Part shown: positions 1 to 64,000 of the stretch, piece by piece
How the letters are laid out: each line of letters opens with the position of its first letter
Numbering within the stretch: the stretch's first letter is position 1
From: Faecalibacterium duncaniae
Lineage (GTDB): Bacteria; Bacillota; Clostridia; Oscillospirales; Ruminococcaceae
Length of the DNA stretch: 64,000 bases
Assembly: GCF_010509575.1 (NCBI RefSeq)
Contig: NZ_CP048437.1
Coordinates: 1,798,001 to 1,862,000 of the forward strand
Reading direction: 5' to 3'
Translations under genes and position numbers: made by a program
The notes under the pieces: generated by a model
Databases searched by the model: none
Told to the model about the DNA's origin: nothing
Seen by the model: only the letters and a program-made list of their open reading frames with translations

Positions 1-2381
1 CTGCATTTATGATAACTGCGACATTCAGTATTGGCTTTAGTTACTTTGAAACCTACCAAATGCAACAAATCCGCTTAATGGGAACTACCGCAGATGCCGG
101 AATCACAAATGTAACGGAAGAACAGTTGGTTGAGATTTCAAAATCAAGTCTTGTACTTGACGTAGGCATACAGCAGCGTTTAGGCAGTGTTGATACAGAA
201 CAACTGAGAAACGCAAGATTAGGTGTAGTATGGATAAATGATACAGAGTGGGAACACCACCGTCTTCCTACTATATCAGGTGTTGTAGGAAATTATCCGT
301 TAAGTAAAAGCGAAATCATGTTGCCTACATGGGTGCTTGAACAGATGGGTATTTCTGATCCACAAATAGGGATGGAAATTGTGTTGTCATACCAAATTGG
401 CGATAGCTATGATTATGTCACGGACACCTTTTTGCTGTCGGGCTACTATACGGACTACATTCCAATGCGCACAAATAATCGTGGTTATGTTTATGTTTCA
501 TCCGCTTTTAAGGATAGCTTAAATGTATCACTGGATAATAGTGTTACGGCAATGATCCGTTTTCAAGGCAATGATAATGCTGACAAAAACTGTGAAAGAT
601 TGCGGCGTGAGATTGACTTTACAGAAGGGCAAACATTTGAAATTGTACCATTAGAACAGGCAAATGGTGGAACTATTATTTTAGCTGTAATAATTTTAGC
701 AGTTTTTATATCCTTTAGCGGCTATCTGCTGATTTATAATATTCTTTATGTCTCTGTCGTAAAAGATGTGCAATTCTATGGCCGTCTTAAAACGATTGGA
801 ACGACCCAAAGGCAGATAAAGAGAATTATCTATAAGCAGGCAATCAGAATCTCTTGTATTGGTATTCCGATTGGCCTGTTACTTGGTGCGGTTGTTTCCT
901 TTGGCATTGTTCCTTACTTCCTGAATATGATGTATTCAACAAATTCTGATGTGGGAACAAAAGTATCTTTTTCGCCGTTTATTTTCATAGGAGCGGCCAT
1001 ATTTACGTTCATTACCGTTATGATTGCAAGCATGAAGCCCGCCAAAATTGCCGGAAGTGTTTCACCAATAGCAGCACTCCAATATACAGCAGCCAGCACA
1101 AAGAGCAGCGCCAGAAATTGTAGCAAAATGAAGTTGTCCAGAATGGCATGGAACAATGTCTTTCGTAATGCTAAGAGTACAACCCTTGTTTTTGCATCGC
1201 TTTTTTTCGGCCTTTCCTTGTTCCTTGTCGTCACAGGGCTATTACATGGTTTAAGCCCGGAGAATTATGTGAGCCAATGGGGAGTAAGCGATTTTGCACT
1301 CACATATAGTATCCACGAAAGAGAAGATTTAATTTCCAGCGAAATGGTTTCAGAGATTGGTCAGCTTGACGGCATTGAGAATTTGAGGTTGACCTATGCA
1401 CCTTATCCTCAAGTAGCAGCAGATGTTGTATATGACGATGCTGTATTTCACGAGTTTCTTGCGTCATTAGACGGAGTAAACGGCATTGATTTTTCTGATC
1501 CGGCAAAATTAGAAAATTATCAGCAAAACTTTTTTAGCGGGGTTTTTGGAATTGACAGTGCATATTTGGAAGAAATCAATAAAACCTTAAACTTGCCTAT
1601 TGACACGTCTGCCTTTGAACAAGGAAAGGTTGTGCTGCTGTCCAAAACAGTAGAAGGCCTTATTCAGCCAGGGCAGGAAATAACAATCCAGACGCAGAAC
1701 GGACAGCATTCCTTTATTGTAGCGAACGGTTATTTGAATGAAGGGTTTCGAGCAGGAGGAGGCAATGAGAGAGGGACGGCTCCTGATTTGTATATTAGTC
1801 AAACAGCTTTGAAAGAACTCTTTCCGCAATATAGAGTGTTCCGCGTGGCCTTTGATACGGATGGTCAACATGACGAAAGTATACTGCAAGAATTAAAGCA
1901 AATCACCGCATCACAAGCTAACATTGATATTATATCCCGATATGAACGGCGAGAAGAAATGCAGGAATATCTCATTACAGCAAAGGTTTTAGGAACAGGG
2001 TTGTCCGTGATCCTGCTGCTTGTTGGTGTCATGAACTTTGTCAATACAATGGTTGTCAATGTAAATACTCGGCGCTATGAATTAGCTGTTCTTGAAAGCA
2101 TTGGAATGACAAAGCGACAAATCAAACGAATGCTATTTATGGAAGGTTTCTATTATTGGGGTGTTTCCCTTTCCCTTGCAGTCACCATTGGAACAGCAAT
2201 CTTCATCTTGCTATATATGATTTTTAGTAAAGTGGCCTATTATGCTGTTTTCTTCTATCCATTTATCCCACTGGTGCTGGTGTCTGGACTGGTGTTGCTA
2301 ATCTGCCTTATTGTGCCTATATGGGTCTACAAAACTGACGTTAACCTTCCAGTTGTGGAGCGATTGCGGTTGACAGAGTGA
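1..2381 (+). CDS. FtsX-like ABC transporter permease, 5' end outside window
   Basis: Membrane permease of a MacB/FtsX-type ABC exporter, the kind often carried as cargo by Tn1549-like elements next to an ATPase gene and two-component genes. The first ATG is at 9, but the frame is open to the window edge and the protein begins inside the first membrane segment, so the true start and the ATPase partner lie upstream. Two FtsX units are visible: membrane segments near residues 225-245, 280-300 and 325-345 follow a long extracellular domain, and a second set near 395-415, 660-685, 715-740 and 750-775 follows a second extracellular domain. The motif around 'RLKTIGTTQRQIKRI' and its copy 'VLESIGMTKRQIKRM' are the coupling-helix sequences of the family. 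Likely role is export of, or resistance to, a peptide or lipid-active compound; the substrate cannot be told. Confidence 0.85.
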   Translation, partial: AFMITATFSIGFSYFETYQMQQIRLMGTTADAGITNVTEEQLVEISKSSLVLDVGIQQRLGSVDTEQLRNARLGVVWINDTEWEHHRLPTISGVVGNYPLSKSEIMLPTWVLEQMGISDPQIGMEIVLSYQIGDSYDYVTDTFLLSGYYTDYIPMRTNNRGYVYVSSAFKDSLNVSLDNSVTAMIRFQGNDNADKNCERLRREIDFTEGQTFEIVPLEQANGGTIILAVIILAVFISFSGYLLIYNILYVSVVKDVQFYGRLKTIGTTQRQIKRIIYKQAIRISCIGIPIGLLLGAVVSFGIVPYFLNMMYSTNSDVGTKVSFSPFIFIGAAIFTFITVMIASMKPAKIAGSVSPIAALQYTAASTKSSARNCSKMKLSRMAWNNVFRNAKSTTLVFASLFFGLSLFLVVTGLLHGLSPENYVSQWGVSDFALTYSIHEREDLISSEMVSEIGQLDGIENLRLTYAPYPQVAADVVYDDAVFHEFLASLDGVNGIDFSDPAKLENYQQNFFSGVFGIDSAYLEEINKTLNLPIDTSAFEQGKVVLLSKTVEGLIQPGQEITIQTQNGQHSFIVANGYLNEGFRAGGGNERGTAPDLYISQTALKELFPQYRVFRVAFDTDGQHDESILQELKQITASQANIDIISRYERREEMQEYLITAKVLGTGLSVILLLVGVMNFVNTMVVNVNTRRYELAVLESIGMTKRQIKRMLFMEGFYYWGVSLSLAVTIGTAIFILLYMIFSKVAYYAVFFYPFIPLVLVSGLVLLICLIVPIWVYKTDVNLPVVERLRLTE

Positions 2382-2421
2382 GTTTAATCAAATAGCAAAA
2401 CATCCTTAGATCAATCATATC

Positions 2422-2465
2422 GAAGCGGAGCAGATTTTAGCTGCTCCGCTTCTTTAGTATTTTTC
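2422..2465 (+). terminator. Rho-independent terminator after the permease gene
   Basis: Perfect 12-bp inverted repeat GAAGCGGAGCAG / CTGCTCCGCTTC with a 7-nt loop, followed by T-rich sequence, 40 bp after the permease stop codon. Confidence 0.85.
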
Positions 2466-2637
2466 AAAAAATTCTTTTGAAATGTCCGAGCTTTGTAACA
2501 ATTCAGCCTGTTTTTCTGTCGAAATCAAAGACGCCTCGGACATTTATAGTTCTTCCAAAAGTTTGATGATAATATTACCATTCATGGAAGAAGCAATCTG
2601 TTATTGCAATAATGCGAAATTGACGATAGAAAGTTTT

Positions 2638-3678
2638 TCATATCTCGGTCAGCTCAACAATTACATTACTCTGCTGATACAGCCAGTCCGTAAATTCTTT
2701 CGGGCTGGCCGTTCCTGTTTTTACAGCCTTTTTTCTCTGTAAGGCTTCTTTCTTAAAGTCGGAAAAGGAAGCCTGTATTTTTTCCAGACGGTCAGCCGGA
2801 AAGCCTGCGGTATTTTTTACCCGGTTTATTTTGTTGCGCCAGTTCTGGCATTCATTTTTATAAAGCAGGTCATAGTTATTTTCTCTTGACCTCTCGTCAA
2901 ATTCCCGCTTGTTTTGAAGCGCCTGTGCTTTTCGGCACTTGTCGCTGCACAGCTCATACCGCTGGCTCTTTGCCAGAAAATATTTTCCACAGACCTTGCA
3001 CCGCCGGAAGCAAAGCCCCCAGTCATTCAGCCTGTTCAGATAATAGGTAATCAACGGGTAGAGGGACGCATAGGCAGACACACATTCTTCTGTGCGCCGG
3101 TTGTCCGGGAACCAGAGGTCAAGCCGGGTATCTTCTGACGGTGCGCCTTTGAAATAAAGGCTGCCAGCTTGAAATTGTTTCGGTTTTCCTGTCTCCCTGT
3201 CAAAGCTCATGGTTTCGTTTTGGAATACCCCGGTCAGTCTGCTCATTTTATCCATGAAGCGGTCACAGGCAGCGTTACGGTCACGGGGTTCTCTGGCAAG
3301 CAGATAGCTGTTCCAGATACGGAACGCCACATACATTTTCAGAGGGTCGTTGCTAAGATATTTCTCCCAAAGAAATTCGCTTGCCGCCTGCTCCAGCTCC
3401 GGCTGTTTCCATCGGTTGGAGTGGAGAGCTTGCCGCAGCGGAGAAAGCCCGTATAAGTTCCAGTCTCTGTCCGTGTCACGCTCAAAGTTTATCAAAAAAG
3501 TTCCCAGTGGGCGTGTCATATCACAAAGCACCTCTGCGTTTTGGCTCCCGTTCAGACGGAAGCGGATCTGCTGTTCTTCCCCAATCAAAATCCGCTCTTT
3601 CATTTTCTTCCTGTCCAGCGTCAGGACAAACAAAATCCTCTCAAAACATGGCTCATGCCGTATAAACTGATTCTCCAT
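2638..3678 (-). CDS. DUF6076 domain protein
   Basis: Protein of unknown function that is common in Tn1549/Tn4451-type elements of gut Firmicutes; I recognise it from the central CxxC zinc-binding stretch 'CKVCGKYFLAKSQRYELC' and the following Arg/Lys/Gln-rich helix (residues ~220-285 of this form). The zinc-ribbon-like segment suggests nucleic-acid binding, but this is inference. The ATG at 3678 is preceded by GGGG and AGGG purine tracts; an in-frame ATG at 3738 has no ribosome binding site and would add 20 residues. It is transcribed against the rest of the element and converges on the permease gene. Confidence 0.75.
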   Translation of the reverse strand: MENQFIRHEPCFERILFVLTLDRKKMKERILIGEEQQIRFRLNGSQNAEVLCDMTRPLGTFLINFERDTDRDWNLYGLSPLRQALHSNRWKQPELEQAASEFLWEKYLSNDPLKMYVAFRIWNSYLLAREPRDRNAACDRFMDKMSRLTGVFQNETMSFDRETGKPKQFQAGSLYFKGAPSEDTRLDLWFPDNRRTEECVSAYASLYPLITYYLNRLNDWGLCFRRCKVCGKYFLAKSQRYELCSDKCRKAQALQNKREFDERSRENNYDLLYKNECQNWRNKINRVKNTAGFPADRLEKIQASFSDFKKEALQRKKAVKTGTASPKEFTDWLYQQSNVIVELTEI

Positions 3679-3980
3679 CCCTATCCCCTGCCTTTGTTTA
3701 TGGTAATTATATAATTCAGTTATATCCGTTACACTCATGGTATCGCAGAATCATTGTTTTGTCAAGGATAGTACGCTATGATGATTGCGGTTGGTAATTT
3801 CGTACCGCACAGTACCTTGACAAGTGAATGACCGTCCAAAAGGGATATGACCGGCAGGAGAAGTGACGCATTCGGCGCACCAATGCAGGGAAACACCGCA
3901 GGAATGGGGCAGGAAAACGGCTTTTGGGGAGAACGGCAACAGGAAGCATTTTAACCTATTTGATTTATGGGAGGAACAGA

Positions 3981-4205
3981 ATGAACGATAAAAAGAGATT
4001 GAACAGCTACGAGGATTTACCGCTGGTTCTGGATGTGGCGGACATTCAGCGGATTATGGGAATTTCAAGAGCGAGCGCCTATGAGCTGGTACACACACCC
4101 GGCTTTCCAGCGTTCCGCAGGGGCAGACTTATCAAGGTCAGCAAAATTGCTTTCTTTGAATGGATGGCAAAAGGCTCCGAAACCGTACCGGGAAGCGACA
4201 AATAA
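3981..4205 (+). CDS. Excisionase-like helix-turn-helix protein
   Basis: A 74-residue DNA-binding protein of the excisionase/MerR-like winged HTH type. The core reads as 'DVADIQRIMGISRASAYEL' followed by 'FPAFRRGRLIKVSKIAFFEWM', the usual pattern of helix-turn-helix plus wing in Xis-like and DUF-HTH_17 proteins. The start ATG is 4 nt after GGGAGGAACA. An in-frame upstream ATG at 3924 lacks a ribosome binding site. In this class of element such proteins control excision or transcription of transfer genes; here its partner would be the serine recombinase at the right end. Confidence 0.8.
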   Translation: MNDKKRLNSYEDLPLVLDVADIQRIMGISRASAYELVHTPGFPAFRRGRLIKVSKIAFFEWMAKGSETVPGSDK

Positions 4206-4352
4206 GCGTGAGGTATCATTCCCTGACTTGCAATACTGCCGCACTTTCCAAAGGGGCATACAGAGGGAAAAAAACTTAAAAATGATACCGAGACGCTACA
4301 TCAAAACAGCCTATCTGCGTACATCAGATAGAAACGGAGAAAGGAGCCGGTT

Positions 4353-4556
4353 ATGGCAAGAATGAGTAACAAGCGGCGGTTGGAATGGTCTTTCTTCTTA
4401 AATGACCGCAGCCGTATCACTTACAACGAACTGTGCCGGAAATGCCAGCACGAATGTAAACAGAGCTTCCGGGCGGTTGTGGTTGACTGCCCGAAGTATC
4501 TTTCCAAGCGTTCCAAGAAAAAGGACAAGACTGCCGGAAACGGCAAAATCCCTTAG
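4353..4556 (+). CDS. Small Cys- and Lys-rich element protein, unknown function
   Basis: A 67-residue basic protein with Cys-x2-Cys-x3-His-x3-Cys spacing ('CRKCQHECKQSF') in the middle and a Lys-rich tail, so it may bind zinc or nucleic acid. The ATG follows GAAAGGAGCC at a good distance. I recognise similar small genes between the Xis-like gene and the mobilization genes in related elements but know no function. The 147 bp between it and the HTH gene hold no other gene that I can support. Confidence 0.6.
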   Translation: MARMSNKRRLEWSFFLNDRSRITYNELCRKCQHECKQSFRAVVVDCPKYLSKRSKKKDKTAGNGKIP

Positions 4557-4561
4557 GAACT

Positions 4562-4842
4562 AAGGGCGCACTTCTATACATAGTCTAAAGACCATGTATC
4601 GTGCGTCCTGCGGAGCTTACCTCTGCCGCTGATAAAATCAGCAATCCGAGGTCTGCGTTCGCTTCGCTCCGACAAGGTGGCTACACCCCCTTGCGCCGCT
4701 AAAGCGGCTATCCCCTGTGTACCCGCCGCAAAGAGAAATCCGCTCTGCGGTTTTCCCTTTTCATCGGGTTTTATAGAAGCACTGACACACGGACTGTCTG
4801 CGGATGGTCTTTCTTTATCTTATCAGCAAAGGATGTGAGAAC
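4562..4842. other. Non-coding interval, candidate oriT
   Basis: This 280-bp gap lies between the small basic protein and the mobilization genes and holds no ORF worth calling. It contains an imperfect inverted repeat (GCGCAC..TATACAT at 4566-4581 against ATGTAT.GTGCGT at 4594-4606) and a second small palindrome CCGCTAAAGCGG next to a C-run at 4686-4707. Position directly upstream of the relaxase operon and the nested repeats fit an origin of transfer for a MobQ-type relaxase. The nick site is not identified. Confidence 0.4.
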
Positions 4843-5160
4843 ATGGAAAAATCTTTGGAACAGTTGAAGCAGGAATATGAAAAAACCACTGTCCTGCTGG
4901 AACAGGAAAAACGGAAAATGCAGCGTTTGAAAAACCGGCAGGCGTATCTGGAAAGCGGTTCCCGGAAACAGAGGACGCACCGGCTGATTACCCGTGGGGC
5001 AGCTATTGAGAGCATTGCACCACAGACAAAGGAGCTATCCGAAGCGGAATTTTATTCCCTCATGGAAAGCATTTTGAATCTGCCGCAGGCGGAGCATTTC
5101 ATCCGGTCTGCCACAGAGAACCACGCCCGTATTTCCGGGCAGGAGAAAGGCGGTGACTAA
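4843..5160 (+). CDS. DUF3847 mobilization-region protein
   Basis: A 105-residue protein with an N-terminal coiled coil (roughly residues 3-35, Glu/Lys/Gln-rich) followed by the conserved block 'RTHRLITRGAAIESI', which is typical of DUF3847 proteins found immediately upstream of MobA/MobL relaxases. By position and shape it may be an accessory relaxosome protein similar to MobC, but that is inference. The ATG at 4843 follows AAAGGATGTGAG. The stop codon lies 2 nt before the proposed start of the relaxase, so the two are probably translationally coupled. Confidence 0.75.
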   Translation: MEKSLEQLKQEYEKTTVLLEQEKRKMQRLKNRQAYLESGSRKQRTHRLITRGAAIESIAPQTKELSEAEFYSLMESILNLPQAEHFIRSATENHARISGQEKGGD

Positions 5161-5162
5161 GG

Positions 5163-6635
5163 ATAGCACTTTATCATTTTTCAATCGCACAGATCAAGCG
5201 CAGCGCCGGTCAGAGCGCCATTGCCAGCGCAGCCTATCGAGCCGGGGAGCGTCTTTACAGCAGCTACTATGGAGAAGTCAGCGACTACACCAAAAAGGGC
5301 GGCGTGATCGCTTCGGAAATCATGCTGCCGCCCCATGCGCCGGAAATATATCTTGACCGGGCGACCCTCTGGAATGCTGTGGAGAACTGCGAGAAACATC
5401 CAAAAGCACAGCTTGCCTATTCCTTTGATATTGCCATGCAGAATGAATTGACGCTGGAAGAAAACATGGAGCTGGCGAGGAAGTTCGTACAGGAGCAGTT
5501 TGTGACAAAAGGCATGATTGCCGACCTTGCTTTTCACAGCCCGGAGAAAGAGGACGGCGGCATCCCTAACCCGCATTTTCATGTGATGACAACCATGCGC
5601 CCTTTGAACCCGGATGGCACATGGGGACAAAAACAGCGTCGGGAATATCTTCTTGATGAAGATGGAAACCGAATCCGGGATAAAAACGGCGATTATATGT
5701 TTAACGCTGTCCATACAACAGACTGGCATGAGCCGGAAACGCTGGAACACTGGCGGGAGCAGTGGGCGGCTGCCGTTAATACAAAATTTGAGGAAAAAGG
5801 GCTGGATGTGCGTATCGACCACCGTTCCTATGTGCGGCAGGGGCTTGACCTGATACCTACTGTCCACGAGGGAGCTAATGTCCGGCAGATGGAAGCAAAG
5901 GGCATCCGCACCGAGAAAGGGGAACTGAACCGCTGGATTAAAGCCACCAACCGGCTCATGCAGGATGTGAGGAAGAAGATCAAAGCCCTGTTTGTCTGGA
6001 TGGCAGAGGTAAAAGAAGAACTTTCCAAACCGCAGACACCGAGCCTTGCCGACCTGTTGATCGCTTATTACAACCAGCGCAACGCAGGGGCATGGAGCAA
6101 TAAAGCCAGAACCGGAAACTTAAAGCAGTTTGCCGAAGCCGTCAATTATCTGACGGAAAACAAGCTGCTCACATTAGAGGATTTGCAGGAGCGTCTTTCC
6201 TCTGTCAACGAAGAATTTGAAGCGTTAAGCGACTCCATGAAAAAGAAATCTGCCCGGATAAAGGAATTGCAGGAATTGATACGGGAGGGCGAGAATTACC
6301 AGCGGCTAAAACCTGTTCATACGGAATTGAACAATATCAAGTTTAAGAAACAGAGGGAGAAATTTGAAACATCCCACGATGCGGAGTTACGGCTGTTTTA
6401 TGCCGCCCGCCGTATTTTGAAAGAAAAACTGGACGGAAAACCCATTGCCCTGAAAGCATGGAAACAGGAATACGCACAGTTAAAAACAGAGTATGCCGAA
6501 CTGTCTCCGCAGCACAAGCCACTCCGGGAGGAAGTCATACGGCTACGGCAGGTGCAGAACGCCGTAGATACCGCACTGCGCCGGAGGGAGCAGCCACAGG
6601 CAGTACAGAGAAAGAAACATGAGATGGAGCTATGA
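5163..6635 (+). CDS. mobA: MobA/MobL-family relaxase with non-standard ATA start
   Basis: MobQ-type relaxase that nicks oriT and stays bound to the 5' end during transfer. The first ATG in frame (5304) would drop the catalytic part. Upstream of it, in the same frame, the sequence reads 'ALYHFSIAQIKRSAGQSA' and 'IASAAYRAGERL', which is the standard family N-terminus. If ATA at 5163 is counted as residue 1, the catalytic tyrosine falls at 25, as in MobA of R1162. The metal-binding His pair is in 'NPHFHVM' (His138, His140). The C-terminal third (from about residue 290) is coiled coil. The only other frame entry is a GTG at 5153 in a different frame. About 490 residues. The start looks like a mutated ATG, so the gene may be weakly expressed or need frameshifting. 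Confidence 0.85.
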   Translation: MALYHFSIAQIKRSAGQSAIASAAYRAGERLYSSYYGEVSDYTKKGGVIASEIMLPPHAPEIYLDRATLWNAVENCEKHPKAQLAYSFDIAMQNELTLEENMELARKFVQEQFVTKGMIADLAFHSPEKEDGGIPNPHFHVMTTMRPLNPDGTWGQKQRREYLLDEDGNRIRDKNGDYMFNAVHTTDWHEPETLEHWREQWAAAVNTKFEEKGLDVRIDHRSYVRQGLDLIPTVHEGANVRQMEAKGIRTEKGELNRWIKATNRLMQDVRKKIKALFVWMAEVKEELSKPQTPSLADLLIAYYNQRNAGAWSNKARTGNLKQFAEAVNYLTENKLLTLEDLQERLSSVNEEFEALSDSMKKKSARIKELQELIREGENYQRLKPVHTELNNIKFKKQREKFETSHDAELRLFYAARRILKEKLDGKPIALKAWKQEYAQLKTEYAELSPQHKPLREEVIRLRQVQNAVDTALRRREQPQAVQRKKHEMEL

Positions 6636-6682
6636 TATAACCGGCAGCTTTACCGCTACCAGTATTTTTATGGAGGGAGCAT

Positions 6683-7423
6683 TTGAATGTATTTGAAGCG
6701 GTGAAACAGTCTGTTACCACCCGGCAGGCTGCTTCATTCTATGGAATCCGGGTGGGGAGAAACGGCATGGTCTGCTGTCCATTCCACAATGACCGCACGC
6801 CCAGCATGAAAGTGGACAGCCGCTTTTACTGCTTCGGCTGCGGGGCTTCCGGGGATGTGATCGACTTGGCCGCTTTGCTGCATGGATTGGGGAAACGGGA
6901 AGCTGCGGTCAGGCTTGCGGAGGACTTCGGCGTTTCCTATGAGAAATCCGGCAATGCGCCGCCAGATAGGAAGCGTCACAACAGGTCACAGCCCCGACAA
7001 AAATCAGCGGAGCAGAGATTTCAGGAAACGGAACGGTATTGTTTCCGGGTGCTATGCGATTATCTGCGCCTGCTGGAGCATTGGAAAACAGCACACGCCC
7101 CACAGCCGCAGGATGCCATCTGGCATCCTCTTTTTGTGGAAGCGTTGCAGAGGATAAGCTACACAGAATACCTTTTGGATATTTTGTTATACGGAGAAAT
7201 AGAAGAAAAAGCGGCATTGATCGCCGCACAGGGAAAGGAGGTGTTGCGGCTTGAACTGCGAATTTCAGAGCTTGCCGCCGGAAACGCAGGAAGCGGTCAA
7301 AAGGACGATGGACACAATGGAACCGGCGCAGACACCGGCAGAAATCCGGGAAACATTAGAGGGGACGCAGAAAGGCGGCGTGAAGAACAGCATCCGAAAC
7401 TGCCTGACGGTGTTCCAGCGTGA
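6683..7423 (+). CDS. CHC2 zinc-finger primase-like protein
   Basis: Starts at TTG with GGAGGGAGC just upstream. The first 85 residues are a DnaG-type CHC2 zinc finger: 'CCPFHNDRTPSMKV' and 'YCFGCGASGDVIDLAALLHG' supply the Cys-His-Cys-Cys ligands. No TOPRIM catalytic domain follows; instead there is a linker, a helical part (residues ~115-185) and a Gly/Asp/Arg-rich tail. It therefore probably binds DNA at the element's replication origin and works with the VapE-like helicase encoded next. The last 173 nt overlap the start of that gene in another frame. Such truncated primase genes are common in Tn4451/Tn1549-like elements. Confidence 0.8.
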   Translation: MNVFEAVKQSVTTRQAASFYGIRVGRNGMVCCPFHNDRTPSMKVDSRFYCFGCGASGDVIDLAALLHGLGKREAAVRLAEDFGVSYEKSGNAPPDRKRHNRSQPRQKSAEQRFQETERYCFRVLCDYLRLLEHWKTAHAPQPQDAIWHPLFVEALQRISYTEYLLDILLYGEIEEKAALIAAQGKEVLRLELRISELAAGNAGSGQKDDGHNGTGADTGRNPGNIRGDAERRREEQHPKLPDGVPA

Positions 7424-8648
7424 CCCTCTGTTTCGCGGGGCGCTGCGCCTGAACCTTTTGACGGAGCAGATTGACATTGTGAAGCCGCTGGGCTGGGAGC
7501 GCACCAGTACCACGCTGACCGACATGGACATGAACTACCTGCTTTTGTATCTGGAAGAAAATTACGGGCTTACCAGCGAGAAAAAGGTGCAGAGCGCCAT
7601 CAAGATTGTTGCCAATGAAAACCGCTACCATCCAGTCAGGGATTACCTGAACAGCCTGCAATGGGACGGCACAGAGCGCATCCGTTACGCCCTGCATCAC
7701 TTTCTGGGAGCCGATACGGACGAATACACCTATGAAGCCTTGAAACTGTTCCTGATGGGAGCCATCCGGCGGGTATTCAGACCGGGGAGCAAGTTTGAGG
7801 TCATGCTCTGTCTGGTTGGTGGTCAGGGAGCCGGGAAATCTACCTTTTTCCGGCTGCTGGCAGGCAGGGACGAATGGTTTTCAGACGATTTGAAAAAGCT
7901 GGACGATGAAAATGTGTACCGCAAGCTGCAAGGGCATTGGATTATCGAGATGTCGGAGATGATTGCCACAGCCAACGCCAAGAGTATTGAGGAAATCAAG
8001 TCATTCTTAAGCCGCCAGAAAGAAACCTACAAAGTGCCGTATGAGACACATCCGGCAGACCGGCTGCGGCAATGTGTATTTGGAGGGACGACCAACCGGC
8101 AGGACTTTTTGCCCCGTGACCGCACCGGCAACCGGCGCTTTCTCCCCGTGACGGTGTACCCGGAACGGGCGGAGGTTCACATACTGGACGATGAAGCGGC
8201 GGCGAGGGCGTATATCGAACAGATGTGGGCGGAAGCCATGACGGTTTATCGCAGTGGGAAGTATAAGCTGTCATTCAGCATGGAAATGAACCGATACCTG
8301 AACGCCCACCAGCAGGACTTTATGCAGGAAGACACACAGGCCGGCATGATCTACGCCTATTTGGAGGACTACACCGGCGACAGGGTATGTTCCAAGCAGC
8401 TTTATGAGGAAGCGCTGGGGAACTTAAATTCCCCGGCAGACTGGGAGACACGGGCAATCTGCGAGATTATGAATACCGGCATTGCGGGCGGCATCATACA
8501 GGGCTGGGTAGCCTACAAAAGCCCGAAGCGGTATAAGAAATACGGTTCTCAAAAAGGCTGGGAGCGTGTCAACCAAGCTCCGCCGGAGGGGGACGGTTTT
8601 CAGGAAATCACGGAAGAAGAAGCCCGGCAAATGGAACTTCCATTCTGA
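7251..8648 (+). CDS. VapE-like P-loop replication helicase
   Basis: Virulence-associated protein E family, a superfamily 3-like ATPase that often replaces phage or element replicative helicases. Visible features are the pre-ATPase segment 'RYHPVRDYLNSLQWDG', Walker A 'GGQGAGKSTFFRLLAG' (about residues 190-205), a Walker B-like 'HWIIEMSEM', and the arginine-finger region 'GGTTNRQDFLPRDRTGNRRF'. A TTG at 7251 with AGGAGG 9 nt upstream is the best start; the next ATG options (7308, 7323) would still keep the ATPase. It likely drives rolling-circle or theta replication of the excised element together with the CHC2 protein and the iterons just downstream. Confidence 0.8.
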   Translation: MNCEFQSLPPETQEAVKRTMDTMEPAQTPAEIRETLEGTQKGGVKNSIRNCLTVFQRDPLFRGALRLNLLTEQIDIVKPLGWERTSTTLTDMDMNYLLLYLEENYGLTSEKKVQSAIKIVANENRYHPVRDYLNSLQWDGTERIRYALHHFLGADTDEYTYEALKLFLMGAIRRVFRPGSKFEVMLCLVGGQGAGKSTFFRLLAGRDEWFSDDLKKLDDENVYRKLQGHWIIEMSEMIATANAKSIEEIKSFLSRQKETYKVPYETHPADRLRQCVFGGTTNRQDFLPRDRTGNRRFLPVTVYPERAEVHILDDEAAARAYIEQMWAEAMTVYRSGKYKLSFSMEMNRYLNAHQQDFMQEDTQAGMIYAYLEDYTGDRVCSKQLYEEALGNLNSPADWETRAICEIMNTGIAGGIIQGWVAYKSPKRYKKYGSQKGWERVNQAPPEGDGFQEITEEEARQMELPF

Positions 8649-8657
8649 AAAGCCACC

Positions 8658-8842
8658 GGTTGACAGTTTGGTTGACGCTTTGGTTGACAGCCGGTTGACG
8701 GGGAAAAGCCTGATATTTGGGGCATTTCTCTCCTTTGTCAACCATGTCAACCAAGAAATCAAAGAAAAAGTAAAAAGTAATAATAGAGCGCCTATGGATT
8801 GTTTTCAAAGTCTTTTCTGCCGGTTGACACGGTTTGGTTGAC
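8658..8842. repeat. Eight GGTTGAC iterons, candidate replication origin
   Basis: GGTTGAC occurs directly at 8658, 8670, 8682 and 8693 (period 11-12 bp), inverted as GTCAACC at 8737 and 8746, and directly again at 8822 and 8836. The regular helical-turn spacing and the position right after the primase and helicase genes suggest an iteron origin or a regulatory binding array. The 270-bp gap holds no other gene I can support. Confidence 0.55.
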
Positions 8843-8918
8843 ACGGAGACAGTCTGCGGCTGTACACCTGTCTGACATTCCCTTGTCGGGCATATTTCAT
8901 TTATGGAGGTAACTGCCT

Positions 8919-9104
8919 ATGGCAAAAAGCAAAAACGAGAGCAATAACAAAAACAGCGGCACCCTGCTTACCGAAAAAGACGGCACCCAGTATTTTGTCA
9001 TGGGGAAAGTCCGTATCAAGGTATCGGAGCATTTCGCACAGGATGGGAAGCCGCTTGACAGCCTGCTGGAAGATGTGATCCAGCACGCTGCCGCCGCTTC
9101 CTGA
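8919..9104 (+). CDS. tnpW: TnpW-family transposon protein
   Basis: A 61-residue protein matching the pattern of TnpW, the small conserved protein encoded next to the large serine recombinase in Tn4451-type elements: polar Asn/Lys-rich front, then 'YFVMGKVRIKVSEHF' and 'GKPLDSLLEDVIQHA'. Function is not known; it may be a recombination or regulatory accessory. The ATG follows ATGGAGGTAACTGCCT, a clear ribosome binding site. It stands alone in front of the recombinase with a hairpin between them. Confidence 0.7.
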   Translation: MAKSKNESNNKNSGTLLTEKDGTQYFVMGKVRIKVSEHFAQDGKPLDSLLEDVIQHAAAAS

Positions 9105-9133
9105 AAAAATACGGAATAACGACTGTCAATCAG

Positions 9134-9181
9134 CCCACGCTTATGATATACTTGTACCAGCGAGTATTGTATAAGCGTGGG
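9134..9181 (+). promoter_or_regulatory. Long inverted repeat in front of the recombinase gene
   Basis: CCCACGCTTAT plus ATAC pairs with GTAT plus ATAAGCGTGGG across a 12-nt spacer, followed by TTGTTTCTTTT. It could be a terminator that keeps tnpW and recombinase transcripts apart, an operator, or a recombinase binding site. It lies 30 bp before the recombinase GTG start. Confidence 0.5.
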
Positions 9182-9211
9182 TTGTTTCTTTTAGAAGGAG
9201 GATTTTTAACC

Positions 9212-10834
9212 GTGAAACAACCATACAATACAACGATTTATAACACTGCACTATATTTGAGATTGAGCCGTGACGATGAATTACAGGGGGAAAGCGGCAG
9301 TATCCAGACCCAGCGCATGATGCTTAGACAGTATGCCGCAGAGCATGGGCTGACCGTTGTAGACGAGTACATTGACGACGGATGGAGTGGGACAAATTTC
9401 GAGCGTCCAAGTTTCCAAAGGATGATTGATGACATCGAAGACGGGAAAATCAACTGCGTTGTCACAAAGGACTTATCCCGTCTGGGAAGAAACTATATCC
9501 TGACCGGTCAGTACACGGAAATCTATTTCCCCAGCAAGGGAGTACGCTACATTGCCATCAATGACAATGTGGACACCATCAACGGAGAAAGCGAGCTTGC
9601 ACCGTTCTTAAACATCCTGAATGAAATGCACGCCCGACAGACCAGCAAAAAGGTCAAGGCTGCCATGCACACAAGATTTGCCAATGGCGCACACTATGGA
9701 GCCTATGCACCGCTGGGCTATGTAAAAGACCCGGACAAAAAAGGTCATCTTCTGATCGACCCGGAAACACGCTGGATTGTAGAGAAGATTTTTGACCTTG
9801 CTGTACACGGGCGTGGAGCCGCCAGCATTACACGGATTCTGGTGGAGGAAAAAGTACCTACCCCCGGCTGGCTGAACTATGAAAGATACGGGACTTTCGC
9901 CAATATCTACGCCGGTGCGCCCGCAGAAAAAGCCTATGCGTGGACGATAGCACAGGTCAAGAGCATTTTGAAAGAGGAAACCTACATCGGTCACAGCATT
10001 CACAACAAGCAGAGCAACATTTCATTCAAGAACAAGAAAAAGGTGCGGAAGCCGCAGGAAGAATGGTATCGTGTGGAAAATACCCACGAAGCCATCATTT
10101 CTGAAGAAGTGTTCCAAAAAGTTCAGGAGCTGATTGCAAGCAGACGCAGGAAACGCAGAAACGGTACGACACAGATTTTCGCAGGATTGATAAAATGTGC
10201 AGACTGCGGATGGTCTTTAGCCTATGGGGAAAACAAGCAGAATAAGAACCCATACGGGTACTACCATTGCAGCAAGAACGGGCAGGGATTACGCCAGTGT
10301 TCCATGCACTATATCCGCTATGATGTACTGTATGCCTATGTGCTTGCAAGACTGCAATACTGGTCTATGCTGGCACAGAAAGACGAGGACAATCTGCTGA
10401 AACGGCTGCTCAATGCCAGCGACAGGGAAAGAAACTCTGCGAAGAAAAAGCAGGCTGCGGAGCTGAAAAAGGCAGAGAAGCGTAAAGCCGAGGTTGACGG
10501 GCTGTTTGCTAAAATGTATGAGGACTGGTCTGCCGGACGCATAACCGAGTATAACTTCAATATGCTGTCCGAGAAGTACCAGAACGAGCAAAAGGAGCTT
10601 GAAACAAAAATAAGACAGCTTCACGAAACGATGGAAGCCGCCGTACAGACCGCAGCGGATGCTGAAAAGTGGATTGCCCTGATGAAACAGTTTGTCAACC
10701 CTGTGGAGCTGACCGCCGAACTTCTGAACACTCTAATTGAAAAAATAACCGTCCACGAAGCTGTCAAGGGCGAGGACGGAAGCCGTGAGCAGGAAGTAGA
10801 AATCTACTACCGCTTCATCGGCAAAATCGACTGA
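9212..10834 (+). CDS. Large serine recombinase (TnpX-like integrase)
   Basis: Catalyses site-specific excision and integration of the element. The resolvase domain occupies residues ~10-160: 'ALYLRLSRDDE' and the later 'GSIQTQRMMLRQYA' carry the catalytic serine, and 'TKDLSRLGRNYILTG' is the arginine-containing second motif. A recombinase domain follows (~170-290), then a zinc ribbon 'CADCGWSLAYG...YYHC...C' (~325-380) and a coiled coil (~405-490), the standard large-serine-recombinase order. Translation starts at GTG 9212, 9 nt after AGAAGGAGG; the upstream in-frame ATG lies in the hairpin and has no binding site. The gene is the last one of the element and abuts the rlmD fragment, so it sits at the attachment site as expected. 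Confidence 0.9.
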   Translation: MKQPYNTTIYNTALYLRLSRDDELQGESGSIQTQRMMLRQYAAEHGLTVVDEYIDDGWSGTNFERPSFQRMIDDIEDGKINCVVTKDLSRLGRNYILTGQYTEIYFPSKGVRYIAINDNVDTINGESELAPFLNILNEMHARQTSKKVKAAMHTRFANGAHYGAYAPLGYVKDPDKKGHLLIDPETRWIVEKIFDLAVHGRGAASITRILVEEKVPTPGWLNYERYGTFANIYAGAPAEKAYAWTIAQVKSILKEETYIGHSIHNKQSNISFKNKKKVRKPQEEWYRVENTHEAIISEEVFQKVQELIASRRRKRRNGTTQIFAGLIKCADCGWSLAYGENKQNKNPYGYYHCSKNGQGLRQCSMHYIRYDVLYAYVLARLQYWSMLAQKDEDNLLKRLLNASDRERNSAKKKQAAELKKAEKRKAEVDGLFAKMYEDWSAGRITEYNFNMLSEKYQNEQKELETKIRQLHETMEAAVQTAADAEKWIALMKQFVNPVELTAELLNTLIEKITVHEAVKGEDGSREQEVEIYYRFIGKID

Positions 10835-10876
10835 CCTTTCTTTTTTACCCAACAATATCTTTAATTAAGGGAGACG
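10835..10876. other. Right end of the element / attachment junction
   Basis: Between the recombinase stop and the first recognisable rlmD codons lies the junction of element and chromosome. The rlmD frame has a stop at 10862-10864 and becomes rlmD-like from about 10868. A GA dinucleotide in GGGAGACGGG at 10869-10878 would suit the crossover used by TnpX-type recombinases. The exact point needs the empty site. Confidence 0.55.
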
Positions 10877-11089
10877 GGTGCGACCTATCCTGAAATCAAG
10901 GCCCGTGTGTTGGAACAGACTGGGCTGAAGGTTTCTTCCCTGTATATCTCGCAGGTCAAGCAGAAATGCGGTCTGGAGGTACGAGAGAACCACCACAAGG
11001 CGAAGTCCGAAAATACAAAGCAGCCTCAGTGTCCGAAGGAGAAAGAGGATGCGATTGTGGAGGCTTTGAAGCATTTTCAGATGATATGA
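10865..11089 (+). pseudogene. rlmD: 3' fragment of rlmD (23S rRNA uracil methyltransferase)
   Basis: The frame reads 'ETGATYPEIKARVLEQTGLK', then 'VSSLYISQVKQKCGLE' and ends 'CPKEKEDAIVEALKHFQMI'. This is the C-terminal extension seen on the RumA/RlmD-type 23S rRNA (uracil-C5) methyltransferase of many Clostridia. The catalytic domain is missing here and should lie on the far side of the element, outside the window. The integration therefore splits the gene near its 3' end; whether the truncated enzyme stays active cannot be told. This identification rests on pattern memory of that tail. Confidence 0.6.
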
Positions 11090-11101
11090 TTTACAGTATG
11101 T

Positions 11102-11132
11102 CCGTCTGATTTTCAGGCGGGCATTTTCTTTT
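11102..11132 (+). terminator. Terminator after the rlmD fragment
   Basis: CCGTCTGA / TCAGGCGG stem with a 3-nt loop followed by GCATTTTCTTTT, 12 bp after the stop codon. Confidence 0.75.
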
Positions 11133-11278
11133 GCCGGAATATGGTGTTTCCACTTTTATCGTGGTACAATAGACGCAAGAATCATTTTTCAGGAAAAGCA
11201 TTCTGCTATCCGATTTATAGGACACCCATTGTTGTAGAATCAGGATGTCCACCTATCACAAAAAACAAGGAGCAACGT

Positions 11279-13039
11279 ATGCCAAACGATAAGATCACCG
11301 CCGTAGGTGCCAACATTGCCGAAAAAGCCGCCATGATCTGGAACGTGGCCGATATGCTGCGTGGGCCGTTCAAGCCCCACGAGTACGGTCTGGTTATTCT
11401 GCCCATGACCGTGGTGAAGCGGTTCCACGACTGCCTGCTGCCCACCCATCAGGCGGTGCTGGACACCTACGAGAAGGTGAAAAAGCTGCAGGTCATCGAC
11501 GGCTTTTTGCAGAAAGCCTCCGGTTACCAGTTCTATAACACCAGCCGGTTCACCTTCGAGACCCTGCTGGCAGACCCGGACAACATTGAGTCCAACTTCC
11601 GGGATTACCTGTCCGGCTTTTCTGCCAACGCACAGGACGTGCTGGCAAAGTTCGACTTTGACAACATCATCAAGCGGATGGTGGAGAGCAACACCCTCTA
11701 CCTCGTCATCAAGGAGTTCGGCTCTGGGAAGGGCTATCTTGGCCCGGACAAGATCAGCGCCGTGGACTGCGGCTACATCTTTGAGGACTTGGTGCGGCGG
11801 TTCTCTGAGAGCTTTGGCGAGGAAGCCGGAGCTCACTTCACCAGCCGGGATATCATCTACCTGATGACCGACCTGCTGCTGTCTGAAGCCGACCTCGATA
11901 CCAGCAGCATGACCGTTTACGATATGGCCATGGGAACCAGCCAGATGCTGAGCTGCATGGAGGAGCGCATCCACGAGCTGAACAGCGACATTGAGGTAAC
12001 CTGCTTCGGGCAGGAGTTCAACCCCTCCACCTTTGCCATCGCCAAGGCGGACATGATGATCCGGGGCGGCGACCCCAACAATATGCGGTTCGGTGACACC
12101 CTGTCAGAGGATCAGTTTCCCGGGTTCACCTTCCAGTACATCATCTCCAACCCGCCCTTCGGCATTGACTGGAAGCGGGAGCAGAAGGCGGTGGAAGCCG
12201 AAGCCGCCCGGGGCGAGATGGGGCGTTTTGCCCCCGGTCTGCCCAAGATCAGCGATGGTCAGCAGCTTTTTGTGCTGAACGGTCTTGCCAAGCTGGCAAA
12301 CAAGGGCAAGATGGCCATTATCCAGAACGGCTCTCCCCTGTTCAGCGGCGATGCCGGCAGCGGCCCGAGCAACATCCGGCAGTATATTCTGGAAAACGAC
12401 TGGCTGGACTGCATCATCCAGCTTTCCACCGATATGTTCATGAACACCGGCATCTCCACCTACATCTGGGTGCTCAGCAAGGATAAGCCCGCCCACCGTG
12501 CAGGCAAGGTGCAGCTCATTGACGCCAGCCACTGCTTCGAGCCACGCCGCAAGAGCATCGGCACCAAGCGCAACGACATCACCGATGCCTGCCGGGAGCT
12601 GATCGTCACCGCCTACGGCGAATTTGCCAACGGCAAGGTGTACGGCGACAAAAACGGCATCTACTGCGAGAGCAAGGTGTTCGAGAGCGTGGAGTTCGGC
12701 TACAACAAAATCGTGGTGGAGCGCCCCCAGCGGGACGAGGCAGGCAACATCCTCCTGAAGCGTGGCAAGCCTGTGCCGGACACCAGCCTGCGTGACACTG
12801 AAAACGTACCGCTGGTGCAGGATATTGACGCCTACTTTGCCCGGGAAGTTCTGCCCTACGCCCCCGACGCATGGATCGACCACAGCAAGACCAAGGTGGG
12901 CTACGAAATCCCCATGACCCGCTATTTCTACGAGTATCAGGCACCGGAAGCCGTAGAGGATATCGTGGCGCGCATCACCGCACTGGAACAGGATATCTCC
13001 GCCGGGCTGGCAGAGCTGTTCCATAAGGAGGACGAATAA
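11279..13039 (+). CDS. hsdM: Type I restriction-modification methyltransferase subunit
   Basis: HsdM methylates adenine within the site read by HsdS and, with HsdR, forms the restriction complex. The N-terminal helical HsdM domain (residues ~8-160) is followed by the SAM-binding class I methyltransferase fold. Motif IV is 'SNPPFGIDW' (around residue 290) and motif I is 'YDMAMGTSQML' (around 214), a variant of the more usual DPxCGTGG. About 586 residues, normal for the family. ATG 11279 follows AAGGAGCAACGT; the in-frame ATG at 11141 has no binding site. The gene is GC-rich like hsdR. Its stop overlaps the start of the AbiJ-like gene by one base (TAATG), showing a single operon. Confidence 0.93.
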   Translation: MPNDKITAVGANIAEKAAMIWNVADMLRGPFKPHEYGLVILPMTVVKRFHDCLLPTHQAVLDTYEKVKKLQVIDGFLQKASGYQFYNTSRFTFETLLADPDNIESNFRDYLSGFSANAQDVLAKFDFDNIIKRMVESNTLYLVIKEFGSGKGYLGPDKISAVDCGYIFEDLVRRFSESFGEEAGAHFTSRDIIYLMTDLLLSEADLDTSSMTVYDMAMGTSQMLSCMEERIHELNSDIEVTCFGQEFNPSTFAIAKADMMIRGGDPNNMRFGDTLSEDQFPGFTFQYIISNPPFGIDWKREQKAVEAEAARGEMGRFAPGLPKISDGQQLFVLNGLAKLANKGKMAIIQNGSPLFSGDAGSGPSNIRQYILENDWLDCIIQLSTDMFMNTGISTYIWVLSKDKPAHRAGKVQLIDASHCFEPRRKSIGTKRNDITDACRELIVTAYGEFANGKVYGDKNGIYCESKVFESVEFGYNKIVVERPQRDEAGNILLKRGKPVPDTSLRDTENVPLVQDIDAYFAREVLPYAPDAWIDHSKTKVGYEIPMTRYFYEYQAPEAVEDIVARITALEQDISAGLAELFHKEDE

Positions 13040-13953
13040 TGGAACGGAAAAGTATGATTAAGGTTCGCGGTGGATTTAGTGACAGAGCCGGCATTGACCC
13101 TTGTAACATCCAAATGCAAATTGATGATTTTGATGAAAGAACTCGGACATTTATTAGTAATAAACTCTACGATTTTTTGCAAGTAACATTCAACCATGAA
13201 TGCGAAACTCGTAATATAAAGTACGGTCCTACAGATCAAAATCTTTCAAATATTTTCTGTAAAAATCTAATGCAGAATGTTTTTGCAGATTTAAATCATT
13301 TACCGCTTGGTTATCATTATGATTGGGAAAAGTTTTATTCCCGAATCGAAGAGGTTTTAATGGAGGCTCCTTATAACGAAGTTTTAGATTTGCTTTGGTA
13401 TATTTGCAATTGGTTTGCCTTATCCACTAACAATTGTATCGATGTTTTTCAAGAGTGGTTCAATGAACTTTTCCAAAGTGAGTATGTAGGTTACCGCTTT
13501 ATATCTGGTGAAATCGTTCCTATTACAGATGAAATCGAAGTAAAAGAAATTGAACAAGCCTGCTGTACGCCTTTTGACGGCGCACGCAAACACCTTAAGA
13601 AGGCTCTCAACTTTTTATCTGACCGTGAACACCCAGACTATAAAAACTGCGTCAAAGAAAGTATCAGTGCCGTCGAAGCAACCTGCCGCATTATTGCAGA
13701 AAAAGACAGTGCTACTCTTTGTGAAGCATTAAAACTACTTGCTAAGCACGGACTAAAATTGCATCCTTGTCTTAACTCTGGAATTGATAAACTTTACTCT
13801 TATGCCTGCGATCAAGGTGGTGTACGTCATGCCGAGCACGAAGCCGAAAGCATCGTTACTTTTGAAGAAGCCAAATTCATGATGGTTACCTGTAGTGCAA
13901 TCGTCAACTATCTGGTTGCAGAATACGGAAAGCATGGTACAGAAAATGCGTAA
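13039..13953 (+). CDS. AbiJ-like abortive-infection protein inside the hsd operon
   Basis: A 304-residue protein whose N-terminus ('FSDRAGIDPCNIQMQIDDFD') matches the pattern of the AbiJ N-terminal domain type 4, and whose C-terminal half is helical with 'YACDQGGVRHAEHEAESIVTFEEAKFMM', the ending typical of AbiJ/HEPN-type C-terminal domains. Such proteins are linked to abortive phage infection; the N-terminal domain is thought to sense and the C-terminal one to attack RNA. The R-H pair in 'VRHAEH' might be the active site, which is inference. Base composition is clearly more AT-rich than in hsdM. It begins within the hsdM stop codon and overlaps the start of hsdS, so it is co-translated with the restriction genes and may act when restriction fails. 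Confidence 0.65.
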   Translation: MERKSMIKVRGGFSDRAGIDPCNIQMQIDDFDERTRTFISNKLYDFLQVTFNHECETRNIKYGPTDQNLSNIFCKNLMQNVFADLNHLPLGYHYDWEKFYSRIEEVLMEAPYNEVLDLLWYICNWFALSTNNCIDVFQEWFNELFQSEYVGYRFISGEIVPITDEIEVKEIEQACCTPFDGARKHLKKALNFLSDREHPDYKNCVKESISAVEATCRIIAEKDSATLCEALKLLAKHGLKLHPCLNSGIDKLYSYACDQGGVRHAEHEAESIVTFEEAKFMMVTCSAIVNYLVAEYGKHGTENA

Positions 13954-15223
13954 AATGAAAGACAGCGCCATTGAATGGATTGGGGAGATTCCAGAGGGGT
14001 GGGAGGTTGTAAAGGCTAAGTATCTTTTTGCTCAACGGAACGAAAAAGGAAACTCTGCTCTTGTTCTTCTCTCTCCTACTCAAAAATATGGTGTTATTCC
14101 ACAAAGTCAGTTAGAGGGCGTTGTTCAAGTCAAAGAAAACACGGATTTACGAACTTTCAAAACAATCCATATTGGAGATTTCGTAATCAGTCTGCGTAGT
14201 TTTCAAGGCGGCTTTGAGTTTTCAAATTATGAGGGTGTATGTTCCCCTGCATATCAGGTATTACATGCCACCAAAGACCTTTCCAATGACTTTTTTCGGT
14301 ATCTTTTCAAATCAGATGGTTTTATCAGTAAAATAAACAGTCTTACTGTTGGCATTCGTGAGGGCAAGAATATCCAGTACTGGGATTTTTCAAATATGTT
14401 ACTTGCCCTTCCTCCTAAAGAGATTCAGATTCGGTCTGCTCAGTACTTGAATGCAAAATGCACTGAAATTGACACTATGCTTTCCAAAACTCGCTCTAGC
14501 ATTGAGGAATACAAAAAGCTCAAGCAGGCAGTTATTACGCAAGCTGTTACCAAAGGCGTGCGTGGTGAGCGGGAGATGAAGGATTGCGGAGTTGAATGGG
14601 CTGGTCTAGTTCCACACCATTGGGGTGTCGCTAAAATTGGAAGCATAGGTCAAACTTCCAGTGGTGCCACGCCACTAAGAAGTAAAGAATCTTCTTTTTT
14701 TGATGATGCCACTATCAGATGGGTTCGTACACTCGATTTAAATGATGGTTTTGTTTATGACAGTTCAGAGAAAATAACCGAATTGGCTTTAGCCTCATCT
14801 GCTTGCTCTATTATGCCTAAAGGCACAGTTTGTGTTGCCATGTACGGTGGTGCCGGAACAATCGGAAAATGCGGTCTACTCATGTCAGATTGTGCAACAA
14901 ATCAGGCTGTTTGCTCCATCGTCTGCAATCGCAAAATTGTTTCTCCCATTTTTCTGCTAATGCAGTTGCTTGCACTAAAACCATATTGGATGAAATATGC
15001 TGTTGGAACAAGAAAAGACCCCAATATCAGTCAAGACATTGTTGCTCGAATGAAAATACTCATTCCGCCACTAGATGAACAAAAAGAAATCACCGACTAC
15101 CTTGATGCCAAGTGCGCCGAGATTGACAAGTTGATTGCAAAGAAGGAGCAGCTGGTGAAAGAGCTGGAAAGCTATAAGAAAAGTTTGATTTATGAGGTTG
15201 TAACAGGGAAAAGGGAGGTGTAA
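13946..15223 (+). CDS. hsdS: Type I restriction specificity subunit
   Basis: HsdS reads the bipartite DNA target for HsdM and HsdR. Two target-recognition domains are visible, each opening with the conserved 'MKDSAIEWIGEIPEGWEV' / 'MKDCGVEWAGLVPHHW' pattern (starts near residues 4 and 213) and each followed by a coiled-coil spacer that contains 'YLNAKCTEIDTMLSK' or 'YLDAKCAEIDKLIAKK'. The last ~35 residues are the strongly conserved end of this subtype. Start could be ATG 13946, overlapping the previous stop, or ATG 13955. Like its AbiJ-like neighbour it is AT-rich except for the conserved spacers, which suggests exchange by recombination in those spacers. Confidence 0.92.
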   Translation: MRKMKDSAIEWIGEIPEGWEVVKAKYLFAQRNEKGNSALVLLSPTQKYGVIPQSQLEGVVQVKENTDLRTFKTIHIGDFVISLRSFQGGFEFSNYEGVCSPAYQVLHATKDLSNDFFRYLFKSDGFISKINSLTVGIREGKNIQYWDFSNMLLALPPKEIQIRSAQYLNAKCTEIDTMLSKTRSSIEEYKKLKQAVITQAVTKGVRGEREMKDCGVEWAGLVPHHWGVAKIGSIGQTSSGATPLRSKESSFFDDATIRWVRTLDLNDGFVYDSSEKITELALASSACSIMPKGTVCVAMYGGAGTIGKCGLLMSDCATNQAVCSIVCNRKIVSPIFLLMQLLALKPYWMKYAVGTRKDPNISQDIVARMKILIPPLDEQKEITDYLDAKCAEIDKLIAKKEQLVKELESYKKSLIYEVVTGKREV

Positions 15224-15227
15224 AATT

Positions 15228-16628
15228 ATGGTGGATGAAATCTCACCACGGTCTGGCGTCCTTGACTGTGAACAGGGCGGTGCAACATTTTATGAAGAGA
15301 ACTACAAATTCCGTATTATGAATAACGTTCCTTTCAAAGCCACTTCTAGCCGTACCGAAGATTATTCAAAATTAGCACAGAGCAACAAATACTTTCATGG
15401 TACTACCCATGACGGCAGCGACATTGCTGTTTATTGCGGAAGTCGGACAATGCCTCCTATCCGAACCGTTGCAATTTTTTCTTCTAATGTTTATGCAATT
15501 CAAAAAGGAAATCTTGAAACTTGTAATTGGGAAAAAATCGATGCGATTGAGTTCAGGGGTGGAACTTTAGACTCATTGTTTTTCTCCATCGATTCGCCAT
15601 ATGAACTTGTAAATGGAGCCGTTCAACTTTCTGCTCCAAAGTCACCTTTTTGCTTTTCTTTTGATTATAATGGCTCCTGTATATATGTTAAATCAGGCAA
15701 CCAGGCACATGAAACTTATGATTTGAACCGTGTTGAACTGATTGGTCGGACGCGTTATTTGACCCTTCAATTTTCAGAGCCGATTTCTTTCGGAGCGGTT
15801 CCGTTTCATATTGAAAAGATCAAAACACTGTTATCTTTTATGACTTTCCGTCAGAACGTCGACTTTGATGAAATTGCTTTACAAGAAAAAACATCCTTTC
15901 CTCCTCTTTTGATGGATACCGCTTTGGTTTATTCAAAAGGTTCTTCTACTGTGACTCAGAAAAAAGCCCCAAACAATATTTGCTTCAATGATTTAGATGT
16001 CACTCTTTCTTCTTTGATTGAGTTAATTTACTGTGAGCAAAAAAACAATCCTTTTTCTTTTATGAACTTCGTGCCAGAAGATGATAAAGGCCTTGGTCGA
16101 GTGACTAACGATATGGTCAAAGGGATTGTAACCTGTTTGGAATGCGAAATCGCACGTCTAAAAAAATCCGATGATATTACGTCAGCTATACAAGACAACA
16201 AAAACGACACCTATATTCAAGAAGAACTGCGGCTTCAGTCACTTGTGAAAGAATTACAGAAAGTTGCAAAGGATTTCCAAAAGAAAAATGGAAAATTTTC
16301 AAAGAAAACAAACGATATGATTTGCGGTAGACTCAAATATATGACTATCGCTGACGCAGATAAAGTCTGTCTCTTTTATGTCAAATATCAAAAATTCATC
16401 CGAAAGCTATTTGATAAATTTGAAATCGTTCCAACAGAAGATGACATCCAGAATTTAATCATCTATCGCAATAGAACTACGCATGGAACACAAGCTGTTT
16501 TGGATGAGCATATTGTAACAACTGCGCTTTATCTAACTGGTTTAATTTACTGTATGATTCTTCACAGTATCGGAATTGATGACAAAAATTTGGAGCAGCT
16601 TTGTTCCAGACACTTTTTATGGCGATAA
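15228..16628 (+). CDS. ApeA-like HEPN ribonuclease candidate inside the hsd operon
   Basis: A 466-residue protein. The front ~300 residues are beta-rich with the look of an ApeA N-terminal domain ('[18 protein letters not shown]'), and the last ~170 residues are helical and end with '[12 protein letters not shown]', which contains the HEPN ribonuclease motif R-x4-H (Arg414, His419). ApeA is a single-protein anti-phage system that degrades RNA on infection. The gene starts 5 nt after hsdS and ends 17 nt before hsdR, so it is part of the operon. It is AT-rich compared with hsdM and hsdR. The HEPN motif is seen directly; the ApeA assignment is by resemblance and is moderate. Confidence 0.6.
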
Positions 16629-16645
16629 CAAAAGGAGGTCTAACC

Positions 16646-19626
16646 ATGCCCCTCAACACCACCGAAAAGCAGTTTGAATCGGACATTGCGGCGGCGCTGC
16701 TCTCCCCTGCCGGGGGCTACACCCGCAATGGGGATTGCTACGACCCCAAGCTGGGGCTGTTTGTGGATACCCTGATCCGCTTTGTGCAAAAGACCCAGCC
16801 CAACGAGTGGGCATTTTTTGAAAAGCAGAACCCGGTAAACCCGGTGCGGAAGTTCTGCACGGCCTTTAACAATGCCTGCGATGCGGACGGACTGCTTTCG
16901 GTGCTGCGGTATGGGTTCAAGCACCGGGGACGGCGGTTCCGGGTGTGCTATTTTCAGCCAGAATCTGCGCTGAACCAGAAGGACGCCCAGCGCTACGCCC
17001 AAAACGAGATCACCTGCAACCGGCAGTGGTTCTACTCCGACACCACCCACAACTCGGTGGACATGGTGCTGGCGGTAAACGGCATCCCGGTGTTCGCCTT
17101 TGAGCTGAAGAACCAGTTCACCGGGCAGACCGTGGAGAACGCCAAACAGCAGTGGATGCACGACCGGGACCCCCGGGAGGTGTGTTTCCAGTTCAACAAG
17201 CGCATTCTGGGCTACTTTTGCGTAGACCTGACCGAGGTGTGGATGGCCACCCGGCTGGCAGGCAAGGACACCCGCTTTCTGCCCTTCAATCAGGGCTCCA
17301 ACGGTGCCGGGCGGGACGGCGGCGCAGGCAACCCGCCCAACCCCAGCGGCTACCTTACCGCCTACCTCTGGGAAGAAGTGTTCCAGAAGGACAGCATGAT
17401 GGACATCCTGCAAAAGTTTATGAGCCTGCAGGACGGCAAGACCCTGATCTTTCCCCGGTACCATCAGCTGGACGTGGTGCGCAAACTGGTGGCAGATGTG
17501 CGGCAGAAGGGTGCCGGGCAGCACTATCTCATCCAGCACAGCGCCGGGTCGGGCAAGTCCAACTCCATTGCTTGGACGGCGTACCGGCTGGCTTCCCTGT
17601 TCAACACCGAGAACAAGCCGGTGTTTGCCAGCGTCATCGTGGTGACTGACCGCACCGTGCTGGACGCACAGCTGCAGGAGACCATCTCCGGCTTCGACCA
17701 TACGCTGGGTGCGGTGGAGGCCATCGGCGAGGACAAAAACTCCGGCGACCTGCGGGATGCCATCAACAACGGCGCACGCATCATCATCACCACGCTGCAA
17801 AAGTTCCCGGTCATCTACACTGAGGTGAATAAGACCGCCGGGAAGAACTATGCCGTTATCATCGACGAAGCGCACTCCTCCCAGACCGGCACCTCTGCTT
17901 TAAAGCTGAAAGCCGCCCTTGCCGACACCGAGGACGCGCTGCGGGAATATGCCGAGCTGGAAGGCAAAGCGGAGGACGAGATCGACCCGGAGGATGCACT
18001 GGTGAAGGAGTTGACCTCCCACGGGCGGCACAAGAACCTGTCCTTCTTTGCCTTTACCGCCACCCCAAAAGCCGCCACGCTGGAGCTGTTCGGCACCGAG
18101 TACCCGGACGGCAGCCACCACCCTTTCCACATTTACAGTATGCGGCAGGCCATCGAGGAAGGGTTCATTCTGGATGTGCTGCAAAACTACATGACCTATT
18201 CCACCTGCTTCAAGATCGCCAAGACCATCCCGGACAACCCCGACCTGCCTGCCAGCCGGGCGGCGAAGCTCATCCGCAAGTATGAGGAGCTGCACCCCTA
18301 TAACATCAGCCAGAAGGCAAAGATCATTGTAGAGACCTTCCGGGAGACCACCAGCCACAAGATCGGCGGGCGGGGCAAGATGATGGTAGTCACCTCCTCC
18401 CGATTGGCCGATTGGCGGCGGTGCGATACTTCCACGAGGTCAAGCGCTACATTGCCGAGCAGGGCTATGACGATGTGCAGATCTTAGCGGCATTTTCCGG
18501 TGCTGTGCCGGACGGCGGTGTGGAGTACACGGAGCCGTCTCTGAACGTCCGCGCTGATGGCAGTCACATTGCAGAGAGCCAGACCAAAAAGGAGTTCCAC
18601 AACAACTTCAATGTGCTCATCGTGGCAGAAAAATACCAGACCGGTTTTGACGAACCGCTGCTCCACACCATGATCGTGGACAAAAAGCTGAAGGGCGTCA
18701 AGGCAGTGCAGACTCTCTCCCGTCTGAACCGTACCTGTCCCGGCAAAACCGACACCTTTGTGCTGGATTTTGTGAACAAGGCAGAGGACATCCGGGAGGC
18801 ATTCCAGCCGTTTTATCAGGAAACCTTTCTGGAGCAGGAGGTCAACACCGACCTCATTTACAAGACCCAGAAGGAGCTGCGGAGCTTTGCCGTTTATTCC
18901 GATGCAGACGTGGAAGCCTTTGCCAAGGAGTATTTCCGCAGCACCAAGCAGGATAAAAACGCCGTGGGCCGCATGAGCAGCGTCTTGAAGCCGGTGGCAG
19001 ACCGCTACAACCAGAAAACGCAGGCCGAGCGGTACCAGTTCCGCCGCTTGCTGCGCAGCCTTGTCAAGTGGTACGGCTACGTTTCGCAGGTGGCACGGAT
19101 GTTCGATGAAGAGCTGCACAAGGAGAACGTATTCTGTGCCTACCTGCTCAAGCTGCTGCCGCCGGACGAGGTCTCTCCGCTGGATCTGGAGGGCAAATTG
19201 CAGCTGGAATATTACAAGCTGCAAAAGACCTTTGCCGGTGCCATTGAGCTGGAACACGCCAAGGGCGTCTACGAGCCTGTCACCCAGAAGGGTGCTCTCG
19301 GCCACGACCCCAAGGAGCCGCTGGACGAGATCATTTTGAAAATCAACGAAAAGTTCAAGGGTGAGTTCACCAATGCCGACCGGGTGCTGCTTACCGCTCT
19401 GCATGACCGTCTGCTGGCTGACCCGAAGCTGGCAAAGCTGGCGCGCAGCTCCGACCCGCAGATCTTTACCGAGAGCATCTTCCCCAAAGCCTTTGACACC
19501 GCCGCACAGGACAGCTATCTCGAAGCGCAGGACACCTTCTCTTCCCTGTTTGAGGACACCAGCAAGTACAAGGCTATCATGTCGGCGCTGGCAGAGTGGC
19601 TGTATGGAGAATTCCGCAAGAAGTAA
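16646..19626 (+). pseudogene. hsdR: Type I restriction endonuclease subunit, frameshifted
   Basis: HsdR translocates and cuts unmodified DNA. The first frame (16646-18487) has the nuclease core '[10 protein letters not shown]' (E-x-K, around residue 153), Walker A '[11 protein letters not shown]' (~300) and '[11 protein letters not shown]' (~407). The second frame (from about 18412) carries the second RecA lobe ('[19 protein letters not shown]', 'LSRLNRT') and the C-terminal domain. The two frames join in '[16 protein letters not shown]', where CGATTGGC stands twice in tandem (18401-18416). Removing one copy gives one frame of 990 residues, normal for the family. As read, the product stops at about 613 residues and lacks the second motor lobe, so restriction is probably off while HsdM/HsdS can still methylate. 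Confidence 0.9.
18401..18416. repeat. 8-bp tandem duplication that breaks hsdR
   Basis: CGATTGGC occurs twice without a spacer. One copy restores the frame and the expected protein sequence. It is either a recent inactivating slip, a reversible switch, or an assembly error. Confidence 0.9.
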
Positions 19627-19683
19627 AACAGTTTTCCTTTTTATTTGCTTAAAACAGCCTGCATCCTTCAGATGCAGTTCAAG

Positions 19684-20005
19684 GGTTTGGGTGCTCCCCA
19701 ACAAGTATTTTGCAGAGCAAAATAAGCAGATGTATATACGTCTGCATTGCTTGCTACAATGGTGTTGGTTCTGAGAAGCTCACAGCCAGTGAGCTATACA
19801 GATGCCCAAACCTAAGCTACAATGAAGATGTGCTGAGAGAACGAAGCATTGCTTGAGCTGAACGCTCGTACGCGCAAACTGTTCTCCGCCATCTCCATTG
19901 CAGCGTTCGATCGACGCAGGTTGAGTAGATGTTGCCGTACATTCGTGTCACAAAGCAAGCTGAATCGGTAATGGGCATAGGCGGAACCGGCATTAAAGGA
20001 GGTCA
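19684..20005 (+). ncRNA. Candidate IS110 bridge RNA / left end
   Basis: IS110-family elements of this layout express a bridge RNA from the non-coding end upstream of the transposase. The 380-bp gap between hsdR and the transposase holds no gene but several pairings: GGTTTGGG at 19684 with CCCAAACC at 19805, a hairpin GCTCAC/GTGAGC at 19778-19794, and GCAGATGTATATACGTCTGC at 19728. GCTACAATG occurs twice (19753 and 19816) and may mark the end or a promoter. Limits are estimates; the loops that read target and donor are not assigned. Confidence 0.45.
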
Positions 20006-20010
20006 GAAAA

Positions 20011-21246
20011 ATGGAAGCTGCTGTTATTACCGCCGTCGGTATTGATGTGTCTAAGAGCAAAAGCACAGTTGCGGTACGGAGACCCGGAGGCGAAATCGTA
20101 CTTCGGCCTTTCGATGTCCGCCACACGAACAGTGACTTAAAAAAGCTGACATCCACACTCAAAAAACTGGGAGGCGATATTCGTATTGTAATGGAACATA
20201 CCAGTACGTACTGGAGACCGATCGCGCTGACATTAAAGGAAGCAGGCTTTTTTGTTTCCGTTGTCAATGCGATGCTGATCCACGATTTTAGTGATAATAC
20301 GATCCGAAAGCTGAAGACGGACCGTGCGGATGCTCTTAAAATCGCAAACTATGCGCTTACCTTTTGGGATATACTGCCCCCGTTCAATAATGAAGAAGAA
20401 ACCAGGCTGCTTCTTAAAATGCAATCCAGAGCAAATGAGCGGATCACTGCGACTGCAACAGCGTTGCGGAACGGTCTGATTGCGCTGGCTGACCAAACAT
20501 TTTCCGGGGTAAATATTGCGTTTGCTCCGAACACCAAAAATGCGAATGGACATGAAAAATGGGTAGATTTCTTTCTGCGTTATTGGCACAAGGATTGTGT
20601 CTGTCAATATTCCATGGAGGCTTTCACGGAATCTTATCGGGGCTGGTGCAAACGAAAAAACTACAAGTTCCGTACAGATACCGCTCACAAAATCTATCTG
20701 CTTGCACAGGAAAGCGTGGCTACTCTTCCGAAATGCGAAAGTACAAAGATGCTGATCACGCAGGCTTGCAAAAGCCTGAATGCCGTTTGCGAGGCCAAGC
20801 AAAGCACCCAGCTTGAAATGCAGCGGTTGGCTGCAATGCTCCCCGAATACGAGGTTGTGATGCAGATGGAAGGAGCCGGACCCGTTACCGGGCCTGCTCT
20901 TATGGCCGAAATTGGTGATGTTCGGCGGTTCAAAAACAAGAAAGCGTTGGTGGCCTTTGCTGGTATTGACGCACCGCCGTTCCAGTCTGGTGCATTTGAA
21001 TCCAAGTCACGCCATGTTTCCAAACGAGGCTCACCGCATCTGAGGCGAACCATTTTTATTATATCGAATATTATTTTAACACGCTCAAACCCGGAAAATG
21101 CAGTTTACTGCTTTATGGACAAAAAGCGTTCCGAAGGAAAACATTATTACGTTTATACCGTCGCAGGAAGTGCGAAGTTCCTGCGGGTCTATTACGCTCG
21201 TGTTACTGAATTTCTACGGTCCCAGCCATCTTATGATGCCTATTGA
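20011..21246 (+). CDS. IS110-family transposase
   Basis: A 411-residue recombinase with an N-terminal RuvC-like DEDD domain and a C-terminal Transposase_20 domain holding the catalytic serine. The acidic residues are visible as Asp12 in 'GIDVSKSKSTVAV', Glu62 in 'MEHTSTYWRP' and Asp104/Asp107 in 'KTDRADALKIA'. The C-terminal part has 'MEGAGPVTGPALMAEIGD' and 'AFAGIDAPPFQSGAF', with the serine-bearing region 'SKRGSPHLRR'. The ATG at 20011 follows AAAGGAGGTCAG. Its long non-coding leader and short tail place it in the IS110 group rather than IS1111. All motifs are intact, so it may be active. Confidence 0.93.
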   Translation: MEAAVITAVGIDVSKSKSTVAVRRPGGEIVLRPFDVRHTNSDLKKLTSTLKKLGGDIRIVMEHTSTYWRPIALTLKEAGFFVSVVNAMLIHDFSDNTIRKLKTDRADALKIANYALTFWDILPPFNNEEETRLLLKMQSRANERITATATALRNGLIALADQTFSGVNIAFAPNTKNANGHEKWVDFFLRYWHKDCVCQYSMEAFTESYRGWCKRKNYKFRTDTAHKIYLLAQESVATLPKCESTKMLITQACKSLNAVCEAKQSTQLEMQRLAAMLPEYEVVMQMEGAGPVTGPALMAEIGDVRRFKNKKALVAFAGIDAPPFQSGAFESKSRHVSKRGSPHLRRTIFIISNIILTRSNPENAVYCFMDKKRSEGKHYYVYTVAGSAKFLRVYYARVTEFLRSQPSYDAY

Positions 21247-21309
21247 TGATTTCTGATGAACCATTACGATGATTTTCAGCTGACAAGCTGTGCTGTCGGC
21301 TTATTAAAG

Positions 21310-21347
21310 TTGCCGGATGCTTAACTGCACCCGGCAATAAATTTTTG
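21310..21347 (+). terminator. Possible terminator after the transposase
   Basis: TTGCCGG / CCGGCAA stem with a 14-nt loop, then TAAATTTTT. The remaining ~220 bp up to the next gene are AT-rich with no gene that I can support; the right end of the insertion sequence must lie here. Confidence 0.55.
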
Positions 21348-21572
21348 ATGATTTTTTGTTCAGGCTATTGACACTCGTTAGCAGGTTTGTTACTTCTACT
21401 ATATACATTACATATAGAGCTTTTTATAATCATCCCCTCTTTTAATTATCTATATATAGTGTTGGTATATCTCTCAAAAAAAGCGGTCGAAGTGGTAACA
21501 TCCCATATTTGCCGTCGATTTCGGCTCCGTTGTTACTTGCGTTACCGAATATTTTGCAGTATCCTTTTGTTA

Positions 21573-24476
21573 TCAGAAGAATTCACTAGCTTTTCTGTAT
21601 TCATAGGCCTGCTCAATATTAGCGATGATCACCTTTACGCTGCTCTTTCCAACTCGCTGGTTTTCCTGTCTGTTTTCGACATATCCACGGTCCTTGAAAC
21701 CACGGATGCTCTTTTCGTAGGAAAAGCCATTGTCAATCAGCATTTTTCTGAGACAATTCGGCAGGATATAGGTTTTCTTTTCTCCTGGCTCATATCTTCC
21801 GAGCCGCGGTTCTCGTGCTACTTCATTAAGATGCTTCACTTCAAAATGCTCCTGATTGGAAGCGATCCATTCCTTTACAGTATCCCATGCACGCTCTACC
21901 GCATCTGCCTTCTGCTCTTTCTTCAGTGCTTCCAGCAGTTCAAAACCCATTTCCCATGCTGCACCACATGCCTCCTCACCAGCATTAAAAACAGCCTTTG
22001 ATGCAATAAAGTCCGCAAAGACAAGCACAGCAACAAATTCCAGATGAATGCTCGTACATTTGTCATAGAGCATCGCGTACATCGAAACAAACTCATCCCG
22101 GAAATTTGTATAAGCCTGCCGCAGCTTGCTGGTGCCCTTTTCCAGCTCATATTCATGGAACAGGTAATCCATAAACATTTGCCCTGCAAAGCCGTAGTTC
22201 TCCGCTGCTGTCTGATGCACTGTTCTGGAAAAGTCCGTGTCACCGATTGGTGATGCATACAGTTCCATGACGCGCGTATTTTCACCGTCCATGGAATTCT
22301 GCACCGTGATCGGTTGTTCACCAGTAGACAGAATGGTATTGCACCATGTCTGCATTTTCTGCGTACCACCGATGCGGTCACCACGCATCTTTCCAATACC
22401 ATTGCCCAGCATATACATCATTCGAGACAGATTTTCATACTTCAAACTGAGCGACTGCAGCTCATCCAGTGCCAGTGGAATGTTCCGCACTGTACCTGCC
22501 GTGTGCTCGATGCCGACCGCAGTGCTATTATAGCTCCGCAGCAGCACATTAGGATCGCCGTAGATGGACACTGCTGCCTTCAGCACCGCCGTCTTACCAC
22601 TGCGAGAGTTTGCCCAGAGGTGGAAGATGAACGGCCGCTGTTGAAGGGGCTGCAGCAGCACAGATGCGAAGGATGTCGCCAGCATGACCCGTGCAGCCTG
22701 CATCGTGCGCAGCGTTGCTGCCATCTCCATCCATTTGTCTTTGTCACCGTGCGGCATAACAGCAGCGATAATCCGATGGCTTTCCTCGCCGGCACCATCA
22801 TAGGCGGCACGGCTTTCCATGTGGTAAGGGAAGAATTCCCTGTTCTTGACCCAACCCATGCGCTCGATACTGCGGTGCCGCGGAATGACGGTTTTGTTGG
22901 AAGTTTCAAAAGCTTCCATATATTTGACTGCCTCTTTAGAGGTTTCCGATGTCACCGGCAATCCCTGATTTGCATATTTTACCAGTTTGCTCTTATCCAT
23001 TGCATCGCCGCGTGGAACGATAATTTTTCTCCAACGGCAATCACCATAGAAAGCCAGTTCCAGCTTTACATCTTCATCATCAACATTCCTCATTCGCCGG
23101 GAAATATAAACCAGTGCGGAAAAGGCTGATTTTGTATAGGGAACGCCATTCAGGAATTCAATGTGTCGAACTCCTTCCATATCGACTTCCCAGCCTTTCG
23201 GCACCACCAGTCCATTCAGTTCCATGCCATCCAGTTCCAATGCCTTGCAGAACTCCTGTCCGCCTTCGTGTATATCTGCCTTTCCACCAGTGGTGGTCAG
23301 CATTTTTTCAAGGTCCCGGACTCCGATCTTCAGTTTGCCATATTTTTCCTTCAGCTTAAAATACTGGATTGGCTGGTGTTCCCGTGCATAACGTACCAGC
23401 TGAAGATTCTTTTCTTCTAAAGCCTCATCAACTGTCAGCTCCTCTTCCAGCAACTTTTTTACACGTTCTTCTATAGTGTAGTATGCAAAAACGATCGGTG
23501 CCCGAACACCGCACCCCTCTTTCGGACAATCAAATCCGAAAAAGTCCCGGATATAACGGCAGGAGCATGGACGGCTCATTTTTGCAGCACGCTCGTAATA
23601 TTCCTCTGTCTGGTCGTAAGAATATCCGGGATATGTCTCGCTCCTCTCATGCACTTTTTTCTGACCGTCTTCCGTAACGGCAACAATAGAGATCATCGTA
23701 TGCCACATTGGCTCTGGCAGTGTTGCGGCATTTTCAATGCAATAATCAATAAAAGCACACTTTTCACACATACGTTCCGCAGGGCCGACCAAATCGCTCT
23801 CTGCATGGAATTCAACAATTTCGGTAATTCGCTTAAATTCTTTAAAAGCAGTTACCGGATAGCGGAATTCCTCGGCACTATATACCTCGCACCGTTTCGG
23901 CGGGTTGCTCTTAAAGTTCAGTGAACCCGGAGCCCGAAACATTCGAGGAACATCCTGCACATTGTCCAGTTTCCATCCCTTTTTACGCCCCTCTGCAATG
24001 ACATACATACCGAACCCGGCAGAGAGTTCCCGGATCTGCTCACGCTCATCCTCGTTATGGATAATAAACGGCTCGTTCAGAGGCCAAATGGCATGCACGC
24101 CGTTGCCCGACCGCACAATGATGGAAGGCTTCAGCTTCAAACTGTTTACAAATGCAATCGCTTCTTCTTCCGTCTTCGGCAGTGCGGTTTCTTTGTGTGC
24201 CGGCCCCAGCACATCCACATCCGCCACCATGCAAACAACGGTGTGAATCTGTCCGATACCACCTCTGACACTCGATGGCAGCCCTTCCTGACGCAGTGCA
24301 ACGCAATAATAGGTGTTGGCACTGGTACCCAGCACTTTAATGCGCTCCGCTGCTTTGTCCAGTTCCGTGACCGGGATATGCTCATTTCTGGAATCCGGCA
24401 GCGTCGTGATGGTAATGCATCCTTCTGTGCATTTACCATACAGCATCTGCAAAAAATCCCTCGTTGTAATATTCAT
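21573..24476 (-). CDS. Primase-polymerase / DUF927 helicase fusion
   Basis: A 967-residue replication-type protein. The N-terminal ~230 residues have an archaeo-eukaryotic primase look: 'VVCMVADVDVLG' supplies the metal-binding acidic pair and 'IIVRSGNGVHAIWPL' the S-G-x-G-x-H motif. Cys-rich segments follow ('CEKCAFIDYC', 'CSCRYIRDFFGFDCPKEGC'). The second half is a DUF927 helicase with Walker A 'WANSRSGKTAVLKA' and Walker B 'NIPLALDELQSL'. This order is typical of plasmid or satellite replication proteins. Start at ATG 24476 is chosen because of GGGGAGAG 8 nt upstream; the frame stays open a further 67 codons to 24677. It is alone on the minus strand of the island. Confidence 0.75.
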   Translation of the reverse strand: MNITTRDFLQMLYGKCTEGCITITTLPDSRNEHIPVTELDKAAERIKVLGTSANTYYCVALRQEGLPSSVRGGIGQIHTVVCMVADVDVLGPAHKETALPKTEEEAIAFVNSLKLKPSIIVRSGNGVHAIWPLNEPFIIHNEDEREQIRELSAGFGMYVIAEGRKKGWKLDNVQDVPRMFRAPGSLNFKSNPPKRCEVYSAEEFRYPVTAFKEFKRITEIVEFHAESDLVGPAERMCEKCAFIDYCIENAATLPEPMWHTMISIVAVTEDGQKKVHERSETYPGYSYDQTEEYYERAAKMSRPCSCRYIRDFFGFDCPKEGCGVRAPIVFAYYTIEERVKKLLEEELTVDEALEEKNLQLVRYAREHQPIQYFKLKEKYGKLKIGVRDLEKMLTTTGGKADIHEGGQEFCKALELDGMELNGLVVPKGWEVDMEGVRHIEFLNGVPYTKSAFSALVYISRRMRNVDDEDVKLELAFYGDCRWRKIIVPRGDAMDKSKLVKYANQGLPVTSETSKEAVKYMEAFETSNKTVIPRHRSIERMGWVKNREFFPYHMESRAAYDGAGEESHRIIAAVMPHGDKDKWMEMAATLRTMQAARVMLATSFASVLLQPLQQRPFIFHLWANSRSGKTAVLKAAVSIYGDPNVLLRSYNSTAVGIEHTAGTVRNIPLALDELQSLSLKYENLSRMMYMLGNGIGKMRGDRIGGTQKMQTWCNTILSTGEQPITVQNSMDGENTRVMELYASPIGDTDFSRTVHQTAAENYGFAGQMFMDYLFHEYELEKGTSKLRQAYTNFRDEFVSMYAMLYDKCTSIHLEFVAVLVFADFIASKAVFNAGEEACGAAWEMGFELLEALKKEQKADAVERAWDTVKEWIASNQEHFEVKHLNEVAREPRLGRYEPGEKKTYILPNCLRKMLIDNGFSYEKSIRGFKDRGYVENRQENQRVGKSSVKVIIANIEQAYEYRKASEFF

Positions 24477-24486
24477 AGGCTTCTCT

Positions 24487-24495
24487 CCCCCCCCC
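24487..24495 (-). repeat. G9 homopolymer in the ribosome binding region
   Basis: Nine C on the plus strand (nine G in the transcript) sit 10 nt upstream of the start of the primase/DUF927 gene and include its ribosome binding site. Tracts like this slip easily and could alter translation or the reading frame of the upstream extension. Confidence 0.6.
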
Positions 24496-24599
24496 TGTGT
24501 TTTTAACGTGTAATCAATCTTTTTCTCTACATATCCGTACCTCCATTCTACCATGTTGCCTTTCAGACCAACGAACTTCTGAAGTTCACTTTCCTTCCG

Positions 24600-24980
24600 C
24601 TGCTCAAAATTAAAGGCCTTCATAAAGCGCACGATTTTCGGGCAAAATACAACCTTTTTACCGTTTCTTTCACACAATTCTCACATTTGCAGCCATTTCG
24701 ATTATTTTCTCGTGAACTACAAAGCAGGCAACCTTTGCAATTGCCCATTGATCAGGGCATCTACAAAAGTCGCCTGCTTTGTTTACCTATCATCGAATCA
24801 TGCTGTTGCATAGCAAATGACCAGCGGCAATTACCTCTGAACTGCAATAATTCCCTGACTTCCACTTTCTCCTTTCATCTGGCTCGGAAATAAAGGCCTT
24901 CACTATGTACACCGAAATCGGGCAAAAAGGAGACACTCTTCATGTTTCTTTCACAAAATTTTAACATTCAAAGCCTTATC
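24600..24980 (-). repeat. Imperfect duplicated leader upstream of the primase gene
   Basis: About 80 bp at 24605-24690 recur imperfectly at 24890-24975. Shared blocks include AAAGGCCTTCA, ATCGGGCAAAA (ATTTTCGGGCAAAA in the first copy) and TTTCTTTCACA. On the minus strand each copy could encode a peptide starting with 'CERN'. The copies are about 290 bp apart and suggest a partly duplicated promoter/leader or a decayed gene start. Confidence 0.5.
24719..24782. repeat. Perfect 11-bp inverted repeat with 42-nt spacer
   Basis: ACAAAGCAGGC at 24719-24729 pairs with GCCTGCTTTGT at 24772-24782, and the spacer itself has TTGCCCAT..ATCAGGGCA pairing. It could be a structured RNA, an operator or a terminator in either direction. 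It lies between the two leader copies. Confidence 0.45.
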
Positions 24981-25033
24981 CAAATCTATTCACCCTGCCC
25001 TTTATTGTACATAGCAGCTTGTGGAATAGGACG

Positions 25034-25070
25034 AAAAAGCCGGTAGGCTTTCGACCTACCGGCTGTTCGT
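25034..25070 (-). terminator. Strong hairpin terminator in the long intergenic region
   Basis: AGCCGGTAGG / CCTACCGGCT with a 7-nt loop and an A-run on the left side, which is a U-run for minus-strand transcripts. It separates the primase leader from the defence operon promoter. Confidence 0.6.
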
Positions 25071-25134
25071 CTGTTTATATTCAGCTTTTGACAGTTTATA
25101 TTATAGCACCGATTCGCTTACGATGCAATACGTT

Positions 25135-25183
25135 TTTTCTCCAATATAAGCCATTTTCTCCAATCAAATAGCTTTTCTCCATT
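25135..25183 (+). repeat. Three TTTTCTCC repeats, 19-bp period
   Basis: TTTTCTCC begins at 25135, 25154 and 25173 (exact 19-bp spacing), the first two followed by AAT. They lie about 230 bp before the defence-operon promoter. They may be a regulator binding array or iterons for the primase/DUF927 protein. Confidence 0.5.
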
Positions 25184-25405
25184 TAAGCATCACTTTACTC
25201 TACTATTCATTCACCATTCTCTACTCTCCGGAACAACTACATGTCTGCAATCTCCCCGATGCACCTGTTCTATATAAGAATTCAGCGCGCCGCACGGCGG
25301 TGTTCCCTGCTTTTCGTACATCTTGTATCACCTGCCCTATGTATAAAAGTATACCATGGCAGTTAGACGGCTTCAACAAAATCTCATGCAATTCTTATGG
25401 CAGAA

Positions 25406-25434
25406 TTGATGTTTGTGCCTGTCTGTGGTAGAAT
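25406..25434 (+). promoter_or_regulatory. Sigma-70-type promoter of the helicase/methylase operon
   Basis: TTGATG (25406) and TAGAAT (25429) are separated by exactly 17 bp and lie 60 bp before the first gene of the five-gene operon. No other promoter as good is seen up to 42.4 kb. Confidence 0.6.
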
Positions 25435-25496
25435 AATGATAATTATACTCTTATATGTATATCTCGGAAAATCATAAAAAGCAGGGAGATTTCAAA

Positions 25497-28340
25497 ATGA
25501 CAGATTATGCACCTGGTATGCGTGCTGTTATTCGTGACGAAGAATGGCTCATCAAAAGGATCGAAACAAACAGCCTTGGTCATCAAGTTTTACATTGCGT
25601 CGGTGTCACCCCACTAGTGAAAGATCGCGATGCCATTTTTCTCACAGATCTCGAACAGATTCAGATTGTAGATCCTGCGAGCATTCAGTTGATTGCCGAC
25701 TCATCCCCATTTTTCAAACGGTCACTATTGTATTTAGAAAGTCAATGGCGGCAGCAGCTTCCCACCGACACAAATTTGCATATTGGCCACAAAGCGGCTA
25801 TGGATCCCATGCCATACCAACTGGATCCTGCAAAACTTTCTTTGCAGCGTCCACGTCAGCGCATTCTAATTGCTGATACTGTCGGTCTTGGCAAAACTCT
25901 AGAGGCCGGCATTCTGATGTCTGAGTTAATTGCACGTGGTAAGGGCAAGCGAATTTTAGTTGTTACAGTAAAAAGCATGATGACGCAGTTCCAAAAAGAA
26001 ATGTGGAATCGCTTTACTATTCCGCTCGTGCGGCTGGATTCCAACCGAATCCAAAAGATCCGCGCCAGTCTGCCCTCCAATTACAATCCCTTCTTTTACT
26101 ATGATAAAACGATCGTTTCCATTGACACCTTAAAACGCGATGTGGAATACCGTACACACTTGGAAAAAGCATATTGGGACATTATCGTCATTGATGAAGC
26201 GCAGAATGTTGCCGAGCGCGGTGACCATCAGGCACAGCGTTCTCGGCTTGCAAAACTGCTGGCCAACCGCAGTGATACCATGATCATGCTGTCGGCCACA
26301 CCGCACGATGGCCGTGCCAAAAGTTTTGCTTCCCTGATGAATATGCTGGACCCGACTGCCATTGCAGACCCTGAAAATTATACCCCGGAAGACATCAGGG
26401 GTCTGTGTATCCGCCGCTTTAAAAGCGATGTCAAAAATCAGGTCAACGGCTCGTTTCTTGAGCGGCAGGTGACATTGGAACATTGTCACGCCTCTGCACA
26501 GGAGGAATATGCCTTCGACCTGCTTGCTGAAATGCAGCTGGAAATGGATGCTGGCAAAGCCAAAAGCTCTGGACGTCTGTTCAAAACAAGCTTAGAGAAA
26601 TCTCTCTTTTCTAGCCCAGCAGCCTGTCGCAAAAGCATCGAGGCACGCCTGAAAAAGCTCTATAAAAAATATACGGCAGATGATATTTCTGATATTCGCT
26701 TGTTAGAAGAGTTGCATACTGCTCTGGGACAGGTCACGCCCGAAAACTTCACGCGCTATCAAAAACTGCTGGAACTTTTGCGTAGCGATTCCTACGGATG
26801 GAACCCCAAAGATCCTGGTGACCGCGTTGTGATCTTTACCGAGCGCATCGAAACCATGAATTATCTGGCGGAACATCTGCGGACTGATTTGGGGCTGAAG
26901 TCCTCTGCGATCCAAGAGATTTCTGGTGGTATGAGCGATGCAGAGCAGCAGCGCATTGTAGAAGATTTCGGCCGCACGGAATCTTCCACCCGCATTCTGG
27001 TCGCTTCGGATGTAGCTTCTGAAGGTCTGAATCTTCATTATCTGAGCCACCGCCTGATTCACTTTGATATTCCGTGGTCATTGATGGTATTCCAGCAGCG
27101 CAACGGCCGCATTGACCGTTACGGTCAGCAAAAACGCCCTGATATCCGCTATCTGCTCATTGAGAGCAATAACAAACAGATCAAAGGTGATATGCGTATC
27201 ATCGAGATTCTGATTCAAAAAGAAGAGCAGGCACTGAAAAATATCGGCGATCCTGCCTTACTGTTGGGCAAGTTCAATGTGGAAGAGGAAGAAACGGTGA
27301 TTGCGGAAGCCATCGAATCCGGTTCCGACGCAGATACATTTGCTCAGAGTCTAGATGCCGATGCGCAGGAATTCAACCCCTTTGAAGCTTTGATGGCCGC
27401 TGCCTCAGAAACAGAGGAGACTGCTATTGAGCAGCTTTCAGAAACTGTTTCCGACGAAACATTGTTCACCGATAAGGAATATCTGGAGCAAGCTGTGCAA
27501 TACCTTAATCAGACTGACAGCAATCCAGTTCAGGAACTGCAAACGGTTTCTGGCCTAGATATCCGGTTAACCCCGGAAATGGAGCGCCGTTTGCGTGCGC
27601 TTATACCGGAAGAAGCCATGCCGCAAGGAGAAACACTGCGCCTTTCGGATGACAAAGCCTTCTGCATGGAGCAGATGCGCACCAGCATGCAAAAGAACAT
27701 GGATGAGGCGGCATGGCCGTCCTCGCAGTATTTGTGGAAGCTGCACCCGATTTTCTCTTGGGTCAATGATAAGGCCGGGCTTTTGTTCAAACGCGCAGAA
27801 GCTCCCGTTCTGGGTCTGCCCGGCGTTTTGTATCCCGGTGAAGCGTTGTACATCGTTTCCGGCAGTGTTCCCAACCTGAAATCCACGCCGCTCATCGATG
27901 AATGGTTTGGTCTGCTGTATCGGGATGGGCAATTCATTCAGCGACTTTCCATGGAGGAGGTTGTCCAGAAAGCCGGACTGCGTAGCGCGCGTATTCCCAA
28001 CACAAACTGCATCACGAACCAAAGCATCGTTGCTGCAAGCAGCTTGTTGCACGATGTAGTCACGCAGGCAAAGACCTATCTCACAGAGCGATACCAGCAG
28101 TACCAGGCAGAGATGAACCCCAAGCTGGATGCAGAGGTGGATAAGCTGATTGAACTGCAGGAAAAACACAAGGAGTACTATCAGACCACCCTATTTGAAC
28201 ATGAACGTCAACTGCAGGAGCAGGAGCGCCGGGTGGACAAACTGTTTGATGATTTTACGAACTGGGTAAAAGAAACCCTGACGATTCAAAACAACCCATA
28301 TATTCGTATCGTATCCGTCCTGATGGGGGTATCCGAATGA
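25497..28340 (+). CDS. SNF2-type helicase, DrmD-like, first gene of a defence operon
   Basis: A 947-residue superfamily 2 ATPase of the SNF2/RapA kind. Walker A is 'TVGLGKTLEAG' (Lys ~134), motif II 'VIDEAQNV' (~235), motif III 'MLSATPHDG', and the second lobe ends with 'VFQQRNGRIDRYGQ' (motif VI). Helicases of this type (DrmD) open class 1 DISARM operons, where they stand next to a large adenine methylase as here. Start ATG 25497 follows AGGGAG at 9 nt; the earlier in-frame ATG at 25455 has no site. The stop overlaps the next start (ATGA). The C-terminal ~370 residues are acidic then helical and not recognised. It probably translocates on DNA to help tell phage from self DNA. Confidence 0.85.
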   Translation: MTDYAPGMRAVIRDEEWLIKRIETNSLGHQVLHCVGVTPLVKDRDAIFLTDLEQIQIVDPASIQLIADSSPFFKRSLLYLESQWRQQLPTDTNLHIGHKAAMDPMPYQLDPAKLSLQRPRQRILIADTVGLGKTLEAGILMSELIARGKGKRILVVTVKSMMTQFQKEMWNRFTIPLVRLDSNRIQKIRASLPSNYNPFFYYDKTIVSIDTLKRDVEYRTHLEKAYWDIIVIDEAQNVAERGDHQAQRSRLAKLLANRSDTMIMLSATPHDGRAKSFASLMNMLDPTAIADPENYTPEDIRGLCIRRFKSDVKNQVNGSFLERQVTLEHCHASAQEEYAFDLLAEMQLEMDAGKAKSSGRLFKTSLEKSLFSSPAACRKSIEARLKKLYKKYTADDISDIRLLEELHTALGQVTPENFTRYQKLLELLRSDSYGWNPKDPGDRVVIFTERIETMNYLAEHLRTDLGLKSSAIQEISGGMSDAEQQRIVEDFGRTESSTRILVASDVASEGLNLHYLSHRLIHFDIPWSLMVFQQRNGRIDRYGQQKRPDIRYLLIESNNKQIKGDMRIIEILIQKEEQALKNIGDPALLLGKFNVEEEETVIAEAIESGSDADTFAQSLDADAQEFNPFEALMAAASETEETAIEQLSETVSDETLFTDKEYLEQAVQYLNQTDSNPVQELQTVSGLDIRLTPEMERRLRALIPEEAMPQGETLRLSDDKAFCMEQMRTSMQKNMDEAAWPSSQYLWKLHPIFSWVNDKAGLLFKRAEAPVLGLPGVLYPGEALYIVSGSVPNLKSTPLIDEWFGLLYRDGQFIQRLSMEEVVQKAGLRSARIPNTNCITNQSIVAASSLLHDVVTQAKTYLTERYQQYQAEMNPKLDAEVDKLIELQEKHKEYYQTTLFEHERQLQEQERRVDKLFDDFTNWVKETLTIQNNPYIRIVSVLMGVSE

Positions 28341-31300
28341 GCATCGATCTAACCGGTATCACAAATAAAAACGAATATTATACCAACCACTATTTTTCGA
28401 CCATCTTTGAGGAAAATGCAGGTGAGGCCATCACTGCCTGGGCTCAGGCTGCAAAGTCATCCGAAGAGATCCGCACACCTTGGGCACAGCTGCGACAAAA
28501 CGCCCGACAGTTCTATCCCTTGCACGACCGCTACGCAGGCGGTGCATTGAATTTGCAGCTTCTGGCTGCGATTCGCACGATGGCAGACCGTTACCTGGCT
28601 TCTCTTGGGTATCCAGAAGCTGCCCCGGAACTTGTCCCTGTAGATGCTTCTCTGTCTGTTCCCGTTTATTTGGAAATGAAAAAGAGCAACGGTGCACCAC
28701 TGCTATGGGTCATGCTCTCTGCTTCCAGAGAATCGGATGCCGGTATTCTGGAAAGCAATGTCTTTGACGGTAACATTGCAGAGGAAGATGCCTTCGGTGC
28801 CGTCCACAACGATGACCTGCTGGAACTGAAAAATGAGGATCTTGCCACACAGATTCTGTTCGGTGCCGCAGAGCCGCCGCGTTTTCTTCTGTTTATTTCG
28901 CTGAATCAGATTGCACTGATTGACCGGAACAAATGGAGTGAAAAACGCTATTTGCAATTCGAATTAGAAGACATCTTTTCTCGCTTGGAACTCACAACCC
29001 TGCAAGCCATGGTCGTCCTACTGCATAAAGATTCCCTCTGCCCGGAAGACGGTTCTATTCTTCTAGATGAGTTAAACGAGCAGAGTCAGAAAAATGCTGC
29101 GGGTGTTTCACAGGATTTAAAATATGCCCTGCGTGAATGTATCGAACTTTTGGGCAATGAAGTCCTCCACGACATGCGAACCCGGCAGAAAATTAACCTA
29201 GAAGAGCATCCCGTGGATGCCGGACAGCTGACACTGGAGTGCCTGCGCTATATGTACCGGATGCTGTTCATACTGTTCATTGAGGCGCGGCCAGAATTGG
29301 GCTATGCTCCCATCCGTGAACTGAGTTATCTGAAAGGTTACTCGTTGGAAAGTCTGCGGGATATCGCCGACGCTGTCCGAGATGATGTGGATGAAGTGAG
29401 CGATGGCTATTATCTACATGAAACGCTGGCAAAACTTTATGACCTGATTTATAACGGTTATCCGGAAACGGAAGCCGAATTTCAAAAAGTAACCGGTGCC
29501 GACAGTATACACGATGTTTTTTTGATTGCTCCGCTCATGGCGCATATCTTTGACCCGGAGTACACCAAGTTGATCAATGCTACCAAACTGCGCAACAGCT
29601 GCATGCTGCGTTTTATCGACTTAATGAGCCTGACACGTGCCTCCGGCAAACGCAATAGCCGCCGGGGGCGTATTTCCTACGCCAATTTGGGCATCAACCA
29701 AATGGGCGCGGTATACGAAGCTCTGCTCTCCTACCGTGGCTTTATCGCACAGCAGGATTTATACGAGGTCAAACGCGCCGGAGTTGACTTCAATGAACTG
29801 GATGTCGGCTATTTTGTTTCTGAATCTGATTTGGCACAATATACAGAAGAGGAACGCGTCCGCTATGCGTCTGGCAACAAAAAGGGCAAGTTGCGCATGT
29901 ATGCCAAAGGCACATTCATCTACCGCTTGGCTGGCCGCGAACGGGAAAAATCCGCTTCTTACTATACGCCGGAAGTTCTAACCAAATGCCTTGTCAAATA
30001 TGCCCTGAAGGAATTGCTGAAAGACAAATCTGCGGATGACATTCTGCATCTAACCATTTGTGAACCTGCCATGGGCAGCGCAGCATTCTTGAATGAAGCG
30101 ATCAATCAGCTTGCAGAAGCCTATATTTCTCGTAAAGAGCAGGAAACCGGAGAGATCATTGGCTACGAAGACCGCTTTAACCAGCTGCAGAAGGTCAAAA
30201 TGTTTATTGCGGACCGCAATGTATACGGCGTTGACCTGAACCCTGTGGCCGTGGAACTGGCCGAGGTTTCTCTGTGGCTGAACACCATTTATCCTAATGG
30301 ATTTGTGCCGTGGTTCGGTACCCAGCTGGTCAACGACAATTCCCTGATTGGTGCCCGGCGGCAGTGCTACCGCGTGAGTTCCCTGCAAGCCACCAGCAAA
30401 GGTCTGCGCTGGTATGAAAAAGCCCCGGAGCGTGTTCCCCTTGGCACCGAGCGCAAGCGCGGCAAGTTGTCCACACAAATCTATCATTTTCTGTTGGGCG
30501 ACCCCGGTATGTGCAGTTATACCGACAAAGTCATCAAACAGCTGGAGCCTGCAAAAATCAAGTTTTTGAACACCTGGAACAAGGCATTTACTGCTCCTTA
30601 CTGTGACGATGATATCGAAACGCTGAAAAAACTCTCCAAGACGATTGACAAGCTCTGGAAAGATCAGATTTCTCTGCGTCAGCAACTGAAGCAGCAGACG
30701 CACGACAGCCTGTCTGTGTTCAAATTCAATGATGATGAACCGGACTCCCATACTTCCATGCGCACCAAAGATCAGATGCTGCGCACCATGTACCGTTCCG
30801 AGAATGCCAAAAATGCTGGTGCTTATGCTCGTTTAAAATTTGCGATGGATTACTGGTGCGCCCTGTGGTTCTGGCCCATTGACAAGGCTGATCTTTTGCC
30901 CAGCCGCAGCGAATTTCTGAATGATATGTACATGATCTTGGTGGGGCTGTACTCCACCAACAGTGATTCCCAGCAGCTTTCCATGCTAGAAGATGCAGAC
31001 GAAGAAGATACTGACATCCTGCTTCAGGTCAACTTGGACGAACTGTGCGCCCTTTTGCCCCGGCTGAAGCTGGCTCGCACGATTGCACAGCAAAATCACT
31101 TTATGCATTGGGAACTGGAGTTTGCCGATGTGTTTGCCGAGCGCGGCGGTTTTGACCTGATGATCGGTAACCCGCCGTGGATCAAGATCGAGTGGAACGA
31201 ACAGGGCGTGCTGGCGGATGCCAATCCCATGTTTGCTGTAAAAAAACTGACCGCTACCCAGACCACCCACGAACGGCAGACGGCACTGGAAAATGCACAT

Positions 31301-33106
31301 ACGCACAGCATGTATTTTGCAGAGTATGAAATGCTTTCCGGCGAACAGAACTTTTTGAACGCCGTGCAGAATTATCCTGCCCTGAAAGGACAGCAAACGA
31401 ATCTGTTTAAATGTTTTCTTCCACTCTCGTGGGAGAAAACGAATGAAAGCGGCATTGCCGCTTTCGTACACCCTGAGGGCGTCTACGACGACCCGAAGGG
31501 TGGTGCACTTCGGGAAATGCTGTATCCTCGTTTGCGATATCATTTTCAATTTGCAAACGAGAGAAAGCTATTTTCCGAAGTGCACCACCATACACAATTT
31601 AGTCTAAATGTGTATGGTGGTCCACTGATGGTGTCATTCGACACCATCAGTAACCTCTACGATGCTAAAAGCATCGCAGAGTGTTACCAAGGCGAAGCCT
31701 CCGCGCCGATTCCAGGCATCAAGGATGCCAATGGCGACTGGAATACTACCGGCCACCCTGACCGCATCATCCATGTCACGCAGCGCGAGTTGGAAGTTTT
31801 TGCCAAATTGTTTGATGGAAATGATAAATGGCAGCAAGCACGATTGCCGCAACTGCATGTTGAGCAACTCCTTGAAGTATTGATCCGTTTTTCGAAGCAA
31901 AACAAGGTTATCGGAGATATGCAACTTTCCATTTTTAATACTCGTATGTGGGAAGAAACTGGTTCACAAAAAGATGGAACAATTTCCAGATATGTCCATT
32001 TCCCTGATAGCACAGTGGACGCCATTATTTCCGGTCCTCACATTGGTGTATCAAATCCATTGTTCAAATCTTCTCGTAGTATCTGCAAATTAAATAGCGA
32101 CTATGATAATATTGATTTGACAAATATTTCTTCCAACTATATCCAGCGCGTAAATTACACTCCCTTCTGTAGCATTGACGATTATTTTCTACGTGAACCT
32201 AAAACCTATTGGGACACTTCTTATCATGAAGAATATCGCCTAGTAATGCGTCGGATGTTAAATCAGGGTGGAGAACGGACTTTGATTTCCGCTCTTCTTC
32301 CTCCAGGAATGGGACATATTCACACCATCTTCGGTCTTGCAGTTTCCGATAAGAATATAATCAGTTTGCTTGCTGCCACATTTTCCTCGATTCCTTTTGA
32401 TTTCTATGTGAAATCAACTGGAAAGTCAGACATTTTGTTCGATTTGGCTTCAAAACTTCCTCTATTAAACGAATCAATTTTTGCTCTGTCTATGTCAGAA
32501 CGTAGTTTACTCTTAAACTGTGTAACCAATCATTACGCTAACCTTTGGAAAACTTGCTTTGATACGTCTTTTACTCACAGTACCTGGTCCAAATCCGACC
32601 CTCGCCTTTCCCCTACTCGCTTTACTTCTTTGACCCCGGAGTGGACATGGGACACACCCCTGCGCACAGACTATGAACGGCGGCAGGCTTTGGTAGAAAT
32701 TGATGTACTTACCGCCATGGCACTGGGCATGACCCTGCAGCAGCTCAAGACCATTTACCGCATCCAATTCCCGGTACTGCAGAGCTATGAGGCCGATACT
32801 TGGTATGATGCCAACGGCCGCATCACCTTTACCAATAACCGCAGCCTGACCGGTGTAGGCTTCACCCGCCCGGAGTGGGAAAATGCCGGTGCTGTGCAGC
32901 CAATCAAGCGCGGCGATGCTCCATGGGACGGTATTATGAAGCATGCTCCGGCCGGTTATGTGTTTGCCCGTACCATTACGGATGACACCATGCCTGGCGG
33001 CCCGGTACAGCACACTATAGAATACGCCGCTCCCTTTGACCGCTGTGACCGGGAGCAGGATTACGAAACTGCGTGGAAGTTCTTTGAGGAAAAGTATAAA
33101 GAATAA
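28337..33106 (+). CDS. Very large adenine-specific DNA methyltransferase (DrmMI/PglX-like)
   Basis: A 1589-residue protein of the COG1002/Eco57I type. The SAM motif is 'CEPAMGSAAFLNEAI' (about residue 574) and the catalytic motif IV 'IGNPPWIKIEW' (Asn ~945), with a long insertion between them. The first ~500 residues look like the helical front part of PglX/DrmMI/type IIL enzymes and have no clear PD-(D/E)xK nuclease that I can see. The last ~500 residues would read the target; part of this stretch (about 31.9-32.6 kb) is more AT-rich than the rest, as expected for an exchanged recognition domain. It probably marks self DNA. It starts in the ATGA overlap with the helicase. Confidence 0.85.
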   Translation: MSIDLTGITNKNEYYTNHYFSTIFEENAGEAITAWAQAAKSSEEIRTPWAQLRQNARQFYPLHDRYAGGALNLQLLAAIRTMADRYLASLGYPEAAPELVPVDASLSVPVYLEMKKSNGAPLLWVMLSASRESDAGILESNVFDGNIAEEDAFGAVHNDDLLELKNEDLATQILFGAAEPPRFLLFISLNQIALIDRNKWSEKRYLQFELEDIFSRLELTTLQAMVVLLHKDSLCPEDGSILLDELNEQSQKNAAGVSQDLKYALRECIELLGNEVLHDMRTRQKINLEEHPVDAGQLTLECLRYMYRMLFILFIEARPELGYAPIRELSYLKGYSLESLRDIADAVRDDVDEVSDGYYLHETLAKLYDLIYNGYPETEAEFQKVTGADSIHDVFLIAPLMAHIFDPEYTKLINATKLRNSCMLRFIDLMSLTRASGKRNSRRGRISYANLGINQMGAVYEALLSYRGFIAQQDLYEVKRAGVDFNELDVGYFVSESDLAQYTEEERVRYASGNKKGKLRMYAKGTFIYRLAGREREKSASYYTPEVLTKCLVKYALKELLKDKSADDILHLTICEPAMGSAAFLNEAINQLAEAYISRKEQETGEIIGYEDRFNQLQKVKMFIADRNVYGVDLNPVAVELAEVSLWLNTIYPNGFVPWFGTQLVNDNSLIGARRQCYRVSSLQATSKGLRWYEKAPERVPLGTERKRGKLSTQIYHFLLGDPGMCSYTDKVIKQLEPAKIKFLNTWNKAFTAPYCDDDIETLKKLSKTIDKLWKDQISLRQQLKQQTHDSLSVFKFNDDEPDSHTSMRTKDQMLRTMYRSENAKNAGAYARLKFAMDYWCALWFWPIDKADLLPSRSEFLNDMYMILVGLYSTNSDSQQLSMLEDADEEDTDILLQVNLDELCALLPRLKLARTIAQQNHFMHWELEFADVFAERGGFDLMIGNPPWIKIEWNEQGVLADANPMFAVKKLTATQTTHERQTALENAHTHSMYFAEYEMLSGEQNFLNAVQNYPALKGQQTNLFKCFLPLSWEKTNESGIAAFVHPEGVYDDPKGGALREMLYPRLRYHFQFANERKLFSEVHHHTQFSLNVYGGPLMVSFDTISNLYDAKSIAECYQGEASAPIPGIKDANGDWNTTGHPDRIIHVTQRELEVFAKLFDGNDKWQQARLPQLHVEQLLEVLIRFSKQNKVIGDMQLSIFNTRMWEETGSQKDGTISRYVHFPDSTVDAIISGPHIGVSNPLFKSSRSICKLNSDYDNIDLTNISSNYIQRVNYTPFCSIDDYFLREPKTYWDTSYHEEYRLVMRRMLNQGGERTLISALLPPGMGHIHTIFGLAVSDKNIISLLAATFSSIPFDFYVKSTGKSDILFDLASKLPLLNESIFALSMSERSLLLNCVTNHYANLWKTCFDTSFTHSTWSKSDPRLSPTRFTSLTPEWTWDTPLRTDYERRQALVEIDVLTAMALGMTLQQLKTIYRIQFPVLQSYEADTWYDANGRITFTNNRSLTGVGFTRPEWENAGAVQPIKRGDAPWDGIMKHAPAGYVFARTITDDTMPGGPVQHTIEYAAPFDRCDREQDYETAWKFFEEKYKE

Positions 33107-33136
33107 TAGGCCTATAATTTGATTGGAGGCATCAAG

Positions 33137-33970
33137 TTGTCCAAGAAAAAAGAATGTTCCAACCTTGAAACACGCACTATGAATGTCACCATGTCCCAAG
33201 ATGACTTCAAAAAATTAGATAGCGGTGAACTGCGCTCCAATCATGGACTCCGCGATAGTTCTGGTCATATTAAGGCTTCTCTTGATATTTCTTATATTTC
33301 AGAAAATGAACTTTCTCAACGTGAGGCAGTCCGCACGGAAACCGTATATAAAGAGTCTCCTGTCTCATCCCCCATGGCGCAGGCTCTTGTTCGTGCTACT
33401 GGAGCCACAATGGAAATTTGGGGTGACATCCTTAGCGACCCAGAAGTTAAAAAGTCCGTTTCTGACCTTATTCACGTACTCTGGCACTATAAAGTACAAC
33501 CAAAAATTCAAGATACTATTGATAGAATCAAAGGCATCTCACAACCGCAACCCCCTTTCTCTGAACAAGTTTTTCAAACAAAAGCAGAACAAATTCTATC
33601 TTCACAAACTATTGTTCCGGATTCAAAAGATACTTCATTTGAGCCTATTCCTGTCACAAATGAACAGGCTGCATTTTTGTTAGCCAAGACTAAAGAATCC
33701 GCATCCGAATTAACCCGATTGATTTATCTTCTTTCCAATATCGTAGTCAAGGATGATGTAACAGCCGAAGAATACAGTCTGGAGCAATCTTATATTAAAG
33801 AGTTGCTCAGTGAATCCTCTGTGTCAACGATGACTTTTCTTCTCCAAAATCGCCAACTTGGTATTATTGACGATAAAACTGCACTTCTTTTTTCTGATGT
33901 TCTTGAGGGATATGTCAGTGACGGTCAACAGCGCATTCCTCTCCCCATCGACAAGATATCCAATCAATAA
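33137..33970 (+). CDS. Unknown protein between methylase and giant helicase
   Basis: A 277-residue protein I cannot assign. It has no membrane segment and no known catalytic motif that I can find. The front is polar ('TMNVTMSQDDFKKLDSGELR'), the middle has short helical stretches, and the C-terminal half is helical and acidic. The TTG at 33137 is the likely start, 7 nt after GGAGG; another TTG at 33119 is in frame. It is 30 bp after the methylase and 20 bp before the helicase, so it is part of the operon and may be a small subunit or adaptor. It is AT-rich compared with its neighbours. Confidence 0.7.
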   Translation: MSKKKECSNLETRTMNVTMSQDDFKKLDSGELRSNHGLRDSSGHIKASLDISYISENELSQREAVRTETVYKESPVSSPMAQALVRATGATMEIWGDILSDPEVKKSVSDLIHVLWHYKVQPKIQDTIDRIKGISQPQPPFSEQVFQTKAEQILSSQTIVPDSKDTSFEPIPVTNEQAAFLLAKTKESASELTRLIYLLSNIVVKDDVTAEEYSLEQSYIKELLSESSVSTMTFLLQNRQLGIIDDKTALLFSDVLEGYVSDGQQRIPLPIDKISNQ

Positions 33971-33990
33971 TTATAGGAGTATATTGCGAT

Positions 33991-36900
33991 ATGTTACCCT
34001 CAATTCTTGCCAGCCAGCTTGAAAAAGGCATTGGTGATTACATCGAAACCACATTTCCTATGAGCAACGCTCCCTTCAAAGGTTCCGTTGCAGAAATGCT
34101 TGCTCAGAAGGGCTCTGTTTATCATGAGCCTTATCTTGCCGTGCGTCTGCCCTTCCGTATTGCAAAGGAAATGCCAACCTGCTTTGAGGCAATTCACCCT
34201 GCATATCTTCCCTATGTTCATCAGCAAAAAGCGTTTGAACGGCTGACTGGAAACGATGGTCGTTCTACATTGGTTGCCACCGGCACAGGCTCCGGCAAAA
34301 CTGAATGCTTCTTGTACCCCATTCTGGAATACTGTTACCAGCACCGTGGGGAGTCTGGCATCAAGGCACTGATTATTTACCCCATGAATGCCCTTGCCAC
34401 CGATCAGGCCAAGCGAATCGCAGAACTAATTCATAACAGCCCCGAATTGCGCGGCAATGTAACTGCCGGTATGTATGTTGGCGGTCTGGAACGCACTCCG
34501 TCCCGCACCATGAGTGAGCATGGCATCATTACTGACCACGAGACTCTGTTGAACAGTCCGCCGGATATCCTGCTAACCAACTATAAAATGCTGGACTATC
34601 TGCTTGTGCGCCCCAAAGATGCCCTGCTTTGGAAGCAGAATAATCCAGAAACGCTAAAGTACATTGCAGTGGATGAGCTGCATACCTTTGATGGTGCACA
34701 AGGCACCGACCTTGCCTGCCTGCTGCGCCGTCTCAAGCGCCGCCTTGGCATCTACGATGGGTATCTGTGCTGTATCGGCACCTCTGCTACCATGGGTTCC
34801 AAGGAAAATAACGGTGCCATCCTGAATTATGCCGAGGAGATCTTTGGCGAGCCATTTGAACGAGATGCCGTCATCACCGAGGATCGGCTCAGTGCCGATG
34901 AGTTTTTTGCTGGACAGTCGACCTCATTCTTTGCCTTGCCTTCCGCAGATCAGACTGCACAGCTGGTAGCTCTTGCCGAAGAGGACGATCCTTCCGCCTA
35001 TCTTCAGTGCGCGGTAAAGGCATGGTTCCCGGATTTTTCGCAGGACGTTCTATCCGACAGTGGCCGCATTGAACTGGGCCGGGTTCTTCTGCAGCATGTA
35101 TTCCTACAGTCTGTTCTGCACCTAACGGAGGGCAATTACTATCAGGTTTCCCGCATTGTGGAAGCGTTGGCACCACATTATCCGGCACTGAATGAATTAT
35201 CCGATGCTTCTGCTGTGCTCAACTCGCTCTTTGCACTGGTTTCTCATGCGCGCACCGGTAAGCCGCGAAAATTACGCCCGTTCCTGAATGTACAGGTGCA
35301 GCTTTGGATCCGGGAACTGCGGCGCATCGTTGCCAAGGTCGATGCGGAGCACATCACTTATAAAATTGCGCATGATCTGAACCGACAGCAGGCCAAACAG
35401 CACCTGCCCGTTGTCAACTGCCGTGACTGCGGCATCACCGGCTGGGTCACGATCCTGAACGAGCGTCAGAACGCTACCATTGTCAATCTTGAAGCGTTTT
35501 ACAACCAATATTTTAAAGCAGATGAAAAAGTCGTGATGCTTTTCCCTCATCCGCATGAAAATGTTCCCACCGGAATGCTGCCTGCACGCATCTGTCCAGA
35601 CTGCCTGCAGGTAAAACTGGGGATCGACGGCAGCAGCGAATGTGCCAGCTGCGGCACCCGCATGGTGGACATTCTGATTCCCAGTCCGATTCGGACAACC
35701 GGCCCGAAGCAGCATAAGCAGTACATCTGCCCCTGCTGCGGCAGCCGCCGGGGACTTTCTCTGATGGGTGTACGCAGTGCCACGGAGATCAGTGCCAGTA
35801 TTTCTCAAATGTTCGCTTCCCGCTTCAACGATGATAAAAAGACGCTTGCCTTTTCCGATAATGTGCAGGATGCTGCTCATCGCGCTGGATTTTTCAATTC
35901 CCGCACCTGGCGGTTTGGTCTGCGCACGGCAATTCAGCGTTATTGCGCAGAATGTGGTTCAGGTCAAAGCCTTGCTGATTTTCAGGCCGGGTTTGTGGAT
36001 TACTGGCACCTGCACATGACCGATGAAGAATTTGTCAGCTTTTTTATTCCGCCCAATCTAACCTGGAAGCGTGCATACGAAGAAATGACGCAAAATCGTA
36101 AGCTCAGCGATGACAAGCAGGCGCATATTTTGATGCATGAGATTGAGCAGCGCATCCAGTATGAAATCATGCTGGAATATGGTCTTACCAGTAAAATTGG
36201 ACGCACTCTGGAACGGTCGGCTTGCTCGGTTCTTTCCTTTTCTCCTGAGGATATTGAGCAGATTGCTGCAGCAGTCCAGCTGCGTGTTGTTAACGAACTG
36301 GGTATCATGTCTCGGGAAGACCGCATAATCTTTCAGCGCATGGTCATCGGTTGGCTGAATCTACTCCGGTGCAATGGTGCTTTTAAAGATGTTGTTTTTG
36401 ATGAGTACACCATCAATGATGGCAAAAGCTATATGCTTTCAAACGACCGCAATCGCTGGCTGCCCGGTCAACAATCCGGGCGTAATATTCCTCGTTTTAT
36501 AGCTGAATACCTTGGAAAAAGCCATCCTACTTCTGAGTTTGATTTACCATCTTCGCGCCGTTACACAGACTGGATTGCTTTCTGCTGCACAGAATCAATT
36601 CTTGACGAGCTCAATTTCCGTGCTATCAGCAAGCTGATTCTGGAAGAATCTGTGAAGAACGGCATTGTCGTATCTGTGCCTTCTTCCGCAAACTATAAAG
36701 TCTATGGCCTGAACAAGAGCCGTGTCTTCCTTACAAACGATGTTATCCAGCTGCGCTGCGAACATTGCGGTGCGGTGTATTCGTTTTCTGCCGAAAGCCT
36801 GCCGCTGTGGGAAAATGCGCCCTGTCCTCGGTCTGCCTGTGGCGGTAAACTTGTCGAATATAAATCATCCGGCATCAATTACTATGGCCGACTTTACAGC

Positions 36901-39900
36901 ACCGGCGATCTGGCGCGCATCAATGCACGGGAGCATACTGGCCTGCTGGAACGCCCAGATCGTGAGCAACTGGAGAAGGATTTTAAGCGTAGCAAGGAAA
37001 ATCGTTCCAACTGGGACCCCAATGTTCTCTCCTGTACCCCCACTTTGGAAATGGGTATTGATATTGGTGACCTTTCCACGGTCATCCTGTGCAGTATGCC
37101 GCCTGCACAAAGTCAGTTTCTGCAGCGTGTTGGCCGTGCCGGACGCAAAGACGGCAATGCTCTGACCTTGGCAATTGCAAATGCGCGGCCACATGACCTC
37201 TATTTTTACGCAGATCCTTTAGAGATGATCTCCGGTTCGGTCACACCACCAAAAATCTTCCTGCGCGCTTCCGCTGTATTGGAACGGCAGTTCATGGCTT
37301 TTTGCATGGATTCTTGGGTGCGGAAAGGCATTCCTGATGATGCTATCCCCGATAAGGTCGGTATTATTCTGAAGAAACTGGATGCGCGGCCTTCCGATAT
37401 GTTCCCTTTCAATTTTCTCAACTACGTGCAGAGTACACTTTCCCGGCAGATCAACTCTTTTGTCCAGATGTTTTCCGCTTATCTGGACGAAAGCTCCAAG
37501 GAAGAGCTGCAAATATTTGCCCGCGGCACTGGAACCACAGAAAGTTCCATGCACATTAAAATTCTGGATGCCTTTGAAAGTTTGAAGAAGCAGCAAAACA
37601 GCCTGCACAACAGTGTAAATTCCCTGAAGGTCATGATCCAGCAGCTGGAAAACAAGCCCAAAGACAGTTCTTACGACAAAGAGATCAAGGAACTAAAGGG
37701 CGAGGAAGCGGCCCTATTGACCGTTTTGCAGGAGATCAGCAAAAAGAACGTTTTCAACTTCTTGTCCGATGAGGGATTGCTGCCCAACTATGCTTTTCCG
37801 GAGGCTGGGATCATTCTGCGGGCGGTTCTCTACCGAAAGTCCGATGAGGAACTTCCGTCTGTCCGAAAAAAGTATGAAAAGCTCGTCTATGAATACAACC
37901 GCTCCGCTTCCTCTGCCCTCAGTGAGTTTGCACCGAGCAACAGTTTCTATGTGGATGGTCGCAAACTGACGATCGATCAGGTAGACCTGACAACTGCTCA
38001 GAGTGCCCTTTGGCGTCTGTGTCCAAACTGCTCTCATGCGCAGCTTGAAACAGCTGGCCGGAACACAGCAGCCTGTCCTCAATGCGGAAGCCCCGCTTGG
38101 GCCGATTCCGGTCAGATGCGCAACATGCTGAAAGTGCAGATGGTCTACTCTAACATGGACTACGCCAAGAGCTTGATTAGTGATGAAAGCGACGACCGCT
38201 CTAATATCTTTTATTGCAAGCAGCTCCTTGTAGACGTAGATGAGGACCACGACATCTCCTGTGCCTATCGCATGGACAATGAGGAATTTCCCTTTGGTTA
38301 CGAATTTGTCCGTAAAGCAACGCTGCGGGAGATCAACTTTGGCGAGAGTGACCTGACAGGTGAAAAGTTATCGATTTCTGGTGTCGAGGAAGTGCGCAAA
38401 GGGTTCCGGATCTGCAAATATTGTGGTAAAATTCAGACTGACAGCAAGCCGAATAACCACAGCTATTCCTGTAAGACACGCAAAATCCCTGCGCTCTCAC
38501 AGGCCGATGCCTATGAAGAATGTCTGTTTCTGTATCGTGAATTCAGCACAGAGGTTCTCCGACTTCTGATTCCCGCTACGACGATGGACTCTTCTTCCGT
38601 CCGGATGGAATCCTTTGTTGCGGCCTTCATGCTTGGTATGAAAGAATATTTTGGCAATGTCGATCACCTCCGGGCTGCTGTCAGCGAAGTACCCGTCCCG
38701 GATGCCGACTATCGCAAACAGTATCTCGTGATCTACGATTCGGTTCCCGGCGGCACGGGATATCTGAAGCAGTTGATGCATGAAAAAGATTCTTTGATTC
38801 AGATTTTTGAAAAAGCCCTTCATGTTATGGAAACCTGCTCCTGCAAAGACGATCCGCAGAAGGACGGCTGCTATCATTGCCTATATGCGTATCGCCAGAG
38901 CCAGCAGATCGGTAATATTTCGCGTGCAACTGCCATTCGGCTGTTGAAAACGATTCTTTCCGGTAAAGACCATATCCAAAAAATCGATATGATCAGCAGT
39001 ATTCCTGTAAACCCGCTGTTTGAAAGCGAATTGGAATCGCGCTTTTGGGAAGCGATCCGTCTAAAAGTTGGTGCTGCAAATATCAGTGACACCGTAAGAA
39101 ACGGAAAACACAGTTATTATCTCAAACTGGAGCACTCTGCTTGGGAACTTGAACCTCAGGTTTCACTGGGTCCAAGCAACGGTGTATCCGTTCCCTGTAA
39201 ACCAGATTTTGTGTTCTGGCCCGTAGCCGCGCCCGGACACAAGCCCCTAGCGGTGTTTACGGACGGCTTCCTATATCACAAGGATATCGTTTCCGATGAC
39301 ACCATCAAACGTGAAGCACTCCGCCGCAGTGGGCAGTTCCGGGTCTGGTCCCTGAGTTTTAAGGATGTTCAGAACGTTTTTACCCCGCAGGGGGATTACG
39401 CCACTTCTGTTTTAGCGGTCGAAAAAATGCCGCTCGGCAAGGTGATGTACCGTTCCGAAGTACGAAAGCTCCATGCAGAGGTACTTGATCCTGTAAAGCT
39501 CTCTGCGTTTGACCTCTTGATTGCCTACCTGAATCTGCCGGATGCCGAAACGATCTTCCACGCACAGGCACACGCTTATGCACTTTCTCTGCTGGATCCG
39601 GCATTCATCAAGAACAATGCGGCATTCGATCAATGGCATCAGGTCTTTCAGGATGTGAACGATCAACTGCATTTTACAGATTCCAGTTTCCGCTTTGGGC
39701 TGACCGCTTATGGAGCGTGGGTCCCTCGTGCTGTAAATTCTCATCTGGCTCTCTATGCAGGCATTTCCGCTGCATCCATGAAAGCAGATGGTGCTGTTAC
39801 CGTCTTTGCCGTCCTGAACGATGACAAGAACAGCCGCACAGATAAATACGAACCGGAGTGGAACGGTTTCTGGCAGTTTTTCAATCTGATGCAGTTTGCC

Positions 39901-40311
39901 TCAGAATTTGCTGCCGTTTCTTCTACCGGGCTCAGGCGCATGGACTATCTCGCACTTCCTGTTTCCCAGAGCAGCTGTTCTTCGGCGGAAGCCTCTTCCA
40001 CACCCGATTCCGGATGGAATTCCATCGGTGAATTGCTATTTGACGAAGATGCGAAAGCATTCGCTGCCTTGGCACAGAAAAGCGGTATCCCAGCACCTGC
40101 TGAAGATTTCATTGGATTTGAGGCAGCTGGTGCAGATGGAAATGTCATCGCAACGATTGAAATTGCTTGGCCGGACAAGAAATTGGGATTTATGACTTTT
40201 GAACAGTCCATTGATCGAGAAAAGATGGAGCATCTCGGCTGGAAAATATACACCGCAGCCGATCTATCTGGTCTTGATTTAAGCAATCTATTGGGAGGAA
40301 AGAACGTATGA
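33991..40311 (+). CDS. Giant DEAD helicase with DUF1998 and nuclease-like tail (DrmA-DrmB / DruE-like)
   Basis: A 2106-residue Lhr/MrfA-like protein. Order: Walker A 'ATGTGSGKTECFLYP' (~100), 'VDELHTFDGAQGTD' (motif II, ~227), 'IGTSATMGS', several CxxC zinc ribbons (~470-590), 'AFSDNVQDAAHRAGFF', 'PTLEMGIDIGDL' and 'FLQRVGRAGRKDG' (motif VI, ~1047), a coiled coil (~1180-1230), then DUF1998 with 'YDSVPGGTGYL' (~1582) and 'DGCYHCLYAYRQ' (~1625). Last comes a restriction-like fold candidate 'CKPDFVFWP...PLAVFTDGFLYH' (~1735-1765). DISARM splits the first two parts into DrmA and DrmB; DruE of Druantia joins them. The last 300 residues are not recognised. It is the likely effector motor/nuclease. 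Confidence 0.85.
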   Translation: MLPSILASQLEKGIGDYIETTFPMSNAPFKGSVAEMLAQKGSVYHEPYLAVRLPFRIAKEMPTCFEAIHPAYLPYVHQQKAFERLTGNDGRSTLVATGTGSGKTECFLYPILEYCYQHRGESGIKALIIYPMNALATDQAKRIAELIHNSPELRGNVTAGMYVGGLERTPSRTMSEHGIITDHETLLNSPPDILLTNYKMLDYLLVRPKDALLWKQNNPETLKYIAVDELHTFDGAQGTDLACLLRRLKRRLGIYDGYLCCIGTSATMGSKENNGAILNYAEEIFGEPFERDAVITEDRLSADEFFAGQSTSFFALPSADQTAQLVALAEEDDPSAYLQCAVKAWFPDFSQDVLSDSGRIELGRVLLQHVFLQSVLHLTEGNYYQVSRIVEALAPHYPALNELSDASAVLNSLFALVSHARTGKPRKLRPFLNVQVQLWIRELRRIVAKVDAEHITYKIAHDLNRQQAKQHLPVVNCRDCGITGWVTILNERQNATIVNLEAFYNQYFKADEKVVMLFPHPHENVPTGMLPARICPDCLQVKLGIDGSSECASCGTRMVDILIPSPIRTTGPKQHKQYICPCCGSRRGLSLMGVRSATEISASISQMFASRFNDDKKTLAFSDNVQDAAHRAGFFNSRTWRFGLRTAIQRYCAECGSGQSLADFQAGFVDYWHLHMTDEEFVSFFIPPNLTWKRAYEEMTQNRKLSDDKQAHILMHEIEQRIQYEIMLEYGLTSKIGRTLERSACSVLSFSPEDIEQIAAAVQLRVVNELGIMSREDRIIFQRMVIGWLNLLRCNGAFKDVVFDEYTINDGKSYMLSNDRNRWLPGQQSGRNIPRFIAEYLGKSHPTSEFDLPSSRRYTDWIAFCCTESILDELNFRAISKLILEESVKNGIVVSVPSSANYKVYGLNKSRVFLTNDVIQLRCEHCGAVYSFSAESLPLWENAPCPRSACGGKLVEYKSSGINYYGRLYSTGDLARINAREHTGLLERPDREQLEKDFKRSKENRSNWDPNVLSCTPTLEMGIDIGDLSTVILCSMPPAQSQFLQRVGRAGRKDGNALTLAIANARPHDLYFYADPLEMISGSVTPPKIFLRASAVLERQFMAFCMDSWVRKGIPDDAIPDKVGIILKKLDARPSDMFPFNFLNYVQSTLSRQINSFVQMFSAYLDESSKEELQIFARGTGTTESSMHIKILDAFESLKKQQNSLHNSVNSLKVMIQQLENKPKDSSYDKEIKELKGEEAALLTVLQEISKKNVFNFLSDEGLLPNYAFPEAGIILRAVLYRKSDEELPSVRKKYEKLVYEYNRSASSALSEFAPSNSFYVDGRKLTIDQVDLTTAQSALWRLCPNCSHAQLETAGRNTAACPQCGSPAWADSGQMRNMLKVQMVYSNMDYAKSLISDESDDRSNIFYCKQLLVDVDEDHDISCAYRMDNEEFPFGYEFVRKATLREINFGESDLTGEKLSISGVEEVRKGFRICKYCGKIQTDSKPNNHSYSCKTRKIPALSQADAYEECLFLYREFSTEVLRLLIPATTMDSSSVRMESFVAAFMLGMKEYFGNVDHLRAAVSEVPVPDADYRKQYLVIYDSVPGGTGYLKQLMHEKDSLIQIFEKALHVMETCSCKDDPQKDGCYHCLYAYRQSQQIGNISRATAIRLLKTILSGKDHIQKIDMISSIPVNPLFESELESRFWEAIRLKVGAANISDTVRNGKHSYYLKLEHSAWELEPQVSLGPSNGVSVPCKPDFVFWPVAAPGHKPLAVFTDGFLYHKDIVSDDTIKREALRRSGQFRVWSLSFKDVQNVFTPQGDYATSVLAVEKMPLGKVMYRSEVRKLHAEVLDPVKLSAFDLLIAYLNLPDAETIFHAQAHAYALSLLDPAFIKNNAAFDQWHQVFQDVNDQLHFTDSSFRFGLTAYGAWVPRAVNSHLALYAGISAASMKADGAVTVFAVLNDDKNSRTDKYEPEWNGFWQFFNLMQFASEFAAVSSTGLRRMDYLALPVSQSSCSSAEASSTPDSGWNSIGELLFDEDAKAFAALAQKSGIPAPAEDFIGFEAAGADGNVIATIEIAWPDKKLGFMTFEQSIDREKMEHLGWKIYTAADLSGLDLSNLLGGKNV

Positions 40312-42404
40312 CAACTGCAAAAGTCGCAATTTCCGCTGATTTTTTGACGGCCTTTGCACACCTTCCCCGTCAGGTGCAGGGCAAAGTTACCGAACTTGTC
40401 AACAAATTCCGGAATGACCCTGCTTCGCCGGGAATTCACTACGAAAAGATAAACTCTTGTATCGATAAAAAAATATATTCCATTCGTATCGATGATACCT
40501 ACCGCGGCATTGTCGTTCGTCAATCCGAAGTTTATCTGCTTTTATGGGTCGATCATCACGATGAGGCCTACCAGTGGGCCGCCCGAAAACGCTGTGAAGT
40601 AAACCCGAACACCGGTTCACTTCAGGTTTTTGATGTACAAACGGTTTCCGAACCGATCGCAGCACACAGTCAGCCGCTTCTGTTTTCTGCTTTCAAAGAC
40701 GCGGATCTGCTTCGGCTGAGTGTTCCTGAAGCGCTGCTGCCTTATGTCCGCAGCTTTGAAACAAAAGAACAGTTTTATCAGGCGCGATCTTCCTTCCCGG
40801 CAGATGCATACGAATATCTCGCCTGGCTTGCAGAAGGCTTTTCCATGGAAGAAGTTCTGGAACTTGCCAACGAAGAATGCAATACCTCTCCCGCAGCACA
40901 GGATTTGTCGGCAGCATTGGAACAGCCCATTACCATGCGGTCCTTTGTCGTCGTGGAAGGGGAAGACGAACTGCGCCGCATCATGGCTGCACCGCTTGAA
41001 AAATGGCGTGTTTTTTTACATCCGGCTCAGCGAAATCTGACGCAGAAAAATTACTCTGGCCCTGTTCGTGTTCTGGGTGGTGCAGGAACGGGAAAAACGG
41101 TTGTCGCTCTGCACCGCGCTAAATATCTGGCATCTCAATGCACCGGGCAGCAGCGTATTCTTTTTACGACCTATACGGCGAACCTCGCTGCAGATATTCA
41201 GGAAAATCTCCGCAAGATCTGCTCGATCGAGGAACTACGCAAAATTGAAGTCATTCATCTTGACGCATGGGTCAGCCGCTTTATGCGCGAGTCCGGCTTT
41301 TCTTTCCAGATCGGCTACGATGACGCCTTGGCTCCTATATGGGAAAAGGCGCTCTTTCTTGCAAACACGGAACTGCCTTACGACGTTTCTTTTTATCAGG
41401 AAGAATGGAATCGGGTCGTGATTTCACAGGAAGCGATTACGCGTGACCAATATCTGAAAGCCTCCCGAAACGGCCGCGGCACACGGCTGGACCGCAGAAA
41501 GAGGCTTCTTGTATGGCAGGTTCTGGACAACTACCAAAATCTGATGAAAGAGCATCAGATCCGCGACATCAATACTGCCATGTATGAGTGCACAAAACTT
41601 TTACAGGGCAGCAGTGTAAAGTCGCAGTATACCCATATCATTGTAGACGAAGGACAGGATCTAAGCGATATCGCATATCGCCTGATTCGTGCTCTGGCCG
41701 GCCCGGAACACGCAAACGATCTTTTTATCGTGGGTGATGCGCATCAGAGGATCTATCGGAATCGGCCTATCTTATCGAAATGCGGTATCAATGTCCGCGG
41801 CCGAAGCAGTATTTTAAAGATCAACTATCGCACCACAGAGGAGATTCGGCATAGTGCATTCTCCTTCTTAGAGGGCCTCTCTTTTGACGATTTGGATGAA
41901 AGTACCGATAGCGGAACCCAATGCCAATCTTTGACCCACGGAGAACCTCCTATCATTCGGAATTTCCCGGATGCAAACGCAGAATTCAACTTCATTTATA
42001 CTGAAATCCGGAAGCTACAAAATTCTGGTATTTTGCTAAAGGAGATTTGCATCGTTGCGCGTACAAAGAACCTTACAAACGATTATCTGTCCCTGCTGAC
42101 AAAGGCCAGCATCCGTTCTTACGCAATCAAACGGAATCAACCTGACAATCGAAACTTTGATGGAATTCGTGTCGCAACCATGCATCGTGTGAAGGGGCTC
42201 GAATTCAAATACGTCTTTATTGCTGCCCTCAATCACCGCGTTGTTCCTCTAGCTGCTGCCATCAATCACATGGATCCAATCTCCGAAAAAGAATCCATCA
42301 CATCCGAAAAATGTCTGCTTTATGTGGCTATGACACGCGCGCAAAAGGGAGTTTACATCACAAGCTATGGTACTTGCTCTCAGTTCCTACATCAATCTGA
42401 CTGA
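40308..42404 (+). CDS. UvrD-like helicase with N-terminal RelE/ParE-like domain
   Basis: A 698-residue superfamily 1 helicase. Residues 1-~100 ('FLTAFAHLPRQVQGKVTELV ... YSIRIDDTYRGIVV') have the pattern of RelE/ParE-fold toxins. The helicase follows: 'LGGAGTGKTVVALHRAKY' (Walker A, ~257), 'IIVDEGQDLSD' (~446), 'VGDAHQRIYRNR', 'VATMHRVKGLEFKYVFI' and 'LLYVAMTRAQ'. It lacks the long 2B insertion of full UvrD. The start overlaps the stop of the giant helicase (ATGA), so it is co-translated. Similar fusions are known from defence islands; here it may unwind or process DNA cut by the complex. Whether the toxin-like domain is active cannot be told. Confidence 0.85.
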   Translation: MTTAKVAISADFLTAFAHLPRQVQGKVTELVNKFRNDPASPGIHYEKINSCIDKKIYSIRIDDTYRGIVVRQSEVYLLLWVDHHDEAYQWAARKRCEVNPNTGSLQVFDVQTVSEPIAAHSQPLLFSAFKDADLLRLSVPEALLPYVRSFETKEQFYQARSSFPADAYEYLAWLAEGFSMEEVLELANEECNTSPAAQDLSAALEQPITMRSFVVVEGEDELRRIMAAPLEKWRVFLHPAQRNLTQKNYSGPVRVLGGAGTGKTVVALHRAKYLASQCTGQQRILFTTYTANLAADIQENLRKICSIEELRKIEVIHLDAWVSRFMRESGFSFQIGYDDALAPIWEKALFLANTELPYDVSFYQEEWNRVVISQEAITRDQYLKASRNGRGTRLDRRKRLLVWQVLDNYQNLMKEHQIRDINTAMYECTKLLQGSSVKSQYTHIIVDEGQDLSDIAYRLIRALAGPEHANDLFIVGDAHQRIYRNRPILSKCGINVRGRSSILKINYRTTEEIRHSAFSFLEGLSFDDLDESTDSGTQCQSLTHGEPPIIRNFPDANAEFNFIYTEIRKLQNSGILLKEICIVARTKNLTNDYLSLLTKASIRSYAIKRNQPDNRNFDGIRVATMHRVKGLEFKYVFIAALNHRVVPLAAAINHMDPISEKESITSEKCLLYVAMTRAQKGVYITSYGTCSQFLHQSD

Positions 42405-42440
42405 AATACTTTCTATATGTAATTCCTCTACTTCTTTTTG

Positions 42441-42469
42441 TTGAATTTTTGGCCTACCCATGGTAATAT
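42441..42469 (+). promoter_or_regulatory. Promoter of the Septu pair
   Basis: TTGAAT (42441) and TAATAT (42464) with 17 bp between, 28 bp before the ptuA start. The sequence GGTAATATTGAATTACC at 42462-42478 overlaps the -10 box and is a palindrome that could be an operator. Confidence 0.55.
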
Positions 42470-42497
42470 TGAATTACCATTACAAGGAGGATTTCCT

Positions 42498-43751
42498 ATG
42501 AAACTCACAAGCCTCTATGTGCATGACTTCAAGGGCTATAGAGAACATCAATTTGATTTGCTGGGAAAAAGCACCGTCCTTTTCGGTGTAAACGGTGCTG
42601 GCAAATCAACCGTTCTGACAGCCATTAATTATTTAATGTGGCCAGTTTTGAACCGTTTAAGCAACACTCAGGGAATTGCTTTCCGCTCCTTAAATACAGA
42701 ATCTGTTCATGCTGGCTTTGGAATGATGAACCTTGGTGCTGATTTCAGCCTGGCTGGTGAAACCTTGTCTTTAAGAAAAGATTATATTAAAGCCAAGCCC
42801 GGAAAAGCTCCACGAGTAATTCCATACAAGGATTTATACGATTCTTTTGTTGAAAAATTTACAGCAACTTATCTCTCTGAGGGATCAGAAAACAATATGC
42901 CCATTTTCGTCAATTATGGAACCAATCGTTCCGTCCTTGACATTCCTCTTAGAATTCGTACCAATCATGAATTTTCGCAGCTGGCAGCTTTAGAGCGAGC
43001 CAGCGAGAATGAATTGGATTTTCGTTCCTTTTTTGAGTGGTTTCGCAATCAGGAAGACATCGAAAACGAAACAAAAACAGAAACCAAAAATTTCGATTAT
43101 GAGGATGTTTCTTTAGGGTGTGTCCGCACAGCTGTCTGTTCTATGTTGGATAATGTCTCCGACCTAAAAGTTAAACGTAGTCCCCTGCGCATGACAGTCA
43201 AGAAGAATGGTCTAGAAATGCGCGTTGATAATCTTTCTGATGGTGAGAAATGTACCCTCGCTCTCTTTGGTGACTTAGCTCGTCGTATTGCTCTGGCTAA
43301 CCCTTCTCGCAGCAATCCACTTGAGGGAGAAGGTATTGTACTCATCGATGAGATTGAACTTCATATGCACCCTTCTTGGCAGCGAAAAATTCTCGGTGCA
43401 TTAAAAAGTACTTTTCCGAACATTCAATTTATCATCACAACGCATTCTCCTCAAGTGATAAGCGAAGTAGATGACAGTTACAATCTTTTCGGTCTGAAGC
43501 AGGAAAATGACGATGTAATCGTTAAACCCTATAATGTGCATGGATGGGATACCAACGGAATTCTGCATAGCGTAATGCATACCACTGAGCGTCCCGAAAA
43601 TGTTGTACGAGCATTTGAAGCATTCGATAGCGCCATCGAATGTAACCTTGAAGAAGCATCTAAAATTCTTCAGTATCTGAAAGAAACTGTTGATCCCAAC
43701 GATCCAAAGTTGACAGAGTGTGAAGTTCGTTTCGATTTGGAGAATCGCTGA
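42498..43751 (+). CDS. ptuA: Septu ATPase PtuA
   Basis: A 417-residue SMC/OLD-type AAA ATPase. Walker A is 'LFGVNGAGKSTVL' (residues ~28-40), the ABC signature 'NLSDGEKCTLALFG', Walker B 'GIVLIDEIELHMHPSWQ' and the H-loop 'FIITTHSPQVISEV'. Together with the HNH nuclease gene 9 bp downstream this is the two-gene Septu anti-phage system, in which PtuA senses nucleotide state or phage and holds PtuB in check. ATG 42498 follows ACAAGGAGGATTTCCT. The pair also occurs as effector of Ec78/Eco7-type retrons, but there is no reverse transcriptase here. Confidence 0.85.
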   Translation: MKLTSLYVHDFKGYREHQFDLLGKSTVLFGVNGAGKSTVLTAINYLMWPVLNRLSNTQGIAFRSLNTESVHAGFGMMNLGADFSLAGETLSLRKDYIKAKPGKAPRVIPYKDLYDSFVEKFTATYLSEGSENNMPIFVNYGTNRSVLDIPLRIRTNHEFSQLAALERASENELDFRSFFEWFRNQEDIENETKTETKNFDYEDVSLGCVRTAVCSMLDNVSDLKVKRSPLRMTVKKNGLEMRVDNLSDGEKCTLALFGDLARRIALANPSRSNPLEGEGIVLIDEIELHMHPSWQRKILGALKSTFPNIQFIITTHSPQVISEVDDSYNLFGLKQENDDVIVKPYNVHGWDTNGILHSVMHTTERPENVVRAFEAFDSAIECNLEEASKILQYLKETVDPNDPKLTECEVRFDLENR

Positions 43752-43760
43752 GGATTAACT

Positions 43761-44435
43761 ATGATTAAAATCAATAAAGGTATTGAGCCTGTAGAGCTTA
43801 CGAAATACAAACAACAGCCTAATGCATCCTACCGAGATATGCATGGTGCTCCCTCAGGAAAAAGTAATTCCGATGGAACTCCCATCGATGTTTATACTAT
43901 AGTTCTGAATCGTCTAATTCAGGAACAAGGGTGTATTTGTGCTTATTGCATGTGTCGAATTCCAGAAAAAGGAAAGAAAGCAACGATTGAGCATATTGAC
44001 CCACAGAGTGCCACTTCTGAAGAGAAAGCCTTAGATTATCGGAACATGCTTGCTGTATGTAATGGAAATCGTGATGCTCACAATGACAAAGAAAAATCCT
44101 GCGATGCACATCGCAAAAATGCTCCTTTAAGCGTCAATCCATTAAAATCAGATACATTATCTTCTCTCAAATATCTATCCAATGGCGAAATAACTGCCTC
44201 TGACGATGCTATTAAGAAAGACCTCTGTGATACTCTCAATCTAAACTGCTCAGAAAGACGCATCCCGGAAAACAGAAAGGCCGCCTTAACTGCATACCTT
44301 CGTGTCTTTGTCGCCAAACATCCCACCGGCGATATTAAAGAATCTTGCCGACGGGAGTTAGAGAAATATCAACAGGAATCACCCAAAATGCCATACGTTG
44401 GTATTATTTTGGATTGGCTTACTCGCCATACATAA
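43761..44435 (+). CDS. ptuB: Septu HNH nuclease PtuB (TIGR02646-like)
   Basis: A 224-residue HNH endonuclease. The pattern is 'CICAYCMCRIPEKGKK', 'TIEHIDPQS', 'YRNMLAVCNGNR' and 'KSCDAHRKNAPL', which gives the Cys-x2-Cys pair, the catalytic His in the IEH motif, the Asn and the second zinc Cys/His. This is the usual signature of PtuB and the TIGR02646 family. The C-terminal ~90 residues are helical. It probably cuts phage or tRNA/DNA when released by PtuA. The start is 9 bp after ptuA. Confidence 0.85.
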   Translation: MIKINKGIEPVELTKYKQQPNASYRDMHGAPSGKSNSDGTPIDVYTIVLNRLIQEQGCICAYCMCRIPEKGKKATIEHIDPQSATSEEKALDYRNMLAVCNGNRDAHNDKEKSCDAHRKNAPLSVNPLKSDTLSSLKYLSNGEITASDDAIKKDLCDTLNLNCSERRIPENRKAALTAYLRVFVAKHPTGDIKESCRRELEKYQQESPKMPYVGIILDWLTRHT

Positions 44436-44439
44436 TAGT

Positions 44440-44827
44440 ATACCTCTTACATCTCTTATTGAGCATTGGGACAGTGGTATTCCGCGCATCATGGGAAAAG
44501 TCAAGGCCTATGGTCTTCGAGAGCCAGAATTCATCGGCGGTGAAGTTGATTTGCGTATCAATATCTATCGTAACCAACTGAATGCCGCCAGTGCTGCTCA
44601 GGACATTCCTCAGCATAATGTGAGTGCCGACAAATGAACAAGAGCGGCAAATTTACAATTATGTCCTCGAAAATCCATCCATTACAACTACCCAAGCTGC
44701 TACTTTGTTAAACATCGGGCAGCGTCGCGCACGAAACCTTTTAGTCAAGATGGTAGATGACCACTGGTTGAATAAGGAAGGTGCTTCTCGCAGCACTGTT
44801 TATGTAATCAACCACGACCCTGTGTAA
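44440..44827 (+). pseudogene. Broken C-terminus of an AlbA_2/RecG-like ATP-binding regulator
   Basis: Two frames continue one protein. The first reads 'EHWDSGIPRIMGKVKAYGL' and 'EPEFIGGEVDLRINIYRN', the usual end of the ATP-binding part of AlbA_2/Schlafen-type regulators. After a frame change near 44620 the second (44624-44827) reads 'QIYNYVLENPSITTTQAATL' and 'RARNLLVKMVDDHW', a winged-helix domain. The N-terminal half of the gene is missing, as ptuB ends directly in front. This is a remnant of an older gene in the island. Confidence 0.6.
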
Positions 44828-44835
44828 TATTGCCC

Positions 44836-44913
44836 TGTTCCCCAGAACGACTACCCTCTCTGCTCTCCCCCGCCCTTTTCCTCAAGCCTGCATTGCATTG
44901 TTCCCCAGAACGA
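44836..44913. repeat. Two palindromic boxes TGTTCCCCAGAACGA
   Basis: The 15-bp sequence occurs at 44836 and 44899; its core GTTC-CCCA-GAAC is a palindrome. The boxes lie in the non-coding end of the island, 63 bp apart, and could be recombinase or regulator sites. The rest of this 270-bp gap holds nothing I can assign. Confidence 0.5.
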
Positions 44914-45101
44914 ACCCTGAAAATGTACGATTATGACATCAATTTGCAGGTGTCGAGCCATTACGAGTGTATCACGGCATTAACCCGCATGAAGCCTTGA
45001 TTTCTAGCACTTTCAAGGTTTGAAGAGCAGTAATTTTCCACCTTTGAACCGGCTCCAGATCTGCCAGAATAATCTTCACCGTCTCATAGAACTACAAACA
45101 A

Positions 45102-45141
45102 GAAAACCGCCCTGCCGTATTGCTGCGACAGGGCGGTTTTC
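45102..45141 (-). terminator. Terminator downstream of tRNA-Ala
   Basis: AAAACCGCCCTG / CAGGGCGGTTTT stem, loop of 14 nt, A-run on the left that gives a U-run on the minus strand, 8 bp after the tRNA. Confidence 0.85.
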
Positions 45142-45148
45142 TATTGTA

Positions 45149-45222
45149 TGGACTCGAAGGGAGTCGAACCCTCGACCTTTCGGATGCGAACCGAACGCTC
45201 ATCCCAACTGAGCTACGAGCCC
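45149..45222 (-). tRNA. tRNA-Ala (anticodon CGC)
   Basis: Complete cloverleaf on the minus strand: acceptor GGGCTCG/CGAGTCC with discriminator A, D-arm GCTC..GAGC, anticodon arm TTCGG-TTCGCAT-CCGAA with CGC in the loop, and T-arm with TTCGACT. The G3-U70 pair, the identity mark of tRNA-Ala, is present. No 3' CCA is encoded. It marks the right border of the defence island. Confidence 0.95.
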
Positions 45223-45294
45223 TCAACTGTCCTCTGACCACTAGAGCCAGAGGACATCGTTCATTTTGACTTTATTATTTTACTGCTTCTGGAA

Positions 45295-46530
45295 TCATTT
45301 GTCAAGAGTTTCTACCTTCCGGCGAAGCAGACTCATGGGGGGCAGCTCCGGGGTGGGGATGGTGTACTTTTCCATGGCGTGGGGGGTGGATTCCACGCTC
45401 TCCCCTGCCTCGTTTTTGATCCACTCCGGGTGCAGCGGGATGCTGCGGCCATCCGGGCAGAGCACCTCCAACGTATCCCCAAGGCTCCATTTGCCGCGCT
45501 GCTGGCAGGAGGCAACACCATTCTCCCAGCTTTCCACAGTGCCCACAAACTCCCACTCACGGATATAAGTAGCGCTGTCGGTTGCCTGGCGGGCCTGCTC
45601 GCGGCCAAAGTAGAAGCCCGGGGAGTAGTGCCGGTGGCTGGTACGGGTCAGTTCGGCCAGAACGTCATCGCTCAGCTCAAAGTTATCGTTGAGCGGGTCG
45701 GCCAGATACTGATCCAGAGCCTTACGGTAGGCGGCGGTGACGCTGGCGACATAGTAGAACGTCTTGGCGCGGCCCTCGATCTTCAGGCTGTCCACACCTG
45801 CCTTGCAGATGAGGTCGATGAAGGGAGCAGTGCACAGATCGTTTGCATTGAGGATATAGCTGCCGTTCTCATTTTCGCCGATCTCATACAGCTGGCCCGG
45901 GCGGGTCTCCTCGCTGAGGTAATACTTCCAGCGGCAGGGCTGGACGCACTGGCCCCGGTTTGCATCCCGGCCTGCCATGTAATTGGAGAGCAGGCACCGG
46001 CCCGAAATGCTCATGCACATGGCTCCGTGGACAAACGCCTCGATCTCCAGCTCAGGCGGGGTCTTATCGCGCAGAGTGGCGATATCCTGCAGACTCATCT
46101 CACGGGCCAGCACCACACGCTTTGCACCCATGTTGTAAGCGGCACGCGCAGCGGCCCAGTTGGTGATGCCGGTCTGGGTGGACATGTGGACATCGATCTC
46201 CGGAGCGAACTGCTTACAGGCTTCCAGCACGCCCAGATCGGCCACGATAAAGGCATCCACACCGGCGGTGGCAGCAGCCTTGATGGCTTCGGGCAGGCGG
46301 TCAGCTTCCTCATTGGTGGGCAGCGTATTCATGGTCAGATAGACCTTGCGGCCGCGGGCATGGGCATAGATCACACCCTCAGCCAGCTGCTCCGGCGTAA
46401 AATTGGCAGGTGCCGACCGCATACCGAACTCCGGCAGGCTGCAATATACAGCGTCTGCTCCATAGTTGATGGCATAACGCAGGCGCTCCAAGTCGCCTGC
46501 CGGGGCCAGCAGTTCCGGGATCTGTAACAT
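45295..46530 (-). CDS. trhP: U32 peptidase family tRNA hydroxylation protein (TrhP-like)
   Basis: A 411-residue protein of the U32 family, whose members in E. coli and Bacillus (TrhP, RlhA) hydroxylate uridines in tRNA or rRNA rather than act as proteases. It begins 'PELLAPAGDLERLRYAINYG' and has 'FVHGAMCMSISGRCLLSNYM' and 'NRGQCVQPCRW', the conserved Cys residues expected to hold an iron-sulfur cluster, then 'LKIEGRAKTFYYVA'. The C-terminal ~90 residues are the U32 beta-barrel. Start ATG 46530 follows AGAGGACG; an upstream in-frame start at 46566 has no site. The 140 bp upstream hold only repeat-like sequence. Confidence 0.85.
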   Translation of the reverse strand: MLQIPELLAPAGDLERLRYAINYGADAVYCSLPEFGMRSAPANFTPEQLAEGVIYAHARGRKVYLTMNTLPTNEEADRLPEAIKAAATAGVDAFIVADLGVLEACKQFAPEIDVHMSTQTGITNWAAARAAYNMGAKRVVLAREMSLQDIATLRDKTPPELEIEAFVHGAMCMSISGRCLLSNYMAGRDANRGQCVQPCRWKYYLSEETRPGQLYEIGENENGSYILNANDLCTAPFIDLICKAGVDSLKIEGRAKTFYYVASVTAAYRKALDQYLADPLNDNFELSDDVLAELTRTSHRHYSPGFYFGREQARQATDSATYIREWEFVGTVESWENGVASCQQRGKWSLGDTLEVLCPDGRSIPLHPEWIKNEAGESVESTPHAMEKYTIPTPELPPMSLLRRKVETLDK

Positions 46531-46673
46531 AAAATCGTCCTCTCTTTTTAACACCCTCTCTGTCATCGCTGACGCGATGCCGCCTCACCGGATCGGTTTC
46601 TGCAAACCTGACTCCGGAGCCGCAATTGGTACTCCCCTCGGAAGAGCTTTCAGCATAGCGGACTGAGAGGGAC

Positions 46674-47804
46674 TTACTTCTTCAAACTCTGATTGACTTC
46701 AGCCGCTTTCCGGCAGTTGGCCTGATGTTCAGCATAGGTCTTGGCGTAATAGTAGTGACCGGAAAGATCCGTAACAAAGAAATAGCAGTCCCGGACTTCC
46801 TCATCACACTGAGGTGCCAGAGCAGCCTGGATCGCGGCAAGGCCCGGGTTCGAGATGGGCCCGGCGGGCAGGCCGGTGCAGGTGTAGGTATCGTAGGCAT
46901 TCCGGATGTTCTCGGGGATATCCTCCCAGCCGCCATAATACGGAGCCACCCAGTTCCAGAGGTAGTTATTGTCCTCATCGCTCTGGACATAGCTGGATGT
47001 GTTGCTCTGGAGCTTAGGGTAAGGCGAACCTTCGGCCAGACGGTTGCGGAACACCTGCGCCACATTGGAATCCTGATTGTTGCCCGCTTCTTCCTGCACA
47101 AAAGAGGCCAGTGTGATGACCTCGGGCAGGGTCAGCTCCTGCTTTTCCAGTTCCCTGTACATCTCGTCCGTAAACTGCTTATCGAAGTGTGCATAGAACG
47201 TTGCAACGTAATGATGCACGGTATCGTCCGTCAAAAACTCATAGGTGTCCGGAAAGAGGTAGCCCTCACACTTCATAAAGCGGTCGGGGGCATCGTCCGG
47301 GACATACTGCCAGAAGGTGTACTCGCTGAAATCTCCGGTGTTGGCTTCTTCCAGAAACTCCTCGGCAGTACACAGACCGGCATCCTCCATTTTCTGGGCA
47401 ATTGCAATGGCGGTGGTACCCTCCGGGAAAGTCAGACGCACCGAATCCGCCTTGGCATACGTGGACAGCTCTGCGATCAGGCCATCATAGGAATATCCGC
47501 CGGTTTGCAGCGTAAAATCACCGTACTGCAGTTTTCCGGTGGCACCCTTGTGCCCCACATACCAGCGGAACAGATAGGCCGAACGGATCACTCCAGCCTC
47601 CTTCAGCTCCTTTGCAATGGCAGCAACGCCGCTGCCCTGGGGGATGCTGACGGTCACCTCTGCACCGGGCTTTCCTCCATTGCCGTTGATCTCGTTATAC
47701 GCAAACACGCCTGCCGCACCGGCTGTCAGTACCAGCAGCAACAGCACAGCCAACAGGATCTTCAGCGCACTGCCTTTTTTCTTTTTCTGGTGTTTCTCTG
47801 CCAT
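46674..47804 (-). CDS. mltG: Endolytic murein transglycosylase MltG
   Basis: Cuts nascent glycan strands and so ends peptidoglycan chain growth at the membrane. The protein has a Lys-rich cytoplasmic front, one membrane helix (residues ~14-35), a LysM-like 'VTVSIPQGSGVAAIAKEL' and the YceG catalytic domain with 'LASFVQEEAG' (catalytic Glu), 'FRNRLAEGSPYPKLQSN' and 'NAYDTYTCTGLPAGPISNPG'. Length (376) is normal. ATG 47804 has AGGA 8 nt upstream; GTG 47810 is the alternative. It follows the acetyltransferase-like gene at 13 bp, in one operon with tmk and thyX. Confidence 0.93.
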   Translation of the reverse strand: MAEKHQKKKKGSALKILLAVLLLLVLTAGAAGVFAYNEINGNGGKPGAEVTVSIPQGSGVAAIAKELKEAGVIRSAYLFRWYVGHKGATGKLQYGDFTLQTGGYSYDGLIAELSTYAKADSVRLTFPEGTTAIAIAQKMEDAGLCTAEEFLEEANTGDFSEYTFWQYVPDDAPDRFMKCEGYLFPDTYEFLTDDTVHHYVATFYAHFDKQFTDEMYRELEKQELTLPEVITLASFVQEEAGNNQDSNVAQVFRNRLAEGSPYPKLQSNTSSYVQSDEDNNYLWNWVAPYYGGWEDIPENIRNAYDTYTCTGLPAGPISNPGLAAIQAALAPQCDEEVRDCYFFVTDLSGHYYYAKTYAEHQANCRKAAEVNQSLKK

Positions 47805-47817
47805 ATCCACGTTCCTT

Positions 47818-48630
47818 TCAGTCCATCATCAGGCGCATGTAGCTCTCCGAAACATCAAAAGGTTCTCCTTCAAAGCGGATGAGGCCATACTCCTGCCGGG
47901 TTCCCTCGCCCAGGAACAGATTCTGGGCAGCTCCCACCGTGATGACAGCCTTTTCCACAATGACCTCTTTCTCTCGGGCGGCTTCCATCAGCACCTCGGC
48001 AGCACGGTCATTTTCCGCCATCATCTCCACAAAGTAAAGGGTATCCTCCCTGCGGAAATAGATGCCGTAGCCCTGCTCACTGGATACGATGGTCGCACCA
48101 CGGGAATACAGGTCCCGCAGAACTTCCCCCATCTGCTCCGGCGGCAGCTGAACGGTGTCGGGCCAGTATTTTGCCCGCAGCTCGCAGAGTTTTTTCGCCG
48201 TCACGGAATCGAATTCCGCCTGGCTCCACAGGTTGCGCTCCACCTCCCGGGGCAGGCAGCGCAGGGCAAAGGCCTTTTGGAAGCCTTTATCCTGCAGCAG
48301 CGTTGAGTGTTCCGGGCTGGCGGGCACTGCCACCACAAAGCCTGCGCCCCGCAGTTTCTGCTGGGCGCACAGGGTATCCACCAGGCCCGCAAGGAGCAGG
48401 CTGCCCTGCCCGCACAGACCGAACAGATAGCTGCCCGGGCGGCCCTGCAGGGTCACCGGCACAGCCAGTGCCACAGCCTCAATGTGGTCGTTTTCCTCCG
48501 CAACGTAGACATTCTGCACCCCGGCAAAGCGTTCCACAGCGCCACGGACAAACTCCTCCGTGTCGCCGCGCTGGGCCTGCCACAGGGCCAGCACCTCCGC
48601 CCAATCGGACGGCTGCATCAAACGGTACAT
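47818..48630 (-). CDS. GNAT-like acetyltransferase
   Basis: A 270-residue protein. It starts 'MYRLMQPSDWAEVLALWQAQ', the usual opening of GNAT acetyltransferases, and has 'YVAEENDHIEAVALAV', 'GSLLLAGLVDTLCAQQKLRG' and 'STLLQDKGFQKAF', matching the order of acetyl-CoA-binding strands and the final helix. The C-terminal ~120 residues form a second, GNAT-like half. The acceptor substrate is not known. AAGGAGG lies 11 nt upstream of ATG 48630. Its upstream end touches the end of tmk. Confidence 0.6.
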   Translation of the reverse strand: MYRLMQPSDWAEVLALWQAQRGDTEEFVRGAVERFAGVQNVYVAEENDHIEAVALAVPVTLQGRPGSYLFGLCGQGSLLLAGLVDTLCAQQKLRGAGFVVAVPASPEHSTLLQDKGFQKAFALRCLPREVERNLWSQAEFDSVTAKKLCELRAKYWPDTVQLPPEQMGEVLRDLYSRGATIVSSEQGYGIYFRREDTLYFVEMMAENDRAAEVLMEAAREKEVIVEKAVITVGAAQNLFLGEGTRQEYGLIRFEGEPFDVSESYMRLMMD

Positions 48631-48653
48631 GATATAGGATGCCTCCTTTTGTT

Positions 48654-49322
48654 TCAAATAACAGCGAGAGCAAGAGTTCTGACCTCTTCCTGAATATCCT
48701 CAATGCTCCGCATCTTCTCCCCTGCCGTGCAGTGGACGGTATCCCAGCCGAGGTGAGCGGCGCAGTATTCTGCCGCCCGGCGGCTGCGGGCCAGATATTC
48801 GGTGTCCTTTTCATGGACATCCTTCTTGGTCTCGTCGCCATGGTAGCGGGCAGTCATCAGCCGCTGGCTCACCGCCGGGTCAACCTGCAGATAGATCACC
48901 TTATCCGGTGCAGGCAGGCCCAGCAGGTGGTATTCATAGTCAAAAAGCCACTGCAGGAATGTGTCCCACTGCTCCGGCGGAAGCTTCGAGCACTGATGCA
49001 CAGCATTGGAGGTGGTGTAGCGGTCAGCGATCAAGATGCCGCCTTCCTCGTAGAACTTGCCCCAGTCCGACTTATACCCCGCATAGCGGTCCACCGCATA
49101 AAAACTGGATGCCGCGTAGGCGTTGACATCGTCAGGCTTGTCACCGAACTGCCCGGCCAGATACATCTTGACCAGCGCACTGGAATCACTGTCATAATCC
49201 GGGAAGGTGATCTCCCTTACCAGATGATCCGTCACCGTCAGGTGCTTTGCCAGAAGCTTAGCCTGCGTGCCCTTGCCGCTGCCGTCCAGCCCTTCCAGAA
49301 CGATCAGCTTGCCTTTGCTCAT
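48654..49322 (-). CDS. tmk: Thymidylate kinase
   Basis: Phosphorylates dTMP to dTDP in the cytosol. The P-loop is 'GLDGSGKGTQAK' (residues 11-22), followed by 'VREITFPDYDSDSSALV', 'DRYAGYKSDW' and 'LIADRYTTSNAVHQ' (the DR motif) and a lid region 'RYHGDETKKDVHEKD'. 222 residues, normal. The start overlaps the end of thyX by 4 bp, so the dTMP-making and dTMP-using steps are co-translated. Confidence 0.92.
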   Translation of the reverse strand: MSKGKLIVLEGLDGSGKGTQAKLLAKHLTVTDHLVREITFPDYDSDSSALVKMYLAGQFGDKPDDVNAYAASSFYAVDRYAGYKSDWGKFYEEGGILIADRYTTSNAVHQCSKLPPEQWDTFLQWLFDYEYHLLGLPAPDKVIYLQVDPAVSQRLMTARYHGDETKKDVHEKDTEYLARSRRAAEYCAAHLGWDTVHCTAGEKMRSIEDIQEEVRTLALAVI

Positions 49323-50098
49323 ACACCAGCCTCCTGCTTGATGGCCTCATACTTTGCGCGGACTTCGGCAGTTCTGCCGCAGCACATCTTGCCCTCGGGG
49401 CAGGGGCCGCTGACACAGGCCGGGCCGGCCTTGGCAAAGATATGGGGTGCCACCGGGTAGACCAGCCGGAACATCTCCTCGGCCAGCTGACGGATCTCCC
49501 ACTGAGCGCGGGAGCAGCAGCGCAGATGGAAGAAATTCTGCAGACTGCGGGCGTTCATGGTCACGACCATCTTCGTCTCGCAGGCGTTGGGCAGCACAAA
49601 GCGGGCATCCTCGTTGGCCTGTTTGGAGGCCTTGGCGCGGGCCTGCTTTTCGGGCATCCCCTCCGCCATCAGGCGGGCAGTGTGGCCGTCCTCCAGCTTT
49701 TTTGCAAGGTCCAGGTAGCGCTTCGCATCCTCATCCATGCTCTCAAGAAAGGCTGCCTTTGCCTCAGGGATGGCCTCGATCTCCGGCGGGATGACATAAT
49801 GGAAGTCGTCCAGCCGGACATACCGCTGGCTCTGGACACTGAAGGATGCGATGCGGTGCCGGGTGATCTGAGCCAGCAGGGTGCGGCTCACACCCTCAAT
49901 ACCAAAGGTGAAGCTGGCATGTTCAATGGGGCTGGCATGGCCCAAGTCGCTGAGCATGGTCAGGAACTTGGCCGTTTTCTCCTCAGTCAGGCCGTCCAGC
50001 AGGTCGGTGATATGGGCATCGGAGTAGCAGAGCTTGGCCGCTGCCGCCACCACCTTTTCCGGTTCCGGGGTATGTGCGATCAATCGAACGGTCATCAT
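49319..50098 (-). CDS. thyX: FAD-dependent thymidylate synthase
   Basis: Makes dTMP from dUMP with methylene-tetrahydrofolate and FAD, replacing ThyA. The ThyX signature RHR-x7-S is present as 'RHRIASFSVQSQRYVRL' (Arg80-Ser90), and 'ASPIEHASFTFGIEG' and 'NARSLQNFFHLRCCSRAQWE' are the other conserved parts. 259 residues. Start ATG 50098 (or 50095) is 7 bp after pcrA, with GGAGGAATGAG upstream formed by the end of pcrA. The C-terminal Cys-rich stretch ('CVSGPCPEGKMCCG') occurs in other clostridial ThyX. Confidence 0.95.
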   Translation of the reverse strand: MMTVRLIAHTPEPEKVVAAAAKLCYSDAHITDLLDGLTEEKTAKFLTMLSDLGHASPIEHASFTFGIEGVSRTLLAQITRHRIASFSVQSQRYVRLDDFHYVIPPEIEAIPEAKAAFLESMDEDAKRYLDLAKKLEDGHTARLMAEGMPEKQARAKASKQANEDARFVLPNACETKMVVTMNARSLQNFFHLRCCSRAQWEIRQLAEEMFRLVYPVAPHIFAKAGPACVSGPCPEGKMCCGRTAEVRAKYEAIKQEAGV

Positions 50099-50105
50099 AG
50101 TTTTC

Positions 50106-52754
50106 TCATTCCTCCGTGATTTTCGTCAGCGGCGCAAAATTTGCCATGGTTTTCTTCACGCCGACCTTTTCAAAGTTGATCTCCACGATCTGGTCTCCGG
50201 CAGCGGCCTTGACCGCCAGCACCTTGCCCCGGCCAAAGACCTTGTGCTCCACAATGTCGCCCACCTCGTAATGCTTTGGGCCGGTGGGTGCCGGGCGGGA
50301 AGCTGCCGGGCTCCCCGGAAAGCTCACGGGTTTGGACGCTGCCTTGGGGGCCGCGGGGCGGCCATAGCCCGCGCCAAAGCCGGAGGAGCCGGACGCGCGC
50401 GGGGCGCTGCTTCCGCTGCCAAACCCGGAAGCACTGCTGCCACGGCCTGCATAACCGGAGCCGAAACCGCCGCGCTCAGAGGCATTGTATTCCCGGTTGA
50501 GGTAGCTGCCGCCGGTGCGGCCGCCGAAGCTGCTGGAATTGCGGCCCCAGCCGGACGCGCCGGAGTAACCCGAGGCCCCGCCGGGGACGGTATCACTGTA
50601 ACTGGAACCCCAGCCCATGGAAGAACGGCGCTCCAGCGCCGGGCTGCGGGTCTCTTCTATATACTCAGGCTCGATCTCGCGCAGGAAGCGGCTGGGCTCG
50701 TTGCGCTGGGTGCGGCCGTAGAGCATCCGGGAGACACTGTTGGAGATATACAGCTCCTTCTTGGCGCGGGTGATGCCGACATAGGCCAGACGGCGCTCTT
50801 CCTCCAGATCTGCCTCGGAGTATTTGCTCATCTCGCTGGGGAACACCCCCTCCTCCATGCCAATGAGGAACACATAGGGGAATTCCAGACCCTTTGCAGA
50901 GTGGATGGTCATCAGGACCACCTGGTCAGCGCTCTCGTTGTAGCTGTCAATGTCGCTGATGAGGGCGATATCCTCCAGGTAGCCTTCCAGTGAAGCATCC
51001 TCTCCGTGCTGATCGCAGTAGTTTTTGACGTTGTTGACCAGCTGGCCCAGGTTCTGCAGGCGGTCTGCCGCATCCTCGTGGCCCTTGGCCGCATCGGCTT
51101 CCAGCATGGCCTTGTAGCCGGTCACCTCAATGACATCCTGGGCAAATTCGTCCAGTGTCCTGGTTTCCAGCGATTCCTGCAGTTTTTCGTAGATCTGCCA
51201 GAATTTCAGCAGCGGCATAATGGCACGGCTGAGTTTGGCGTATGCATCCGCGTGGGAGATGACTTCCAGCATACTGATCCCCTGCTGGGCGGCAAGGTCA
51301 GCGATCACATCGACGGTGGTATTGCCGATCTTCCGGGCAGGCTCGTTGATGATGCGGCGCAGGCGCACATCATCCCGGGCGTTCGCCACGATGGACATAT
51401 AGGAGTGGATGTCCTTGACCTCTTTGCGGTCATTGAAGCGCTGGCCGCCCACGATCTTATGGGGAATGCCCGCGCGGGTAAAGTAGCTTTCGATGGGGGC
51501 CGACTGGGCATTCATGCGGTAGAGCACCGCATGGTCCGCCAGATGCCCGCCCTCTTTCAGGTGCTCACCGATGACATCTGCAATGTGCATGGCTTCGTCC
51601 TGCTCATTCTCGGCAGTGTAGACCTGCACCTTGTCGCCCTCGTCATTCCGGGTCCACAGGGTCTTGCCCTTGCGCTCGGTGTTGTGCTGGATGACGCAGT
51701 TGGCAGCATTCAGGATGTTGGAGGTGGAACGGTAATTCTGCTCCAGACGGATGGTCTTGGTGCCGGGGAAGATGCGCTCAAAGTTCAGAATGTTCTCAAT
51801 GGTGGCACCGCGGAAACGGTAGATGCTCTGGTCATCGTCACCGACAACGCAGATGTTCTTTTCCGGGCCGGTGAGCAGGCTGACCAGCCGGAACTGGGCC
51901 ACGCTGGTATCCTGATACTCGTCCACCAGCAGGTAGCGGTACTTGTTCTGGTAGAACTCCCGCACATCCTCGTGCTCTGCCAGCAGCTGCACGGTCTGGT
52001 AGATCAGGTCGTCGAAGTCGAAGGCTCCTGCCTCCCTGAGCTTTTTTTCGTAGGCGGCGTAGACTTTGGCGGCAATGGCTCCCTTGGTGTCCCGGGCCGG
52101 AGTGCGCAGCGCCTCCTCCGGGCTGACCAGCTGGTCCTTCCAGCGGCTCATCTGGTTGATGGCGCTCTTGATCGGGAAGAACTTATCGTCGATGCTCAGT
52201 TCCTTATAGACCGCCTTCATCACGCGCTGGGAGTCATCGGTATCATAGATGGTAAAGCTGCGGGGGTAGCCGATGGATTCTGCCCAGCGGCGCAGGATGC
52301 GCACACAGGCCGAGTGGAAGGTAGAGGCAAACACCTCGTCCCCCTCTTCGCCGCCCAGCATATTGCGCAGGCGCTCTTTCAGCTCCCCTGCCGCCTTGTT
52401 GGTAAAGGTGATGGCCATCACGTTCCAGCTGCGAACAGCGTTCTGCCGCAGCATCCCGTCCAGCCAGGCGGGCGCATCGGTGCCGGTCATAATTGCCGTT
52501 TTCAGAGCCTTGACATCATCCTCGGTCACCTCACGGGGGGTCCAGCTGGAACCGTGGGCCGAGCCAAACCGGATCAGGTTTGCAATGCGGTTGACCAGAA
52601 CAGTGGTCTTGCCGCTGCCTGCACCGGCCAGAATGAGCAGCGGGCCGTCGGTGGTAAATACCGCCTGCCGCTGCATGTCGTTCAGGCGGCCAAACTGCTT
52701 TTCAATATAGGTATCGCGCAGAGCGCAGAATTCCTGTTGGAGACTTGCTGCCAT
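50106..52754 (-). CDS. pcrA: DNA helicase PcrA (UvrD/Rep family)
   Basis: Superfamily 1A 3'-5' helicase for repair and removal of proteins from DNA. It has 'LILAGAGSGKTTVLVNRI' (Walker A, Lys49), 'LLVDEYQDTSVAQ' (~278), 'VVGDDDQSIYRFRGA', 'LMTIHSAKGLEFPYVFLIG' and 'RRLAYVGITRAKKELY'. At about residues 690-830 is a long Gly/Ser/Ala-rich low-complexity linker, then a Tudor-like end 'YEVGDIVEHKVFGRGKVL' that in PcrA binds RNA polymerase. 882 residues, longer than the ~740 usual because of the linker. It is the first gene of the thyX-tmk-mltG run. Confidence 0.95.
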   Translation of the reverse strand: MAASLQQEFCALRDTYIEKQFGRLNDMQRQAVFTTDGPLLILAGAGSGKTTVLVNRIANLIRFGSAHGSSWTPREVTEDDVKALKTAIMTGTDAPAWLDGMLRQNAVRSWNVMAITFTNKAAGELKERLRNMLGGEEGDEVFASTFHSACVRILRRWAESIGYPRSFTIYDTDDSQRVMKAVYKELSIDDKFFPIKSAINQMSRWKDQLVSPEEALRTPARDTKGAIAAKVYAAYEKKLREAGAFDFDDLIYQTVQLLAEHEDVREFYQNKYRYLLVDEYQDTSVAQFRLVSLLTGPEKNICVVGDDDQSIYRFRGATIENILNFERIFPGTKTIRLEQNYRSTSNILNAANCVIQHNTERKGKTLWTRNDEGDKVQVYTAENEQDEAMHIADVIGEHLKEGGHLADHAVLYRMNAQSAPIESYFTRAGIPHKIVGGQRFNDRKEVKDIHSYMSIVANARDDVRLRRIINEPARKIGNTTVDVIADLAAQQGISMLEVISHADAYAKLSRAIMPLLKFWQIYEKLQESLETRTLDEFAQDVIEVTGYKAMLEADAAKGHEDAADRLQNLGQLVNNVKNYCDQHGEDASLEGYLEDIALISDIDSYNESADQVVLMTIHSAKGLEFPYVFLIGMEEGVFPSEMSKYSEADLEEERRLAYVGITRAKKELYISNSVSRMLYGRTQRNEPSRFLREIEPEYIEETRSPALERRSSMGWGSSYSDTVPGGASGYSGASGWGRNSSSFGGRTGGSYLNREYNASERGGFGSGYAGRGSSASGFGSGSSAPRASGSSGFGAGYGRPAAPKAASKPVSFPGSPAASRPAPTGPKHYEVGDIVEHKVFGRGKVLAVKAAAGDQIVEINFEKVGVKKTMANFAPLTKITEE

Positions 52755-52826
52755 TGTTTCACCTGTTCTTCTATAAAATCACTTACTTTATAAGTATATC
52801 ACAATTCAAGAGGGTTGTACATATTT

Positions 52827-52941
52827 ACTCCCTCAGTCACGCTTCGCGTGCCAGCTCCCTCTAGGAGGGAGCCTGATCCCTTGCGGCAAAGAAAAGGCCC
52901 CCTCTCAGAGGGGGCTGTCTGCGTTAGCAGACTGGGGGAGT
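52827..52941. repeat. MITE-like palindromic repeat
   Basis: 115 bp with inverted ends ACTCCCTCAGTC / ACTCCCCCAGTC and internal palindromes (GCTCCCTCTAGGAGGGAGC and GCCCCCTCTCAGAGGGGGC). It has no ORF and lies between pcrA and the gcdB terminator. A related element is at 62435-62544. Confidence 0.7.
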
Positions 52942-52950
52942 AACGCAAAA

Positions 52951-52985
52951 AGCCCGACGGCTTATAAAACCGTCGGGCAAAGCTT
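52951..52985 (-). terminator. Terminator of the gcdB operon
   Basis: GCCCGACGG / CCGTCGGGC stem (9 bp, loop 9) with an A-run on the left, hence a U-run for the minus-strand transcript, 17 bp after gcdB. Confidence 0.9.
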
Positions 52986-52995
52986 TTACGAAAAA

Positions 52996-54204
52996 TCAGC
53001 CGAAGATGTTGATCAGGATACCGGCAGCAACTGCGGAACCGATAACGCCAGCGACGTTGGGGCCCATGGCGTGCATCAGCAGGAAGTTGGAGGGGTTCTC
53101 GCTCTGGCCGACCTTCTGAGAAACACGGGCGGCCATGGGAACAGCGGAAACACCAGCGGAGCCGATCAGGGGGTTGACCTGACCGCCGGTCAGGGCGTAC
53201 ATCACCTTGCCGCACAGAACGCCTGCAGCGGTACCAAAGGAGAAGGCGATCAGACCCAGCACGATGATGAACAGGGTGCGGCTGTTCAGGAAGGTGTTTG
53301 CAGAGGTGGTGCAGCCAACAGACAGAGCCAGGAAAATGGTGATGATGTTCATCAGCTCATTGCCGGCAGTCTTCTGGATACGATCCACAACGCCGGACTC
53401 CTTCATCAGGTTGCCCAGCATCAGCATACCGACCAGAACGGCTGCATCGGGAACGATCAGAGAAACAATGATGGTGACCATGATGGGGAAGATGATCCTC
53501 TCGGTCTTGGACACGGTGCGCAGCTGCTTCATTACGACCGTACGCTCTTTCTTGGTGGTAAGCGCCTTCATAATGGGCGGCTGGATCACGGGCACCAGAG
53601 CCATGTAGCTGTACGCCGCAACGGCAATGCTGCCCAGCAGCTCAGGTGCCAGACGGGAGGTAACGAAGATGGCGGTGGGGCCGTCTGCACCGCCGATGAT
53701 GGCGATTGCAGCGGACTGCTTCTGGGTGAAGTCCACAATGCCGGTAGCAGCCAGCAGACGAGCGCCCATGTAAGTACCAAAGATACCGAACTGAGCGGCA
53801 GCGCCCAGCAGCAGGCTCTTGGGGTTGGAGATCAGGGGGGCGAAGTCGGTCATGGTGCCGATGCCCAGGAAGATCAGCGGAGGGTAAATGCCCAGCTTGA
53901 CACCCATATAAAGCATATCGGCCAGACCGCCGTTGTTCAGGATCTCGACCCACATCGGGTGCTCGAGACCATCACCAACGAAGTACTGCATGTGGATGAT
54001 GCCGCTGCCGGGCAGGTTGGCAAGGATCATGCCGAATGCCATGGGCAGCAGGATCAGAGGCTCAAATTCCTTCACGATGGCCAGGTACAGCAGGAAGCAG
54101 CCCACGCAGATCATAATCGCGTAGAGGTAGCCGCCCGGCTCACCGAACCGTGCGAAGCCGGAACTCTGGAAAATACCGACCAGAGTATCGATAAACTGTG
54201 TCAT
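52996..54204 (-). CDS. gcdB: Sodium-pump decarboxylase beta subunit
   Basis: Integral membrane subunit that couples decarboxylation of a biotin-bound carboxyl group to sodium export (oxaloacetate, glutaconyl-CoA or methylmalonyl-CoA decarboxylase). About ten membrane helices are visible. The conserved 'IIGGADGPTAIFVTSRLAP' carries the essential Asp, and 'GSAGVSAVPMAARVSQKVGQ' is the conserved C-terminal motif. 402 residues. SD AGGAGG precedes ATG 54204. It is followed only by its terminator and preceded at 15 bp by the gamma subunit; the alpha carboxyltransferase and the biotin protein are not in the window, so the substrate cannot be read from the context. Confidence 0.9.
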   Translation of the reverse strand: MTQFIDTLVGIFQSSGFARFGEPGGYLYAIMICVGCFLLYLAIVKEFEPLILLPMAFGMILANLPGSGIIHMQYFVGDGLEHPMWVEILNNGGLADMLYMGVKLGIYPPLIFLGIGTMTDFAPLISNPKSLLLGAAAQFGIFGTYMGARLLAATGIVDFTQKQSAAIAIIGGADGPTAIFVTSRLAPELLGSIAVAAYSYMALVPVIQPPIMKALTTKKERTVVMKQLRTVSKTERIIFPIMVTIIVSLIVPDAAVLVGMLMLGNLMKESGVVDRIQKTAGNELMNIITIFLALSVGCTTSANTFLNSRTLFIIVLGLIAFSFGTAAGVLCGKVMYALTGGQVNPLIGSAGVSAVPMAARVSQKVGQSENPSNFLLMHAMGPNVAGVIGSAVAAGILINIFG

Positions 54205-54219
54205 GTTTTTCCTCCTGTG

Positions 54220-54576
54220 TTAAAAAGGTGCGGTGGTGTCGTTGACACCAGCCTTGCTCCAGCCATTTGCAGCACGGCGCACGGCCTTCAGGGTGTACTT
54301 GCCATTGCCCATGGCGTGGATGGCAGCCATAATTGCGGCAACCACATCGCCGGGAATGCCTTCCTCCACCACAGGGGCGGGAGCAGCCTGCTGTACGGGG
54401 GCAGCGGGCTTTGCGGCAGCCTTGGGAGCAGCAGGCTCCTTGGCTGCCTTCTTCTTGGCGGCCATACCGTCGAAGATCTTGCCTTCCAGCGTGATGATGA
54501 ACATCAGCAGGACGAGGATGGCAAACACCAGCACGATACCGGTAATGGTGATAACCACATCAGAACCCAGATTCAT
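54220..54576 (-). CDS. OadG-family small membrane subunit
   Basis: A 118-residue gamma/delta-type subunit of the sodium-pump decarboxylase. One membrane helix (residues ~8-28) is followed by a basic stretch and an Ala/Pro-rich linker ('AAPKAAAKPAAPVQQAAPAP') and a short helical end 'VVAAIMAAIHAMGNG...YTLKAVRRAANGW', which is typical of the gamma subunit and is thought to join the complex. No biotin attachment motif (MKM) is present. It is co-transcribed with gcdB. GGAGGA lies before the ATG at 54576. Confidence 0.8.
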   Translation of the reverse strand: MNLGSDVVITITGIVLVFAILVLLMFIITLEGKIFDGMAAKKKAAKEPAAPKAAAKPAAPVQQAAPAPVVEEGIPGDVVAAIMAAIHAMGNGKYTLKAVRRAANGWSKAGVNDTTAPF

Positions 54577-54741
54577 GGTCTTCCTCCTAATAATAATTTA
54601 CTCCGCACTCCGGAGCAGGCCCCGGCGCGCAAAAAGCGATTTGACAATATTATACAATATTTCCCGACCCGATTCAACAAGTATGAACAAAATTTTGTTG
54701 CAACTTTTCCAATTTCTTAACGAGCCGGGTCAGGGCCCCGG

Positions 54742-55767
54742 TTAACGGCGGCCCATGCGGGGGGTCGCATCCAGGAAGCCGGTCTCCAGCTTATCGTTCA
54801 GACCCAGGCTCATGGCAGTGCCCAATGCCACGCAGTTCACGGGATCGGGCGAGACGGTCACATCCACCTTGAGCTCCTGGCTCAGGTATTCGGGCAGGCC
54901 GTGCAGCTGTGCGCCGCCGCCGGTCAGCACCACACCATTGCGGAAGATATCGCCTGCCAGCTCGGGCGGGGTCTTTTCCAGCACCTGATGGGCGGCAGTG
55001 CCGATCTGCTCACTCAGCATCATCACAGGCTCGTAGAGGTCGCTGGTGGAAACATTCACCTTGATTGGCAGGCCGGTCAGCAGGCTGCGGCCCTTGACCT
55101 CCATCGTCTCGTCAAAATCAGCCTTCTGGGGGCAGCAGGCGACATTCTTTTTCAGCTGCTCTGCGGTACGCTGACCGATGGCAATGCTGAACTTGTTGCG
55201 GACATGCTTCAGGATCTCGTCATCATAGTGGTTGCCCGCCACACGGACACTGGTGGCCTTGACCTTACCGCCCAGAGACAGGACAGCGATATCGGTGGTG
55301 CCGCCGCCGATATCAATGATCATCCGGCCATCGGGCTGGGTGATGTCGATGCCGGAACCCAGTGCAGCGGCAATGGGCTCATCGATCAGGTAGACCTGAC
55401 GGGCACCGGCGGCCATCACGGCCTCCACCACGGCATCACTCTCAATGCCGGTGATGGCAGCGGGCACGCAGACAGCCACCCGGGGCTTGACCATGTGGGA
55501 GCTGTACACCTGATTCACAAACCGGCAGATCAGCTCCCGGGTCATGGTGTGGTCGCTGATGACACCGTCCTTCAGCGGGAAAATGGCGGAAATATAGTTG
55601 GGGGTGCGGCCTACCATGGCCAGGGCCTTGTCGCCCACCTCCAGCACGGAGTTCTTGCGGGTATCCATTGCCACCACGCTGGGCTGGTTGAGCACGACCC
55701 CCTGCCCTGCCTGTGCAATGATAATGGTCGTTGTGCCCAGATCGATGCCGATGTCATTCTGTGCCAT
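54742..55767 (-). CDS. mreB: MreB-like cell-shape protein
   Basis: Actin-like ATPase that positions cell-wall synthesis in rods. It has phosphate-1 'DIGIDLGTTTIIIAQ', connect-1, 'EPIAAALGSGIDI', phosphate-2 'RMIIDIGGGTTDIAVLSLGG' and the adenosine motif 'GVVLTGGGAQLHGLPEYLS'. 341 residues, usual for MreB/Mbl. The gene stands alone here, not with mreC/mreD, so it may be the Mbl or MreBH paralogue. AAAGGAACG precedes ATG 55767. The 165 bp after it hold no gene I can support. Confidence 0.9.
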   Translation of the reverse strand: MAQNDIGIDLGTTTIIIAQAGQGVVLNQPSVVAMDTRKNSVLEVGDKALAMVGRTPNYISAIFPLKDGVISDHTMTRELICRFVNQVYSSHMVKPRVAVCVPAAITGIESDAVVEAVMAAGARQVYLIDEPIAAALGSGIDITQPDGRMIIDIGGGTTDIAVLSLGGKVKATSVRVAGNHYDDEILKHVRNKFSIAIGQRTAEQLKKNVACCPQKADFDETMEVKGRSLLTGLPIKVNVSTSDLYEPVMMLSEQIGTAAHQVLEKTPPELAGDIFRNGVVLTGGGAQLHGLPEYLSQELKVDVTVSPDPVNCVALGTAMSLGLNDKLETGFLDATPRMGRR

Positions 55768-55877
55768 AATGAAACGTTCCTTTCTCTGCTCCCCTGTTTT
55801 CTATCGTAAATGCCCGTTCGGGCGGGAAATCAAATCAATTTATATTGTAGCATAAGCCAGTAAAAAAGTATAGACCA

Positions 55878-55922
55878 AACCTCTCCTAGTAGGAGAGCTG
55901 GCGCAAGGCGCCTGAGAGGTTA
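55878..55922. repeat. Small palindromic repeat at the recD2 stop
   Basis: AACCTCTC (55879) and GAGAGGTT (55914) are inverted ends around TCCTAGTAGGAGAG. The right end overlaps the recD2 stop codon, so the repeat supplies it and may act as terminator. Confidence 0.6.
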
Positions 55923-58133
55923 TTCCGCCGCCATCTGTTCCGGCGGCAGATTCTCTTTCAGCAATTCGCACAGGCCGCTGTACCGCAGGTTCTGCCGGAC
56001 ATTGGACATCATCCGGTTCACCACATCCCGCCGCCCGGCCACGATGCACAATTTGCGGGCGCGGGTCACGCCGGTGTAGAAGAGGTTGCGGTAGCAGAGC
56101 CTTGGCGGCACCTGCGCCACCGGCAGCACCACCGCCGGGAACTCGCTGCCCTGGCTCTTGTGCACCGTGATGGCGTAGGCGATCTCCAGCTCGTTCAGGT
56201 TTTCCGCCGGGTAGAGCAGGCGGCGGTCATCCATCCGCACCACCATGGAGCGGTCGCGCATGTTGATGGATTCCACAATGCCGATATCACCGTTATAGGC
56301 TCCCACGCCCTGCTCCCCGCCAATGCGGTTCCAGACGATCTCGTAGTTGTTCCGCACCTGCATCACCTTATCGCCCACCCGGAACACCCGTGAGGCGCTT
56401 TGGAGCTGGGGTTTGCCCTTCTGCTCCGGGTTGAGCAGGTTCTGCAGCTCCACATTCAGCGCCTGGGTACCGGTGGGTCCCAGCTTGGTGGGGCAGAGCA
56501 CCTGGATATCCCGGACAGGGTCAAACCCATAGCTCCGGGGCAGACGGGTGGTGACAAGATCGCACACCAGTTTCTGTGCCGCATCGCCGTCCGATTCCAG
56601 AAAGAAGAAATCGTCTGCCTTACCGCCCTTCTGCAGCGGCTCACTGCTGATGATGTGGTGGGCGTTCTCCACAATAAGGCTGCGTTTAGCCTGCCGGAAG
56701 ATCTCGTTCAGGCAGACGGTGGGCACCAGCCCGGAGCGGATGACCTCGCCCAGAATGTTGCCGGGCCCCACGCTGGGCAGCTGGTCGGCATCGCCCACCA
56801 TAATAATGCGGCAGCTGTACCGCAGGGCTGCAATGAGCGCCTGAAACAGCTTCACATCCACCATACTCATCTCATCCAGAATGACCACATCGCATTTGAG
56901 CAGGTTCTTGTCATTGTGGATGAAGCTGACCACGCCGCCGGAGTAGTCCACCTCCAGCAGGCGGTGGATGGTAGAGGCCTTGCGGCCGGTCAGTTCACTC
57001 AGCCGTTTGGCCGCACGGCCCGTGGGGGCACAAAGCGCCACCCGGTCTGCCTGATGCTCCAGCAGCTGCAGGATGGCGTTGACCGTAGTGGTCTTACCGG
57101 TGCCGGGGCCGCCGGTCAGCACAAGGCAGTTTTCGGTCATGGCCTTGCGGATGGCTTCCCGCTGCAGGGGCGCATAGGCAAACCCCTGGGTCAGCTCCAG
57201 CACCTGGATGTTTTTATCAAGGTCCCGCACCGTCTGCTTTTCCCGCTTCGCCAGCAGGGCCAGCCGGTCGGCAATGGCCTGTTCTGCTTCCAGCAGGTCA
57301 GGCAGATAGATATACGGCACCGCCTCCAGCATCTTTACGCCAAGCTGCCCGGTCTCAATGCAGTGGTCCAGCGCACGGGCCAGCTTTTCGGGCGGCTGCT
57401 GGATGAAGTGGGATGCCGTGTCCAGCAGCTGCGTACGGGGCAGGCAGGTGTGACCGTTGCCCGCGTTATGGCGCAGGGTGCGGAGAAGCGCTGCTTCCAG
57501 CCGCTGGGTGCAGTCCCCTTCCATGTGGTAATACTGTGCAATGCTGTCGGCATGGCGGAAATCCAGCTGCAGGGGTTCCCCACAGAGCAGATAAGGGTTC
57601 TGGGAGATGGCCTGCATGGCACTGGGGCCAAAGACGCGGAACACCTCCATGGCGCGGCGGGGGCTGATCTCGAACTGCGCCAGATAGGCGATCAGTTCCC
57701 GCATTCCGAACATCCGCTTGAACTCCTGCTGGATGCGGTCGGCCTTGTCCGCCGAGATGCCGGGGATCAGGGTGAGCTGGGCGGGGTCGTTGGCGATCAC
57801 CTCCAGCGCCGCCGCGCCGAATTTGTCGATGATCTTATTGGCCGTGCGCGCCCCGATATAAGGCAGGGAGCCGCTGGCAAGGAAGGCGTACACCGCTTCC
57901 AGATCCTTCGGCATATCGGTCTCGCACTCCTGGGCGTGGAACTGGCGGCCATAGGTGGCGTGGTTCTCATATTTACCGCGGCAGACCACGCTCTCGCCCG
58001 CATGGAGCTCGCCCACGATCCCGCACACCACGGTGACCGTGCCGCCGCCGGAAATTTCAAACACCGTGTAGCCGTTGTCCGGGTTCTCGTAGATAATGTC
58101 CTCCACCGTTCCCTCGATCTGTTCCAGCTCCAT
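55920..58133 (-). CDS. recD2: ATP-dependent helicase RecD2
   Basis: 5'-3' superfamily 1B helicase of the long RecD2 type, without RecB and RecC. It opens with an OB-like part ('GTVEDIIYENPDNGYTVFEI'), then helix-hairpin-helix repeats (~90-200; 'LPYIGARTANKIIDKFG', 'LTLIPGISADKADRIQQEF'), Walker A 'VLTGGPGTGKTTTVNAIL' (~340), 'VVILDEMSMVDVKLFQ', and the C-terminal 'AYAITVHKSQGSEFPAVVLP' and 'LFYTGVTRARKLCIVAG'. 737 residues, normal. ATG 58133 follows AAGGGGGTGAGGAGC; the GTG at 58142 has no spacing to a binding site. Its end overlaps a small palindromic repeat. Confidence 0.93.
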   Translation of the reverse strand: MELEQIEGTVEDIIYENPDNGYTVFEISGGGTVTVVCGIVGELHAGESVVCRGKYENHATYGRQFHAQECETDMPKDLEAVYAFLASGSLPYIGARTANKIIDKFGAAALEVIANDPAQLTLIPGISADKADRIQQEFKRMFGMRELIAYLAQFEISPRRAMEVFRVFGPSAMQAISQNPYLLCGEPLQLDFRHADSIAQYYHMEGDCTQRLEAALLRTLRHNAGNGHTCLPRTQLLDTASHFIQQPPEKLARALDHCIETGQLGVKMLEAVPYIYLPDLLEAEQAIADRLALLAKREKQTVRDLDKNIQVLELTQGFAYAPLQREAIRKAMTENCLVLTGGPGTGKTTTVNAILQLLEHQADRVALCAPTGRAAKRLSELTGRKASTIHRLLEVDYSGGVVSFIHNDKNLLKCDVVILDEMSMVDVKLFQALIAALRYSCRIIMVGDADQLPSVGPGNILGEVIRSGLVPTVCLNEIFRQAKRSLIVENAHHIISSEPLQKGGKADDFFFLESDGDAAQKLVCDLVTTRLPRSYGFDPVRDIQVLCPTKLGPTGTQALNVELQNLLNPEQKGKPQLQSASRVFRVGDKVMQVRNNYEIVWNRIGGEQGVGAYNGDIGIVESINMRDRSMVVRMDDRRLLYPAENLNELEIAYAITVHKSQGSEFPAVVLPVAQVPPRLCYRNLFYTGVTRARKLCIVAGRRDVVNRMMSNVRQNLRYSGLCELLKENLPPEQMAAE

Positions 58134-58289
58134 GCTCCTCACCCCCTTGTGACATAATTATTTATAGTATAATCGTTTTGGTGTTATTTGTAAAGGAATT
58201 GGGCAGGCCCTGCTCTATACAGCCTCTCAGCTTTGGCGTTGCATGAGGCTTTCCCTCTTCGCCAAGGCCTCCCCTACTAGGCAGCAAAA

Positions 58290-58325
58290 GAGCCGCCCTT
58301 CTGCGGTTTTGCAAAAGAGCGGCTC
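58290..58325 (-). terminator. Terminator of the MATE gene
   Basis: GAGCCGC / GCGGCTC stem, with CTTTTGC following on the minus strand, 5 bp after the gene. Between here and recD2 (58143-58289) there is only repeat-like sequence. Confidence 0.75.
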
Positions 58326-58330
58326 AATTT

Positions 58331-59686
58331 TTACAGGTTTGCGTGCGGTCTTGCTTTTTCCTGTTTCAGCTTCCGGAACACAACGATATATGCAGGGATC
58401 AGGAAGAAGCAGGCAAAGAACCAGGCCACCGGGTTTGCAATGCAGGCGGCAAAATAGCCCCACAGCGGCACGAACAGAAAACCCACCATAGCACGGGCGA
58501 TCATCTCTGCCACACCGGCAAACATGGCCAGGCTGGAATAACCCAGACCCTGAATGGTGTAGCGGTAAATGATAAGGACCGCCAGCGGGATATAGAACAC
58601 GCTGTTCCAGAAGATGAAGCTCTGGGCGTTGGCCATGATCTCGGTCTGGCTGCTCTCAAGGAACAGGCCGATCAACGCCTTATCCAGCACGCGCAGGATC
58701 AGGAAGGATGCCACACTGTACACACAGCCGATGCCCAGGGCAGTGTTCACGCCCTTGTTCACACGGTTCAGGTCGTGGGCACCCATGTTCTGGCTGGCGT
58801 AGGTGGTCATGGCCGTGCCAATACTCTCCAGCGGGACGGACAGGAACTGTGCCGCCTTGCCACCTGCAGTCTGTGCTGCCACGATGTCACTGCCCAGACC
58901 ATTGACTGCACCCTGCAGCACAACGGAACCGATGGCCGTGATGCTGCACTGCAGACCCATGGGGATGCCCATGCCGCACAGCTTGACACAGTGCTGTCTG
59001 CTCAGGCGGCTTTCTTCTTTGTTCCAGCGTAGCTCATTATAATGCTTGAGGATGTACCACAGGCTGCCCAGACCGGCCACTGCCTGGCTGAACACGGTGG
59101 CGAACGCCGCACCGAACACACCCATCTTAAAGGTGATGATACAGAGCAGATCCAGCCCGATGTTCAGAAAGCTTGCCACCAGCAGGAAGTACAGGGGCCG
59201 CTTGCTGTCGCCCAGAGCGCGCATCAGGGCGCTGGTCATGTTGTACAGCAGCGTAAACGGGATGCCGATAAAGATGGTGCGGATGTAGATGTCCGCCAGA
59301 TCAATGATGTTGTCCGGGGTATTGGTCCAGACCAGAATGGAACGGGTCATGGCCACTGTGACCACGGTAAGCACTGCGGCAAAAAAGACACTCAGCCAGA
59401 CGGCATTGGCGGTGTAGCGGCGCATCTCCACATAGTCTTTTGCCCCGAATGTCCACGAGATGGGGATGGAGAAGCCGCAGGCAATGCCATTGACAAAGCC
59501 CAGCACCAGATAGTTCAGACCGCCCACACTGCCGACTGCCGCCAGGGCTTCCACGCCCACAAAGCGGCCCACGATGATGGTATCTGCCAGATTATAGAAC
59601 TGCTGGAACAGGCTGCCCAGCATCAGCGGCACCGCAAAGGCAAGAATCAGCTTGAGCGGGCTGCCCTGCGTCATATCTTTCGTCAT
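58331..59686 (-). CDS. MATE family efflux transporter
   Basis: A 451-residue multidrug/oligosaccharide exporter of the MATE family driven by sodium or proton. Twelve membrane helices in two homologous halves are visible; 'LKLILAFAVPLMLGSLFQQF' and 'LADTIIVGRFVGVEALAAVG' in the first half and 'MGIPMGLQCSITAIGSVVLQ' in the second are the family markers. ATG 59686 has AAGGAGG 9 nt upstream; a longer frame to 59785 has no binding site. It is single in its transcription unit. Substrate unknown. Confidence 0.9.
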   Translation of the reverse strand: MTKDMTQGSPLKLILAFAVPLMLGSLFQQFYNLADTIIVGRFVGVEALAAVGSVGGLNYLVLGFVNGIACGFSIPISWTFGAKDYVEMRRYTANAVWLSVFFAAVLTVVTVAMTRSILVWTNTPDNIIDLADIYIRTIFIGIPFTLLYNMTSALMRALGDSKRPLYFLLVASFLNIGLDLLCIITFKMGVFGAAFATVFSQAVAGLGSLWYILKHYNELRWNKEESRLSRQHCVKLCGMGIPMGLQCSITAIGSVVLQGAVNGLGSDIVAAQTAGGKAAQFLSVPLESIGTAMTTYASQNMGAHDLNRVNKGVNTALGIGCVYSVASFLILRVLDKALIGLFLESSQTEIMANAQSFIFWNSVFYIPLAVLIIYRYTIQGLGYSSLAMFAGVAEMIARAMVGFLFVPLWGYFAACIANPVAWFFACFFLIPAYIVVFRKLKQEKARPHANL

Positions 59687-59837
59687 ACGCACGTTCCTCC
59701 TTGGAAAAGCATCACAGACCTTATCACACGAATTTTTTCCGACAAAAACGCCCTGCCGCGCAATGGGCAGGACGTTTTTGTTCATGTGGGTATTATATCA
59801 GGTTGTGATGAATTTTCAAGAGGTTTTTTCAAATTTC

Positions 59838-60006
59838 TCAGTGCTTCCCGGCCAGATGCTTCAGCAGCTGGAACAGAATGCTCCAGAAACCTGTTCCGGC
59901 ATTGCCCGAAGGCGGGGTCTCCTCATCCGGAATGCTCAACGGCGTATCATCCTCCGTGATGCACATAGCGACCGACACACCAGATTCGTCCTGAGCAGCC
60001 CAAACC
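59838..60006 (-). pseudogene. Short C-terminal gene remnant
   Basis: One frame reads 'QDESGVSVAMCITEDDTPLS' then 'IPDEETPPSGNAGTGF' and ends 'LFQLLKHLAGKH', with a stop just upstream (TAG at 60007) and no ribosome binding site. It looks like the end of a lost gene for an exported or Pro/Thr-rich protein, cut where the terminator repeat begins at 60020. It is not a strong call. Confidence 0.3.
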
Positions 60007-60019
60007 TACTCTGTACAGC

Positions 60020-60070
60020 AAAACCGCCCCGGCGTACGTTTCTGCACGCCGGAGCGGTTCGGGTCATTCT
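60020..60070 (-). terminator. Terminator repeat, copy 1 (after fic)
   Basis: 51 bp with the stem ACCGCCCCGGCGT / ACGCCGGAGCGGT and an A-run on the left, which gives a terminator for fic. It matches copy 2 at 60905-60955 except for three substitutions and a few end bases, and includes the last codons of fic. Confidence 0.75.
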
Positions 60071-60660
60071 TCATTTTGGACGATTTTCTCAAATGCCTGT
60101 TGCAGCGGCGCTTCGATTCCCTGCGCCGCATAAATCGTTGCGATCATCAACTCGTCCGGATCTACCGCAGTGAAATCCAAATCATACCCCGCATTTTCTG
60201 CCAACTGTGACAAAAAGACGCGCTGTGTTCGCCCATTGCCCTCCCGAAACGGGTGTAGCTCGTTGGTTCGTTGATAAAGATCCACTAATGCAGCGATAAA
60301 ATCATTCCTTGCAAGCCCACAAAGAAGATTATTCTGCGCAAGACGCTTAAAAATCGCCGCACTCACCCGTGGGATTTCCTCCACCGGGCAGAACTGCGTT
60401 CCTTTTTTGGACAGGTTGACCATCCGTACCTGTCCCGCCCAATCATACAACTCACCGAATAAATGTCGATGGATTGCTTTATAGTGCTCAAAATCAAATG
60501 CTGCACATCGGGGGTTCTCTGACCATTGTATCGTTTTGGCCGTAACCAGAACCGATTCTACTGCATTCAGCTCTTTTTGCGTATGCAGATCAAATTTATT
60601 GACCAGGACTGTCGTTCCCGGATAGCAGCCGTCCTGAGCCGCTTCGATGGTATAAGGCAT
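60064..60660 (-). CDS. fic: Fic-family toxin
   Basis: A 198-residue AMP-transferase that modifies target proteins with ATP. The full catalytic motif HPFREGNGRTQR (His136 to Arg147) and the flap region 'KKGTQFCPVEEI' are present, so it should be active when free. 'FDFEHYKAIHRHLFGELYDW' is the conserved helix of the Fic fold. It is 3 bp after the VbhA-like antitoxin gene. The pair forms a class I Fic toxin-antitoxin module; targets in related systems include DNA gyrase and topoisomerase IV. The stop codon lies within terminator repeat copy 1. Confidence 0.92.
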   Translation of the reverse strand: MPYTIEAAQDGCYPGTTVLVNKFDLHTQKELNAVESVLVTAKTIQWSENPRCAAFDFEHYKAIHRHLFGELYDWAGQVRMVNLSKKGTQFCPVEEIPRVSAAIFKRLAQNNLLCGLARNDFIAALVDLYQRTNELHPFREGNGRTQRVFLSQLAENAGYDLDFTAVDPDELMIATIYAAQGIEAPLQQAFEKIVQNEE

Positions 60661-60663
60661 TCG

Positions 60664-60846
60664 TCACCTCCGGGACAGCTCCTGCTTTTTCTGACGTTTC
60701 AATGCTTCTCTTACAAGGGTTGCAGTATCGATTTTTCCATCCAGATAGCGCAGGCAGTCTCTCTTTTCCTGCTCTGAGATCTCCAGCCCCTCCATCCGGG
60801 CCGATGCCACTGCGTTTGCAAGTGCTCGTTTCCGTGCTACTGTCAT
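60664..60846 (-). CDS. VbhA-like antitoxin of Fic
   Basis: A 60-residue protein that blocks the ATP site of Fic. The inhibitory motif [S/T]-x3-E-[G/N] is visible as Ser15-Ala-Arg-Met-Glu19-Gly20 in 'ANAVASARMEGLEI'; Glu19 would contact the arginine of the Fic motif. Three helices fit the VbhA fold ('SEQEKRDCLRYLDGKIDTAT'). The start ATG at 60846 has a weak G-rich binding site. The toxin gene starts 3 bp after the stop, as usual for this pair. Confidence 0.85.
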   Translation of the reverse strand: MTVARKRALANAVASARMEGLEISEQEKRDCLRYLDGKIDTATLVREALKRQKKQELSRR

Positions 60847-60904
60847 TTTTCCGCCCCCCTGTTTTTATCAGTATACCAAAAGACACCCACAGAGTGCAAG
60901 AGAT

Positions 60905-60955
60905 AAAACCGCCCCGGCGTGCGTTTCTGCACGCCGGGGCGGTCCGGGTCATTCT
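60905..60955 (-). terminator. Terminator repeat, copy 2 (after the ABC transporter operon)
   Basis: 51 bp with the stem ACCGCCCCGGCGTGC / GCACGCCGGGGCGGT and an A-run on the left. It terminates the amino-acid transporter operon, includes its last codons and is nearly identical to copy 1. Confidence 0.85.
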
Positions 60956-61731
60956 GAATAATGTGCGAGGAACTGTCTGGTACGCTCTTCCCGGGGGTGG
61001 TCGATGAGCTGTTTGGCCGGGCCCTCCTCCACGACCACGCCGCCATCCATGAACAGGATGCGGTCGGCCACATCGCGGGCAAAGTGCATCTCATGGGTGA
61101 CAATGATCATCGTGGTCTTGCGGTCAGCAAGATCACGCAGGACCTTCAGCACCTCGCCGGTCAGCTCCGGGTCAAGGGCGCTGGTGGGCTCATCAAAGCA
61201 GAGGATATCCGGGTGAAGCGCCAGTGCGCGGGCAATGGCCACACGCTGCTGCTGGCCGCCGGAGAGCTGATGCGGGTAGTGGCCGGCCCGCTCCGAAAGG
61301 CCCATCTGCGCCAGCAGTTCTCTCGCCTGCTGTTCCAGCTCCGCGTGGATGGCCTTTTTGTTTGCCTGATATTCCGGACGTTCCTTTGCCAGCAGTTCCC
61401 CTGCCAGCATCACGTTCTGCAAGGCCGTGTACTGCGGGAACAGGTTGAAGTTCTGGAACACCAGACCGAAATGGAGCCGCTTTTTGCGGATCTCACTTTC
61501 CTTCTGGGTGGCAGGGTCGGCGGCATCCCACATGGTCTCGCCGTTCACCTTGATAATACCCGTGTCAGGCCGTTCCAGAAAATTCAGGCAGCGCAGCAGA
61601 GTTGTTTTGCCGGAACCGGACGAGCCGATGATTGCCAGTGCTTCACCCTGCTCCAGATCCAGGGAGATGTCCTTCAACACATGGGTCTCGCCAAAATTTT
61701 TCCCGATACCGGAAGCTTCGAGCAACGCCAT
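60949..61731 (-). CDS. Amino-acid ABC transporter ATPase
   Basis: A 260-residue GlnQ/HisP-type ATPase that powers uptake of a polar amino acid. Walker A 'IIGSSGSGKTTLLRCLNFL' (~35-50), Q-loop 'GLVFQNFNLFPQYT', signature 'PHQLSGGQQQRVAIARALAL', Walker B 'DILCFDEPTSALDPEL' and H-loop 'IIVTHEMHFARDVA' are all intact. It lies 15 bp after the permease gene in a three-gene operon with the binding protein. The ligand is not clear. The final codons lie in terminator repeat copy 2. Confidence 0.93.
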   Translation of the reverse strand: MALLEASGIGKNFGETHVLKDISLDLEQGEALAIIGSSGSGKTTLLRCLNFLERPDTGIIKVNGETMWDAADPATQKESEIRKKRLHFGLVFQNFNLFPQYTALQNVMLAGELLAKERPEYQANKKAIHAELEQQARELLAQMGLSERAGHYPHQLSGGQQQRVAIARALALHPDILCFDEPTSALDPELTGEVLKVLRDLADRKTTMIIVTHEMHFARDVADRILFMDGGVVVEEGPAKQLIDHPREERTRQFLAHYSE

Positions 61732-61746
61732 AATCTATCTGCCTCC

Positions 61747-62400
61747 TTAGCAGCGGAAATAATCGAGCTTTTTTTCAGCCCAGTTGAACAGGATGGTCAG
61801 TGCGCCCACAAACACCAGGAAGAAGAGCGCGGTGGAGAACAGCGGCCAGATCAGGCCCTTTGCGCTATACTCCTTGGCCATCATAATGATTTCCTTGTTG
61901 GCAATGGTGTTTGCCAGCGAGGTATCCTTGACCAGCGTGATGATCTCGTTGCCCATGGGGGGCAGGATGCGCTTGACGACCTGAAGCAAGGTCACCTTGA
62001 AAAAGATCTGTGTTTTGGTCATGCCAAGCACCTGCCCGGCCTCAGTCTGCCCCTTGGGCACTGCTTCAATGCCGCCGCGGTAGATCTCAGAAAAATAGCA
62101 GGCATAGTTGATGGCAAAAGCCACCACCGCCGCCACCATCCGTCCGCCGGAGCCAGAAGGCCAGGGGTTGTTCATGCCCAGCAGGCCGGGGCCCAGATAG
62201 ATCACAATGATCTGCAGCATCAGCGGGGTGCCGCGGATGATCCAGACAAAGGTCTTGACCAGCCCGGCCAGCGGCTTGCAGCGGCTCATGGAGCCAAACG
62301 AGACCACCAGCCCCAGCGGCAGCGCAAACAGCAGTGTCAGGGCAAAGAGCTCACAATTGAGCAGGAACGCGCCGGACAGGCGCATAAGAATCACAGACAC
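61747..62400 (-). CDS. Amino-acid ABC transporter permease
   Basis: A 217-residue HisM/GlnP-type inner-membrane permease with about five helices. The start is GTG 62400 with AAAGGTG upstream (ATG 62385 is possible). The conserved 'FVWIIRGTPLMLQIIVIY' is followed by 'SEIYRGGIEAVPKGQTEAG', the EAA loop that touches the ATPase, and 'LVKDTSLANTIANKEIIMMA'. It is in one operon with the ATPase downstream and the binding protein upstream, with a MITE-like repeat between permease and binding protein. Confidence 0.92.
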   Translation of the reverse strand: MSVILMRLSGAFLLNCELFALTLLFALPLGLVVSFGSMSRCKPLAGLVKTFVWIIRGTPLMLQIIVIYLGPGLLGMNNPWPSGSGGRMVAAVVAFAINYACYFSEIYRGGIEAVPKGQTEAGQVLGMTKTQIFFKVTLLQVVKRILPPMGNEIITLVKDTSLANTIANKEIIMMAKEYSAKGLIWPLFSTALFFLVFVGALTILFNWAEKKLDYFRC

Positions 62401-62434
62401 AAAAACACACCTTTTTTATTCAGAATCCATATTC

Positions 62435-62544
62435 CCTTCCATCACCGCCGGTGAAAATTCCCTCTGCTCGGGAGCCTTTCACGCATCGGCAACAAAAAGC
62501 CTCCCTCACCGAGGGAGGTCGCATCGCATAGCGATGACGGAAGG
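62435..62544. repeat. MITE-like palindromic repeat inside the transporter operon
   Basis: 110 bp with inverted ends CCTTCCATCACC / CCTTCCGTCATC and internal palindromes (GCCTCCCTCACCGAGGGAGG, GCATCGCATAGCGATG). It has no ORF and separates the binding-protein gene from the permease gene. Confidence 0.65.
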
Positions 62545-62559
62545 AGCTTTTCAACAAAT

Positions 62560-63402
62560 TCAGTCAGCCAGTGCCAGATCGTACTTATCGGCCAGTGCCT
62601 GCATGGTGCCATCGGCCTTCAGTGCATCAAAGGCCTCATCCACAGCGGCGGCAGCATCACTGCCCTTGCGGAATGCCACGCCGTACTCCTCGGCGTTCAG
62701 CTCGTCCACGATCTTCAGGTCGGCATAGTCAGTGCCCTCACCGATCATGGCGTTGGCCAGGGTCAGGTCAAGTACAGCGGCATCGGCAGTGCCTGCGGCA
62801 ACTTCCATCAGGCAGTCGGTCTGAACGCTCTTGGAAACGTAATCAGCCTGTGCCAGGTTCTCGTCCCCCTCAATGGCGGCCTCACCAGCGGAACCAGCCT
62901 CGGCGACCACGGTCTTACCCACCAGGTCAGCGGTAGAGGTATAATCGGTGCCATCTTTCACAACGACCACCTGTGCATTCTTTGCATAAGCCTTGGTGGT
63001 AGCGGCGTTCTGCATGATGTCATCGGTCAGGGTCATGCCGTTCCAGATGCAGTCGATGCTCTTGGCATCCAGCTCCACGACCTTGGTATCCCAGTTGATC
63101 TCCACAAACTCCGGCTCCACACCCAGCTTTTCGCAGACAGCAGTTGCCAGCTCGGTATCAAAACCGGTGAAGTTGCCATCGGCATCGGTGTAGTTCATGG
63201 GCTCGTAAACAGTGTAGCCAATGACCAGCTTGCCCTTGCCCTTGATGTAATCCAGGTCGCTGCCTGCAGTCTGGGAAACGGCGGCACTGCCGGAAGCAGA
63301 GGCCGAAGCAGATGCGGCAGTGGAAGTGGAAGCGGCACCGCCGCAGGCGGCAAGGCTCAGTGCCATGGCACCGGCCAGAAATGCGGATACAAGACGTTTC
63401 AT
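62560..63402 (-). CDS. Amino-acid ABC transporter substrate-binding lipoprotein
   Basis: A 280-residue solute-binding protein of family 3. A lipoprotein signal 'FLAGAMALSLAACGG' with Cys20 is followed by a Ser/Ala-rich linker, then 'KGKLVIGYTVYEPMNYTDAD', 'FTGFDTELATAVCEKLGV', 'VDAKSIDCIWNGMTLTDD'-like and 'GKTVVAEAGSAGEAAIEG', the standard two-lobe order. ATG 63402 has GGGAGGAACC upstream. It binds a polar amino acid outside the membrane and passes it to the permease. The ligand is not defined from sequence. Confidence 0.93.
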   Translation of the reverse strand: MKRLVSAFLAGAMALSLAACGGAASTSTAASASASASGSAAVSQTAGSDLDYIKGKGKLVIGYTVYEPMNYTDADGNFTGFDTELATAVCEKLGVEPEFVEINWDTKVVELDAKSIDCIWNGMTLTDDIMQNAATTKAYAKNAQVVVVKDGTDYTSTADLVGKTVVAEAGSAGEAAIEGDENLAQADYVSKSVQTDCLMEVAAGTADAAVLDLTLANAMIGEGTDYADLKIVDELNAEEYGVAFRKGSDAAAAVDEAFDALKADGTMQALADKYDLALAD

Positions 63403-63581
63403 ATACGGTTCCTCCCTCAGTGGCAAGCAGCTTTGTTTTATTGCTTTATCATGCTAAATTGCTAAACTGTGGTTATAGAATAGCGCGTTTTCTGCCATTT
63501 GGCAAGGGGGAAAACTGATTTTTCGCAGTTTGCTCAAATCTTTACCGCTTTACCACGGCAAAGCGGGCAATTTGACAAAAC

Positions 63582-63615
63582 AAAAACGCCGCGTCGGCAG
63601 CTGCCAGACGCGGCG
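63582..63615 (-). terminator. Terminator of the gene at the right edge
   Basis: CGCCGCGTC / GACGCGGCG stem with an 11-nt loop and a U-run (A-run on the left) on the minus strand, 87 bp after the stop codon of the next gene. Confidence 0.9.
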
Positions 63616-63701
63616 AGAGGGTTTCTCTCTGAAAACGCAGCGGAATGCCACCTATCCGGGAGAGCCGGTGTGCGATTGTGAGACCGAAAAGGGTTTCCTC
63701 C

Positions 63702-64000
63702 TCAGCTCAGGGCATCCAGCGCCGCCTTTTGCAGATCGGTGATGTCAATGGTACACAGAGCCTTCAGGTCGGCATCGCCGCCGGAAAGCCCGGCGATCTC
63801 GGTGCGGGTCTTGCCCTTGAGGGCATCGCAGAAGCCCTCGCTGTGCTCATACCACTCCTTGCCCAGCGCCGATGCGCCGCGCATCCCGTAGTCCTCGCCC
63901 AGCTCCAGCTTGGTCTTGACGAGATCCGGGGCTGTCACACCGCCGTCTGACACCACTGTCAGGGCCGGCTCAGCCATATCCGCAATGGCGCTGGTCACAC
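63702..64000 (-). CDS. C-terminus of a gene cut by the right edge, secreted-protein-like
   Basis: The final ~98 residues of a protein that continues outside the window. It reads 'TKLELGEDYGMRGASALGKE', 'WYEHSEGFCDALKGKTRTEI' and 'LKALCTIDITDLQKAALDAL'. I recognise the pattern 'ELGxxYGM..AS..GKEW' from uncharacterised exported proteins of gut Firmicutes but know no function. A GTG at 63998 is not a supported start. It is followed by its own terminator. Confidence 0.55.
   Translation of the reverse strand, partial: VTSAIADMAEPALTVVSDGGVTAPDLVKTKLELGEDYGMRGASALGKEWYEHSEGFCDALKGKTRTEIAGLSGGDADLKALCTIDITDLQKAALDALS

Follow-up and report, generated by a model that had tools for sequence, protein, structure and literature searches.

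Organization of the locus and its surroundings

The window analyzed here is a 64,000-nucleotide stretch of the Faecalibacterium duncaniae contig NZ_CP048437.1. On its + strand we found five open reading frames (25455-28340, 28337-33106, 33137-33970, 33991-40311, and 40308-42404), with 4-base ATGA overlaps at 28337 and 40308 and gaps of 30 and 20 bp flanking a gene for a 277-aa protein. An earlier note had described these five same-strand genes and their junctions, and its reading of them as a single operon encoding a defense system was upheld. In gene order, the domains were SNF2/Helicase_C, Eco57I/N6_Mtase, none, DEAD with Helicase_C and MZB (DUF1998), and UvrD.

The first gene, armA, encodes a RapA/BrxHII/DrmD-like SNF2 helicase. 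Because alignments with homologs begin at residue 15 of the frame that opens at 25455 (961 aa), and because an ATG at 25497 is preceded by a GGGAGA motif, the gene probably starts at 25497 rather than 25455 (25497..28340, +; 947 aa). It is followed by armB (28337..33106, +), encoding a PglX-like adenine methyltransferase of 1,589 aa that matches PDLC03614 with 899 bits, and by the gene for protein X (33137..33970, +; GC 0.404), an embedded accessory gene from an unannotated family. The gene armC (33991..40311, +) encodes a YprA-family DEAD helicase of 2,106 aa, and armD (40308..42404, +) a GajB-like UvrD helicase of 698 aa whose N-terminal region (approximately residues 1 to 100) corresponds to the part described as RelE-like in ARMADA type II. 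The single promoter proposed for the operon does have a candidate site upstream of armA (TTGATG-17-TAGAAT; 25406..25434, +). However, it remains unproven, since the region holds 16 such sites when 24.2 are expected from shuffling.

Directly 3' of armD lie a Septu ATPase gene, ptuA (42498..43751, +), and the HNH nuclease gene ptuB (43761..44435, +). The start of ptuA was placed by a Shine-Dalgarno/ATG pair and by profiles whose matches start at residue 21 of a longer reading frame; we treat the gene as a neighbor of the operon. The assignment to Septu agrees with PADLOC (PtuA1, 409 bits; PtuB1, 198 bits), but both proteins fall below the NCBIfam cut-offs (PtuA, 273 against 500 bits; PtuB, 94 against 150 bits). 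The type I restriction-modification genes reported nearby are present, and the reported Abi gene is probably the one for an AbiJ_NTD4 protein between hsdM and hsdS. A tRNA-Ala gene lies at 45149-45222; in a search for an island end there, its 3' end region did not recur as a 14-base direct repeat in the rest of the window.

Four core genes of ARMADA type II

Judged by sequence comparison, four of the five genes are a canonical ARMADA type II operon, ArmA-ArmB-ArmC-ArmD. ARMADA type II is an antivirus system of bacteria (Bell et al. 2025, preprint, September 2025; PMC12458937), and that preprint presents ARMADA as a missing link that joins DISARM to Druantia. The order given there is ArmA (RapA/SNF2-like), ArmB (a PglX-like methyltransferase), ArmC (a YprA-like helicase with DUF1998 and a Vsr-type nuclease tail), and ArmD (UvrD with a RelE-like N-terminal domain). 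Inserts in ArmC are reported as BrxA-like, beta-barrel zinc, MarR-like, and HTH coiled-coil. The E. coli system was shown by experiment to be active against phages, which it stops without killing the cell. All four Arm proteins were required, and the same held for most tested ATPase and methyltransferase motifs; the ArmD D454N and ArmB G605A mutants lost activity only in part. Methylation is not mentioned in the main text (PMC12458937).

The representative ArmC of ARMADA II named in that preprint (PMC12458937), WP_000937974.1, is the armC product of an E. coli operon in our set (L024). All four Arm proteins of the window are 38 to 47% identical to those of this operon over nearly their full length (ArmA, 437 of 939 aligned residues; ArmB, 735/1548; ArmC, 781/2031; ArmD, 314/693). 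Furthermore, the eight residues mutated in the E. coli system are all conserved. ArmA K136 and D236 correspond to K147 and D247 in the 961-aa numbering, ArmB G605 and N971 to G580 and N945 (with the N of NPPW among the conserved residues), ArmC K110 and D234 to K103 and D228, and ArmD K266 and D454 to K263 and D447. The MZB/DUF1998 domain of ArmC scores 49.5 bits against a cut-off of 24.2. The four genes keep the order A-B-C-D on one strand, which X splits between B and C.

The tail of ArmC (residues ~1680 to 1794; 39028..39372, +) is probably a PD-(D/E)xK nuclease domain. Within it, E1682, D1739, D1758, H1763, D1770, and R1774 are invariant in 16 proteins. A sequence profile of the tail gave no relevant match among solved structures, and Foldseek returned nothing significant. 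For the N-terminal region of ArmD, YoeB headed the profile search of solved structures with a weak E value of 0.035, and the region is 52% identical to the E. coli ArmD of L002. Among 50,697 phage records there were two weak matches to ArmC, neither covering more than 80% of the protein.

The earlier note had proposed an undescribed defense system between DISARM and Druantia, and the top PADLOC 2.0.0 matches, which spread over DrmD, type IIG, DruE, and NERD-UvrD/GajB models, would suit that idea. We rejected it in view of the ARMADA II preprint. With the same four core genes published in the same order (PMC12458937) and the named ARMADA II ArmC homologous along its length, it is now very improbable. 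Its intermediate placement is what the preprint itself says (PMC12458937), and no DrmC-type phospholipase D nuclease gene was found among the proteins scanned, as the note had stated. A known subtype thus accounts for four of the five components and leaves the 277-aa gene outside. Of two genes counted as extra, that one is; the RelE/UvrD gene is a standard ARMADA II part, because the published ArmD is a UvrD protein with an N-terminal RelE-like domain. Nor are drmA and drmB fused here: in the preprint a helicase in one piece is the norm among YprA proteins, and DISARM is the system in which it is split (PMC12458937).

A variable slot between armB and armC

Protein X sits in a slot that in related bacteria is filled by varied, often defense-like genes or is empty. 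In the window this slot runs from the armB stop to the armC start (33107..33990, +; 884 bp). We surveyed 23 ARMADA II loci, of which three are closely related enterobacterial ones and one (L005) is cut by a contig end. The B-C junction carried cargo in 11 loci and was empty in 12, whereas the A-B junction carried none in 23 (longest gap, 61 bp; Fisher P = 1e-4) and the C-D junction none in 20 (longest gap, 35 bp; Fisher P = 2e-4). Beyond the clade of the window, two of 10 slots were filled, and in E. coli the B-C junction was uninterrupted in 39 of the 40 rows listed. The cargo is therefore dispensable, as both these E. coli junctions and the 12 slots without a gene show.

Several loci stood outside this count: L013 (contig starts within armC), L020 (order C-D-A-B), L044 (armB disrupted), L004 and L049 (armB not in view), L074 (E. 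coli, with an IS3-family element near the armC start), L017 (weak X match), and L072 and L073 (flanks). Also outside were extracts of counted loci or of L013 (L001, L006-L010, L012, L016, L028-L034, L040-L042, L046-L048, and L067), pieces of the L005 genome (L068-L071), distant ArmD homologs (L050-L066), and plasmid matches from Tsukamurella, Haematobacter, Martelella, Streptomyces, and further E. coli and Klebsiella. The L005 genome contains a second, partial ArmC-like stretch (L068). Among the distant homologs, L050, L054, L061, L062, and L063 had no ArmB or ArmC match in frames of at least 200 aa, and L054 had a weak ArmA match.

X occupied the slot in two loci, and in L005 an X remnant accompanied an SLFN_AlbA_2 gene. 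The other fillings were found in one locus each: an unknown 466-aa protein with an SLFN gene (L025), an M36A-like gene, an M36A-like gene with Abi_2/AbiD, DUF3644/PDC-S19 (435 bits), PIN, PDDEXK_2, a MoxR-like gene, and TmtA (838 bits) with DUF932. The cargo fell into 11 groups with no BLAST similarity between groups at an E value of 1e-3. All 15 cargo genes point along the operon, and every one has a lower GC content than armB of its own locus, in some cases slightly (for X of L027, 0.470 versus 0.479). Sister operons on a tree of ArmC, built from ARMADA II-like proteins only, carry different cargo. The operons of Nostoc and Aulosira are 97.6% identical across 8.6 kb starting at the armC start; the stretch in which they differ spans the last few armB codons up to the armC start.

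Such a slot could be a neutral spot at a module seam, where chance cargo is tolerated without any joint function. The core looks like two rearrangeable pairs, A-B and C-D (on a Cylindrospermopsis plasmid the order is C-D-A-B), so an insert between B and C breaks no pair, and in type I ARMADA the A-B pair is reported before or after C (PMC12458937). However, the cargo includes defense-type genes (AbiD, PDC-S19, TmtA, Schlafen, PIN, and PD-(D/E)xK), all 15 genes are co-oriented with the operon, and two operons share a Schlafen-type gene (79% identity). We regard a purely neutral seam as unlikely.

Rather than passenger cargo, X itself could be a genuine fifth subunit in an ARMADA II of Clostridia type, such as an adaptor linking ArmB to ArmC. 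Wherever its context is visible, X adjoins armB: in the window, in L027, as the remnant in L005, and in a chimeric protein (P0087) that joins an ArmB-like C terminus to the C-terminal half of X. The spacing in the window is also tight, and the family comprises tens of proteins. Yet L026 and L035, close kin of the L027 operon, have no gene in the slot. In L005, X has decayed while armA and armB remain open, with a Schlafen-type gene at its 3' end. Between the window and L027, X is 36% identical when ArmA to ArmD are 58 to 72% identical, and its GC content is below that of the core genes. A subunit role is thus improbable. The five genes, which the earlier note had treated as one unit, do occur apart insofar as the slot lacks any trace of the 277-aa gene in 20 of the 23 loci, but X was not seen away from armB. 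X was seen only beside ARMADA genes, which suits a dedicated partner no less than free cargo.

X lies inside a host defense operon and is absent or replaced in close relatives, as an embedded gene would be. Our guess is that it is a sensor or effector protein beside ARMADA and not a core subunit. It matched nothing in Pfam, PADLOC, or NCBIfam. Across 45 members of its family, no PHROG matched more than two proteins and no Pfam family more than four, all at E values of 0.003 or worse. We found no relative of solved structure (best E value, 0.18); the structure model was poor (pLDDT, 61.7), and Foldseek returned no match at an E value of 0.001 or better. In viral contigs, an 8-sequence profile found no relative among 41 candidate stretches and a 45-sequence profile found one among 166. 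Taken together, we hold it likely that the operon is ARMADA II and that X is embedded in a real slot. What appears to be new here is the fifth gene and its position in ARMADA II; we found no report in the literature of embedded defense genes in ARMADA.

Proposed function and comparison with known systems

Upstream of the slot, ArmB contains an exchangeable segment (residues ~901 to 1400; 31037..32536, +; limits taken from relatives). Four close pairs are 27 to 67% identical within it versus 81 to 99% over residues 1 to 900, and the exchange was also seen in a DNA comparison of Enterobacteria; two other pairs (window/L011 and L014/L036) showed no clean drop in identity. By analogy, the segment is probably the target recognition part. 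ArmB would methylate a short sequence picked by this segment and so mark self DNA, the ArmA, ArmC, and ArmD motors would work on phage DNA lacking the mark, which the nuclease tail of ArmC would cut. Recombination between the conserved 3' end of armB and 5' end of armC could swap cargo within the same transcript. Cargo such as X may then form a second, backup layer of defense, probably when a phage blocks or evades ARMADA, a role to which we give an even chance.

More tentatively, ARMADA II might be a two-cassette platform, in which the ArmB recognition segment sets the self sequence and a cargo bay a few hundred base pairs downstream holds a guard gene triggered once ARMADA is blocked; X would found a new, ARMADA-specific guard family. 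We consider this less likely than not. If the embedding is right, armB-armC junctions are a place to seek new defense genes, with the 277-aa family, the 466-aa protein of L025, and the M36A-like proteins as candidates. The exchangeable segment makes testable the idea that self and phage are discriminated by sequence-specific methylation, as in restriction systems. The embedding of defense genes, which type I restriction and BREX loci already exemplify, would also reach the DISARM/Druantia branch.

Embedded defense genes in type I restriction loci were reportedly described in a 2024 preprint by Payne et al. In published cases, DarTG2 sits between hsdS and hsdR (PMC12255303), and PrrC and others are likewise embedded (PMC12629846). 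The window shares with these loci a second, here candidate, defense gene inside the operon of a first. It differs in that the host is ARMADA II, the site is always armB-armC in the loci seen, and the X family was not in the libraries searched. BREX operons carry auxiliary and backup effectors (PMC12839542), which share gene kinds with the slot: Schlafen with a kinase-like ATPase and wHTH, PIN, and PD-(D/E)xK. The main text of that paper does not use the terms ARMADA, DISARM, Druantia, or UvrD (PMC12839542).

With published ARMADA II the window shares the four genes and their order, the eight mutated residues, a probable nuclease-like tail on ArmC, and the N-terminal extension of ArmD; it differs in having X between armB and armC, where the main text of the preprint gives a strict order and no gene (PMC12458937). 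With class 1 DISARM it shares an SNF2 helicase, an adenine methylase, and a YprA helicase with DUF1998. In contrast to DISARM, it has an additional UvrD gene, and neither a separate DrmB nor a DrmC phospholipase D nuclease was matched in the seven proteins scanned, with reading frames of at least 100 aa listed. Druantia is linked by DruE, the best PADLOC model for the window ArmC (386 bits versus 65 bits for DrmA). No other Druantia protein appeared in the lists, of up to 25 matches, for the six other scanned proteins; instead of these, the window has an SNF2 helicase and a methylase.

Identity and surroundings of the operon

Checking the open reading frames, we recovered five genes on one strand (25455-42404, +), with the junctions that an earlier note had described. 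From the first gene to the fifth, their Pfam domains were SNF2/Helicase_C; Eco57I/N6_Mtase; none; DEAD, Helicase_C, and MZB; and UvrD. The top PADLOC 2.0.0 models were DrmD for armA (326 bits), type IIG for armB (899 bits), DruE for armC (386 bits), and NERD-UvrD and GajB for armD (121 and 118 bits); the same search returned no match for the third gene, X (33137-33970, +). We placed the start of armA at 25497 because homologues and a Shine-Dalgarno-like motif point there.

The earlier note had proposed a possibly undescribed system between DISARM and Druantia. That claim has to be withdrawn, since PMC12458937, the paper describing ARMADA, already defines ARMADA II by four of these genes in the same strict order (ArmA, ArmB, ArmC, and ArmD). 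According to the accessible part of that paper, E. coli was protected against 13 of 80 phages, with each gene required; six of eight motif mutants abolished protection and two weakened it, and cells survived, with four proteins needed. The ARMADA II representative named there, WP_000937974.1, is encoded by our E. coli reference operon (L024). Between the window and L024, identical residues numbered 437/939 aligned for ArmA, 735/1548 for ArmB, 781/2031 for ArmC, and 314/693 for ArmD, and the window proteins kept all eight of the residues mutated in PMC12458937. Judged by sequence, the core operon of the window is ARMADA type II. Among other loci, a Cylindrospermopsis plasmid had the order armC-armD-armA-armB, contrary to the type II "strict order." One locus (L035) had a shortened armC with no armD match downstream, and another (L015) had armD split over two reading frames; in each case, either the ARMADA II operon is decaying or the assembly is at fault.

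In the tail of ArmC, the PD-(D/E)xK-like residues E1682, D1739, D1758, H1763, D1770, and R1774 (ArmC numbering) were invariant in 16 proteins. The first domain of a tail model built on 6 sequences matched restriction-type enzymes, including Vsr, with middling Z. Foldseek found no significant match for the tail, so the Vsr label is taken from the accessible text of PMC12458937. The start of ArmD is tentatively RelE-like. Three viral contigs (L050, L061, and L063) encode distant ArmD homologues (31-32% identity). Near these lies a protein of 930-949 aa that looks related and is none of the Arm proteins, and RelE-UvrD proteins may therefore serve another system.

Type I restriction, an Abi-type gene, and Septu do lie in the neighbourhood of the operon, as had been noted. 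The type I operon (11141-18487) holds two embedded genes, AbiJ_NTD4/PDC-S32 between hsdM and hsdS (13039-13953) and a 466-aa open reading frame between hsdS and hsdR (15228-16628) with a faint ApeA_NTD1 match below cut-off. The Septu pair ptuA/ptuB (42498-44435) lies directly downstream of armD, beginning about 90 bp past it, with its own Shine-Dalgarno-like motif and a GC content near 0.41. Upstream, at 5304-10834 and 20011-24677, are genes for a MobA/MobL relaxase, a VapE-like protein, a large serine recombinase, an IS110-type transposase, and a DUF927/Cch protein; the island may have arrived on a mobilizable element.

Cargo between armB and armC

ArmC was scarce in the genomes searched. At E values of 1e-100 or better, and with every count including a genome already known to be positive, it occurred in 3/394 genomes of the order, 3/398 of the phylum, 6/180 of one family, and 1/130, 1/18, and 1/9 in three further searches. 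Loci from plasmids, E. coli, named genomes, and viral contigs brought the comparison to 23 loci. One or two genes occupied the armB-armC junction in 11 of the 23, compared with none between armA and armB (0/23; Fisher P = 1e-4, or 8e-5 with three enterobacterial loci merged to one) and none between armC and armD (0/20; P = 2e-4). This slot was filled in 9/13 loci of the window's ArmC clade (12 on the ArmC tree plus L005, which is off it) versus 2/10 elsewhere (P = 0.026). A 1,200-bp junction query matched 518 E. coli genomes, and in 514 the match spanned 80% or more of the query; because the tool joins pieces, our reading rests on the 40 rows displayed. In 39 of these the junction was a single uninterrupted piece; what lay close to the start of armC in the other one was an IS3-family element rather than cargo.

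All-against-all BLAST sorted the cargo into 11 groups, the sole links being between two M36A-like, two Schlafen-type, and two X proteins. M36A-like genes (L011, 460 aa; L014, 491 aa) matched PADLOC PDC-M36A weakly (23.5 and 24 bits); PDC names reportedly stem from an embedded-defence study. L014 also carries Abi_2/AbiD. A SLFN_AlbA_2 plus HATPase_c_4 gene in L005 has a 79% identical relative in L025, which also holds a 466-aa protein with no family assigned. The remaining cargo comprised DUF3644 with an EC042_2821 nuclease-like domain (PDC-S19; L036), PIN (L038) and MoxR-like (L003) genes just above cut-off, PDDEXK_2 (L039), and TmtA, the Tiamat protein, with DUF932 (L045). GC content was below that of the same-locus armB in 15/15 cargo genes, slightly so in some.

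X was rare in the genomes searched: 1/297 in the window's family (the window itself), 2/391 in its class (the window and a weak match, E = 2.8e-4), and one locus in the named genome collection, whose family yielded 1/175, that genome itself. Its relatives numbered 42 among the matches listed in a single-sequence search, including the window's own, and 88 by profile at E up to 1; no protein found by either search had a precomputed Pfam domain. Outside the window, X lay between armB and armC in L027; in L005, a decayed X had armB on one side and the Schlafen-type gene on the other. The armC of the L005 genome is on a separate contig starting 386 bp before the gene, so continuity of that operon is unproven. 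In P0087, an ArmB-like C terminus is joined to the C-terminal half of X. P0076, P0087, and P0089 are X-family proteins fused to foreign sequence, as might be expected if recombination at the slot took place within X.

Near neighbours on the ArmC tree carried different cargo: X in the window versus M36A-like in L011, X in L027 versus an empty slot in L026 and L035, M36A-like plus Abi_2 in L014 versus DUF3644 in L036, and PIN in L038 versus PDDEXK_2 in L039. The slot carries a MoxR-like gene in Nostoc (L003) and is empty in Aulosira (L018). Aligned from the beginning of armC onward, these two loci share 97.6% identity across 8.6 kb; on the armB side they are 88.5% identical as far as the final few codons of the gene, and they differ in the stretch between.

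A variable segment in ArmB

Four close pairs (L027/L035, L027/L026, L026/L035, and L003/L018) were 81-99% identical per 100-residue bin over ArmB residues 1-900, 27-67% over residues 901-1400, and 79-97% past residue 1500. The E. coli proteins of L002 and L024 were 98-100% identical to residue 1000, then 76-93%, with one bin at 33%; their armB DNA had two low-identity blocks. One allele of the second block occurred in 312 E. coli genomes, another at full length in 2 (34 more matched less than 80% of its length; 30% in the rows shown), and a Klebsiella allele in none. The more distant pairs window/L011 and L014/L036 lacked a clean drop in identity. Drawing on what other methyltransferases do, we read the variable segment as exchanged target-recognition parts. 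In DNA comparisons of L027 with L026 and L035, the segment is separated from the slot by roughly 260-290 bp of conserved sequence that ends armB.

Proposed function and precedents

In the mechanism that we propose, ArmB would mark self DNA at a sequence chosen by its exchangeable part, and the motors and nuclease would attack unmarked DNA. X and the other cargo would most likely form a backup layer of defence. The terms "methylation," "TRD," and "recognition domain" are absent from the main text of PMC12458937, and the accessible part of PMC13192584 mentions ARMADA twice. In the accessible ARMADA literature, supplements aside, we found no description of cargo between armB and armC or of an exchangeable ArmB segment; this is therefore a known system with an apparently unreported variant feature. 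Backup or embedded genes inside a defence operon have precedent in BREX and type I restriction. As far as the accessible texts go, BREX operons hold Schlafen, PIN, HEPN, and PD-(D/E)xK backup effectors, along with ATPase-HNH pairs comparable to PtuA/PtuB (PMC12839542), and type I restriction loci can contain DarTG2 or PrrC (PMC12255303, PMC12629846).
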